The notes under the pieces: generated by a model
What the model was told of the DNA's origin: nothing
Databases searched by the model: none
The model's input: only the letters and a program-made list of their open reading frames with translations
Made by a program: the position numbers and the translations under genes
Shown: positions 1-64,000 of the stretch, piece after piece
Layout: every line of letters begins with the position of its first letter
Position numbering within the stretch: the first letter of the stretch is position 1
NCBI GenBank assembly: GCA_034620365.1
Contig: JAQGEQ010000080.1
Location: 248,001-312,000, forward strand
Reading direction: 5' to 3'
Source: Pegea sp. RAD2-039
Lineage: Eukaryota > Chordata > Thaliacea > Salpida > Salpidae
DNA length: 64,000 nucleotides

Positions 1-751
1 ACCATTATTATTGAAAGCCAATATAAACTTGAACAACTGTACAATACCTCACACGGTACAAACATAATGTAAATGCAAAGCAGATAAGTAAAAGCTCTGA
101 AGAAGAAGAAGATGAGATATATTGTAAAGAAAAACTTAAATGCCAACAAGTGACTTTTCATAAAAACAGGCTGAAAAACTTAAAAACATTTTTGAAATAC
201 ATTGTAAGATAGTAAGCTATTGAATAAGCAATCGAAAGTGTGGTAGATGTTCACTACAGAAGCCAAATCCAAGTGCTAAAAAGAGAGAGAGTAAAAAGTG
301 CAAACTATCTTTCCATTTGTAAAGATATTTTTTGTTGCTAGGCACAAAGACTTAAAACTGGATAAAAGACAACAAAGTAATTTTTACATAATCAAATTGG
401 TTTTTATCATGTTCTATTTAAAATGGTTATACTTGTACAATATCTATCATTAAAAATTCTGCTTAAATTGAAAAACGGAATAAAATGTTTTTTGTAGTAT
501 GCAAAATATGGAATATTTTTCAGCAGTTGATACGTTCTGAAATTAATAGGTGAAATAGCGTGTTAGGAGCTTATACAACAAAATGAGACATAATCGAAGA
601 GACATAACAGATTAGGAGCCAATCAACTTAATCATCATCAAAGCATCATTAAAATAAAGTTAACAAAAATAGCAAGAAATCAATATCAGAAGTATTTTCA
701 GATCACTTAGCATTATATAGTGACTAGTAAGTAAGTAAACATCAATTGTTC
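1..751. other. AT-rich stretch, no gene recognised
   Basis: No open frame of useful length with a start was found. A short Glu/Lys-rich stretch near 90-215 could be read on the plus strand, but no family is recognisable. This may be the 3' flank of the minus-strand USP-like gene. Confidence 0.5.
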
Positions 752-1684
752 TCAATCTATTACTCGATATTCAAGCAAAATTGTACTAGATGTAGTTGAG
801 CTTTCTTGAACTTTCTTCTTTTTTTTGTTGAAGTGGTTTTCAATCTTACTGAAGTATGATAGGTTTTGTACAATTCCGACTAACTCATACTGAAAACTTG
901 TAGATTTAGTAAGAATCTTAGAGTCAAACATTTTCGGCCAGTTCTGTTTTGATAAACGGTTAGGTGATGCTTTATTATCATCCAGAGAAAGAAAGATGTA
1001 TAGCGTTGCTGGAATCTTTAACAATCTTTTTGTTTGTAAATAAGTCTGAGACTTACATACAGAGCAGTTGAAATGATTTCTAGTGATCTTCTTCTTTTCT
1101 AGACTTGTCTTCAAATAATCTTCTAGACAACTGTCATGTTCATCTAAAGGACATAAGTAAATCCAAAATGGCTTCTCAACTTTTACACAATTACTGCATT
1201 CTGTACACTCTTGTTGTATGTAGATGATTCCTTGAAACTGTTTTTTAATCACTTCACAAGCATCCTTACTACTTTCCATGATTTTTAACAACAAATGCTC
1301 AAAAAAATTCTCAAATTTTGGAGCAAACCACGAATCCAAATTAAGAGAATTTTTAATACCTAGAGGTAGTTCTTCATTATTGTATTTCTCAATGTTTTCA
1401 ATCTTTCCAAACATTTTTTTAAACTCAAAAAGGAGCAAGTTATCAGCAGATAGATCAACTTCAGACATTGTTTTTATAAAATATCGAAAGTGAGGGTTTA
1501 CGTATAACATTTTTACACTACATACTAGATATTTTTTATTCATAAAATGAAGCAAATCTTGTGAAGGAGCCTTTTTACATTGAAGATTTTCTACTTCTTC
1601 ATTTGATTTTCGTTTTCTTGTTTTAGAATCTGTAAGCCTGAATTTGCAAAATTCTTGAGTAATTTCATCCTCTAAACTATCCAT
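752..1684 (-). CDS. Ubiquitin-specific-protease-like protein, probably catalytically dead
   Basis: A 310-residue single-exon frame starting at ATG (1684). Residues about 50-68 (KYLVCSVKMLYVNPHFRYF) resemble the Cys box of USP (peptidase C19) enzymes, including the family's L-x(3)-P-x-F-R spacing, but a Lys falls where the catalytic Cys should be. A four-Cys zinc ribbon follows (ECTECSNC near residue 160, then FNCSVC near 205), with the USP-like continuation KRLLKIPATLYIFLSL. Near residue 265, YELVGIVQN resembles the His-box strand but has Asn in place of His. By inference it is a ubiquitin-binding or scaffold pseudo-enzyme. USP domains usually exceed 300 residues, so this is a minimal or shortened one. 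The N-terminus has a basic patch (KTRKRK). No neighbouring gene suggests a pathway. The family assignment rests on motifs only. Confidence 0.6.
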   Translation of the reverse strand: MDSLEDEITQEFCKFRLTDSKTRKRKSNEEVENLQCKKAPSQDLLHFMNKKYLVCSVKMLYVNPHFRYFIKTMSEVDLSADNLLLFEFKKMFGKIENIEKYNNEELPLGIKNSLNLDSWFAPKFENFFEHLLLKIMESSKDACEVIKKQFQGIIYIQQECTECSNCVKVEKPFWIYLCPLDEHDSCLEDYLKTSLEKKKITRNHFNCSVCKSQTYLQTKRLLKIPATLYIFLSLDDNKASPNRLSKQNWPKMFDSKILTKSTSFQYELVGIVQNLSYFSKIENHFNKKKKKVQESSTTSSTILLEYRVID

Positions 1685-4600
1685 TCTTCAAATTGTATAT
1701 CATTATAATAAAAGTAAATTTATCTTTAGTCACTATAAATATTATAGCAAGTTTTCATATAAAATATTCACTTTAGATATGATTATAAACCTTTTATTCA
1801 AATATTGTGAATAAATTCAACTTGTTTAAATTTAAATCAAAAAGATCAAATATTTTTATTAAAAAAGTTTTTTTATTAAAATTCATTTCAACAGATTATA
1901 TATAATCGAAAATAAATGTTGTTAGTATAAACATTAAAAACTAAGCAGATAGAACAAATAAATATTTCAACTGAAAATAGTAACAATATTCATCTAAAAA
2001 CAAACTATTCATAAAAGTTGACATGACAATTTATCTAAGATAATAATTAAAAACAATTTTGTTTATCTCTAAATCAAAAGTTGATATAGTAATACTTTTA
2101 TTTATATGCACTGTTTTGAAAACATTAGAAAATACTTACAAATACTACAATTCAAACTAAATAATATTTTAAGACATATTTGTTAAAAGAACATGGGTAA
2201 AAATGGAAGAAATAAACTATTTCCTAATGAACATATTATATAAAAATGTGTATTAGCTATTCTTACCATGAAAGAACTAAATTTAGTTGATGTGATTAAA
2301 GATAAAACACGTCTATGCTTAATTAAAAAAGTATTAGTTTAATAATAATCTTCAAAAAAGTACTTCTGATTATGAATAGATATTTATAAACTAAGATGTT
2401 TAAATAAAATATTATACAAAAGCCAAGTAAAAGTATTTCTTTAATAGAAAACAGTTTAAAAACTAATAGTCTTTGATAAGATAAATCACAGTTTAAATCA
2501 ATTATTTTTTTAAGTTTTCACAATAAAAAATTAAACTAAAAATATAATTATTTAGACTAAAAGACTAATTTGTTTCATGCATAATTAATTCATATGATAT
2601 AAACTTACTTGTGAAATAAACTCACAATTGTCTTTGTTAAAATTTCATATATAGTTAAATTATAAACTCTGCTTGAAAAATAGTAAAGTTAATGAAATCT
2701 ATTTACAGCATAAAACTATTATATAAAATGTTTACTCGATTACAATAATAAAGTAAAATCTCAAAGCCTTAATTGGTCATTGGTAATAAACATCACAAAC
2801 ATAAAAACACTATACAAGAAATATCTAAATTCTAAAAAGTTGATTTATACTTCAATTAATTTAATTTTCGATAAGAAAGTAAATGGGATCATACTTACTA
2901 AGATATAAAAAGTTAATTAACACAAAAATAATTATACAACAAGAGATATTAATTACAGATCTAATTATTCCTTAGTCTTACAAAACCTTGTATGCTAAGT
3001 TTTGAAACCATTTATAATATTTGCTAAAAAAGTTTTCAAGTTTACGTTTCAAAGATTATCATCTCATTAAATCATTTCAATTGAAGTTCTTAATGGTTTT
3101 GTTAATCTAAAAACGTTTTTAAATGAAGATATTAGAATATATATCACGAAAAAAATTAAACCTATTAAAAATTAGTAATAACTTCGATTTAATTTGATAT
3201 TGCTTATTTCTATATTTCTGTTTTATTTACTAAATAAAGTTTATTCATTTTTTATTCACTTCTGAATGATTGAAAGACTTCATCAATATTTTAAATAATT
3301 TGTTTAAGAAGTATATTATTTGATATACTTTTGATGATAAACATTTTTCCTTTTGTAATCGATCATTTAAATGTTTCAATTAATTATAAATTTTTTGCTT
3401 TTTAAAAAGAACTATACGTTAGGTCATTTTGTATTTTGAGTTTTCGTAAAATAGTTTATATATTTCGCTCATTGAATGGCATTTAAAATAAATACGTACA
3501 TTTTTAACTGTTATAAAAATATCATTTATTATTGCTGTTGACGTTGTAAATATTTTGATGTTAACAGAATTAATTTTTCTGATTAGTTAAACATATTACC
3601 TAAAAAATCAAAGTCAAACCTCAAAAGTAAAATTAAAGCTACTAGATTAAAATGACAAGCTTTAAAATTTGCTTTTTATTAAAATATCTTTATTTCAGGA
3701 AATAAAAACATTGACAAAAATATTATCTAATAATTTGAAACTGATTATCTATTATTAGTAAACTTTTATTATTTATTGGTAAACTCTATATAGCATTTTT
3801 TCCTTTTGCTCTTGGTTACTTACAAGTATGAGTAACTAGCTATTTAAAAACAATGAGTTTTTTTTTTAATTTTTTCTTTGGAAGAATCTTTGCCAAAATG
3901 GATTTTTAGTAATCAATTTCAGTCCTAACAAACATCTTTGTGAAAAATTGGCCAACTAGAAAGCAATTATGATTCATCCAGTTTGATCCAAGTATGATTC
4001 GCAGTCTGAAGAAAACAGATATAAAAATGTTAATAAGAAATGATAATATTTTGGTTAACCATGTTTTTCGCTGGCAATCTTATGCTAAGTTAATAACGTA
4101 AGAATTATTAATTTATTATTAGTAATATTAATAACATTTTTTTTTTATCTATTAAAATTGATTTCAAGTCTGAAGAGTTTTGTAGCTTTCAAAATTTAGA
4201 TTTCAAAATATTTAAAGAGCTAATTTATGTAGTATAACAGAAGCGTCAATAGCAAACACAAGTTATGTAACTTTTAGACATTTGACAATTTAACTTTATT
4301 TATTCAATTTTATTTTTAACTATCAAAATGGTATCTAACCAAGATATAATCATCGTGAGTTGATTTAAAGTTAGTCTTTATTTATCTATGAAGGTTAAAA
4401 ATAAGTCAAAGATACAATTGTATTTTCCTTATGTTCGAAGAATAAGACCTTAGATATAGAGTCATATAAAAGTGTGGTCAGCAAGGCGTTTATGTAGATC
4501 TAGGCCTTTAACAGTTTGTTACTCCAAACCCTTATTTATATAAAATTGATTTTGGTTAATTCCTGTTTTATTTTATCATAAACATCGCTTAGTTTGATGA

Positions 4601-5789
4601 TCCTTTTTTGCTTCAGATGAAAATGCTTGGGTATAAATAAACCTCCCAATTTCTTAGTTGTGGAGTTTGTTCGATGTCTAAATAAAGTTGATACTGCTTT
4701 CTTTTCAATTAGTCCTTCCTTCAAGTTCTACCAATTCAGACGGCATAGGTTAAACTTTAATAAGCCCATATTACCAGTTACATTTAATAGAGCAAATTAA
4801 GTATCATACTGCGCAATTAACATTTGGAACCAGTTGTAATCAGACATTGTTGTAGCTGAAATTGTGTTGCTCTTTAGCTGAAATTAAAGTGTTTTAATAT
4901 TCCAATAATTATTGTTGATAAACTATGGTTCTTTTCTTCTTTTTTATATTGCTAACTTTCTATGTAGTTATTTATTGTTATATAGTACGAGGACTCTTGA
5001 ACATTTTACATTTATTTTGTTTACTTTTCATCTACTTGTTTTCTTCTATTTTCTTTAAAGATAGTTTTGTACAAACCTTCATCACTTAATTACAGAGTTT
5101 TGTGCTACAATATTTTCTCTAGTGGTTTTTTTAAATACTCAATAAACATTCTATCATTATTATAGATAATAATTCTACATGAAAATACTTCTTTAAAATG
5201 ATTTTTGATTATTGCTAAATATATTATACAGGTGATAATTCATAAATGATTTGAAGTTTGCGTTTAATATCTTATTTAGTGTCAATGATATTACAACTTT
5301 TAAACTGTTACAGCAGTTTTATTTCGTTTTATAAAATATCAAATAAATTTACTTCTTTACTTTTCAATAAATCATTTATATATGAAGACATAAGAGAGGT
5401 TAGATATAGAAAGATGTAATCATTTAAATTAAATCGTTTTTACCGAAAATTAAATTCTTAAATAACTTTATTTGAGTCAATTTTGTTTATAGCTATAACA
5501 ATTTACAATAAAAATATAGTCCAATTTCATTGGCAGTTTTATCTATTTTGGTTTTCAATCTTCCATTAATAAAGACTTCTAGTATTACAAGAGTATTTTT
5601 CTACTTCGAATATGAATTTATGTATTTTCAAATAATTCCTGAAAAAATACATTTTTTTAATGATTTTTTATAAAATACTTTCTGACAGCATTAAAGTTAA
5701 AACAGCTTTCAAAAGTTCAAAAGTTCAAAAGTCTTGTTGCAAAACTTTTATTAGAAAAGTCTGATAAGCTTTAGGCTGAAATAAACTGA
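1685..5789. other. Gene-poor AT-rich region
   Basis: About 4.1 kb of very AT-rich DNA with stops in every frame. The only sizeable frame is a 62-codon minus-strand one at 4536-4724 (Lys-rich), which matches no family I know and has no copy elsewhere in the window. I see no tRNA, array or transposon ends. Confidence 0.6.
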
Positions 5790-6028
5790 AACATTACTGC
5801 GATATAACTTAGAATTTGCTTTACGTTTTGTAGCTTCCAAAATAGTATCAAAGTTTGCTGATACAAGCATAAATACACAACCACTATAAGGATTAGCTTA
5901 TAAAAAGCCTTTAAAGTAGTTCTGATTAACTTAATTACTTTTTTGAATGTTCTTGTAGTTGTAGTGCTTGTATAAAATTGATTTATGACAGTAGTTTTTA
6001 TTTTAATATAAAATAATTGAGATCAAGC

Positions 6029-6101
6029 GGCCGCGTGGCCTAATGGATATGGCGTCCGACTTCGAATCGGAAGATTGTGGGTTCGATCCCCATCGTGGTC
6101 G
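6029..6101 (+). tRNA. tRNA-Arg (anticodon TCG), copy 1
   Basis: A 73-nt cloverleaf. The acceptor stem GGCCGCG pairs with CGTGGTC through one G-T wobble at pair 2 and one at pair 5, and the discriminator is G. The anticodon stem TCCGA/TCGGA encloses the loop CTTCGAA with anticodon TCG at 6062-6064, reading CGA codons. The B box is GGTTCGATCCC, and there is no intron. It is followed directly by C and eight T. It is identical over all 73 positions to the copies at 14472 and 56299 although the flanks have diverged, which points to selection or conversion on the tRNA itself. Confidence 0.97.
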
Positions 6102-6102
6102 C

Positions 6103-6110
6103 TTTTTTTT
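6103..6110 (+). terminator. Pol III T-run terminator of tRNA-Arg copy 1
   Basis: Eight consecutive T starting two bases after the discriminator base. Confidence 0.9.
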
Positions 6111-6690
6111 AAAGATTGTTATAGACTATACTTCTATAACATCTTCAAAAAGATTCTTTTTGCTGTGAATGTAATCTTAAGTTGCAGATTATTAAAAAAT
6201 AAAAACAATTCTACTAATAATAGTTTAAACTTGATTTTAGCTTATTCATTCAAAAATTGCCCCAAACGTAAACGGACAATATAAAATGGTTTTATTCGTA
6301 CGTAAACTCTACTTAGAATAGTTATTCACGAAGCAAACAAATCTTTTTCGTCGTTGTGTCTTCATCTGTTGTACTCTGCTCATCATCACTTCTTAATTCT
6401 ATCATATTCTATCTATATTTTCATCATCAGAAAAATGCTCTGCAAAATTCTAATATGATTTTTATTTTTAGTAACCTTATGACTAGCCTACCACTGATCT
6501 TGATCATATGCAAGATTTTCTTCATCTTCAATTTCGCAAGCTATTTTAAAATGTAACCTTCTTTTAAAAAACACTTTGTAGTAAAATGATTATAACTATT
6601 TTCACAAAACCCCTCTCTTGTTAAAATAGAAATATTCTGTTTTCAAATCAACATCTAAAAATCACAAGCTCATAATTTTATCTTGAGTAT

Positions 6691-6766
6691 GTCCTTCTTT
6701 TTTGTGTAGCAGTTATCGGAACTGCCTGAGACACCAAAAGTCCCAGGTTTAAGCCCAGACGGACAC
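6691..6766 (+). repeat. tRNA-like element, copy 1
   Basis: A 76-bp conserved module opening GTCCTTCT and closing AGACGGACAC, with a B-box-like GGTTTAAGCCC and a D-arm-like GTGTAGCAGTTATCGG. The anticodon-arm stem does not pair properly, so it is not a working tRNA. The 3' half (CTGA..AC..C.AAA.GTCCC.GGTT.AA.CCC) resembles tRNA-Phe. Related copies are at 8711, 15145, 31006, 43123 and, inverted, 63187. It may be a tRNA pseudogene or the head of a tRNA-derived SINE. Confidence 0.45.
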
Positions 6767-7235
6767 ATATTTCGGAAAATATTTTCTTAATCTTCAATTT
6801 TATATCAACTTACAAAATTTTTTTCCAATTTTTTAGAAATAATTAAAATAAAAAGTTAATATTGTATATTTATTACCAATTTAATCGGTTTAAAAGTTTT
6901 TAATTATTATTTCATTAAGTTCCTAAAGAAAAGTTTACTTTAACATCAGGTAACCATTCTATTAAACTACATTTACTAATTTACAAATTTTATATTATAT
7001 CTGGAGTTACACATTTTTCGAAGACCGATAAGTCTATATAAACCAGATAGAAAGGGTCCTGTTAGACTTTTTAATGACACCACTTCTATAAGCTTTAAAA
7101 CTCTAAATTTAATTCCTGATTTTCGCTTGCAGTTTTCAATTGATCTTGTTAACTTGAAGCTCCTGCGACGCCAACCAGCACAGCTGTATCAGTCCGTCTG
7201 TTCCACTGCATAACTTTCATAACTTTGAGATTGGA
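6691..7235 (+). repeat. Local direct repeat, copy 1 (partner 8711-9290)
   Basis: A 0.55-kb block starts with the tRNA-like element and runs through the stretch ending TCTGTTCCACTGCATAACTTT. The same order recurs at 8711-9290, with more length in the second copy. Only the second copy lies inside the inverted arm. Confidence 0.75.
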
Positions 7236-8710
7236 TTATTATACAATTTATTGTTATTTTCCACTACACTTCAAGACCTGTAAAAGTCAATCGTTATCCA
7301 ATTTTGTGCTTTTAAAAAAAAAAACTTATGGGAAAATAATTTGTATTTTTTTTTTATAAATATAACTTTTTTTACTGTTGAAGATGTTTTCCATAAATTG
7401 TTTAGATATTATGCAAAATAAAATATTAAAGTTCAAAAATATTTAAACGCCATATTTAACATTGTTTGTCTGAAGTTCAACCTGATTTTGTTTTGAAACT
7501 AAGTTTCATATATCTGAAGCCAAAAACGTTTGTTCAAATCTAGGTAATATCTTTTGTTTATATCATTAAATTTTTAGTTATTGTAAGTTTATTTGATTTC
7601 ATCTTGGTTTGGTATTGATCATTTTAAATTACTTGATGAGGTTTGACAGTTGATTAACACTGTGTTATTGTTTAACTAATAAATGAGATAACAAAGGAGT
7701 TTAAGAACTATTAACTAGATATTTAGGATTATTTAAAATTTATCTTTTGGTCGAAAATTGTATCAATTCTATTTTTTTACTTTATACTTTCTCTGTAATT
7801 TATAATTAAAGATAAAAGTTTTTTTCATGAAACTTAAATTAGATTTTTAGGGTTTTTGACATTTCAATATTTAGTTAATTTATAAATCTCCCAATTTATT
7901 GCTGTTTACAAATTACAAATAAATTAAACTTGTTTAAAAATTATTTTAATTACTTTTTTATTGTTAGCTTTATATTCTATTAGAGGTAAAAAGAGTTATC
8001 TCTGTTTTCTTTATTTAATACAAAAAAGTAACTTTTTTTTTTAATTACAAATCTTTTATTACTCAAATTATTTCATTAAGATGCTTCTTGAGAAAATTTC
8101 ATTCAATTAATAAATAGTTTGTCAAAGACATGAGAAATTTTTGTTAAGGAAAGTTAATAGTCATACTTTTCCCATGAAGAATATTTTATAATTATTATAA
8201 TATTACATAATTATCACTCTTTAGATTTGTATTTTAAAAACAATTCTCACTTACCAGGTATCAATGCCAACATTAATAAATGAATAAATACATTCTGTTG
8301 TAATATGGTGTTGCTGCATCTGTGATGAAGTTGGATTTGATCAAATGGATGAGAAGCAAGATCTATTAGTAATCAATCAAATTTAACTCTTCATCCATCT
8401 TGATGTCCAAACAAAGAGGTATTGTCTAGATTAAAATTAGATTATTCAATATAACATTTTTAACTAGTTTGTTTTGTGACCAGAACCATAATTAATGCAC
8501 TTTTATACCTGTTTTTAATTCCAACCTTCTTTTAAAAAATACTTTATCATAAAATGATTTCAACTCATCCCACAGAGTCCCTCTATTATCGAAATATATC
8601 TTCTTTAAATTTCTGGATTTTTACTTTTTTAGTTAGTTTAACACCAGCTCAGAAAATTGAATTCTAATATATTTGGAAGCAATGGAAATGATTATGATAA
8701 TAATGATTAT
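7236..8710. other. AT-rich spacer; inverted left arm begins near 7974
   Basis: No gene is seen. From 7974 onward every part has an inverted counterpart at the right end of the window. Because the match is still continuing at base 64000, the homology may extend past the window on the right. Confidence 0.6.
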
Positions 8711-8788
8711 GTCCTTCTGTTTTGTGTAGCAGTTTTCGCAACTGCCTGAAAAACGCACGAAGTCCCAGGTTTAAGCCTAGAAGGACAC
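8711..8788 (+). repeat. tRNA-like element, copy 2
   Basis: In this copy the ends pair perfectly: TGTCCTTCT (8710-8718) against AGAAGGACA (8779-8787). A second perfect hairpin, GCAGTT-TTCGC-AACTGC, lies inside at about 8729-8745. The pairing suggests a foldable RNA or a tRNA relic. Confidence 0.45.
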
Positions 8789-9290
8789 ATATTTCCGAAA
8801 ATTATTTCTTAATCTTCAATTTTAGACCAACTTACAAAATCGTATTCCAATTTTTTAGAAACAAATTAAATAAAAAATTTGTGTTTTATATTTATTACCT
8901 ATTTAATCAGTTTAAAAGTTTTTAATTATTTTTTCAACAAGTTCCTACAGAAAAGTTTACTTTAATATCAGGTAACCATTCTATTAAACTACTTTTACTA
9001 ATTTACAAATTTTCTATTATATCTGGAGTTACACATTTTTCGAAAACCGATAAGTCTATATAAACCGGATAGAAGGGGCTAGAAGAATGTTAGACTTTTT
9101 AATGACACCACTTCTAGAATCCTTAAAAATCTTTACAACTTTAAGTTTAAATCTGGAATTAGCGCCTCGCTTGCAGCTTGTAATTGATGTCAACGTCGTT
9201 CTGACAGCTCCTGCGACACCAACCAAGCACAACTGTATCAGTCTGTCTGTTCCACTGCATAACTTTATTAAAATTGAAAATGGAATCTTG
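8711..9290 (+). repeat. Local direct repeat, copy 2
   Basis: Partner of 6691-7235. On the minus strand a frame at 9056-9454 is open but lacks an ATG. Its inverted counterpart (about 62500-62930) and the 6.7-7.2 kb copy are interrupted, so I do not treat it as a gene. Confidence 0.75.
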
Positions 9291-9880
9291 TTGCATGGGT
9301 AACAACTGGACATCCATAATCTCTGCCCTTCTACTCTGTAAAGCATCAAGTTTATTAACAGGTCATTGAGTTTAACTGGAAGGAATTGTACCTCATTCAT
9401 CAACTTAGATGTTGAGAACCAAATCTTTATTGGATGTTTTTGATAAACTTTCAAATGATCTTTAAAATTTATGAAATTTTATTAGTAAGTTCTGATAAAC
9501 TTTTAATTATCCAAATGGTGAGGAAATGAACATGACCTTAATTAAAATCGATACATAACATCATTCTACTCTGTTTACAGCTACTTATCCCTTACAGCAA
9601 CTGGTGCCCTATTACACTGTTCAGTGAATACCATTCAGGGTTCAAAATTAATACAAAGGTATTGTGATGTAAATCTAAACTAATCATCTAGTATATAAGT
9701 TTCTTGAAAAGTATTTTACACAATAAACTATGACGTTATCAGATGGAGCATGAACAGATTTATATCTTTTCAGTACAAGCTTTATATTTTGATAAAGATG
9801 AATTCATCACTTTCTTCTTTATAGTTACTTACAAAATACTTTATTTATAAAATAAAGCTCTTTTATTACTCAATGATTTT

Positions 9881-10114
9881 TTAAAGATACTTTATGAAAA
9901 GATATTTATTTATAATATTGTTTGTTTTAGATATGAGACATTTTTGCTGAAGGAGGTTAATAACCATACTCAAAGTATTGTAGTGGACAGCATTGTCAAC
10001 AGAATTACCACTCACTAGATCGTTGCCTGGGTACAATGACAACAAACATCGTTTCCATCTCCTTTTAAACCCATTGATTTTTCTTTTTGTCAAGCAAACG
10101 CAATAAATTATCAT
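9881..10114 (-). CDS. Short conserved open frame downstream of HP, function unknown
   Basis: A 77-codon frame from ATG (10114), on the same strand as HP and downstream of it. The inverted right-arm copy (61853-62083) is also open from an equivalent ATG. The core RCLLSLYPGNDLVSGNSVDN is conserved there and, with single replacements, in units 2-4 (about 29380-29510, 41500-41630, 53020-53140). The product is basic at the N-terminus with no membrane segment. It matches nothing I know. It could be an exon or the 3' part of something larger, and chance conservation by duplication is not excluded. Confidence 0.3.
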   Translation of the reverse strand: MIIYCVCLTKRKINGFKRRWKRCLLSLYPGNDLVSGNSVDNAVHYNTLSMVINLLQQKCLISKTNNIINKYLFIKYL

Positions 10115-11395
10115 TATATATATAGGAAATATAATTCATGTTATTCCTAAATTAGATAAAATATTGTTGCTGTATCGTTGGTGCTAATGTTTAAATCTAA
10201 TCTTATGTGTTTGAAATAGATCTTTTGTGCTAAAATTTGTTTTCTTCTAATAGACTTTTCTAAAAGTTTAATATAAATATTAAGACGACATCTAGTGGTG
10301 AAATGTTAAATTCTTTTTCTGCATCTTCTTCGTCCTCTTTGTAATATTCTCTTCGTCATCTGGTTTCCTTCTGCAATTTTTTCTTCCTTCTTTTTCTTTT
10401 CAATTTAGTTAAAAATTAAACAAAATTGCAAATTATTTATAAAGCGTTAGAAAATCATTTATAATTTATAAGATGTTATAAGAAAACATTCCACAATATC
10501 CCTAATATTACTTAATCAACTTGATGAATCTATATAATTTATGATAAGTATAAAAAATATATAAAATCTTCAAGATATTTATAACATATTATAATGTTTT
10601 TGAAAATCATAAAGCAATTGATGTTTAAATCAGAAATCAACTATTTTTATTTAAATCATCTGATTTCATTAATAAAAGGAATCTTTTAAAACTTTTCTTA
10701 GAAATATTTTTTTATCATTTACTACAATCACTAGGTAGATACTGCCCATTAGAGTTGGTAAAAAAGTTATTTTAAATACAGTCTCCCTCAATTTAATATT
10801 AATCCCAAATTTCTATAAAATTTACAATCTATAAATAAGGAGAAAAGTTTTATCAAACACCCAATAGATTATTTAGTTAATTTTGAAGACTTAATAAAAA
10901 GATGTGATCCAAAAAGTCTATTTCTCAACCTCCTACCGCCTAATTGAATGTTAATCAGCTAATGAGGACACAAAATTAAGTAATCTCTGTAATTTTAATT
11001 GAAAAAACTTTCATAACTAGCAATAAAATACAAAACTATTCAAAATCGACACTCAAAACATAACAAAATGAATAATAACTATAAATAAACATATTGAGAT
11101 CATGTACAGAGCAGAAAAGGTTTACAATATCTTTCAATGATGCTACTTTTATAATGATGAGAGGTTTATCAGATATGTTAGAGAAAATAAAAGAGAATAT
11201 TGCATATCTTCACAAGACCTTTGGCAAGATCGTTTCAGACACTACACAAACACTGGATAAAAATTTGATACACAAAAATAACCATTTCCAAAGATTATAT
11301 TCAAAGAACTAAACTAAAATTCAATCATACTAAGGTTCATTTACTGGGTATTGAGAAAAACATTATAAGGTTTTTAAAACAACAAAAAGATATCT
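10115..11395. other. Spacer 3' of HP copy A
   Basis: AT-rich DNA without a gene. Positions 10090-10940 are shared only with the right arm (60.9-61.9 kb) and are absent from units 2-4. Near 11208-11250 there is a diverged direct repeat of the HP 3' end (about 11395-11430), which matters for the deletion described under findings. Confidence 0.6.
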
Positions 11396-13008
11396 TCACA
11401 GGACTTTTGTCGAAGTTGTTTCAGACATCTTAACGGCATTAACAAACAAATATTTAATTGGGGCAATGATATGCTTTATATAATGAAGCTCGCCATAAGG
11501 AGTACAAACATGACTTTCTGCAAGCTTCATAAGACAGGTAACAGCAGATTTGAAATCAAGTACTTCAGTTTTATTTGTAAGTTTTTCTTTGTGACAGCAA
11601 AGCAAGATCAAACGGCCGTAGTAACTAAATGAATTCCTTTTTTCTAGTTTAATGTCATCATCTTTAAATGATCGCTTCCATTCTTTGATGGCCCGCATCA
11701 ATTCAGAATTAGTTAACAATTCTTTTATATTTTCCTTTGTAAACATGAAACGATTATCTTTTACTAGACCAATCCCGACTTTGATGGCCATAGATATAGT
11801 TTCAGCATGAGTTATCATGTCAACCTTGTCGATTTTTGGGAGCTTGTTGACTTTTTGTTTCTCAGCAATCACTGGTTCATTACTTTCTTGTATTTCTGAA
11901 GACGGTTTGTTTCGTTTTATGTTTAAATCAGAAGACAAATCTGTTGTACGTTTCTTAGAAGGAGTCTTGCTACCAGTTATACGTGGCTCTTTATGAAATG
12001 ATTTTAAAGAGCTTGAGCCAGCTTTTCTAGAAACATCCAGTTTTCCAGTTGAGTCTTCATCTTGTAAACTCTTATTGGTCCCTTTAATTTGATCATCATT
12101 TAGTTGAGACTTTTTGGGACCCTTCAAAGTGACAACTTCTTCTTCTGATTTTCTTGATGATATGCTTTGAGGTTTTTGCAGCAATTTTTTTCCAGATGGT
12201 GTACTAGTTACAAGATTGCTGACATCGGACCAAACATTTCCAGTTGGAATTTCCAAGTTACTGTGATGAATACTTTTTTTATTATGTTGTCTACATTCAG
12301 ATGTAGTTCTAGAAGATGAAAAACGTTTCTTTGGTTTGGTAAAAGACTTTTCAGAAATATCTTTCTGGATTGTATTAATTAGACTGGCTATCTTATCATA
12401 AGGGATAACCTCATTTTCATCTTTTGTTCCATCTTCATCTTCACCTGTATGATCTTCTTCTTCATTACTATCATCATGGTTATCCCTATTTTCATCTTCA
12501 AAATAAATATTTTCATTTTTGTTAGATTCAATGGTTTCTTCATCTTGAGTTTCCATTCCTTGAACTTTCTTTAGATTAAGTTGCACTTTTCCAATATCAT
12601 CTTGTTTTATGAACATATCCTTGTTTCTGGAGTTTTCCACAACTGTTTTACTTTTAACATTTAGTTTGCACATTCTAGTCTTCTTTTTTGTACTTTTTGA
12701 TTTTATCATTGTGGATTTTATGTAAATCATCCTTAACTAAGATTTTAAATTTATCCACACCTTTTAAAATGTATCAGTTATCAAGATGATCAATCTTCAG
12801 GAGTTACTTTTCTTTACTGGCACCATATTTATCCTGTTTGCCTCTTTTTCACTTTTGTACACTTTTCTACACAAAATTGTAATTCATCATTCTCTTTAAG
12901 CTTCTCTAATTCTTCTGGATAATCTCTAGGTAGACTATTTTTCCAATACTTGCTAAACTTTTCAATTTCTTCAATACTTGTTGCAGTTTGGTTTAAATTA
13001 AAACTCAT
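11396..13008 (-). pseudogene. HP copy A, rearranged at its N-terminal half
   Basis: This is a copy of the unknown HP family. A 444-codon frame is open from ATG 12730 to 11396 and matches the acidic centre and C-terminal domain of the complete copies. The family's first residues are still readable at 12840-13008 (MSFNLNQTATS...), but no single frame joins them to the main part, and roughly residues 60-215 of complete copies are missing or scrambled. A further block of about 28 residues before the acidic run is also absent. The 444-codon part could be expressed alone, but relative to 53450-55402 and 58451-60421 it looks decayed. Confidence 0.6.
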
Positions 13009-14471
13009 AACTTTTGATTAGCTCAAAACTTTGCTCAATTTTCTTTAAACAAAAGCACACTTTTATAAATTATTAGTAATATTGTTAATATATAGATAAA
13101 ATCATATCTTGTATAAATAACAAATTGATAAAAAATAAATGACATCCTTCATTCTACGTTCATATTATTAATATGTAATATGTTTAAATATGATAATACA
13201 ATACAAAAAATTCAATAAAAGAAGAGCTACAAGTAAGTAAATAATAAGTAATTATGTTGAATAAATCTTTACACGAGACTTTAAACTATAATAATTTAGT
13301 TAGATAAAAATATATCTATAAAACAAAAATAGAATAAATTAGAGAAATAGAAAGAAGTTCATTGAAGATTGAATTAAAATTTAAAATCTTAATTACGAAA
13401 AAATTACAAAGATTAAATTGCCAAAAATTTTATTTATTTCTTTGTAACCAACTTGATAAAAACAATTTTGTAATTTTAATGAGACAGCAGCGATATTTAA
13501 ACTTCAACAAAACCTGGGAATTAAAGGGATAAAACTGAAACTAAGTTTAATAAAAAGCCTTTAAGTCTTGTAAAAGATAAAGAAACATTTAATTCCTTAG
13601 AGAATTACAACTATTGATTTTTTTCAGAACACAAATATCATAACAAATTCATTCTTTTAAGTTATATTTCGTATTTATTATAATCTAGATAAAACTTAAA
13701 ACTTGCCTTAACTAGATATCAAAAAAGTACTTAATGAAATTAAAAATAGTTTAACTTTCATGGTGAAAAGTTTAATGTTTTTGATTTAACTAAACAACTG
13801 TTACTAAAAAACTAACATATTTCAAAGAGATTATGGATGATTCGTTTTAATACCTTGAATTTGTAAATAATTTTGATAAACCAAATAGAATGAAGTAAGT
13901 GAAAATTAGAAACTTATAAAATTAGACCTTATTTCTAATGGAAAAAATAAGATAAAACACAGAATTAAAAATTAATTATCTAATTTCTTTTTTTTGTTTT
14001 TCAAAATTACATTTGAAAATTTTCAACCGTTTTCATTAAAGAGGTATTATTAACCTTTTGATAGTGTTTTATCTCTAAGGTTTTTGACATCATAACATAG
14101 TTTCTGGAACTTCTCATTATTTGTTAATTTAAGTGAAAACAATTTATTAATTCTTTTTTGATATTTTTTAAATCTTTATCAGATTTACCAAATTGATTTA
14201 TAAAATGTTATGAGACCAAATCATCTGTGACACTTTCAGTTGCCAATGTCCTCGACCATTTTATCATTAATGTTAAATTCTGCTATAACTTGGAACTTGC
14301 TGTAGATTTTATAGCTTCAAAAATAGTATCAAAGTTTGTTGATAAATAGTTCTGATAAACTTAATTACTTTTTTAAAAGTTCTTGTAGTTATACTGCTTG
14401 TCTAAAATCGATTTTTGACTGATATGAGTTCATAACTGTTTAAATTTTTTTTTAAAGGACTAGTAACAAGC
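13009..14471. other. AT-rich spacer between HP copy A and tRNA-Arg copy 2
   Basis: No gene seen. The stretch would hold the HP copy A promoter (minus strand). Its sequence is shared with 57.7-58.4 kb and 56.4-56.8 kb in inverted orientation. Confidence 0.6.
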
Positions 14472-14544
14472 GGCCGCGTGGCCTAATGGATATGGCGTCC
14501 GACTTCGAATCGGAAGATTGTGGGTTCGATCCCCATCGTGGTCG
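14472..14544 (+). tRNA. tRNA-Arg (anticodon TCG), copy 2
   Basis: Identical over 73 nt to the copy at 6029, with anticodon at 14505-14507. Units 2 and 3 lost this gene in a shared deletion that ends in its terminator. Confidence 0.97.
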
Positions 14545-14545
14545 C

Positions 14546-14552
14546 TTTTTTT
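14546..14552 (+). terminator. Pol III T-run terminator of tRNA-Arg copy 2
   Basis: Seven T after the C that follows the discriminator. The T-rich junctions at 30401 and 42521 match this spot. Confidence 0.88.
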
Positions 14553-15144
14553 CATAGATTTTTATGACCACTATAGAGATCTATATTTCTAAAACATCTT
14601 TAAAGATTCTTTTTGCCGTAAATGTAATCTAAAGTGGCAGATTATATAAAATAAAAACAATTTTACTAATAATAGTTTAAACTTGATATTAAACTTATTC
14701 ATTAAAATGCACACAACTTGAACTGATATTATAAAATGGTTTTGTTTGTATGTAAACTATACTTAGAATAATTTTTCACGAAGCAAAACAAATCATTTTT
14801 GTCGTTGTGTCTTCATCTGTTGTACTCTGCTCATCATTACTTCTTACTTCTATCATATTCTATATATATTTTCATCATCAGAAAAATGTTCTACAAAATT
14901 CTTATAGGATTATTATTATTAGTAACCTTATAACTAGCCTACCACTGATCTTTATCATATTCAAGATTTTCTTCATCTTCAATTGCGCAAGCTATTTAAA
15001 AATGTAACCTTCTTCTAAAAAATACTTTGTAGTAAAATGATTATAACTACTCTTTTCACAAAACCCTTCTCTTGTTAAAAGAGAAATATTTTGTTTTCAA
15101 ATAAACATCTAAAAATCACAAAATCATAATTTTATCTTGAGTAT
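14553..15144. other. Conserved spacer between tRNA-Arg and tRNA-like element
   Basis: Shared with 6111-6690, 30410-31005 and 42530-43122. On the minus strand it contains Asp/Glu-rich triplets in broken frames, perhaps a decayed coding segment. No intact gene is visible. Confidence 0.5.
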
Positions 15145-15220
15145 GTCCTTCTGTTTTGTGTAGTAGTCATTACAACTGGCTGAAACACCAAAAGTCCCAG
15201 GTTTAAGCCCAGACGGACAC
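15145..15220 (+). repeat. tRNA-like element, copy 3
   Basis: Same module as at 6691. Here the 3' half (GGCTGAAACACC...GTCCCAGGTTTAAGCCC) is closest to a tRNA-Phe(GAA) 3' half, but the anticodon stem pairs over only about three positions. Confidence 0.45.
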
Positions 15221-15679
15221 AAATTTTGGAAAAGATTTGTTTCATCTTCAGTTTTACACCAACTTAATTTTTTGTATGAAAAACATAAAAATGTTGCCCA
15301 ATATTAAAATTGTTTATATGCAACCATATCTTGATTCAGGAAAATAGTCTAATAAGTCGAGAGCGGCTACTTGATTGGTTACAATTGATATTGATGTTGA
15401 TAAAAAAGAGTAATCTTACGACTTGTTTAAGAATACAAGTATTTGTTACCAATTTCACTTGTTTAATTTTCATTTTTGTTTGTAAGTTTCTCAAACGATT
15501 TAATCTGTTCAATATTACTATTTAATAAAATGAACTCTTTTTAAAAATTTGGTTTTAATGTCACTTAAAATTTTCACTGAAATTCAATTTATTAAAATCT
15601 TAAAAACTCGGGTTAAATTTAAGTATGAGTTAAAACAATGATTTTCAACTTTCTGTAATTCTAAAAACAAACTTACAGC

Positions 15680-16668
15680 TTAAAGCACCCATTTAAGTTG
15701 ATAATCAAAGTCATTTAAGAAAATGTTTTTTTGAATTAGATATGTTCGAAAAAGGTCGACATGTTCCGATGGTATCTTATATCTATATATATATCCGATG
15801 GTATACAAACGAGCATCTTTGATAGATTTACAGTAAGGCATCTTTGAGAAACTGCTTGATTGATGCAAGAAGTTGTACAAAAAGTAATTGAAGGTGACAC
15901 AAATGTGAACCATCCAAACTTGTGTTAAGTCAGGGGTAAAACTATAAACAAATAATTCAACAGATTTACAATTCAGTGTTTACATAAAAATTAAAAAATC
16001 ATAAAAACTCAAAAAGTTATTCCGTTTCCCTCTCACTAAACTAAACCATATTTTATTTCAACCTCTACCATAAGACACAGATACAATCAAAACAACAATT
16101 TGATCACTAAACTTAAGAAGTGATTGAAATGCACCAGTCTAAACCACTGCTTTCATTCCACCCTAGATACTCAAGTAAGATGGCTTCAATCAACTGACTA
16201 GTGTTGTGTAGAAAGTACAAACAACTCCAGTAATCAAGATCGAGAAGTTTAATTCAGGAGGAGTGACAGCGCTAAGAGCAAGGGTAGGTAGATACATCGT
16301 TGTTGACAAATAGAAGAACTAAATTACAAACTATTATAACTTACCAGCAATTATCAGATACTTACCAAGTTAAGTAATGCAATCTTTCTAACCAAGTGAT
16401 TAAGACAAAGTTCCAAAAACTATTCAAAATAAAGCACAGATCATGTGATAAGGAGATGACAAAAGCATGTGGTTACAATTTACTTGGTAAATAGATATCA
16501 ACTTCAGACTATGAATTAAACGAGTATAGTAAAGACATGCAATAATCTTTGTGAAGCAAGAACAAAATGAATACCATAAGATAAGCATGAGATTAAGATA
16601 TACTTGTGTAGGGTAACCAATCATAGTAATAGCTGAGATGAAAGTTACAGATATTGAGAGACCCATCA
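15680..16668 (-). pseudogene. SLC5-family transporter paralogue, pseudogene, unit 1
   Basis: Minus-strand exons of a second SLC5 gene, distinct from the plus-strand transporter. Exon 16484-16668 gives GLSISVTFISAITMIGYPTQ and IYQ at a GTAAAT donor. Exon 16366-16419 gives FLELCLNHLVRKIALL. Near 16190-16310 comes YLPTLALSAVTPPELNF...ITGVVCTFYTTL; near 16040-16175 GGMKAVV followed by a stop where SLC5 has Trp (WTD motif); and at 15680-15930 VWMVHICVTFNYFLYNF and KSIKDAR. The order equals transporter exons 3-7. The first exons and everything after TM6 are missing. The same in-frame TAG is in all three copies, so the gene was dead before the units multiplied. It lies head to head with the live transporter, about 2.3 kb away. 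Confidence 0.85.
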
Positions 16669-19004
16669 CTACGTATCAAAAGAATTATTGTTTAGTAAAG
16701 TGTTAAAAAAAATGAGTTCATAAAATTAGAACAAAATCATTGATGTGTTTTTGAAATTAAATCGGATTTGATTAGTTCAAAATTACACAAAATATCTTCA
16801 AACTGATCATTGAGTGATCCTCCATCAAAGAGTAAAAGATATTTTTATGTAAATAATAATTTATTTAGTATTTGTTATTTGTTTGTAATAACTTTATTTA
16901 TTATCGTAAAATTTCTATCATGTTTTTTTATAGTACAACATTTTAGGCAAATTTCAGTTTATTTAATTTTCTTTATTTGTTTAAGAACATTGTTTGAATT
17001 GGATGAATAATTATAGTTTTCATTTAGTCTAATGCTTCTTTTAATAATTAAAAGATCTGTTGCATATTTTTTTCAAGTTTTTATGTTGTGTTGGGACTTA
17101 GAAAAAAATTGCTTTGATAAAATCTTCATCAGTTATATTTGTAGCCAACTCTACGAAAGATTAGGAGAGCCAAAAAGATATAAATAATTACAAAAACCGA
17201 ATGAAAATTTACACCTATATTCTAAGTTTGTAAATCTCCTCGTCTTATCAATTATACATCAGTTATATTTAATTTTTAATCGTAAAATTATTATAACATT
17301 TCTTAGTATAACCAAGTTTATATAAATATTTTTGTAGATGCTTTTATTATGGAAAATGTCATTAAAAGAAGCTGCTTTTGTTTTGATATTGCACTACTTA
17401 CTGGAGATAGTTTATTCCCACCAAAGTAGTATTTTTATGTATAAGCATGCTATAATCCTATCTGATGCTATTAAGAACATGCAAATAAAATTATTATTTA
17501 ATTGTAAAGTAACTGAATCTAGTAATTTCAAAGTTATTATTGCCTAAGTTAGTTTAACTAATCAATTAAAATTACAAAATTATTTTGTAGCAATAGAAAA
17601 AAAAATGATGACCAATAAAACAGCAAAATCAATTTGGTTAGATTGCACCTTCCCTATCTTCAACAGTAGCAATTGCACAAATGACAGGTTGATGTTATAT
17701 GAAAGTATAAATTTATTATATGAAAGTATAAAGTTATATGAGAGTTTAGATTAATATTTAACAGGTTTTGAAACATATTGCAAAGTGGCCACTAGCAGCA
17801 GCTACCCATAGAAATGCTTTTGCCCATTAATATAGTTTTTATGATTTACCAACGAGAAAATATTGATTAAGGTTTGCAAATAACCTCTGAAGTATTTAGA
17901 ACTTTTGAATAAATTAGATAATTTGTATTTAGAGGCAGTTTAATGTCAAGTGGATTTGTTTAAGTTCAAAAAACAACTTTTGGAATATTCTGTATTGATG
18001 TTTTGAAATAAAAATATGGAAAATATTTTCGAAGCTTTGAATAGAAAAACATTTGTCTAAGACATTATGATTTACCTTTTTTCAATTTTCTGTTTTGTTT
18101 GTACAAACTTTTCTAAATTTTCAAATCTTTTATAAATTTAAATTTTTTTATACAAAAGTTTATTATTTAAAAAACACCTCAGAATTGTTAATTAAAATTG
18201 TTCAACTTTTTTTTCGATATTTTTTAAAATAAATTTTTTATCAAAAAGTATTTTATTTATTTGAAATTTTAATTTTTTAATTTTACATGAGACCTAATTT
18301 TATGGTGTCTGCAAATTTGCTGCTTAATCATATTTTTCTTATTATCTTACTATATTTATTACATTAATAATTTTATATTTTTCCTGATTAAACTTTTATA
18401 AACAATTTAATCTGCCATCAATCCAATTCTTCTTCTATTTTTAATTAAAAGGAAAATTGGTCACTTAAAAGTGATTGAAGTTAGATTTGAAACTATATTT
18501 TATTTGATTTATTTCAAATCCTTTTTCATCATCGTCTATATAAAAACAGTTTTCTGCATTAAGAATTTATTTTTAGTTTCCAATTAGATTAGAAATTAAA
18601 AGCTGAAGTTTTTATATAAGTTTAGAGATTGATTTAATGAGTTTATCAAGATTCAGCAATCTATCATTAGACTTGTAATACCTTTAAATACATCTGTAGG
18701 AAGAAAGATAAAAAAAAACCATTTAATGTCATAAGATCTTAGAATAAAACAGGGAGTATTTTGAAGATATTTAAACGTTTTGTATTCTAATCAATTTTGA
18801 GATTTGATTTAATTTTTTGTTTTTTATATAATCTGACTTAATCTTCTAAAGCATTTTCAACTGCAAAATTTTCAACTGTTTTATTTCATTTTTGAACTTC
18901 ATAAGACACCTAATTAAACTTACATTTGAAAATTTTTCTACAAAAAGGCAAGAAAATAGAATTGAACTTTTGATTTTTATTCATTTTAATCAACAAACGA
19001 ATCC
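16669..19004 (+). other. Region upstream of transporter copy 1
   Basis: 2.3 kb conserved in units 2 and 3. Positions 17040-17760 contain plus-strand frames that stay open longer in the other units (for example a Tyr/Lys-rich 103-codon frame at 32878-33189) but carry extra stops here. No family is recognised; it may be a decayed gene. A small tandem duplication of TATATGAAAGTATAAA lies near 17697-17740. The transporter promoter should lie in 18.0-19.0 kb, but no clear TATA or initiator can be singled out in such AT-rich sequence. Confidence 0.45.
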
Positions 19005-22000
19005 ATGTTAAATGCAAGTTACATCAGTCTGGGGGATTATATAATCTTTGGAGGTTTGTATACTCAGTATCAGTTTCTATTTAGTATTTTATTTGCTCTT
19101 TGTGCAGCGGTTCTACTTCTGACTGTGATTTTTGGTGTTTACCATGCTTGGAAAGGTCGCAAAGGAGACACCTACAATTACTTCTTTGGTTCAGGGAACT
19201 TTCACCCAGTAAGTAACAAACTTCTAGCTTCATATACTTTCCTTAAAACTCTTCTTAGATTCCAATTGGACTCTCCATCTCACTCACATTTGTCAGCGCT
19301 TACACAGTAATTGGACTTTCAACTCAGATGTATTTCTTCGGAACCGTGATTTGCTGGTTTGTAGTTGGGACAGTGATCTCAAAACTCGTAGCTCATTGCT
19401 ACTACATCCCTCTATTTCGACAATTGAAGATGAATTCAATTAATAAGGTTTTACTTCATCCAGTCTTCAGCTTCTATTTATTTATTTTTTTTTCAGTATT
19501 TTCAGCTTCGTTATAGCCCCACCGTGCGGCGAGTCGCATCACTCTTTAGCATCATTAACATGGTAAGTCTCGTTGTCGCTTCAATGACGTCATCAGACAT
19601 ATTTTCACCCACAGATCCTATTCATGAGTATCAATATCTACGTCCCGTCATTGGCACTGAACGCGGTAACTCCACTACCAATAGAATCAGTTATGGTAGC
19701 AACAGGAGTCATCTGTACAACTTACACAGCATTTGTAAGTCATTTTTATTACGTCATATATCACTCAGAATCTGTTGATGATCATGATAGGGAGGTATTG
19801 AAACTGTGGTATGGACAGACACTTTTCAATCAATTGTTATGCTTTTGGGACAAGTTCTTATTTGCGTAATTGGTGTTTCAAAGGCTGGTGGAATAGGTGA
19901 AGTTTATGATGCTGTAAAGAATCTGAATCGATTGAACTTCAACAAGTAAGTTGTGATAGATTTGCATATATTCATTCACAATTTGTTTCAGTTTTAATGC
20001 AGATCCTTCTTACTCTTTCACCGCGTTCTCAATTGGATTTGGAACTGCAGTTAGTATGAGTGGAGCTTCCTGTGCTAACCAGTCGATGTCTCAGAGATTT
20101 TTGTCATGTAGAAACACGAAAGCTGCCCGAATGTAAAATTTCTTCATTAAACTATTGATAATGAAACATCAGATCAAAATTTATAACAAATATTTTCGAT
20201 ATTTGCAACTTCCAAAATAAGTCCTTGTAATAATTAAAAAGCATACAGTTCATAAATACTTTTTATCTTTTTGGTCTAAGGTGACTGTCCGTGAAAGGTT
20301 CTTTAACTGTTTAATGTATAATTGTGAACTTAAGTTACTTGGTAGCTTCCTTATCTTCTGAAAAAAAGTAGAAGAATATGAATAGTCATAATACTACTAT
20401 TATTAAACATGTCATTATTGGCATGTTTAGCCTAGAGTATGTTTAGACCAACCTTTGTCCTCTTTACATACCTCCTTAAAATCTGCATCACCATTCTTCT
20501 TTCTATCTTCCGACATCGAAGCACTAACAATATCACCATTACAACAAACTAATTTCTTTTAAATTCTAGTAACAACAAATAATGATTACTAATTTATTTC
20601 TAATTAAATTATTTTCACCCCAACTAAATAGTCTTTAATTTCAGAGCTAATTTGATTTCGGCATTACCAACTGCAATAATTATGCTAACATCCATCTTTA
20701 TTGGAGCAATCATGCTCGCCTTATATCAAGATTGTGATCTCTTATTTACTGGGAAGATACAGCGCCAAGATCAAGTCTTTCCTTACACAATGGTTCAACT
20801 ATTTAGTGACCACATTGGACTTTCAGGACTTTATCTGAGTGCCCTGTACAGCGGAGCATTGAGGTTTTTACATCCAAAATGTTCTACATCAATCATCGAA
20901 TCATGTTTCAGCTCAATGTCATCAGGACTCAACTCCGTAAGTGTGATGCTCATGGAAGATTTCACTAAAGTTCTCAAACCCAAAATCAATGAAAAGGAAT
21001 ATCTTTGGTGGAGTAAGGCAGTTGGTAAAGAGGCTTCAATTTTATATTCATCTTTTTAACTATTTATCTTCGACAGTTTTTATTTCCGGGGTTCTTACAA
21101 CTGGATTTGCTTTCATCTTTCAAAATCTCGGCCAGACCTTCTTAGTTGCATTCATGTAAATCTCAGGAATTGTAGCTGGTCCATTACTTGGACTATTCAC
21201 TCTTGGAATCTTTGTACCTTGGGCTAATACTAAGGTGACCAGTATCTTCACAAAGAAAGTCCATGACACGTTATTGCAGGGCGCTTTAGCTGGCCATATT
21301 GTTGCAACTGTACTAGCAGCTTGGATGGGTGCCGGTGCATTATCTAACCCAGCTTCATTACAAAGACAAAGACTACTTCCTTTGCCAATATCTAACTGTA
21401 CAATCAAGCTAAACCAAACACTATTTGTACTTCCTTCTATCGAACCAACAAGTCTACAAATTTTCTACTATACCTCCCCATTTATGTACGTCGCCTTTAC
21501 ATTGGTTGTTGTACTCGTGGTTGGAGTAACTGTTTCTTTTCTCACAGGTTTGTTACATAGTTGATGATGTAGTTGATGATGTAGTTGATGATGTAGTTGA
21601 TGACGTAGTTGATGATGTAGTTGATGATGTGATTGATGTTTTAGTTGACGATGTAGTTGATGATGTAGTTGATGAAGTAGTTGATTATGTAGCTGATGAT
21701 TTAGTTGATGAAGTAGTTAATGATGTAGTTGATGATGTAGTTGATGAAATAGGTGATGATGTAGTTGATGAAGTCGTTAATGATGTAGTTGATGATGTGG
21801 TTGATGACGTAGTTGATGATGTAGTTGATGATGTAGTTTCTGATGTAGAGGATGAAGTAGTTGATTATGTAGCTGATGATTTAGTTGATGAAGTAGTTAA
21901 TGATGTAGTTGATGATGTAATTGATGACGTAGTTGATGAAGTAGTTGATTATGTAGTTGATGATGTAGTTGATGATGTAGTTGATGATGTAGTTGATGAT

Positions 22001-25000
22001 GTGATTGATGATGTAGTTATTGATGTAATTGTTGATTTAATTGATGGTGTAGTTGATGATGTAGTTGATGATGTAGTTGTTGTTGTAGTTGATTATGTAG
22101 TTGATGAAGTAGTTGATTATGTAGCTGATGATTTAGTTGATGAAGTAGTTAATGATGTATTTGATGATGTAGTTGATGACGTAGTTGATGAATTAGTTGA
22201 TTATGTAGTTAATGATGTAGTTGATGATGTAATTGATGATGTGATTGATGATGTAGTTGTTGATGTAGTTGATGATGTAGTTGATGATTTAGTTGATGAA
22301 GTAGTTGATGATGTAGTTGGTGATTTAGTTGATGACGTAGTTGATGAAGTAGTTGATTATGTAGTTGATAATGTAGTTGATGAAGTAGTTGATTATGTAG
22401 CTGATGATTTAGTTGATGAAGTAGTTAATGATGTAGTTGATGAAGTCGTTAATGATGTAGTTGATGATGTAGTTGATGACGTAGTTGGTGAAGTAGTTGA
22501 TGATGTGATTGATGATGTAGTTGTTGATGTAATTGATGATGTAATTGATGGTGTAGTTGATGAAATAGTTGATGATTTAGTTGATGAAGTAGTTGATGAT
22601 GTAGTTGATGATGTAGTTGATGACGTAGTTGATGAAGTAGTTGATCATGTAGTTGATGATGTAGTTGATGAAGTAAATGATGTTGTAGTTGACGATGCAG
22701 TTGATGATGCAGTTGATGATGTAGCTGACGATGTAGTTGATGATGTAGTTGATGATGTAATTGATGATGTAGTTGATGATATAGCTGATGATTTAGTTGA
22801 TGAAGTAGTTGATGATGTAGTTGTTGTTGTGGTTGATTATGTATTTGATGATGTGGTTGATGATGTAGTTTATGGCGTAGTTGATGATGTAGTTGACGGT
22901 GTAGTTGATGATAAAATTGATGATGTAGTTGATGATGTAATTGATGACGTAGTTGATGAGGTAATTGATGATGTAGTTGATGAAATAGTTGATGAAATAG
23001 TTGATGAAATAGTTGGTGATGTAGTTGATGATTTAGTTGATGAAATAGTTGATGATGTAGTTGATGAAGTCGTTAATGATGTAGTTGATGACGTAGTTGA
23101 TGAAGTAGTTGATTATGTAGTTGATAATGTAGTTGATGAAGTAGTTGATTATGTAGCTGATGATTTAGTTGATGAAGTAGTTAATGATGTAGTTGATGAA
23201 GTCGTTAATGATGTAGTTGATGATGTAGTTGATGACGTAGTTGGTGAAGTAGTTGATGATGTAGTTGATGATGTAGTTGATGAAGTAGTTGATTATGTAA
23301 CTGATGATTTAGTTGATGAAGTAGTTAATGATGTAGTTGATGATGTAGTTGATGAAATAGTTGATGATGTAGTTGATGAAGTCGTTAATGATGTATTTGA
23401 TGATGTGGTTGATGACGTAGTTGATAATGTAGTTGATGATGTAGTTTATGATGTAGTTGATGAAGTAGTTGATGAAGTAGTTAATGATGTAGTTGATGAT
23501 GTAGTTGATGACGTAGTTGATGAAGTAGTTGATTATGTAGTTGATGATGTAATTGATGATGTGATTGATGATGTAGTTGTTGATGTAGTTGATGATGTAG
23601 TTGATGATTTAGTTGATGAAGTAGTTGATGATGTAGTTGGTGATGTAGTTGATGACGTAGTTGATGAAGTAGTTGATTATGTAGTTGATGATGTAGTTGA
23701 TGATGTAGTTGATGATGTGATTAATGATGTAGTTGTTGATGTAATTGATGATGTAATTGATGGTGTAGTTGATGAAATAGTTGATGATTTAGTTGATGAA
23801 GTAGTTGATGATGTAGTTGATGATGTAGTTGATGACGTAGTTGATGAAGTAGTTGATCATGTAGTTGATGATGTAGTTGATGAAGTAAATGATGTTGTAG
23901 TTGACGATGCAGTTGATGATGCAGTTGATGATGTAGCTGACGATGTAGTTGATGATGTAGTTGATGATGTAATTGATGATGTAGTTGATGATGTAGTTGA
24001 TGAAATAGTTGATGAAATAGTTGGTGATGTAGTTGATGATTTAGTTGATGAAAAAGTTGATGATGTAGTTGATGAAGTTGTTAATGATGTAGTTGATGAC
24101 GTAGTTGATGAAGTAGTTGATTATGTAGCTGATGATTTAGTTGATGAAGTAGTTAATGATGTAGTTGTTGAAGTCGTTAATGATTTAGTTGATGATGTAG
24201 TTGATGACGTAGTTGATGATGTAGTTGATGATGTAGTTGATGAAGTAGTTGATGAAATAGGTGATGATGTAGTTGATGAAGTCGTTAATGATGTAGTTGA
24301 TGATGTGGTTGATGACGTAGTTGATGATGTAGTTGATGATGTAGTTTATGATGTAGAGGATGAAGTAGTTGATTATGTAGCTGATGATTTAGTTGATGTA
24401 GTAGTTAATGATGTAGTTGATGATGTAGTTGATGACGTAGTTGATGAAGTAGTTGATTATGTAGTTGATGATGTAGTTGATGATGTAGTTGATGATGTGA
24501 TTGATGATGTAGTTGTTGATGTAATTGTTGATTTAATTGATGGTGTAGTTGATGATGTAGTTGATGATGTAGTTGTTGTTGTAGTTGATTATGTATTTGA
24601 TGATGTGGTTGATGATGTAGTTGATGGCGTAGTTGATGATGTAGTTGACGGTGTAGTTGATGATAAAATTGATGATGTAGTTGATGATGTAATTGATGAC
24701 GTAGTTGATGAGGTAATTGATGATGTAGTTGATGAAATAGTTGATGAAATAGTTGGTGATGTAGTTGATGATTTAGTTGATGACGTAGTTTGTGAAGTAG
24801 TTGATTATGTAGTTGATAATGTGATTAATGATGTAGTTGATGATGTAGTTGATGACGTAGTTGATGAAGTAGTTGATTATGTAGTTGATAATGTGATTAA
24901 TGATGTAGTGGATGAAGTAAATGATGTTGTAGTTGACGATGTAGTTGATGATGCAGTTGATGATGTAGCTGACGATGTAGTTGATGATGTAGTTGGTAAT

Positions 25001-27743
25001 GTAGTTGATGATGTAGCTGATGATTTAGTTGATAAAGTTGTTGATTATGTAGTTGTTGGTGTAGTTGATTATGTAGTTGATGATGTGGTTGATGATGTAG
25101 TTTATGGCGTAGTTGATGATGTAGTTGACGGTGTAGTTGATGATAAAATTGATGATGTAGTTGATGATGTAATTGATGACGTAGTTGATGAGGTAATTGA
25201 TGATGTAGTTGATGAAATAGTTGATGAAATAGTTGATGAAATAGTTGGTGATGTAGTTGATGATTTAGTTGATGAAATAGTTGATGATGTAGTTGATGAA
25301 GTCGTTAATGATGTAGTTGATGACGTAGTTGATGAAGTAGTTGATTATGTAGTTGATAATGTAGTTGATGAAGTAGTTGATTATGTAGCTGATGATTTAG
25401 TTGATGAAGTAGTTAATGATGTAGTTGATGAAGTCGTTAATGATGTAGTTGATGATGTAGTTGATGACGTAGTTGGTGATGTAGTTGATGATGTAGTTGA
25501 TGATGTAGTTGATGAAGTAGTTGATTATGTAACTGATGATTTAGTTGATGAAGTAGTTAATGATGTAGTTGATGATGTAGTTGATGAAATAGTTGATGAT
25601 GTAGTTGATGAAGTCGTTAATGATGTAGTTGATGATGTGGTTGATGACGTAGTTGATAATGTAGTTGATGATGTAGTTTATGATGTAGTTGATGAAGTAG
25701 TTGATGAAGTAGTTAATGATGTAGTTGATGATGTAGTTGATGACGTAGTTGATGAAGTAGTTGATTATGTAGTTGATGATGTAATTGATGATGTGATTGA
25801 TGATGTAGTTGTTGATGTAGTTGATGATGTAGTTGATGATTTAGTTGATGAAGTAGTTGATGATGTAGTTGGTGATGTAGTTGATGACGTAGTTGATGAA
25901 GTAGTTGATTATGTAGTTGATGATGTAGTTGATGATGTAGTTGATGATGTGATTAATGATGCAGTTGTTGATGTAATTGATGATGTAATTGATGGTGTAG
26001 TTGATGAAATAGTTGATGATTTAGTTGATGAAGTAGTTGATGATGTAGTTGATGATGTAGTTGATGACGTAGTTAATGAAGTAGTTGATCATGTAGTTGA
26101 TGATGTAGTTGATGAAGTAAATGATGTTGTAGATAACGATGCAGTTGATGATGCAGTTGATGATGTAGCTGACGATGTAGTTGATGATGTAGTTGATGAT
26201 GTAGTTGATGATGTAGTTGATGATGTAGTTGATGAAATAGTTGATGAAATAGTTGGTGATGTAGTTGATGATTTAGTTGATGAAATAGTTGATGATGTAG
26301 TTGATGAAGTTGTTAATGATGTAGTTGATGACGTAGTTGATGAAGTAGTTGATTATGTAGCTGATGATTTAGTTGATGAAGTAGTTAATGATGTAGTTGT
26401 TGAAGTCGTTAATGATTTAGTTGATGATGTAGTTGATGACGTAGTTGATGATGTAGTTGATGATGTAGTTGATGAAGTAGTTGATGAAATAGGTGATGAT
26501 GTAGTTGATGAAGTCGTTAATGATGTAGTTGATGATGTGGTTGATGACGTAGTTGATGATGTAGTTGATGATGTAGTTTATGATGTAGAGGATGAAGTAG
26601 TTGATTATGTAGCTGATGATTTAGTTGATGTAGTAGTTAATGATGGAGTTGATGATGTAGTTGATGACGTAGTTGATGAAGTAGTTGATTATGTAGTTGA
26701 TGATGTAGTTGATGATGTAGTTGATGATGTGATTGATGATGTAGTTGTTGATGTAATTGTTGATTTAATTGATGGTGTAGTTGATGATGTAGTTGATGAT
26801 GTAGTTGTTGTTGTAGTTGATTATGTATTTGATGATGTGGTTGATGATGTAGTTGATGGCGTAGTTGATGATGTAGTTGACGGTGTAGTTGATGATAAAA
26901 TTGATGATGTAGTTGATGATGTAATTGATGACGTAGTTGATGAGGTAATTGATGATGTAGTTGATAAAATAGTTGATGAAATAGTTGGTGATGTAGTTGA
27001 TGATTTAGTTGATGACGTAGTTTGTGAAGTAGTTGATTATGTAGTTGATAATATGATTAATGATGTAGTTGATGATGTAGTTGATGACGTAGTTGATGAA
27101 GTAGTTGATTATGTAGTTGAAATTGTGATTAATGATGTAGTGGATGAAGTAAATGATGTTGTAGTTGACGATGTAGTTGATGATGCAGTTGATGATGTAG
27201 CTGACGATGTAGTTGATGATGTAGTTGGTAATGTAGTTGATGATGTAGCTGATGATTTAGTTGATAAAGTAGTTGATTATGTAGTGGATGAAGTAAATGA
27301 TGTTGTAGTTGACGATGTAGTTGATGATGTAGTTGATGATGTAGCTGATGATGTAGCTGATGATTTAGTTGATGAAGTAGTTGATTATGTAGTTGTTGGT
27401 GTAGTTGATTATGTATTTGATGATGTGGTTGATGATGTAGTGGACGGTGTAATTGATGATGTCGTTGATGATGTAATTGATTAGTTTTTTGACGATTTAG
27501 TTAATAAATTAATACTTTGTAGGAGCAACAAAGCCAAAAGATCTAGATCCAAAACTGTTTCTACCTCTTATATACATCTCGTGTCTACCACCTTCATTCA
27601 ACAAGTTTTTTCGTCTTGGTGTACCAGAAATTGAAGAATCGATGATGATGCAGCCAATAAGAACAGCCATGAATCAGAATGATGATAAAAATTGTATTTC
27701 TTCTGACTATAAATGCGGAAGCAAAGTACAAGAAGATGTGTAA
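19005..27743 (+). pseudogene. SLC5 sodium-coupled monocarboxylate-type transporter, copy 1 (nonsense codon)
   Basis: Exons by GT-AG and homology: 19005-19053, 19108-19208, 19259-19447, 19497-19562, 19615-19734, 19791-19945, 19992-20132, 20645-20863, 20912-21024, 21077-21234, 21280-21547, 27523-27743. Total 1800 nt, 600 codons with stop, close to the ~610 residues of SLC5A8. SLC5 landmarks: DYIIFG, IPIGLSISLTFVSA, GGIETVVWTD, CANQSMSQRFLSCRN, the TM8 sodium-site region LSSMSSGLNS, GPLLGLFTLGIFVPWAN and the C-terminal TG..KPKDLDP tail. Copies 2 and 3 have CAA (Gln412); this copy has TAA at 21157-21159, removing the last ~188 residues including the final membrane segments. All splice sites are intact. 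Intron 11 is 5975 bp and filled by a minisatellite. It could still give a truncated or NMD-targeted transcript. Confidence 0.9.
21561..27510 (+). repeat. 12-bp minisatellite in last intron of transporter copy 1 (about 5.9 kb)
   Basis: Near-perfect tandem GATGATGTAGTT with substitutions (GAA, GAC, AAT, TAT, ATT, GCT variants) and length changes only in multiples of three. One plus-strand frame is open from 21629 to 27484 and would spell Asp-Asp-Val-Val repeats. The array starts 13 bp after the exon 11 donor (21548) and ends just before the acceptor TTTGTAG (27522). A 2232-bp higher-order duplication is visible: the marker ATAAAATTG recurs at 22911/25143 and 24663/26895, TTGATCATG at 23853/26085 and GGTGA at 23243/25475. 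A 1212-bp spacing also appears (22641/23853). Confidence 0.95.
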
Positions 27744-28680
27744 TTTGTAGATTGATTTTTGCAAAACATTTTATCACCAAAATAGCTTTTGTTGCTTTGT
27801 TTTGGTTTTGTAATGAATTATAAAAACTAAAAATTGTTTAGTTTATTTTTAGATAGTCCAACAGATTAAACCTTAAACTTCTCGTTATCGACATATAGGC
27901 GTTTAATAAAAAATTGTTGTTGAACTTCTTTGGTGTTATTTCATAAATGTTTATCTTAAACACTTTTGATAAAAAACCTACTTTTTGAAATCTAGCTAAA
28001 CTACTTTTCAACCATGCTTTTATTATAACAGTAAAATTAGATACTCCTTTAACGGAACAATAATATTGAAGCGAACAAATTCAAGATTACATTCAAATTC
28101 AGTTTTCGTTGAGATTAGGGAAAAAATTTCTATAAAAACTAAAATTTTTTAATAAAAAGTAAAAGGCAATTTTGAATTAATTCAGAATTTTTAGATAATA
28201 GTTTCAAAATATACTAAAATCGACTTTAATCATCCTTGTAGGCAGTGTTTCCAAAACATTTTTGAAACTTTTTTTCATAATCCAATTTCGGTACAATTTG
28301 AAACAAATGAAAAGTTCGAAATTTCTCGAACATTAAAAAAAAACAGTGAGAAGTGATGACTTCATTAGTGACACGTACACTGTTTGCAGCTTGTGATGAC
28401 GTCACAACTTATCAAAGCATCTCAGAAATGATTACGTCGTCAACTTGTTACTCAGCTTTGATTATTAAATCACAATATTGAAGTCTTTACTCTACTACTG
28501 ATGACGTCATTGCATTTCTCGAGTAGTACTCCGGAGAAGTGCATGACGTAATTGACAACTTGGTGAGAAGACTGAAGACGCGATTTCGTTTCTGCACCTC
28601 CTCCAGCCACCATTGAGGTCATAGTAGTTGTGTATGACCAATTAATTCGCGACGTTACAAGTGGTGAAGTACGGGGTATA
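27744..28680. other. 3' flank of transporter copy 1
   Basis: Includes the presumed 3' UTR and an AATAAA at 27905-27910, about 160 bp after the stop, as candidate poly(A) signal. Beyond that is AT-rich DNA, then a less AT-rich stretch (about 28350-28680) with CRE-like sites. No gene seen. Confidence 0.55.
28397..28550. promoter_or_regulatory. Cluster of CRE-like (TGACGTCA) sites
   Basis: Perfect palindromes TGACGTCA lie at 28397-28404 and 28502-28509, with half-sites ATTACGTCGTCA near 28431 and TGACGTA at 28544-28550. CREB/ATF-type bZIP factors bind this octamer. The cluster is kept in unit 2 (40516-40523, with the second site changed to TGACATCA) and absent from unit 3, whose tail lost about 0.6 kb. 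It lies between the 3' ends of the transporter and HP, so its target is unclear. Confidence 0.35.
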
Positions 28681-29850
28681 CCTCATTCATCAACTTAGAT
28701 ATTGAGAGCCAAATCTTTCATGGATGCTTTTGACAAATTTTTTCTGTTATAGATTATTTCATCCAAACAGTTTGGAATTCATCAAAACGTTGTGTTAAAG
28801 ATTGATCTTCTTGGTGGTACTCTTCTAAGGTGTCTTCTTAGGTGTCGTCATCTAACAGGTTTTAATTTAAAGCAGTCTTAAGGTTTATCTTCAAATGATC
28901 TTTGAAATTAATAAAATTATATTAGTAAGTTCTGATAAACTTTTAATTCTCCAAATAGTGAGGAAATGAACATAACCTTAATTAAACTAGATAAATGACA
29001 TCATTCTACTCTGTTAGAAACTACTTATCCCTTACAGCGGCTGGTGCCCTATTATACTGTTTACTGACTACCATTCAGGGTTCAAGATTAATACAAAGGT
29101 ATTGTGATGTAAATCTAAACTAATCATCTAGTATATAAGTTTCTTGCCAAGTATTCTATAATAATACAATAAACAATGACGTCAACAGATGGAGCATGAA
29201 CAGAATTATATCTTTTTAGTACAAGCTTTATATTTTGATGAAAATAAATAAATTCATCACTTTCTTCTTTATAGTTACTTACAAAATACTTTATTTATAA
29301 AATAAAGCTCTTTTATTAATCAATGTTTTTTCAAAGATACTTTTTGAAAAGATATCTGTCAATATATTTAAAATATAGTTTGTTTGAGATATGAGACATT
29401 TTTGCTGAAGGAAGTTAATAACCATATTCAACATATTGTAGTGGACAGCATTGTCAACAGAATTACCACTCACTAGATATTTGCCAGGATACAATGACAA
29501 CAAACATCGTTTCAGTTTTCTTTTAAACCCATTGAATTTCTTACTTGTGAGGCGTAATTGAAAATTAATCAGCTAATGAGGAAACACAATAAAGTAATTT
29601 CTTTAATTTTATTCGAAAAAACTTTCATAACTAGCAATAAAATACAAAAATATTCAACATTGACACTCAAAACATAACAAAATGAATATTTACTATGAAT
29701 TATTCATTGTGTGATATAATTATGAATAAACATATTGAGATCACGTACAGAGCAGAAAAGGTTTACAATATCTTTCAATGATGCTACTTTTATAATGATG
29801 AGATGTTTATCAGATATAATAGCAAAAATGAAGCAAAATATTGCATATCT

Positions 29851-30401
29851 TCACAAGACCTTTGGCAAAATCGTTTCAGAAACCCTTATGGTATTAGCAA
29901 ACAAATGTTTAATTGGAGCAATGATATGCTGTATATAATGGAGCTAGCCATAAGGAGTACAAACATGACTTTCTGCAAGCTTCATGAGACAGGTAACAGC
30001 AGATTTAAAATCAAGTACTTCTGTTTTATTTGTAAGTTTTTCTTTATGACAGCAAAGCAAAATCAAATGGCCGTAGTAACTAAATGAATTCTTTTTTTCT
30101 AGTTTAATATCATCATCTTTAAATGATAGCTTCCATTCTTTGATGGCTTGCATCAATTCAGAATTAGTAAACAATTCTTTTACATTTCCCTTAGTAAACA
30201 TGAAACGATTATCTTTTACTAGACCAATCCCGACTTTGATGGCCATAGATATAGTTTCAGCATGAGTTATCATGTCAGCCTTGTCAATTTTTGGGAGCTT
30301 GTTGACTTTTTGTTTTTCAGCAATCATTGGTTCATTACTTTCTTGTATTTCAGAAGATGGTTTGTTTCGTTTTATGTTTAAATCAGAAGACAAATCTGTT
30401 G
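29851..30401 (-). pseudogene. HP remnant, unit 2 (C-terminal domain only)
   Basis: Matches about the last 180 residues of HP and runs out at 30401, where the sequence switches abruptly to the trailer of tRNA-Arg (T-rich, then GAGTACTATAGAGATC as at 14570-14590). The start codon and N-terminal two thirds are gone. A stop replaces the conserved Glu of YGELHYIKH, shared with unit 3, so both descend from the same deleted copy. Confidence 0.85.
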
Positions 30402-31005
30402 TTTCTTTTTTAAAGATATTTATGAGTACTATAGAGATCTATATTTCTAAAACATCTTTAAAGATTCTTTTTGCCGTAAATGTAATCTAAATTGGCAGAT
30501 CATATAAAATAAAAACAATTCTACTATTAATAGTTTAAACTTGATATTAAACTTATTCATTAAAAAAATGCACACAACTTGAATGGATATTATAAAATGG
30601 TTTTATTTGTATGCAAACTATACTTATAATAGTTTTTCATGAAGCAAAACAAATCATTTTTGTCGTTGTGTCTTCATCTGTTGTACTCTGCTCATCATCA
30701 CTTCTTACTTCTATCATATTCTATATATATTTTCATCATCAGAAAAATGTTCTACAAAATTCTTATAGGATTATTATTATTAGTAACCTTATAACTAGCC
30801 TACCACTGATCTTTATCATATTCAAGATTTTCTTCATCTTCAATTGCGCAAGCTATTTAAAAATGTAACCTTCTTCTAAAAAATACTTTGTAGTAAAATG
30901 ATTATAACTACTCTTTTCACAAAACCCTTCTCTTGTTAAAAGAGAAATATTTTGTTTTCAAATCAACATCTAAAAATCACAAAATCATAATTTTATCTTG
31001 AGTAT

Positions 31006-31081
31006 GTCCTTCTGTTTTGTGTAGTAGTCATTACAACTGGCTGAAACACCAAAAGTCCCAGGTTTAAGCCCAGACGGACAC
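31006..31081 (+). repeat. tRNA-like element, copy 4
   Basis: Nearly identical to 15145-15220, in the same position relative to the broken SLC5 paralogue. Confidence 0.45.
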
Positions 31082-31555
31082 AAATTTTGGAAAAGATTTG
31101 TTTCATCTTCAGGTTTACACCAACTTAATTTTTTGTATGAAAAACATAAAAATGTTGCCCAATATGAAAAGTGTTTATATGCAACCATATCTTGATTCAG
31201 GAAAATAGTCTAATAAGTCGAGAGCGGCTACGTGATCTAGGTTACAATTGATATTGATGTTGATAAAAAAGAGTAATCTTACGACTTGTTTAAGAATACA
31301 AGTATTTGTTACCAATTTCACTTGTTAAATTTTCATTTTTGTTTGTAAGTTTCTCAAACGATCTAATATGTTCAATATTACTATTTAATAAAATGAACTC
31401 TTTTTAAAAATTTGGTTTTAATGTCACTTAAAATTTTCACTGAAATTCAATTTATTAAACTCTTAAAAATTCGGGTTAAATTTAAGTATGAGTTAAAACA
31501 ATGATTTTCAACTTTCTGTAATTCTAAAAACAAACTTACAGCTTAAAGCACCCAT

Positions 31556-32532
31556 TTAAGTTGATAATAAAAAGTCATTTAAGAAAATGTTTTTTTGAAT
31601 TAGATATGTTCGAAAAAGGTCGACATGTTCCGATGGTATCTTATATCTATATATATATCCGATAGTATACAAACGAGCATCTTTGATAGATTTACAGTAA
31701 GGCATCTTTGAGAAACTGCTTGATTGATGCAAGAAGTTGTACAAAAAGTAATTGAAGGTGACACAAATGTGAACCATCCAAACTTGTGTTAAGTCAGGGG
31801 TAAAACTATAAACAAATAATTCAACAGATTTACAATTCAGTGTTTACATAAAAATTAAAAAATCATAAAAACTCAAAAAGTTATTCCGTTTCCCTCTCAC
31901 TAAACTAAACCATATTTTATTCCAACCTCTACCATAAGACACAGATACAATCAAAACAACAATTTGATTACTAAAGATAAGAAGTAATGGAAATGCACCA
32001 GTCTAAACCACTGCTTTCATTCCACCCTAGATACTCAAGTAAGATGGCTTCAATCAACTGACTAGTGTTGTGTAGAAAGTACAAACAACTCCAGTAATCA
32101 AGATCGAGAAGTTTAATTCAGGAGGAGTGACAGCGCTAAGAGCAAGGGTAGGTAGATTCATCGTTGTTGACAAATAGAAGAACTAAATTACAAACTATTA
32201 TAACTTACCAGCAATTATCAGATACTTACCAAGTTAGGTAATGCAATCTTTCTAACCAAGTGATTAAGACAAAGTTCCAAAAACTATTCAAAATAAAGCA
32301 CAGATCATGTGATAAGGAAATGACAAAAGCATGTGATTACAATTTACTTGGTAAATAGATATCAACTTCAGACGATGAATTAAACGAGTATAGTAAAGAC
32401 ATGCAATAATCTTTGTGAAGCAAGAACAAAATGAATACCATAAGATAAGCATGACATAAAGATATACTTGTATAGGGTAACCAATGATAGTAATAGCTGA
32501 GATGAAAGTTACAGATATTGAGAGACCTATCA
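31556..32532 (-). pseudogene. SLC5-family transporter paralogue, pseudogene, unit 2
   Basis: Copy of 15680-16668 with the same in-frame stop in the GGMKAVV(W)TG motif and an additional small indel near 31565. The first recognisable exon is at 32348-32532. Confidence 0.85.
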
Positions 32533-34867
32533 CTACGTATCAAAAGAATTATTGTTTAGTAAAGTGTTAAAAAAAATGAGTTCATAAAATTAGAACAAAA
32601 TCATTGATGTGTTTTTGAAATTAAATCGGATTTGATTAGTTCAAAATTACACAAAATTTCTTCAAAGTGATCATTGAGTGATCCTCCATCAAAGAGTAAA
32701 AGATATTTTTATGTAAATAATGATTTATTTAGTATTTATTATTTGTTTGTAATAACTTTATCTATTATCGTAAAATTTCTATCATGTTTTTTTATAGTAC
32801 AACATTTTATGCAAATTTCAGTTTATTTAATTTTCTTTATTTGTTTAAGAACATTGTTTGATTTGGATGAATAATTTTTGTTTTCATTTAGTCTAATGCT
32901 TCTTTTAATAATGAAAAGATCTGTTGCGTATTTTTGTCAATTTTTTATGTTGTGTTGGGACTTAGAAAAAAATTGCTTTGATAAAATCTTCATCAGTTAT
33001 ACTTGTAGCCAACTCTACGAAAGATTAGGAGAGGCAAAAAGATATAAAGAATTACAAAAACCGAATGAAAATTTACACCTATATTCTAAATTTTTAAATC
33101 ACCTCGTTTTATCAATTATACATCAGTTATATTTGAATTTTAATCGTAAAATTATTATAACATTTCTTAGTATAACCAAGTTTATATAAATATTTATGTA
33201 GATGCTTTTATTATGGAAAATGTCATTAAAACAAGCTGCTTTTGTTTTGATATTGCACTACTTACTGGAGACAGTTTATTCCCACCAAAGTAGTTATTTT
33301 ATGTATAAGCATGATATAATCCTATCTGATGCTATTAAGAACATGCAAATAAAATTATTATTTAATTGTAATGTAACTGAATCTAGTAATTTCAAAGTTA
33401 AAATTGCCTAAGTTAGTTTAACTAATCAATTGAAATTACAAAATTATTTTATAGCAATAGAAAAAAAAATGATGACCAATAGAACAGCAAAATCAATTTG
33501 GTTAGATTGCACCTTCCCTATCTTCAACAGTATCAATTGCACAAATGGCAGGTTGATGTTATATGAAAGTATAAATTTATTATATGAAAGTATAAAGTTA
33601 TATGAGAGTTTAGATTAATATTTAACAGGTTTTGAAACATATTGCAAAGTGGCCACTAGCAGCAGCTACCCATAGAAATGCTTTTGCCCATTAATATAGT
33701 TTTTATGATTTACCAACGAGCAAATATTGATTAAGGTTTGCAAATAACCTCTGAAGTATTTAGAACTTTTGAATAAATTAGATAATTTGTATTTAGAGGC
33801 AGTTTAATGTCAAGTGGGTTTGTTTAAGTTCAAAAAACAACTTTTGGAATATTCTGTATTGATGTTTTGAAATAAAAATATGGAAAATATTTTCGAAGCT
33901 TTGAAGAGAAAAACATTTTTCTAAGACATTAAGATTTACCTTTTTTCAATTTTATGTTCTGTTTGTACAAACTTTTCTAAATTTTCAAATTTTTTTTAAA
34001 TTTAAATTTTTTTATACAAAAGTTTATTATTTAAAAAACACCTCAGAATTGTTAATTAAAATTGTTCAACTTTTTTTTCGATATTTTTTAAGATAAATTT
34101 TTATCAAAAAGTATTTTATTTATTTGAAATTTTAATTTTTTAATTTTACATGAGACCTAATTTTATGGTGTCTGCAAATTTGCTGCTTATTCATTTTTTT
34201 CTTATTATCTTATTATATTTATTACATTAATAATTTTATATTTTTCCTGATTAAACTTTTATAACCAATTTAATCTGCCATCAATCCAATTTTTCTTCTA
34301 TTTTTAATTAAAAGGAAAATTGGTCACTTAAAAGTGATTGATGTTAGATTTGAAACTATAATTTATTTGATTTATTTCAAATCCTTTTTCATCATCGTCT
34401 ATATAAAAACAGTTTTCTGCATTAAGATTTTATTTTTAGTTTCCAATTAGATTATAAATTAAAAGCTGAAGTTTTTCTATAAGTTTAGAGATTGATTTAA
34501 TGAGTTTATCAAGATTCAGCAATCTATCATTAGACTTGTAATACCTTTAAATACATCTGTAGGTGGAAAGATAAAAAAAAACATATAATGTCATAAGATC
34601 TTAGAATAAAACAGGGAGTATTCTGAAGAAATTTAAACGTTTTGTATTCTAATCAATTTTGAGATTTGATTTATTTTTTTGTTTTTTTCTATAATCTGAC
34701 TTAATCTTCTAAAGCATTTTCAACTGCAAAATTTTCAACTGTTTAATTTCATTTTTGAACTTCATAAGACACCTAATTAAACTTTCATTTGAAAATTTTT
34801 CTACAAAAAGGCAAGAAAATAGATTTGAACTTTTGATTTTTATTCATTTTAATCAACAAACGAATCC
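32533..34867 (+). other. Region upstream of transporter copy 2
   Basis: Counterpart of 16669-19004. The plus-strand frame 32878-33189 (103 codons, with CSQLYERLGEAKRYKELQKP) is open here and partly in unit 3 (45061-45303), but is interrupted in unit 1. No family is recognised, and it may be a fossil exon. Another 69-codon frame at 33202-33411 is conserved in all three units. Confidence 0.4.
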
Positions 34868-37800
34868 ATGTTAAATGCAAGTTACATCAGTCTGGGGGAT
34901 TATATAATCTTTGGAGGTTTGTATACTCAGTATCAGTTTCTATTTAGTATTATATTTGCTCTTTGTGCAGCGGTTATACTTCTGACTGTGATTTTTGGTG
35001 TTTACCATGCTTGGAAAGGTCGCAAAGGAGACACCTACAATTACTTCTTTGGTTCAGGGAACTTTCACCCAGTAAGTAACAAACTTCTAGCTTCATATAC
35101 TTTCCTTAAAACTCTTCTTAGATTCCAATTGGACTCTCCATCTCACTCACATTTGTCAGCGCTTACACAGTAATTGGACTTTCAACTCAGATGTATTTCT
35201 TCGGAACCGTGATTTGCTGGTTTGTAGTTGGGACAGTGATCTCAAAACTCGTAGCTCATTGCTACTACATCCCTCTATTTCGACAATTGAAGATGAATTC
35301 AATTAATAAGGTTTTACTTCATCCAGTCTTCAGCTTCTATTTATTTATTTTTTTTTCAGTATTTTCAGCTTCGTTATAGCCCCACCGTGCGGCGAGTCGC
35401 ATCACTGTTTAGCATCATTAACATGGTAAGTCTCGTTGTCGCTTCAATGACGTCATCAGACATGTTTTCACCCACAGATCCTATTCATGAGTATCAATAT
35501 CTACGTCCCGTCATTAGCACTGAACGCGGTAACTCCACTACCAATAGAATCAGTTATGGTAGCAACAGGAGTCATCTGTACAACTTACACAGCATTTGTA
35601 AGTCATTTTTATTACGTCATATATCACTCAGAATCTGTTGATGATCATGATAGGGAGGTATTGAAACTGTGGTATGGACAGACACTTTTCAATCAATTGT
35701 TATGCTTTTGGGACAAGTTCTTATTTGCGTAATTGGTGTTTCAAAGGCTGGTGGAATAGGTGAAGTTTATGATGCTGTAAAGAATCTGAATCGATTGAAC
35801 TTCAACAAGTAAGTTGCGATAGATTTGCATATACTCATTCACAATTTGTTTCAGTTTTAATGCAGATCCTTCTTACTCTTTCACCGCGTTCTCAATTGGA
35901 TTTGGAACTGCAGTTAGTATGAGTGGAGCTTCCTGTGCTAACCAGTCGATGTCTCAGAGATTTTTGTCATGTAGAAACACGAAAGCTGCCCGAATGTAAA
36001 ATTTCTTCATTAAACTATTGATAATGAAACATCAGATCAAAATTTATAACAAATATTTTCGATATTTGCAACTTCCAAAATAAGTCCTTGTAATAATTAA
36101 AAAGCATACAGTTCATAAATACTTTTTATCTTTTTGGTCTAAGGTGACTGTCCGTGAAAGGTTCTTTAACTGTTTAATGTATATTTGTGAACTTAAGTTA
36201 CCTGGTAGCTTCCTTATCTTCTGAAAAAAAGTAGAACAATATTAATAGTCATAAAACTACTATTATTAAACATGTCATTATTGGCATGTTTAGCCTAGAG
36301 TATGTTTAGACCAACCTTTGTCCTCTTTACATACCTCCTTAAAATCTGCATCACCATTCTTCTTTCTATCTTCCGACATCGAAGCACTAACAATATTACC
36401 ATTACAACAAACTAATTTCTTTTAAATTTTAGTAACAACAAATAATGATTTTTAATTTATTTCTAATTAAATTATTTTCACCCCAACTAAATAGTCTTTA
36501 ATTTCAGAGCTAATTTGATTTCGGCATTACCAACTGCAATAATTATGCTAACATCCATCTTTATTGGAGCAATCATGCTCGCCTTATATCAAGATTGTGA
36601 TCTCTTATTTACTGGGAAGATACAGCGCCAAGATCAAGTCTTTCCTTACACAATGGTTCAACTATTTAGTGACCACATTGGACTTTCAGGACTTTATCTG
36701 AGTGCCCTGTACAGCGGAGCATTGAGGTTTTTACATCCAAAATGTTCTACATCAATCATCGAATCATGTTTCAGCTCAATGTCATCAGGACTCAACTCCG
36801 TAAGTGTGATGCTCATGGAAGATTTCACTAAAGTTCTCAAACCCAAAATCAATGAAAGGGAATATCTTTGGTGGAGTAAGGCAGTTGGTAAAGAGGCTTC
36901 AATTTTATATTCATCTTTTTAACTATCTATCTTCGACAGTTTTTATTTCCGGGGTTCTTACAACTGGATTTGCTTTCATCTTTCAAAATCTCGGCCAGAC
37001 CTTCTTAGTTGCATTCATGCAAATCTCAGGAATTGTAGCTGGTCCATTACTTGGACTATTCACTCTTGGAATCTTTGTACCTTGGGCTAATACTAAGGTG
37101 ACCAGTAACTTCACAAAGAAAGTCCATGACACGTTATTGCAGGGCGCTTTAGCTGGCCATATTGTTGCAACTGTACTAGCAGCTTGGATGGGTGCCGGTG
37201 CATTATCTAACCCAGCTTCATTACAAAGACAAGGACTACTTCCTTTGCCAATGTCTAACTGTACAATCAAGCTAAACCAAACACTATTTGTACTTCCTTC
37301 TATCGAACCAACAAATCTACAAATTTTCTACTATACCTCCCCATTTTTGTACGTCGCCTTTACATTGGTTGTTGTACTCGTGGTTGGAGTAACTGTTTCT
37401 TTTCTCACAGGTTTGTTACATAGTTAATGATGTAGATGATGGTGTAATTGATGATGTAGTTGATGACGTAGTTGATGATGTAGTTGATGATGTGATTGAT
37501 GTTGTAGTTGACGATGTAGTTGATGATGTAGTTGATGATGTAATTGATGACGTATAAATGATGTAGTTAGTGATGTAGTTGTTGGTGTAGTTGATGGTGT
37601 AATTGATGATGTAGTTGATGGTGTAGATGATGATAAAATTGATGAAGTAGTTGATGACGTAATTGATGACGTAGTTGAGAAAGTAATTGATGATGAAGTT
37701 GATGACGTAGTTGATGAAGTAGTTGATTATGTAGTTGATAATGTGATTAATGATGTAGTTGATGATGTAATTGATGACGTGGTCGATAAAATAGTTGATG

Positions 37801-39858
37801 ATGTAGTTGATGAAGTATATGATGATGTAGTTGACGATGTAGTTGATGATGCAGTTGATGATGTAGTTGATGAAGTAGTTGATTATGTAGTTGATAATGT
37901 AATTGATGATGTAGTTGATGATGTAATTGATGACGTAGTCGATAAAATAGTTGATGATGTCTTTGATGAAATAAATGATGTTGTAGTTGACGATGCAGTT
38001 GATGATGCAGTTGATGATGTAGCTGACGATGTAGTTGATGATGTAGTTGATGATGTAATTGATGATGTAGTTGATGATATAGCTGATGATTTAGTTGATG
38101 AAGTAGTTGATGATGTAGTTGTTGTTCTAGTTGATTATGTATTCGATGATGTGGTTGATGATGTAGTTTATGGCGTAGTTGATGATGTAGTTGACGGTGT
38201 AGTTGATGATAAAATTGATGATGTAGTTGATGTAATTGATGACGTAGTTGATGAGGTAATTGATGATGTAGTTGATGAAATAGTTGATGAAATAGTTGGT
38301 GATGTAGTTGATGATTTAGTTGATGAAATAGTTGATGATGTATTTGATGAAGTCGTTAATGATGTAGTTGATGACGTAGTTGATGAAGTAGTTGATTATG
38401 TAGCTGATGATTTAGTTGATGAAGTAGTTAATGATGTAGTTGTTGAAGTCGTTAATGATTTAGTTGATGATGTAGTTGATGACGTAGTTGATGATGTAGT
38501 TGATGATGTAGTTGATGAAGTAGTTGATTATGTAGCTGATGATTTAGTTGATGAAGTAGTTAATGATGTAGTTGATGATGTAGTTGATGAAATAGGTGAT
38601 GATGTAGTTGATGAAGTCGTTAATGATGTAGTTGATGATGTGGTTGATGACGTAGTTGATGATGTAGTTGATGATGTAGTTTATGATGTAGAGGATGAAG
38701 TAGTTGATTATGTAGCTGATGATTTAGTTGATGAAGTAGTTAATGATGTAGTTGATGATGTAATTGATGACGTAGTTGATGAAGTAGTTGATTATGTAGT
38801 TGATGATGTAGTTGATGATGTAGTTGATGATGTAGTTGATGATGTGATTGATGATGTAGTTGTTGATGTAATTGTTGATTTAATTGATGGTGTAGTTGAT
38901 GATGTAGTTGATGATGTAGTTGTTGTTGTAGTTGATTATGTAGTTGATGAAGTAGTTGATTATGTAGCTGATGATTTAGTTGATGAAGTAGTTAATGATG
39001 TAGTTGGTGAAGTCGTTAATGATGTAGTTGATGATGTAGTTGATGACGTAGTTGGTGATGTAGTTAATGATGTAGTTGATGATGTAGTTGATGAAATAGT
39101 TGATGATGTAGTTGATGAAGTCGTTAATGATGTAGTTGATGATGTGGTTGATGATGTAGTTGATAATGTAGTTGATGATGTAGTTTATGATGTAGTTGAT
39201 GATTTAGTTGATGGCGTAGTTTGTGAAGTAGTTGATTATGTAGTTGATAATGTGATTAATGATGTAGTTGATGATGTAGTTGATGACGTAGTTGATGAAG
39301 TAGTTGATAATGTGATTAATGATGTAGTGGATGAAGTAAATGATGTTGTAGTTGACGATGTAGTTGATGATGCAGTTGATGATGTAGCTGACGATGTAGT
39401 TGATGATGTAGTTGGTAATGTAGTTGATGATGTAGCTGATGATTTAGTTGATAAAGTAGTTGATTATGTAGTTGATGATTTAGTTGATGAAGTAGTTGAT
39501 GAAGTAGTTGTTGGTGTAGTTGATTATGTATTTGATGATGTGGTTGATGATGTAGTGGACGGTGTAATTGATGATGTCGTTGATGATGTAATTGATGAAA
39601 TTTTTGACGATGTAGTTAATAAATTAACACTTTGTAGGAGCAACAAAGCCAAAAGATCTAGATCCAAAACTGTTTCTACCTCTTATATACATCTCGTGTC
39701 TACCACCTTCATTCAACAAGTTTTTTCGTCTTGGTGTACCAGAAATTGATGAATCGATGATGATGCAGCCAATAAGAACAGCCATGAATCATAATGATGA
39801 TAAAAATTGTATTTCTTCTGACTATAAATGCGGAAGCAAAGTACAAGAAGATGTGTAA
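34868..39858 (+). CDS. SLC5 sodium-coupled monocarboxylate-type transporter, copy 2 (intact)
   Basis: Twelve exons: 34868-34916, 34971-35071, 35122-35310, 35360-35425, 35478-35597, 35654-35808, 35855-35995, 36508-36726, 36775-36887, 36940-37097, 37143-37410, 39638-39858. Together they encode 599 residues. SLC5 proteins of the SMCT branch carry lactate, short-chain fatty acids or related anions with sodium across the plasma membrane through about 13 membrane helices; the substrate here is inferred from branch resemblance only. The exons preserve GGIETVVWTD (residues 176-185), the TM8 Ser-rich sodium site (about 346-356), an extracellular loop with N-glycosylation sequons (NCT, NQT near 475-485) and the KPKDLDP tail. 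Gln412 is present. Start: first ATG ahead of TM1, after an A-rich context. The last intron (37411-39637, 2227 bp) is almost entirely minisatellite. Confidence 0.9.
37425..39625 (+). repeat. 12-bp minisatellite in last intron of transporter copy 2 (about 2.2 kb)
   Basis: Same GATGATGTAGTT family. The first ~320 bp are interrupted (a stop near 37555), then one frame is open from 37743 through the 3' splice site to 39749. Beyond the splice site that frame is not the transporter frame. One unit near 38230 is a triplet shorter, still in phase. Confidence 0.95.
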
Positions 39859-40800
39859 TTTGTAGATTGATTTTTGCAAAACATTTTCTCACCAAAAATA
39901 GCTTTTGTTGCTTTGTTTTGGTTTTGTAATGAATTATAAAAACTAAAAATTGTTCAGTTTATTTTTAGATAGTCCAACAGATTAAACCTTAAACTTCTCG
40001 TTATCGACATATAGGCGTTTAATAAAAAATTGTTGTTGAACTTCTTTGGTGTTATTTCATAAATGTTTATCTTAAACACTTTTGATAAAAAACCTACTAT
40101 TTGAAATCTAGCTAAACTACTTTTAAACCATGCTTTTATTATAACAGTAAAATTAGATACTCCTTTAACGGAACAATAATATTGAAGCGAAAAAATTCAA
40201 GATTACATTCAAATTCAGTTTTCGTTGAGATTAGGGAAAAAATCTCTATAAAAACTAAAATTTTTTAATAAAAAGTAAAAAGCAATTTTGAAATAATTCA
40301 GAATTTTTAGATAATAGTCTCAAAATATACTAAAATCGACTTTAATCAGCCTTTTAGGCAGTGTTTCCAAAACATTTTTGCAACTTTTTTTCATAATCCA
40401 ATTTCGGTACAATTTGAAACAAATGAAAAGTTCGAAATTTCTCGAACATTCAAAAAAAAAAATAGTGAGAAGTGATGACTTCATTAGTGACACGTACACT
40501 GCTTGCAGCTTGTGATGACGTCACAACTTGTCAAAGCATCTCAGAAATGATTACGTCATCAACATGTTACTCAGCTTTGGTTATTAAATCACAATATTGA
40601 AGTCTTCACTCTACTACTGATGACATCATTGCATTTCTCGAGTAGTACTCCGGAGAAGTGCATGACGTAATTGACAACTTGGTGAGAAGACTGATGACGC
40701 TATTTCGTTTCTGCAACCCCTCCAGCCACCAGTGAGGTCATAGTAGTTGTGTATGACCAATTACTTCGCGACGTTACAGGTGGTGAAGTACGGGGTATAC
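39859..40800. other. 3' flank of transporter copy 2
   Basis: Counterpart of 27744-28680. A candidate poly(A) signal AATAAA lies at 40021-40026. A CRE-like TGACGTCA is kept at 40516-40523. No gene seen. Confidence 0.55.
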
Positions 40801-41969
40801 CTCATTCATCAACTTAGATGTTGAGAACCAAGTCTTTATTGGATGCTTTTGACAAAATTTTTCTGTTATAGATTATTTCATCCAAACAGTTTGGAATTCA
40901 TCAAAACGTTGTGTTAAAGATTGATCTTCTTGGTGGTACTCTTCTAAGGTGTCTTCTTAGGTGTCGTCATCTAACAGGTTTTAATTTAAAGCAGTCTTAA
41001 GGTTTATCTTCAAATGATCTTTAAAATTAATAAAATTATATTAGTAAGTTATGATAAACTTTTAATTCTCCAAATAGTGAGGAAATAAACATAACTTTAA
41101 TTAAACTCGATACATGACATCATTCTACTCTGTTAGAAACTACTCATCCCTTACAGCGGCTGGTGCCCTATTATACTGTTTACTGAATACCATTCAGGGT
41201 TCAAGATTAATACCAAGGTATTGTGATGTAAATCTAAACTAATCATCTAGTATATAAGTTTCTTGCCAAGTATTCTATAATAATACAATAAACAATGATG
41301 TCATCAGATGGAGCATGAACAGAATTATACCTTTTCAGTACAAGCTGTATATTTTGATGAAAATAAATAAATTCATCACTTTCTTCTTTATAGTTACTTA
41401 CAAAATACTTTATTTATAAAATAAAGCTCTTTTCTTAATCAATGTTTTTTCAAATGTACTTTATGAAAAGATATCTGTCAATATATTTAAAATATAGTTT
41501 GTTTGAGATATGAGACATTTTTGCTGAAGGAAGTTAATAACCATACTCAACATATTGTAGTGGACAGCATTGTCAACAGAATTAACACTCACTAGATCTT
41601 TGCCTGGATACAATGACAACAAACATCGTTTCAGTTTTCTTTTAAACCCATTGAATTTCCTACTTGTGAGGCGTAATTGAAAATTAATCAGCTAATGAGG
41701 AAACACAATAAAGTAATCTCTTTAATTTTATTCGAAAAAACTTTCATAACTAGCAATAGAATACAAAACTATTCAACATCGACACTCAAAACATAACAAA
41801 ATGAATATTTACTATGAATTATTCATTGGGTGATATAATCATGAAAAAACATATTGAGATCACGTACAGAGCAGAAAAGGTTTACAATATCTTTCAATGA
41901 TGCTACTTTTATAATGATGAGATGTTTATCAGATATAATAGCAAAAATGAAGCAAAATATTGCATATCT

Positions 41970-42521
41970 TCACAAGACCTTTGGCAAGATCGTTTCAGAA
42001 ACCCTTATGGTATTAGCAAACAAATGTTTAATTGGAGCAATGATATGCTTTATATAATGGAGCTAGCCATAAGGAGTACAAACATGACGTTCTGCAAGCT
42101 TCATGAGACAGGTAACAGCAGATTTAAAATCAAGTACCTCTGTTTTCTTTGAAAGTTTTTCTTTGTGACAGCAAAGCAAAATCAAATGGCCGTAGTAACT
42201 AAATGAATTCCTTTTTTTCTAGTTTAATATCATCATCTTTAAATGATAGCTTCCATTCTTTGATGGCTTGCATCAATTCAGAATTAGTAAACAATTCTTT
42301 TACATTTCCCTTAGTAAACATGAAACGATTATCTTTTACTAGACCAATCCCGACTTTGATGGCCATAGATATAGTTTCAGCATGAGTTATCATGTCAACC
42401 TTGTCAATTTTTGGGAGCTTGTTGACTTTATGTTTTTCAACAATCACTGGTTCATTACTTTTTTGTATTTCAGAAGACGGTTTGTTTCGTTTTATGTTTA
42501 AATCAGAAGACAAATCTGTTG
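41970..42521 (-). pseudogene. HP remnant, unit 3 (C-terminal domain only)
   Basis: Same truncated fragment and same junction as unit 2. It additionally carries a one-base length change in the poly-T tract near 42217 that disrupts the frame, and it shares the stop in YGELHYIKH. Confidence 0.85.
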
Positions 42522-43122
42522 TTTCTTTTTTAAAAATTTTTATGAGTACTATAGAGATCTATATTTCTAAAACATCTTTAAAGATTCTTTTTGCCGTAAA
42601 TGTAATCTAAATTGGCAGATTATATAAAATAAAAACAATTTTACTAATAATAGTTTAAACTTGATATTAAACTTATTCATTAAAATGCACACAACTTGAA
42701 CTGATAATATAAAATGGTTTTATTTGTATGCAAACTATACTTAGAATAAGTTTTCACGAAGCAAATCAAATCATTTTTGTCGTTGTGTCTTCATCTGTTG
42801 TACTCTGCTCATCATTACTTCTTACTTCTATCATATTCTATCTATATTTTCATCATCAGAACAATGTTCTACAAATTTCTTATAGGATTATTATTATTAG
42901 TAACCTTATAACTAGCCTACCACTGATCTTTATCATATTCAAGATTTTCTTCATCTTCAATTGCGCAAGCTATTTAAAAATGTAACCTTCTTCTAAAAAA
43001 TACTTTGTAATAAAATGATTATAACTACTCTTTTCACAAAACCCTTCTCTTGTTAAAAGAGAAATATTTTGTTTTCAAATAAACATCTAAAAATCACAAA
43101 ATCATAATTTTATCTTGAGTAT

Positions 43123-43198
43123 GTCCTTCTGTTTTGTGTAGTAGTCATTACAACTGGCTGAAACACCAAAAGTCCCAGGTTTAAGTCCAGACGGACAC
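43123..43198 (+). repeat. tRNA-like element, copy 5
   Basis: Same as 15145-15220 except for a C-to-T in the T-arm (GGTTTAAGTCC). Confidence 0.45.
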
Positions 43199-43657
43199 AA
43201 ATTTTGGAAAAGATTTGTTTCATCTTCAGTTTTACACCAACTTAATTTTTTGTATGAAAAACATAAAAATGTTGCCCAATATTAAAATTGTTTATATGCA
43301 ACCATATCTTGATTCAGGAAAATAGTCTAATAAGTCGAGAGCGGCTACTTGATTGGTTACAATTGATATTGATGTTGATAAAAAAGAGTAATCTTACGAC
43401 TTGTTTAAGAATACAAGTATTTGTTACCAATTTCACTTGTTTAATTTTCATTTTTGTTTGTAAGTTTCTCAAACGATTTAATCTGTTCAATATTACTATT
43501 TAATAAAATGAACTCTTTTTAAAAATTTGGTTTTAATGTCACTGAAAATTTTCACTGAAATTCAATTTATTAAACTCTTAAAAACTCGGGTTAAATTTAA
43601 GTATGAGTTAAAACAATGATTTTCAACTTTCTGTAATTCTAAAAACAAACTTACAGC

Positions 43658-44646
43658 TTAAAGCACCCATTTAAGTTGATAATCAAAGTCATTTAAGAAA
43701 ATGTTTTTTTGAATTAGATATGTTCGAAAAAGGTCGACATGTTCCGATGGTATCTTATATCTATATATATATCCGATGGTATACAAACGAGTATCTTTGA
43801 TAGATTTACAGTAAGGCATCTTTGAGAAACTGCTTGATTGATGCAAGAAGTTGTACAAAAAGTAATTGAAGGTGACACAAATGTGAACCATCCAAACTTG
43901 TGTTAAGTCAGGGGTAAAACTATAAACAAATAATTCAACAGATTTACAATTCAGTGTTTACATAAAAATTAAAAAATCATAAAAACTCAAAAAGTTATTC
44001 CGTTTCCCTCTCACTAAACTAAACCATATTTTATTCCAACCTCTACCATAAGACACAGATACAATCAAAACAACAATTTGATCACTAAACTTAAGAAGTG
44101 ATTGAAATGCACCAGTCTAAACCACTGCTTTCATTCCACCCTAGATACTCAAGTAAGATGGCTTCAATCAACTGACTAGTGTTGTGTAGAAAGTACAAAC
44201 AACTCCAGTAATCAAGATCGAGAAGTTTAATTCAGGAGGAGTGACAGCGCTAAGAGCAAGGGTAGGTAGATACATCGTTGTTGACAAATAGAAGAACTAA
44301 ATTACAAACTATTATAACTTACCAGCAATTATCAGATACTTACCAAGTTAAGTAATGCAATCTTTCTAACCAAGTGATTAAGACAAAGTTCCAAAAACTA
44401 TTCAAAATAAAGCACAGATCATGTGATAAGGAGATGACAAAAGCATGTGATTACAATTTACTTGGTAAATAGATATCAACTTCAGACGATGAATTAAACG
44501 AGTATAGTAAAGACATGCAATAATCTTTGTGAAGCAAGAACAAAATGAATACCATAAGATAATCATGACATAAAGATATACTTGTGTAGGGTAACCAATG
44601 ATAGTAATAGCTGAGATGAAAGTTACAGATATTGAGAGACCCATCA
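43658..44646 (-). pseudogene. SLC5-family transporter paralogue, pseudogene, unit 3
   Basis: Third copy of the broken minus-strand SLC5 gene. Its first recognisable exon is at 44462-44646, and it shares the in-frame stop. Confidence 0.85.
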
Positions 44647-46991
44647 CTACGTATCAAAAGAATTATTGTTTAGTAAAGTGTTAAAAAAAATGAGTTCATA
44701 AAATTAGAACAAAATCATTGATGTGTTTTTGAAATTAAATCGGATTTGATTAGTTCAAAATTACACAAAATATCTTCAAACTGATCATTGAGTGATCCTC
44801 CATCAAAGAGTAAAAGATATTTTTATGTAAATAATAATCTATTTAGTATTTGTTATTTGTTTGTAATAACTTTATCTATTATCGTAAAATTTCTATCATG
44901 TTTTTTTATAGTACAACATTTTATGCAAATTTCAGTTTATTTAATTTTCTTTATTTGTTTAAGAACATTGTTTGATTTGGATGAATAATTTTTGTTTTCA
45001 TTTAGTCTAATGCTTCTTTTAATAATTAAATGAACTGTTGCATATTTTTTTCAATTTTTTATGTTGTGTTGGGACTTAGAAAAAAATTGCTTTGATAAAA
45101 TCTTCATCAGTTATATTTGTAGCCAACTCTACGAAAGATTAGGAGAGGCAACAAGGTATAAAGAATTACAAAAACCGAATGAAAATTTACACCTATATTC
45201 TAAGTTTGTAAATCTCCTCGTCTTATCAATTATACATCAGTTATATTTAAAATTTAATCGTAAAATTATTATAACATTTCTTAGTATAACCAAGTTTATA
45301 TAAATATTTATGTAGATGCTTTTATTATCGAAAATGTCATTAAAAGAAGCTGCTTTTGTTTTGATAATGCACTACTTACTGGAGACAGTTTATTCCCACC
45401 AAAGTAGTTATTTTATGTATAAGCATGATATAATCCTATCTGATGCTATTAAGAACATGCAAATAAAATTATTATTTAATTGTAAAGTAACTGAATCTAG
45501 TAATTTCAAAGTTAAAATTGCCTAAGTTAGTTTAACTAATCAATTGAAATTACAAAATTATTTTATAGCAATAGAAAAAAAAATGATGACCAATAAAACA
45601 GCAAAATCAATTTGGTTAGATTGCACCTTCCCTATCTTCAACAGTATCAATTGCACAAATGGCAGGTTGATGTTATATGAAAGTATAAATTTATTATATG
45701 AAAGTATAAAGTTATATGAGAGTTTAGATTAATATTTAACAGGTTTTGAAACATATTGCAAAGTGGCCACTAGCAGCAGCTACCCATAGAAATGCTTTTG
45801 CCCATTAATATAGTTTTTATGATTTACCAACGAGAAAATATTGATTAAGGTTTGCAAATAACCTCTGAAGTATTTAGAACTTTTGAATAAATTAGATAAT
45901 TTGTACTTAGAGGCAGTTTAATGTCAAGTGGGTTTGTTTAAGTTCAAAAAACAACTTTTGGAATATTCTGTATTGATGTTTTGAAATAAAAATATGGAAA
46001 ATATTTTCGAAGCTTTGAAGAGAAAAACATTTTTATAAGACATTATGATTTACCTTTTTTCAATTTTCTGTTTTGTTTGTACAAACTTTTCTAAATTTTC
46101 AAATCTTTTCTAAATTTAAATTTTTTTATACAAAAGTTTATTATTTAAAAAACACCTCAGAATTGTTAATTAAAATTGTTCAACTTTTGTTTCGATATTT
46201 TTTAAGATAAATTTTTATCAAAAAGTATTTTATTTATTTGAAATTTTAATTTTTTAATTTTACATGAGACCTAATTTTATGGTGTCTGCAAATTTACTGC
46301 TTAATCATTTTTTTTCTTATTATCTTATTATATTTATTACATTAATAGTGTTATATTTTTCCTGATTAAACTTTTATAACCAATTTAATCTGCCATCAAT
46401 CCAATTTTTCTTCTATTTTTAATTAAAAGGAAAATTGGTCACTTAAAAGTGATTGAAGTTAGATTTGAAACTATATTTGATTTGATTTATTTATTTATTT
46501 CAAATCCTTTTTCATCATCGTCTATATAAAAACAGTTTTCTGCATTAAGATTTTATTTTTAGTTTCCAATTAGAGTAGAAATTAAAAGCTGAAGTTTTTA
46601 TAAAAGTTTAGGGATTGATTTAATGAGTTTATCAAGATTCAGCAATCTATCATTAGACTTGTAATACCTTTAAATACATCTGTAGGAAGAAAGATAAAAA
46701 TAAATCAATTAATGTCCTAAGATCTTAGAATAAAACAGGGAGTATTTTGAAGAAATTTAAACGTTTTGTATTCTAATCAATTTTGAGATTTGATTTAATT
46801 TTTTGTTTTTTTCTATAATCTGACTTAATCTTCTAAAGCATTTTCAACTGCAAAATTTTCAACTGTTTTATTTCATTTTTGAACTTCATAAGACACCTAA
46901 TTAAACTTTCATTTGAAAATTTTTCTACAAAAAGGCAGGAAAATAGATTTGAACTTTTGATTTTTATTCATTTTAATCAACAAACGAATCC
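44647..46991 (+). other. Region upstream of transporter copy 3
   Basis: Counterpart of 16669-19004 and 32533-34867 with scattered small indels (for example an extra TTTA repeat near 46490). Contains the conserved frames 45061-45303 and 45316-45525. No product recognised. Confidence 0.4.
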
Positions 46992-49900
46992 ATGTTAAAT
47001 GCAAGTTACATCAGTCTGGGGGATTATATAATCTTTGGAGGTTTGTATACTCAGTATCAGTTTCTATTTAGTATTTTATTTGCTCTTTGTGCAGCGGTTA
47101 TACTTCTGACTGTGATTTTTGGTGTTTACCATGCTTGGAAAGGTCGCAAAGGAGACACTTACAATTACTTCTTTGGTTCAGGGAACTTTCACCCAGTAAG
47201 TAACAAACTTCTAGCTTCATATAATTTCCTTAAAACTCTTCTTAGATTCCAATTGGACTCTCCATCTCACTCACATTTGTCAGCGCTTACACAGTAATTG
47301 GACTTTCAACTCAGATGTATTTCTTCGGAACCGTGATTTGCTGGTTTGTAGTTGGGACAGTGATCTCAAAACTCGTAGCTCATTGCTACTACATCCCTTT
47401 ATTTCGACAATTGAAGATGAATTCAATTAATAAGGTTTTACTTCATCCAGTCTTCAGCTTCTATTTATTTATTTTTTTTTCAGTATTTTCAGCTTCGTTA
47501 TAGCCCCACCTTGCGGCGAGTCGCATCACTCTTTAGCATCATTAACATGGTAAGTCTCGTTGTCGCTTCAATGACGTCATCAGACATGTTTTCACCCACA
47601 GATCCTATTCATGAGTATCAATATCTACGTCCCGTCATTAGCACTGAACGCGGTAACTCCACTACCAATAGAATCAGTTATGGTAGCAACAGGAGTCATC
47701 TGTACAACTTACACAGCATTTGTAAGTCATTTTTATTACGTCATATATCACTCAGAATCTGTTGATGATCATGATAGGGAGGTATTGAAACTGTGGTATG
47801 GACAGACACTTTTCAATCAATTGTTATGCTTTTGGGACAAGTTCTTATTTGCGTAATTGGTGTTTCAAAGGCTGGTGGAATAGGTGAAGTTTATGATGCT
47901 GTAAAGAATCTGAATCGATTGAACTTCAACAAGTAAGTTGTGATAGATTTGCATATACTCATTCACAATTTGTTTCAGTTTTAATGCAGATCCTTCTTAC
48001 TCTTTCACCGCGTTCTCAATTGGATTTGGAACTGCAGTTAGTATGAGTGGAGCTTCCTGTGCTAACCAGTCGATGTCTCAGAGATTTTTGTCATGTAGAA
48101 ACACGAAAGCTGCCCGAATGTAAAATTTCTTCATTAAACTATTGATAATGAAACATCAGATCAAAATTTATAACAAATATTTTCGATATTTGCAACTTCC
48201 AAAATAAGTCCTTGTAATAATTAAAAAGCATACAGTTCATAAATACTTTTTATCTTTTTGGTCTAAGGTGACTGTCCGTGAAAGGTTCTTTAACTGTTTA
48301 ATGTATATTTGTGAACTTAAGTTACCTGGTAGCTTCCTTATCTTCTGAAAAAAAGTAGAAGAATATGAATAGTCATAAAACTACTATTATCAAACATGTC
48401 ATTATTGGCATGTCTAGCCTAGAGTATGTTAAGACCGACCTTTGTCCTCTTTACGTACCTCCTTAAAATCTGCATCACCATTCTTCTTTCTATCTTCCGA
48501 CATCAAAGCACTAACAATATCACCATTACAACAAACTAATTTCTTTTAAATTTTAGTAACAACAAATAATGATTATTAATTTATTTCTAATTAAATTATT
48601 TTCACCCCAACTAAATAGTCTTTAATTTCAGAGCTAATTTGATTTCGGCATTACCAACTGCATTAATTATGCTAACATCCATCTTTATTGGAGCAATCAT
48701 GCTCGCCTTATATCAAGATTGTGATCTCTTATTTACTGGGAAGATACAGCGCCAAGATCAAGTCTTTCCTTACACAATGGTTCAACTATTTAGTGACCAC
48801 ATTGGACTTTCAGGACTTTATCTGAGTGCCCTGTACAGCGGAGCATTGAGGTTTTTACATCCAAAATGTTCTACATCAATCTTCGAATCTTGTTTCAGCT
48901 CAATGTCATCAGGACTCAACTCCGTAAGTGTGATGCTCATGGAAGATTTCACCAAAGTTCTGAAACCCAAAATCAATGAAAGGGAATATCTTTGGTGGAG
49001 TAAGGCGGTTGGTAAGGAGGCTTCAATTTTATATTCATCTTTTTAACTATTTATCTTCGACAGTTTTTATATCCGGAATTGTTACAACTGGATTTGCTTT
49101 CATCTTTCAAAATCTCGGCCAGACCTTCTTAGTTGCATTCATGCAAATCTCAGGAATTGTAGCTGGTCCATTACTTGGACTATTCACTCTTGGAATCTTT
49201 GTACCTTGGGCTAATACTAAGGTGACCAGTAACTTCACAACGAAAGTCCATGACACGTTATTGCAGGGCGCTTTAGCTGGCCATATTGTTGCAACTGTAC
49301 TAGCAGCTTGGATGGGTGCCGGTGCATTATCTAACCCAGCTTCATTACAAAGACAAGGACTACTTCCTTTGCCAATGTCTAACTGTACAATCAAGCTAAA
49401 CCAAACACTATTTGTACTTCCTTCTAGCGAACCAACAAATCTACAAATTTTCTACTATACCTCCCCATTTTTGTACGTCGCCTTTACATTGGTTGTTGTA
49501 CTCGTGGTTGGAGTAACTGTTTCTTTTCTCACAGGTTTGTTACATAGTTGATGATGTAGATGATGGTGTAATTGATGATGTAGTTGATGATGTAGTTGAT
49601 GACGTAGTTGATGAAGTAGTTGACGATGTAATTGATGATGTGATTGATGATGTAGTTGATGATGTAATTGATGACGTAGTCGATAAAATAGTTGATGATG
49701 TAGTTGATGAAGTAAATAATGTTGTAGTTGACGATGTAGTTGATGATGCAGTTGATGATGTGATTGATGATGTAGATGTTGATTTTATTGATGATGTAAT
49801 TGATGATGTAACTGATGATTTAGTTGATGATGTAGTTGATGATTTAGTTGATGATGTGATTGATGATGTAGTTGTTGATGTAGTTGATGATGTAGTTGAT

Positions 49901-51962
49901 GATTTAGTTGATGAAGTAATTGATGATGTGATTGATGATGTAGTTGTTGATGTAGTTGATGATGTAGTTGATGATTTAGTTGATGAAGTAGTTGATGATT
50001 TAGTTGATGAAGTAGTTGATGATGTAGTTGATGATGTAGTTGATGATGTAGTTGATGATGTATTTGATGAAGTAGTTGATCATGTAGTTGATGATGTAGT
50101 TGATGAAGTAAATGATGTTGTAGTTGACGATGCAGTTGATGATGTAGTTGATGATGTAGCTGACGATGTAGTTGATGATGTAGCTGATGATGTAATTGAT
50201 GATGTAGTTGATGATATAGCTGATGATTTAGTTGATGAAGTAGTTGATGATGTAGTTGTTGTTGTAGTTGATTATGTATTCGATGATGTGGTTGATGATG
50301 TAGTTGACGGTGTAGTTGATGATAAAATTGATGATGTAGTTGATGATGTAATTAATGACGTAGTTGATGAGGTTATTGATGATTTAGTTGATGAAGTAGT
50401 TGATGATGTAGTTGTTGTTGTAGTTGATTATGTATTCGATGATGTGGTTGATGATGTAGTTGACGGTGTAGTTGATGATAAAATTGATGATGTAGTTGAT
50501 GATGTAATTGATGACGTAGTTGATGAGGTAATTGATGATGTAGTTGATGAAATAGTTGATGAAATAGCTGGTGATGTAGTTGATAATTTAGTTGATGAAA
50601 TAGTTGATGATGTTGTTGATGAAGTCGTGAATGATGTAGTTGATGACGTAGTTGATGAAGTAGTTGATTATGTAGCTGATGATTTAGTTGATGAAGTAGT
50701 TAATGATGTAGTTGATGAAGTCGTTAATGATGTAGTTGATGAAGTAGTTGATTATGTAGTTGATGATGTAGTTGATGATGTAGTTGATCATGTGATTGAT
50801 GATGTAGTTGATCATGTGATTGATGATGTAGTTGTTGATGTAATTGTTGATTTAATTGATGGTGTAGTTGATGAATTAGTTGATTATGTAGTTGTTGTTG
50901 TAGTTGATTATGTATTTGATGATGTGGTTGATGATGTAGTTGATGGCGTAGTTGATGATGTAGTTGACGGTGTAGTTGATGATAAAATTGATGATGTAGT
51001 TGATGATGTAATTGATGACGTAGTTGATGAGGTAATTGATGATGTAGTTGATGTAATAGTTGATGAAATAGTTGGTGATATAGTTGATGATTTAGTTGAT
51101 GAAATAGTTGATGATGTAGTTGATGAAGTCGTTAATGATGTAGTTGATGAGGTAATTGATGACGTAGTCGATAAAATAGTTGATGATGTAGTTGATGAAG
51201 TCGTTAATGATGTAGTTGATGAGGTAGTTGATGATGTAGTCGATAAAATAGTTGATGATGTAGTTGATGAAGTAAATGATGTTGTAGTTGACGGTGTAGT
51301 TGATGATGTAGTTGATGATGTAGCTGACGATGTAGTTGATGATGTAGTTGATGATGTAGTTGATGATGTATTTGATGATGTAGCTGATGATTTAGTTGAT
51401 GATGTAATTGATGATGTAGTTGATGATCTAGTCGATAAAATAGTTGATTATGTAGTTGATGAATTAAATGATGTTGTAGTTGACGATGTAGTTGATGATG
51501 CAGTTGATGATGTAACTGACGATGTAGTTGATGATGTAGTTGATGATGCAGTTGATGATGTAGCTGACGATGTAGTTGATGATGTAGTTGATGATGTAGT
51601 TGATGACGTAGTTAATGATTTAGTTGATTATGTATTTGATGATGTGGTTGATGATGTAGTGGACGGTGTAATTGATGATGTCGTTGATGATGTAATTGAT
51701 GAAATTTTTGACGATGTAGTTAATAAATTAATACTTTGTAGGAGCAACAAAGCCAAAAGATCTAGATCCAAAACTGTTTCTACCTCTTATATACATCTCG
51801 TGTCTACCACCTTCATTCAACAAGTTTTTTCGTCTTGGTGTACCAGAAATTGAAGAATCGATGATGATGCAGCCAATAAGAACAGCCATGAATCAGAATG
51901 ATGATAAAAATTGTATTTCTTCTGACTATAAATGCGGAAGCAAAGTACAAGAAGATGTGTAA
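46992..51962 (+). CDS. SLC5 sodium-coupled monocarboxylate-type transporter, copy 3 (intact)
   Basis: Twelve exons: 46992-47040, 47095-47195, 47246-47434, 47484-47549, 47602-47721, 47778-47932, 47979-48119, 48632-48850, 48899-49011, 49064-49221, 49267-49534, 51742-51962. They encode 599 residues. All donors and acceptors are kept and no stop is seen. It differs from copy 2 by few residues, for example PTALIM for PTAIIM, SGIVTTG for SGVLTTG and PSSEPT for PSIEPT. As in copy 2, the final exon supplies the cytosolic tail after the last membrane helix, and intron 11 (49535-51741, 2207 bp) is filled by minisatellite. The near identity suggests recent duplication or ongoing conversion. Gene dosage, not new function, is the simplest reading. 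Confidence 0.9.
49549..51729 (+). repeat. 12-bp minisatellite in last intron of transporter copy 3 (about 2.2 kb)
   Basis: Same family. One frame is open from 49640 across the acceptor to 51853, out of the transporter frame after the splice site. Its unit order differs from copy 2, with local duplications such as the two 'GACGGTGTAGTTGATGATAA' blocks near 50305 and 50463. So the arrays rearranged after the units duplicated. Confidence 0.95.
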
Positions 51963-53449
51963 TTTGTAGATTGATTTTTGCAAAACGTTTTCTCACCAAA
52001 AATAGCTTTTGTTGCTTTTTATTGGTTTTGTAATGAATTATAAAAACTAAAAATTGTTAAGTTTATTTTTAGATAGTCCAACAGATTAAACCTTAAACTT
52101 CTCGTTATCGACATATAGGCGTTTAATAAAAAATTGTTGTTGAACTTGCAATGGTGTTATTTCATAAATGTTTATCTTAAACACTTTTGATAAAAAACCT
52201 ACTATTTGAAATCTAGCTAAACTACTTTTAAACCATGCTTTTATTATAACAGTAAAATTAGATACTCCTTTAACGGAACAATAATATTGAAGCGAACAAA
52301 TTCAAGATTACATTCAAATTCAGTTTTCGTTGAGATTAGGGAAAAGTTTTCGATAAAAACAAAAATTTTTTAGTAAAAAGTAAAAAGCAATTTTGAAATA
52401 ATTCAGAATTTTTAGATAATAGTTTCAAAATATACTAAAATCGACTTTAATCAGCCTTGTAGGCAGTGTTTCCAAAACATTTTTGAAACTTTCTTTTCAT
52501 AATTTATCTTCAAACAATCTTTAAAATTAATAAAATTATATTAGTAAGTTATGATAAACTTTTAATTCTCCAAATAGTGAGGAAATAAACATAACTTTAA
52601 TTAAACTCGATACATGACATCATTCTACTCTGTTTACAGCTACTTATCCCTTACAGCAACCGGTGCCCTGTTACACTGTTCAGTAAATACCATTCAGGGT
52701 TCAAGATTAATACAAAGGTATTGTGATGTAAATCTAAACTAATCATCTAGTATATAAGTTTCTTGCCAAGTATTTTATAAAAATACAATAAACAATGACG
52801 CCATCAGATGGAGCATGAACAGAATTATACCTTTTCAGTACAAGCTTTATATTTTGATGAAAATAAATAAATTCAATACTTTCTTCTTTATATTTACTTA
52901 CAAAATACTTTATTTATAAAATAAAGCTCTTTTATTAATCAATGTTTTTTCAAATGTACTTTATGAAAATATATCTGTCAATTTATTTAAAATATAGTTT
53001 GTTTGAGATATGAGACATTTTTGCTGAAGGAAGCTAATAACCATACTCAAAATATTGTAGTGGACAGCATTGTCAACAGAATTACCACTCGTTAGATCGT
53101 TGCCTAGGTACAATGACAACAAACATCGTTTCAGTTTTCTTTTAATCCCGTTGAATTTCCTACTTGTGAGGCTTAATTGAAAATTAATCAGCTAATGAGG
53201 ACACAAAATAAAGTAATCTCTTTAATTTTATTCGAAAAAACTTTCATAACTACAAGTAAAGAGTAAAAATATTCAACATCGACACTCAAGACATAACAAA
53301 ATGAATATTTACTATGAATTATTCATTGTGTGAGATAATCATGAATAAACATATTGAGATCACGTACAGAGTAGTAATGATGCTACTTTTATAATGATGA
53401 GATGTTTATCAGATATAATAGCAAAAATGAAGCAAAATATTGCATATCT
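51963..53449. other. 3' flank of transporter copy 3 and start of partial unit 4
   Basis: A candidate poly(A) signal AATAAA lies at 52125-52130. Homology jumps at about 52500 into the segment that precedes HP in every unit. A fragment of the short conserved frame (LYLGNDLTSGNSVDNAVHYN) is readable on the minus strand near 53050-53110. No intact gene. Confidence 0.55.
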
Positions 53450-56230
53450 TCACAAGACCTTTGGCAAGATCGTTTCAGAAACCTTTACGGAATTAGCAAA
53501 CAAATATTTAATTGGAGCAATGATATGCTTTATATAATGAAGCTCGCCATAAGGAGTACAAACATGACTTTCTGCAAGCTTCATAAGACGAGTAACAACC
53601 AATTTAAAATCAACTGCTATAGTTTTCTCTGTAAGTTTTTCTTTATGACAGCAAAGCAAAATCAAATGGCCGTAGTAACTAAATGAATTCCTTTTTTCTA
53701 GTTTAATATCATCATCTTTAAATGATCTCTTCCATTCTTTGATGGCTCGCATCAATTCAGAATTAGTTAACAACTCTTTTACGTTTCCCTTAGTAAACAT
53801 GAAACGCTTATCTTTTACTAGACCAATCCCGACTTTGATGGCCATAGATATAGTTTCAGCATGAGTTATCATGTCTACCTTGTCGATTTTTGGGAGCTTG
53901 TTGACTTTTTGTCTCTCAGCAATCACTGGTTCATTACTTTTTTGTTTTTCAGAAGACGGTTTGTTTCGTTTTATGTTTAAATCAGAAGACAAATCTGTTG
54001 TACGTTTCTTAGAAGGAGTCTTGCTACCAGTTATACGTGGCTCTTTATGAAATGATTTTAAAGAGCTTGAGCCAGCTTTTCTAGAAACATCCAGTTTTCC
54101 AGTTGAGTCTTCATCTTGTAAACTCTTATTGGTCCCTTTAATTTGATCATCATTTAGTTGAGACTTTTTGGGACCCTTCAAAGTGACAACTTCTTCTGAT
54201 TTTCTTGATGATATGCTTTGAGGTTTTTGCAGCAATTTTTTTCCAGATGGTGTACTAGTTACAAGATTGCTGACATCGGACCAAACATTTCCAGTTGGAG
54301 TTTCCAAGTTACTGTGATGAATACTTTTTTTAGTATGTTGTCTACATTCAGATGTAGTTCTAGAAGATGAAAAACTTTTATTTGGTTTGGTAAAAGACTT
54401 TTCAGAAATATCTTTCTGGATTGTTTCAATTAGACTGGCTATCTTATCATAAGGGATAACCGGATTTTCATCTATTGTTCCATCTTCATCTTCATCTGTA
54501 TGATCTTCTTCTTCATTACTGTCACCATGGTCATCCCTATTTTCATCATTCTTCTTTACTTCTTCTATATCATCCACAACACCAACTACTGAAGAAGCTG
54601 TTTCATTATTTTCTTCCCGACTACAAAAATTTTTCTCATTTTTGTCAGATTCACTGGTTTTTTCATCTTGAGTTTCCATTTCTTTAACTTTCTCTAGATT
54701 AAGTTGCACTTCTCCAATATCATCTTGTTCAATGAACATTTCCTTAATTCTAGAATTTTCTACAGCTGTTTTATTTTTAGCAATTAGTTTTTGTGAAACG
54801 TTTTCTTTTTCAACTAACATGAGTTCTTTCTTTACATCCTTCAACATGAGAGTCAAGTACTTTTTGAGCCAGCCACTTTTCAATCGTGTTTTACTAAGAA
54901 GACTATTTACTTCAGTCCATAATTTTGTGAATTGCTCATTATTTGTTAAATTACTCATAACAACATGATCATTTATTTCTTTGATTTTATTTAAATTTTT
55001 AGTAGATTTACCCAATTGATTCACAACATGTTTTGAGATCTTATCATTTGCATTACTTTTCCTAATATTTTCCTCATCAAATTTATCATTGTGGCTTTCA
55101 ATTACTTCATCCTTAACTAAGCCTTTACAATCCTCCACATTTCTGGAGATCTTAGGATTACTTTCAGAATCCAGATTTTCACCCTGCCTTAGGGGATACT
55201 TTTCTTTATAGCTTGTAGAAGATTTTACTTTTTCACTTCTGTTCACTTTTCTGTTAGAGCCACTTAATTGTACAACTTCATCATTCTTATTAGGCTTCTC
55301 TAGTTCTTTGCGATATTCCCTAGGTAGATTATTCTTCCACCGTTTGCTAAGCTTTTCAATTTCTTCAAGACTTATTGCAGTTTGGTTTAAGTTAAAACCC
55401 ATAACTTTTATTTGCTAACATTTTAGTTCAACTTCTTTAAAAGAAAATCACATTTTTTAAAATGATGGCAGTGATATTTTTGAACTATAAATAGAATAAT
55501 ATGGTTTTTGAATAACAGACTGACAAAAAATAATTAATATCTCTATATTCCAATACAAATTCATTTAATCATAATACCGGACAAAATATTTAATAAATGA
55601 AGAGCAACAAAAGAAATTAAAGAAAGAATTAAATAGAATAAATAAGGCAAGAAATAGTATCTATAGAAAATACTTTAAACTATAATTATTTTATAAGATA
55701 AAAAAATGTCTACAAAACAAATATAGAACAGATGAAACAAATAGAGAAATATGAAAGCAATTCATAGAAAATTAACTTAAATTTAACGTCTTAAGTACAA
55801 AAATTGCTAAAAAATCAAATTCCCCAAAATATGTGATTTATTTTTAAAATTCTAGAATTCTTCTATTCCTAAAGTGAAGATCTATTATTATGAATTTTAT
55901 CATTTTTGAGATCAGATAACATTGTAATAAATTTTACAAAACAAGGCGGAAACAACAAAATTAAATTAATACATTTAAGTCATTAGATTAAAAAATAGTA
56001 AACTAAAAAAATATTGTTTATAATATTGAAACTTAAAAAAACTTTAACTAAATGTCCAATTCTTCAACTTTTTTAATATTTTAAAAATGTAACAGCTTTG
56101 TTAATTAAAAAGAGTAAAAATTAAAAAAAATATTATAGTAAACAGTTGAAAATTATATTCTCTAAATAATTTGTGTGGAAAATAAAGTTGCAGCCTAAAT
56201 AATCTTAAAAGGCTGCAGATTTAATTTATT
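52500..56230 (+). repeat. Inner palindrome, left arm
   Basis: Reverse-complement match to about 57140-62525. Anchors: HP 53450-55402 with 58451-60421, and the motif AATAAAGTTGCAG at about 56180 with its complement near 57178. The spacer (about 56230-57140) holds the third tRNA-Arg. The right arm is longer because it keeps segments deleted from units 2-4. Confidence 0.85.
53450..55402 (-). CDS. HP, complete copy in unit 4: unknown acidic/basic protein, 650 residues
   Basis: Single exon, ATG at 55402. I do not recognise the family. By position: an N-terminal helix (about 8-40; LEEIEKLSKRWKNNLPREY), low-complexity Lys/Asn/Asp/Ser sequence, a segment near 155-200 (WTEVNSLLSKT, SGWLKKYLTLMLKDVKKEL), a strongly acidic run (about 290-320; SNEEEDHTDEDEDG), the motif IPYDKIASLIETIQKDI, a conserved TPTGNVWSDVSNLVTSTPSG, a basic region with a bipartite NLS-like pattern (SKKRTTD...IKRNK) and an ordered Cys-containing helical C-terminal domain (about 510-640; HAETISMAIKVGIGL, SYYGHLILLCCHKEKL). 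No signal peptide or membrane segment. A nuclear role is inferred from composition. It lacks introns, unlike the transporter, so retro-origin is possible. Confidence 0.75.
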   Translation of the reverse strand: MGFNLNQTAISLEEIEKLSKRWKNNLPREYRKELEKPNKNDEVVQLSGSNRKVNRSEKVKSSTSYKEKYPLRQGENLDSESNPKISRNVEDCKGLVKDEVIESHNDKFDEENIRKSNANDKISKHVVNQLGKSTKNLNKIKEINDHVVMSNLTNNEQFTKLWTEVNSLLSKTRLKSGWLKKYLTLMLKDVKKELMLVEKENVSQKLIAKNKTAVENSRIKEMFIEQDDIGEVQLNLEKVKEMETQDEKTSESDKNEKNFCSREENNETASSVVGVVDDIEEVKKNDENRDDHGDSNEEEDHTDEDEDGTIDENPVIPYDKIASLIETIQKDISEKSFTKPNKSFSSSRTTSECRQHTKKSIHHSNLETPTGNVWSDVSNLVTSTPSGKKLLQKPQSISSRKSEEVVTLKGPKKSQLNDDQIKGTNKSLQDEDSTGKLDVSRKAGSSSLKSFHKEPRITGSKTPSKKRTTDLSSDLNIKRNKPSSEKQKSNEPVIAERQKVNKLPKIDKVDMITHAETISMAIKVGIGLVKDKRFMFTKGNVKELLTNSELMRAIKEWKRSFKDDDIKLEKRNSFSYYGHLILLCCHKEKLTEKTIAVDFKLVVTRLMKLAESHVCTPYGELHYIKHIIAPIKYLFANSVKVSETILPKVL

Positions 56231-56298
56231 CAAATTCTTAAATTGTTTTATAAGTAATATTTGAACAAATTTTTGTTATAAAATCTTTGAAAAAGAAA
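55403..56298. other. Upstream region of HP (unit 4)
   Basis: AT-rich and gene-free. It would contain the minus-strand HP promoter. The first ~60 bp and scattered parts match the flank of the other complete HP (58390-58450, inverted). Confidence 0.5.
56290..56294 (-). terminator. Pol III terminator of tRNA-Arg copy 3
   Basis: Reading the minus strand, the tRNA is followed by TTT, C and then five T. This is weaker than at the other two copies but still a standard T5. Confidence 0.75.
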
Positions 56299-56371
56299 CG
56301 ACCACGATGGGGATCGAACCCACAATCTTCCGATTCGAAGTCGGACGCCATATCCATTAGGCCACGCGGCC
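56299..56371 (-). tRNA. tRNA-Arg (anticodon TCG), copy 3
   Basis: Reverse complement identical over 73 nt to 6029-6101 and 14472-14544. It lies in the spacer between the two arms of the inner palindrome. Its 5' flank (56400-56820) is the inverted counterpart of 14040-14470. Confidence 0.97.
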
Positions 56372-56820
56372 GCTTAAGCTTAAGATGTTTTATATTAAAA
56401 TAAAAACTACAGTCAAAAATCGATTTTAGACAAGTAGTACAACTACGAGAACTTTTAAAAAAGTAGTTAAGTTTATCAGAACTATTTATCAACAAACTTT
56501 GATACTATTTTTGAAGCTACAAAATCTACGGCAAGTTCCAAGTTATATCGCAAAAATATTTCGCAGAATTTGACATCAATGATGAAATGGTCGAGGACAA
56601 TGGCAACTGAAAGTGTCACAGATGATTTTTTCTCATAACAATTTATAAATCAATTTGGTAAATCTGATAAAGATTTAAAAAATACCAAAAAAGAATTAAT
56701 AAATTGTTTTCACTTAAATTAACAAATAATGAGAAGTTCAAAAAACTATGTTATGATGTCAAAAACTTTAAAGATAAAACACTATCAAAAGGATAATAAT
56801 ACCTCTTCAATGAAAACTAA

Positions 56821-58450
56821 TTGAGTTTTCTAAGAAAATTTTCAGATTAGAAAAGGTACCATAGCTAAAAAATATTTATTAACAAGTTTAACAAATTATT
56901 ACTTTATTAACTATTGAAGTCATGTTTTATATAAGAACTTTAAAAGAAGTGACTGAGATTGAAGCAGTAATAAAGTTAGAAGGATTTTCTACAGAATGCT
57001 TACCTTACTGAAATATTGTTAGTTTTCAGGTTTTTGACAAATTTATCGGTTTAATTATAAAAGAAGAACCTTTTAGGAAATATGAATGATTTTAATCCTT
57101 TTCAAAATTAATATTTACGAAGTGCTCAAATATTACTTATAAAACAATTTAAAAATATGAATAAATTATTATCCTGCAACTTTATTTTCCTTAAATATTA
57201 TTTAGAGAATATAACTTTCAACTGTTTACCATAAGATTTTTTAAATTAACTCTTTTTAGTTAACAACGTCGTCACATTTTAAAAAAATTTAAAATAGTTT
57301 AAGATTTGTACATTTGGGCAGTTTTCTTAAATTTCAATATTTTATACAATAATTTTACTATTTCTTAATATAATCAAGTACTTACACTAATTTAATTTTG
57401 TTTTGAATACAACTTAGAACCATATTAGTTGACCCGAAGAATTAATAATAGTGTCTAAAGGTATTCAATTTAACTACAAAAGTGCTTCAACAGTTATAAA
57501 ATTTCTGTCACCTTTATTATGATACGTTCTAATATTACCGTTATGTAATTTAGTATAATAAATTGATATATGATATAATAATTATATAATTTGTCATATT
57601 TGTATATTATACATAAGCTTATGGTTTAATAATTGAAATCATTATTTTAGCCAATTGTTAAATTAAACTTGGTAATATATATAATCATTTGCAAGACTTT
57701 TTTTAATAATTGTTGATTTAATTTTTAAAACAAAAAATAATTAGATAATTAACTTTTACTTCTGTGTTTTATCTAACTTTTTACCATTAGAAATTAAGTT
57801 TACTTTTATGAATTTTTAAGTTATACTAAATATAACTTAAAAGAATGAATTTGTTTTGGTATTTTTATTCTGAAAAAAGTCCATAGCTGTATATCTTTTA
57901 TGAATTAAATGTTTCTTTATTTTTTATAATCATTAAGAGTTTATTATTTAATTTGGTTTTAGTCTTATTCTTTAAATTCTTCATTTTTAGTTAAGAATTT
58001 AAATGTGGATATATCATATGGTTTTTGAAGTAAAAATATAAATAAAAACTTTTCATTGTTTTATCCAGTTGGGTACAAAGAAATTAATCACATTTTTTGG
58101 GTAATTTGATTTTTTAAATTTTGTGTACATAAGTTTTTTTGTGGTTTTAAGGGTTAATTAAATTTTAAATGAAGTGCTTTCATATTTCTTCAATTTTTTT
58201 AAAATTTGTTGTAAGTTTATTTTATGAATATTTTCTTTTATCTTATAAAATAATTATAGTTTAAATTATCTTCTATAGATACTGAATCTTACTTTATTCA
58301 TTCTATTTAATTACTTTTAAATTGTGGTACTTTTATTTCTTCAGTTGCCTTTCTCTTATTCTATAATTTTATTTAGATATAACTGCCATCATTTTAAAAG
58401 GTTTAGTTTTCTTTAAAGACTTTTACTAAGCTGTTAGCTAATCAAAAGTG
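56821..58450. other. Palindrome spacer and upstream region of plus-strand HP
   Basis: AT-rich, no gene. Positions 56820-57715 have no counterpart at the equivalent point of the left arm, but 57140-57250 matches 56130-56230 inverted. 57715-58400 matches 13040-13990 inverted with many differences. Confidence 0.5.
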
Positions 58451-60421
58451 ATGAATACTAAATTTAACCAAAATAATGAAGAGATGGAAATATCTCATAT
58501 GTCACAAATGTGGGAAGATCGATTATCTGAAAGATATCGTAAAGAACTGGAGAATTTTAATGAAACTGAAACATTAATACAAATTAGTGGTAATGATTTT
58601 AGTGAAAATGAGATTAGTAAACAAGAAAAATTTGGTGCAAGCAATAAAGAAAAGTATGTGCTAAAAGATGTTGATCATCTTGGTAATGAGGTTCTTATAC
58701 GGAATTGTTCTTTTCATAGTAATAAAGAATTGAATGAATCTGCACCTTTAGTGGAGAGTGATATAAATAGAAGACACAATGATAAATTTGATGAGGAAAA
58801 TGATGGGAAAAGTAATGCGAATGATAGGGTCTCAAAACATGTTGTGAATCAATTGGGCAAATCTACTAAAAATTTAAATGATATCAAAGAAATAAATGAT
58901 CATGTTGTTATGAGCAATAAAACAAATGATGAAGAATTCGAAAAGATTTGGTGTGAAGTTAATAGTCTTCTTAGTAAGACACCATTGAAAAGTGGCTGGC
59001 TAAAAAAGTACTTGACTCTCATGTTGAAGGATGTAAAGAAAGAACTCATGTTAGTTGAAAAAGAAGAAGTTTCACAAAAACTAATTGCTAAAAATAAAAC
59101 AGCTGTAGAAAATTCTAGAAATAAGGATATGTTCATTGAACAAGATGCTGTTGGAGAAGTGCAACTTAATCTAGAGAAAGTTAAAGAAATGGAAACTCAA
59201 GATGAAAAAACCAGTGAATCTGACAAAAATGAGAAAAATTTTTGTAGTCGGGAAGAAAATAATGAAACAGCTTCTTCAGTAGTTGGTGTTGTGGATGATA
59301 TAGAAGAAGTAAAGAAGAATGATGAAAATAGGGATGACCATGGTGACAGTAATGAAGAAGAAGATCATACAGATGAAGATGAAGATGGAACAATAGATGA
59401 AAATCAGGTTATCCCTTATGATGAGATAGCCAATCTAATTGAAACAATCCAGAAAGCTTTTCCTGAAAAGTCTTTTACCAAACCAAAGAAACGTTTTTCA
59501 CCTTCTAGAACTACATCTGAATGTAGACAACATAATAAAAAAAGTATTCATCACAGTAACTTGGAAACTCCAACTGGAAATGTTTGGTCCGATGTCAGCA
59601 ATCTTGTAACTAGTACACCATCTGGAAAAAAATTGCTGCAAAAACCTCAAAACATATCATCAAGAAAATCAGAAGAAGAAGTTGTCACTTTAAAGGGTCC
59701 TAAAAAGTCCCAACTGAATGATGATCAAATTAAAGGGACCAATAAGAGTTTACAAGAAGAAGCTTCAAATAGAAAACTGAATGTTTCTAGAAAAGCTGGC
59801 CCAAGCTCTTTAAAATCATTTCATAAAGAGCCACGTATAACTGGTAGCAAGACTCCTTCTAAGAAACGTACAACAGATTTGTCTTCTGATTTAAAGACAA
59901 AACGAAACAAACCGTCTTCTGAAAAACAAAAAAGTAATGAACCAGTGATTGCTGAGAAACAAAAAGTCAACAAGCTCCCAAAAATCGACAAGGTTGACAT
60001 GATAACTCATGCTGAAACTATATCTATGGCCATCAAAGTCGGGATTGGTCTAGTAAAAGATAAGCGTTTCATGTTTACTAAGGGAAACGTAAAAGAGTTG
60101 TTAACTAATTCTGAATTGATGCGAGCCATCAAAGAATGGAAGCAATCATTTAAAGATGATGACATTAAACTAGAAAAAAGGAATTCATTTAGTTACTACG
60201 GCCATTTGATCTTGCTTTGCTGTCACAAAGAAAAACTTACAAAGAAAACTGAAGTACTTGATTTCAAATCTGCTGTTACCTGTCTTATGAAGCTTGCAGA
60301 AAGTCATGTTTGTACTCCTTATGGCGAGCTCCATTATATAAAGCATATCATTGCTCCAATTAAATATTTGTTTGTTAATGCTGTTAAGATTTCTGAAACA
60401 ACTTCGACAAAAGTCCTGTGA
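58451..60421 (+). CDS. HP, complete right-arm copy: unknown acidic/basic protein, 656 residues
   Basis: Single exon. ATG at 58451 is preferred; the GTG just upstream is in frame but not a normal animal start. From about residue 110 on it is nearly identical to 53450-55402 (acidic run, IPYDEIANLIETIQ, TPTGNVWSDVSNLV, basic stretch, C-terminal helical domain), whereas the first ~100 residues differ strongly (NQNNEEMEISHMSQMWEDRL against NQTAISLEEIEKLSKRWKNN) while keeping the pattern W-x(4)-L-x-x-x-Y-R-K-E-L-E. It ends in ISETTSTKVL, against VSETILPKVL in the unit 4 copy, because that copy ends in a different member of a short direct repeat. The frame is open without interruption in this arm and looks functional. 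Product role unknown. Confidence 0.75.
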   Translation: MNTKFNQNNEEMEISHMSQMWEDRLSERYRKELENFNETETLIQISGNDFSENEISKQEKFGASNKEKYVLKDVDHLGNEVLIRNCSFHSNKELNESAPLVESDINRRHNDKFDEENDGKSNANDRVSKHVVNQLGKSTKNLNDIKEINDHVVMSNKTNDEEFEKIWCEVNSLLSKTPLKSGWLKKYLTLMLKDVKKELMLVEKEEVSQKLIAKNKTAVENSRNKDMFIEQDAVGEVQLNLEKVKEMETQDEKTSESDKNEKNFCSREENNETASSVVGVVDDIEEVKKNDENRDDHGDSNEEEDHTDEDEDGTIDENQVIPYDEIANLIETIQKAFPEKSFTKPKKRFSPSRTTSECRQHNKKSIHHSNLETPTGNVWSDVSNLVTSTPSGKKLLQKPQNISSRKSEEEVVTLKGPKKSQLNDDQIKGTNKSLQEEASNRKLNVSRKAGPSSLKSFHKEPRITGSKTPSKKRTTDLSSDLKTKRNKPSSEKQKSNEPVIAEKQKVNKLPKIDKVDMITHAETISMAIKVGIGLVKDKRFMFTKGNVKELLTNSELMRAIKEWKQSFKDDDIKLEKRNSFSYYGHLILLCCHKEKLTKKTEVLDFKSAVTCLMKLAESHVCTPYGELHYIKHIIAPIKYLFVNAVKISETTSTKVL

Positions 60422-61852
60422 AGATATCTTTTTGTTGTTTTAAAAACCTTATAATGTTTTTTTCAATGCCCAGTAAATGAACCTTAGTATGATTAAATTT
60501 TAATCTAGTGATTTGAACATAATCTTTGAAAATGGTTATTTTTGTGTATCAAAATTTTATCCAGTGTTTGTGTAGTGTCTGAAACGATTTTGCCAAAGGT
60601 CTTGTGAAGATATACAATATTCTCTTTTATTTTCTGTAACATATCTGATAAACATCTAATCATTATAAAAGTAGCATCATTGAAAGATATTGTAAACCTT
60701 TTCTGCTCTGTACGTGATCTCAATATGTTTATTCATGATTATATCACACAATGAATAACTCATAGTTATTATTCATTTTGTTATGTTTTGAGTGTGGATT
60801 TTGAATAGTTTTGTACTTTATTGCTAGTTATGAAAGTTTTTTCAATTAAAATTACAGAGATAACTTCATTTTGTGTCCTCATTAGCTGATTAATTTTCAA
60901 TTAGGCGGTAGGAGGTTGAGAAATAGATTTTTTGGATCACATCTTTTTATTAAGTCTTCAAAATTAACTAAATAATCTATTGAGTAAGCTATTTGATAAA
61001 CCTTTTCTCCTTAATAATAAATTGTAAATTTTATAGAAATTTTGTATTATTATTAAACTGAGGGAGACTGTGTTTAAAATAACCTTTTTACCAACTCTAA
61101 TGGGCAGTATCTACCTAGTGATTGTAGTAAATGATAAAAAAATATTTCTAAGAAAAGTTTTAAAAGATTCCTTTTATTAATAATAAAAGACCTATTGATA
61201 ATATTTGATTATAAAATTATTTCTAAGAACTCTTTCAAAAAAGTTCATTTATTACTGAAAACAATTAGTAATAATTTCTAATAAACAAACAAAGTTAAAT
61301 TAATATTTTTGTTTGATTTAAATAAAAATAGTTTATTTCTGAATTAAACATCAATTGCTTTAGGATTTTATGAAACATTATAATATGTTATAAATATCTT
61401 GAGGAATTTTTCTATTTTTTCATACCACTCATAAATTATCTACACTCATCAAGTTGAATAACTTATATTAGGAATGTTGTGGACTGTTTTCTTATTACAT
61501 CTTATAACCTCTAAATGATTTTCTAACGCTTTATATATAATTTGCAATTTTATTTAATTTTTAACTAAATTGAAAAGAAAAAGAAGGAAGGAAAAATTGC
61601 AGGAGGAAACTAGAAATGAATACTAGGAAAAGGACGAAGAAAATGCAGAAATAGAATTTAACATTTCACCACTAGATGTCCTCTTAATATTTATATTAAA
61701 CTTTTAAAAAAGTCTATTAGAAGAAAAAAATTTTTACCACAAAACATCTATTTCAAACACATATGATGCGATTTAAACATTACCACCAAAGATACAGCAA
61801 CAATATTTTATCTTAGTTAGGAATAACATGAACTATATTTCCTATATATATA
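60422..61852. other. Spacer 3' of right-arm HP
   Basis: Inverted counterpart of 10115-11395. A second, diverged copy of the HP 3' end lies at about 60575-60615. No gene. Confidence 0.55.
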
Positions 61853-62083
61853 ATGATAATTTATTGCGTTTGCTTGACAAAAAGAAAATTCAATAGGATT
61901 AAAAGAAAACCCAAACGATGTTTGTTGTCATTGTACCCAGGCAACGATCTAGCGAGTGGTAATTCTGTGGACAATGCCGTCCACTACAATATTTTGAGTA
62001 TGGTTATTAACTTCCTTCAGCAAAAATGTCTCATATCTAAAACAAACTATATTTTAAATAAATTGACAGATATCTTTTCATAA
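61853..62083 (+). CDS. Short conserved open frame downstream of HP, right-arm copy
   Basis: 76 codons from ATG, downstream of HP on the same strand. It shares MIIYCVCLTKRK and the LYPGND-(LV/LA)-SGNSVDNAVHYN core with the left-arm frame 9881-10114. Substitutions between the two include non-conservative ones in the basic stretch (RRW/RKP). Function unknown; it may not be a gene. Confidence 0.3.
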   Translation: MIIYCVCLTKRKFNRIKRKPKRCLLSLYPGNDLASGNSVDNAVHYNILSMVINFLQQKCLISKTNYILNKLTDIFS

Positions 62084-63186
62084 AGTATCTTTGAAAAAAC
62101 ATTGATTAAGAAAAGAGCTTTATTTTATAAATAAAGTATTTTGTAAGTAACTATAAAGAAGAAAGTGATGAATTTGTTTATCGTTTTCAAAATTTGAAGC
62201 TTTTACTAAAAAGGTATAATTCTGTTCATGCTCCATCTGTTGACGTCATTGTTTATTGTATTATTATAAAATACTTGGCAAGAAACTTATATACTAGATG
62301 ATTAGTTTAGATTTACATCACAATACCTTTGTATTAATCTTGAACCCTGAATGGTACTTACTGAACAGTGTAATAGGGCACCAGCCGCTGTAAGGGATAA
62401 GTAGCTGTAAACAGAGTAGAATGATGTCATGTATCGAGTTTAATTAAGGTTATGTTCATTTCCTCACTATTTAGATAATTAAAAGTTTATCAGAACTTAC
62501 TAATAAAATTTCATAAATTTTAAAGATCATTTGAAAGTTTATCAAAAGCATCCAATAAAGATTTGGTTCTCAACATCTAAGTTGATGAATGAGGTACATT
62601 ACCTTCCATTTAAACTCAATGATTTGTTAATATACTTGATTCTTTACAAGATAGAAGGGCAGAGATAATGGATATCCAGTTGTTACCCATGCAGCAAGAT
62701 TCCATTTTCAATTTTAATAAAGTTATGCAGTGGAACAGACAGACTGATACAGTTGTGCTTGGTTGGTGTCGCAGGAGCTGCCAGAACGAAGTTGACATCA
62801 ATTACAAGCTGCAAGCTAGGCGTTAAATCCAGATTTTAATTGAGATTTTTGAGGCTTATAGAAGTGGTGTCATTAAAAAGTCTAACATTCTTCTATCTGG
62901 GTTTACCCAGACTTATCCATTTTCGAAAAATGTGCAGTAATCTTAACTCTCGATATAAAATAAAATTTATTAATTAGTATATGTAGTTTAATAGAATGGT
63001 TACCTGATAATATAGTTAACTTTTCTGTAGGAACTTGTTGAAATAATAATTAAAAACTTTTAAACTGATTAAATAGGTAATAAATATAAAACACAAATTT
63101 TTTATTTAATTTGTTTCTAAAAAATTGGAATACGATTTTGTAAGTTGGTCTAAAATTGAAGATTAAGAAATAATTTTCGGAAATAT
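62084..63186. other. Right-arm spacer
   Basis: Inverted counterpart of 8789-9880. No intact frame; the frame open at 9056-9454 is interrupted here. Confidence 0.55.
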
Positions 63187-63264
63187 GTGTCCTTCTAGGC
63201 TTAAACCTGGGACTTCGTGCGTTTTTCAGGCAGTTGCGAAAACTGCTACACAAAACAGAAGGAC
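63187..63264 (-). repeat. tRNA-like element, copy 6 (inverted)
   Basis: Reverse complement of 8711-8788, including the perfect terminal pairing and the inner GCAGTT/AACTGC hairpin. Confidence 0.45.
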
Positions 63265-64000
63265 ATAATCAAGATGAAATTATCATTTCCATTGCTTCCA
63301 AATATATTAGAATTCAATTTTCTGAGCTGGTGTTAAACTAACTAAAAAAGTAAAAATCCAGAAATTTAAAGAAGATATATTTCGATAATAGAGGGACTCT
63401 GTGGGATGAGTTGAAATCATTTTACGATAAAGTATTTTTTAAAAGAAGGTTGAAATTAAAAACAGGTATAAAAGTGCATTAATTATGGTTCTGGTCAGAA
63501 AACAAACTAGTTAAAAATGTTATATTGAATAATCTAATTTTAATCTAGACAATACCTCTTTGTTTGGACATCAAGATGGATGAAGAGTTAAGTTTGATTG
63601 ATTACTAATAAATCTTGCTTCTCATCCATTTGATTTAATCCAACTTCATCATAGATGCAGCAACACTATATTACAACAGATTGGATTTATTCATTTATTA
63701 ATGTTGGCATTGATACCTGGTAAGTGAGATTTATTTTTAAATAACAAATCTAAAGAGTGATAATTATATAATATGATAATAATTATAAAATATTCTTCAT
63801 GGGAAAAGTATGACTATTAACTTTCCTTAACAAAAACTTCTCATGTGTTTGACAAACTATTTATTAATTGAAAGAAATTTTCTTAACAAGCATCTTAATG
63901 AAATAATTTGAGTAATAAAAGATTTGTAATTAAAAAAAAAAGTTACTTTTTTGTATTAAATAAAGAAAACAGAGATAACTCTTTTTACCTCTAATAGAAT
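63265..64000. other. End of right arm, no gene
   Basis: AT-rich inverted match to 7974-8709. Confidence 0.6.

What the first reader, a model, noticed from the sequence alone, without database searches (positions are those of the whole stretch)
21548..27522. A stop-free 5.9-kb 'giant protein' is really an intron-borne minisatellite
Seen: a 1951-codon frame of Asp-Asp-Val-Val repeats. However, exon 11 of the SLC5 gene ends at 21547 with a GT donor, and after the array comes TTTGTAG and a 221-nt exon. Its frame (GATKPKDLDP...) continues exon 11 in phase and matches the SLC5 TG..LDP tail. The same holds for copies 2 and 3 (37411-39637, 49535-51741). With this exon the gene is exactly 600 codons. 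ORF-based annotation would report three spurious repeat proteins and a transporter truncated at its C-terminus.
Basis: partly seen in the sequence, partly recalled or inferred. Interest (0 to 1): 0.85.

Follow-up and report, generated by a model that had tools for sequence, protein, structure and literature searches.

The report
Repeat-filled introns mistaken for proteins
A 6-kilobase stretch that looks like a giant gene is a short repeated DNA word filling an intron of a nutrient-transporter gene, and the same word fills introns of several unrelated genes in this animal, in the same orientation wherever that could be checked.

Summary
At 21548-27522 a 12-bp unit (GTAGTTGATGAT) repeats about 494 times and leaves a 1951-codon Val-Val-Asp-Asp frame. 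It lies between a GT donor and a TTTGTAG acceptor, in a phase-1 intron of an SLC5-type sodium symporter present in three tandem copies. Adding exon 12 raises the SLC5A6 match from 286 to 301.5 bits; three divergent paralogues have an intron at the same site and phase, only 49-138 nt long. The frame has no usable ATG, no purifying-selection signal and no stop depletion; no single base change in the unit can create a stop. It is not a protein. One correction: copy 1, the named one, has an in-frame stop at 21157, so only copies 2 and 3 encode 599 residues.

The larger result lies outside the coordinates. I count 24 more array sites in the genome. In five further unrelated genes (A1CF/hnRNP-like, Sac1-domain, Furry/MOR2-like, secretin-type GPCR, CFAP100) joining the exons across the array restores a conserved domain or protein in frame, each time with the same array strand as sense. 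Several arrays begin inside the GTAAGT donor. This looks like a sense-locked intron satellite family, probably in a tunicate. How it spreads is inferred.

The parts
19005..21547 (+). SLC5-like gene copy 1, exons 1-11: 19005-19053, 19108-19208, 19259-19447, 19497-19562, 19615-19734, 19791-19945, 19992-20132, 20645-20863, 20912-21024, 21077-21234, 21280-21547
   Evidence: GT/AG introns, open frame except one stop; Pfam SSF 8e-40 and SLC5A6/A8/A5 matches for the equivalent copy-2 protein
21157..21159 (+). in-frame TAA in exon 10 of copy 1 (codon 412): premature stop upstream of the array
   Evidence: translation of the three copies; copies 2 and 3 are open here
21548..27522 (+). intron 11 of copy 1 (5975 nt), almost wholly the 12-bp array; holds the spurious 1951-codon frame 21629-27484
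21558..27481 (+). 12-bp minisatellite, about 494 units, with a 186-unit (2232-bp) higher-order duplication
   Evidence: TRF; 59.7% identical unit pairs at lag 186 against at most 19.8% at any other lag below 400
27523..27743 (+). exon 12 of copy 1 (C-terminal tail, stop at end)
   Evidence: in-phase continuation; raises homology scores when joined, tested with copy 2
34868..37410 (+). copy 2, exons 1-11 (last ones 36940-37097 and 37143-37410)
37411..39637 (+). intron 11 of copy 2 (2227 nt): array 37421-39617
39638..39858 (+). exon 12 of copy 2
46992..49534 (+). copy 3, exons 1-11 (last ones 49064-49221 and 49267-49534)
49535..51741 (+). intron 11 of copy 3 (2207 nt): array 49545-51721
51742..51962 (+). 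exon 12 of copy 3

Best explanation
The stretch is intron 11 of an SLC5-type sodium/solute symporter gene (SLC5A6/A8/A5 branch), triplicated in tandem, in an AT-rich animal genome, probably a tunicate. The intron was short in the ancestor and was taken over by a 12-bp satellite that is spliced out. The satellite is one of a family of about 27 array sites seen in this genome. In each of the six genes where both flanking exons were recognised, the array lies inside an intron with the C-poor strand as the sense strand, and in several loci the first unit is fused to the GTAAGT donor. The long Val-Val-Asp-Asp frame is passive: the period is divisible by 3 and no single change in the unit makes a stop. 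Proposed mechanism (inferred): a donor-proximal seed, GTAAGTTGATGAYG, gives microhomology that lets array segments be copied into other introns in the sense register; slippage and unequal exchange in large blocks then lengthen them, perhaps helped by R-loops on the G-rich non-template strand. Shown: splice signals and phase, homology, dispersal, sense orientation in six genes, block duplication. Not shown: splicing in RNA, the route of spread, any function. My confidence is about 0.95 for a non-coding SLC5 intron, 0.8 for the sense-locked family and 0.3 for the mechanism; the figure below is for the first two together.
For: Exon 12 adds 9-15 bits in each of the four closest SLC5 chains. Phase-1 intron at the same site in 3 paralogues. 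24 array sites outside the window (exact 30-mer hits). Joined exons across arrays: A1CF/hnRNP-type RRM 2.2e-36, Syja_N 3.1e-12, MOR2-PAG1_C 5.4e-11, 7tm_2 2.2e-13, CFAP100 1.6e-13 (acceptor checked); all sense. GTAAGT followed within 24 nt by a sense array: 6 matches at 5 loci; by an antisense array: 0. Donor-plus-unit patterns: 12 hits against 0 for the reversed pattern, 5 against 1. Strict donor at the array's 5' end in 5 of 14 outside-window loci; 0 of 14 in the antisense arrangement. No coding signal.
Against: No transcript data. For 10 of the 15 outside-window arrays with flanks in hand (16 loci read, L047 and L035 being two ends of one array), joined exons did not prove an intron. C1:2069k has 5'-nucleotidase exons ending at a donor, but the joined stretch does not extend the domain (E 0.046). 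C23 has phase-matched open flanks without a family. C247 has a donor but its flanking phases did not match. C29:990k lies beside a reverse transcriptase. C282 is degenerate, with no intron sign and a sub-cut-off ubiquitin-like stretch on the antisense side. The Sac1-domain join found no solved-structure match and the CFAP100 join no Pfam match. Acceptor-like sites do not discriminate: 5 of 14 sense, 3 of 14 antisense. Six of six sense is only p = 0.03 two-sided as a sign test. In the window genes the array starts 7-10 nt after the donor, not in it. Column shuffling of all 495 units gave 8.7 stops against 1 observed, which looks like stop depletion until units are collapsed to distinct types.
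Confidence: 0.85

Rival explanations
1. The frame is a real repeat protein gene (acidic Val-Asp repeats), or an alternative exon of the transporter gene.
For: 1951 codons stop-free; no indel in copy 1 by TRF and the first unit alignment (scored differently, placed one 1-base gap); fewer stops than columnwise shuffling predicts in array 1 (1 v 8.7).
Against: No in-frame ATG in copies 2 and 3, one near the end in copy 1. 0 of 36 single changes make a stop, so openness is free. Replacement/silent ratio 1.25, or 1.14 on distinct units. Over 234 distinct units from 18 arrays, 6 carry a stop against 6.6 expected; some sister arrays hold 10, 13 and 24 frameshift indels. Read in the transporter frame, the array gives a stop after GLLHS (sequence).
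Confidence: 0.03
2. The arrays are ordinary dispersed minisatellites that merely tolerate introns; the sense bias is a small-sample accident or results from purging of antisense copies.
For: Only six genes have both flanking exons recognised; some arrays have no visible gene context. Minisatellites in introns are common (recalled).
Against: Fusion of the first unit with GTAAGT recurs at C29, C51, C247, C374 and C28:402k and at C200 and C202, with no antisense counterpart of the pattern. On array-sense flanks nine of 16 matched Pfam families were seen over their cut-off, plus connexin; on antisense flanks, of five matched families only low-complexity Cornifin was seen over its cut-off, three were under it and one (DUF1720, E 0.0055) was not located.
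Confidence: 0.3
3. The arrays are introner elements: mobile units that create new introns and carry their own splice sites.
For: Near-identical intron content in unrelated genes; donor supplied by or fused to the first unit.
Against: In the SLC5 genes the intron position is older than the array: three paralogues share it with short introns. Acceptors differ between loci and lie outside the array. Arrays of 0.5-6 kb mostly exceed the median introner lengths of 30-654 nt reported in PMC9860276 (passages seen).
Confidence: 0.12

Closest known systems
SLC5 / sodium:solute symporter family (SLC5A6 SMVT, SLC5A8 SMCT1, SLC5A5 NIS)
   Same: Host gene: Pfam SSF 8e-40; phmmer 1.1e-88, 1.4e-86 and 1.7e-84, the SLC5A6 alignment running through the exon 11/12 junction
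   Different: Substrate unknown; copy 1 carries a premature stop
Intronic minisatellites (general kind, recalled)
   Same: Short tandem unit, variable copy number, block duplications, inside an intron
   Different: One unit shared by introns of unrelated genes, the same strand sense in all six recognised cases, first unit often fused to the donor
Introner elements (PMC9860276, passages seen)
   Same: Repeated sequence found as intron content in many genes, sometimes supplying a splice site
   Different: Tandem array rather than a dispersed unit copy; SLC5 intron pre-exists; no acceptor carried; no target-site duplication examined

Membership tests
SLC5 / SSF transporter | SSF domain over curated cut-off | tested here: met
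   137.4 bits against 22.8 (614-aa model of copy 2)
SLC5 / SSF transporter | intact open frame | tested here: inconclusive
   met in copies 2 and 3, not in copy 1
Spliceosomal GT-AG intron | GT/AG ends, phase kept across the junction, position shared by paralogues | tested here: met
Spliceosomal GT-AG intron | removed from mature RNA | not testable with these tools
   no RNA data held
Minisatellite | tandem units of about 10-60 bp with variable copy number | tested here: met
   12 bp; 494, 183 and about 181 units in three gene copies
Repeat protein gene | start codon and constraint on the frame | tested here: not met
Introner element | insertion creates a new intron | tested here: not met
   SLC5 paralogues have the intron without the array; not tested at other loci
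Introner element | carries one or both splice sites | tested here: inconclusive
   donor fused to the first unit at several loci; acceptor not in the array
Introner element | target-site duplication or terminal inverted repeats | not tested
   no empty sites available

The most novel reading that the evidence does not exclude
A splice-site-anchored satellite: a 12-bp repeat that colonises existing introns of unrelated genes only in the sense direction, starting at or within the 5' splice site, and grows them from tens of bases to kilobases. It would spread from intron to intron by copying guided by donor-site homology, or by an RNA- or R-loop-dependent route.
Probability: 0.3. Interest if true: 0.75.

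Novelty: new variant of a known kind. Interest (0 to 1): 0.45.

Why it matters
At the simple level it is a clear case where ORF-based annotation would report giant acidic proteins and truncate real genes. If the sense lock holds genome-wide, it offers a natural system for asking how satellites enter introns, why orientation relative to transcription matters for repeat growth, and how small introns become large ones in a compact genome.

Tried and rejected
My first gene model (11 exons, 614 residues) missed a 45-nt intron; solved-structure alignments showed a 15-residue gap there, and the 12-exon model scored higher (301.5 v 280.3 bits).

Stop depletion as a coding signal: seen with column shuffling of all units, gone with distinct units.

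A link between the array and the TGACGTCA palindrome that is enriched at many array-bearing loci: GTAAGT followed within 40 nt by TGACGTCA occurred at 7 of 30 donors (and 3 times upstream), but a reversed-donor control word gave 7 of 24, so no support.

Literature: searches showed no report of this repeat or of sense-locked donor-anchored intron satellites among the listed titles and abstract starts (10 to 15 rows each; 2; further matching papers were not listed); most subscription papers are not held. Papers seen: PMC9860276 (passages), PMC13326754 (abstract, outline, section 21, passages), PMC7464555 (search listing only).
Full report
OBSERVATION. The window is contig C74:248001-312000 of an unnamed 105.7-Mb genome in 387 contigs, 28.8% G+C. 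The frame 21629-27484 (1951 codons) and its sisters at 37743-39749 and 49640-51853 exist and consist of a 12-bp repeat, 493.7 copies in the first. The stretch 21548-27522 has a GT donor after 21547 and TTTGTAG before 27523, and the same signals bound 37411-39637 and 49535-51741.

HOST GENE. I first overlooked the 45-nt intron 10; removing it raised the best solved-structure match from 280.3 to 301.5 bits. The copy-2 protein matches sodium-dependent multivitamin transporter (1.1e-88), monocarboxylate transporter 1 (1.4e-86) and the iodide cotransporter (1.7e-84), and Pfam SSF at 8.1e-40 (614-aa model). Ending the protein inside the intron instead of using exon 12 costs 9-15 bits for each of the four closest chains; the other ten of 14 chains, which are more distant, show no gain from exon 12. 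Copy 1 has an in-frame TAA at 21157-21159; copies 2 and 3 are open. So the copy with the largest array is the broken one. The copies differ in 11, 20 and 15 of 1800 coding positions (copies 1-2, 1-3, 2-3); with so few changes the replacement/silent ratios (1.38, 0.46, 0.27) are only suggestive of constraint between copies 2 and 3.

ANCESTRAL INTRON. Three divergent SLC5 paralogues, two on C18 and one on C30, have a phase-1 intron exactly where the array intron lies, of 138, 49 and 84 nt, followed by a C-terminal exon; I found these by reading the sequence, not by a search hit in the tail. The other loci fetched (five on C71, two on C1) gave no match at the tail and were not used. The array therefore occupies an older, short intron.

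WHY THE FRAME IS OPEN. The period is a multiple of three and none of 36 single changes to GTA GTT GAT GAT yields a stop. The replacement/silent ratio against the consensus is 1.25. The copy-1 frame has one ATG, at 27053; the other two have none. Over 18 arrays and 234 distinct units, 6 contain a stop (all in the degenerate C282 array) against 6.6 expected, and frameshift indels are common in several arrays (10, 13 and 24 in L034, L037, L062). The result pointing the other way, 1 stop against 8.7 by column shuffling of all array-1 units, disappears when repeated unit types are counted once (0 against 1.07, P 0.29). Array 1 is built of a 2232-bp block repeated about 2.7 times: 59.7% of units are identical at lag 186, against at most 19.8% at any other lag below 400. 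Arrays 2 and 3 are about one block long.

GENOME-WIDE FAMILY. A 30-mer of the unit gives 317 exact hits (141 + 176), with 0 for the reversed control. Protein and DNA searches place arrays at 27 sites, three of them in the window (my count of close matches in the listings; both lists are capped, low-identity acidic repeats were left out, and C127 and C169 may be one locus assembled twice). I read flanks of 16 loci representing 15 arrays outside the window. Taking the four longest open stretches per strand and locus within 1500 nt of the array, 64 per strand, the array-sense strand matched 16 Pfam families at E up to 0.01, led by Ras 1.8e-38, DUF4200 5.8e-26, 5'-nucleotidase 7.4e-19 and 7tm_2 3.4e-12; of 33 of these stretches scanned singly, nine families plus connexin were over their cut-offs and several weak ones under; four of the 16 families are the same Ras-like stretch. 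The antisense strand matched five; of 27 stretches scanned singly, Cornifin, a low-complexity hit at C374, exceeds its cut-off, ubiquitin (two models) at C282 and Cation_efflux at C23 do not, and DUF1720 was not located.

EXONS JOINED ACROSS ARRAYS. At C29 a 6-kb array, with a further 1.1 kb of intron after it, separates two halves of an RRM; joined in phase 0 they match APOBEC-1 stimulating protein at 2.2e-36 through the junction, with one 1-residue gap a few residues on. At C200:8k the joined exons match Syja_N (3.1e-12; no solved-structure match), at C202 MOR2-PAG1_C (5.4e-11, against 2.8e-7 for the upstream stretch alone), at C28:196k 7tm_2 (2.2e-13), and at C374 CFAP100 (1.6e-13; no Pfam match; acceptor 276 nt after the array). 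With SLC5 that is six genes, all with the array's C-poor strand as sense. Of seven joins tested, two others failed to prove a domain: C1:2069k (5'-nucleotidase tail, E 0.046) and C23 (no family). C247 has a donor but no phase-matched flank. C29:990k lies beside a reverse transcriptase, and C169 and C279 lie on the same strand as nearby Ras and connexin exons without proof of an intron. The rest are unresolved.

DONOR ANCHORING. GTAAGTNGTTGATGANGT occurs 12 times genome-wide (reversed control 0) and GTAAGTTGATGANGTAG 5 times (control 1). GTAAGT followed within 24 nt by a sense array: 6 matches at 5 loci; the antisense arrangement: 0. A strict donor lies at the array's 5' end in 5 of 14 outside-window loci and in 0 of 14 for the antisense arrangement; sense acceptor-like sites near the 3' end occur in 5 of 14 and antisense ones in 3 of 14, so acceptors do not discriminate. 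In the SLC5 genes the array begins 7-10 nt inside the intron.

MECHANISM. Inference only. A shared unit in unrelated introns argues for copying between loci; orientation locked to transcription and fusion with the donor argue that donor homology, or an RNA- or R-loop-linked process, guides it. Arrays have G/C skew of 0.65-0.97 on the sense strand. Slippage and unequal exchange then lengthen arrays, as the 2232-bp block suggests. The alternative, purging of antisense arrays by selection, is not excluded.

ORGANISM. A connexin match over its cut-off at C279 (1.4e-9, 38.5 bits against 31.3; a second stretch 5.2e-5, under it) and one glycosyl hydrolase 6 match just over its cut-off (1.2e-4) suggest a tunicate. 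The 14 control genomes had none, but as far as named they are prokaryotes and say nothing about animals. PMC7464555 (listing) concerns tunicate GH6 genes. That connexins are a chordate family is recalled.

VERDICT. The specific locus is ordinary in kind; the sense-locked, donor-anchored family is the part worth a specialist's time.

Noticed in passing
L029, L032, L049, L061, L063, L064 and others: The palindrome TGACGTCA, often within TGATGACGTCATCA, is enriched in and around many genes carrying arrays (141 occurrences with full flanks in 29 loci) but absent from the nine C71, C30, C1 and C18 SLC5 loci L051-L059; the window has 8 outside arrays against 0.26 expected.
   Followed up: partly
window 11396-12730 (-), 53450-55402 (-), 58448-60421 (+): Related long single-exon frames (444-657 aa) with no Pfam match, on both strands, with fragments inside the repeated gene units.
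   Followed up: partly
window about 14500-54000: Tandem triplication of about 9.9 kb (array length excluded) carrying the SLC5 gene, 92-94% identical over long stretches including arrays, plus inverted copies towards the window ends.
   Followed up: partly
G000:C148 start, C279 end: Two contigs end inside the 12-bp array, so arrays probably break the assembly and are undercounted.
   Followed up: no
L063:2941-3133: A separate 24-bp tandem repeat containing TGACGTCATCA lies near the array in the CFAP100-like gene; its antisense frame gives a Cornifin hit.
   Followed up: no
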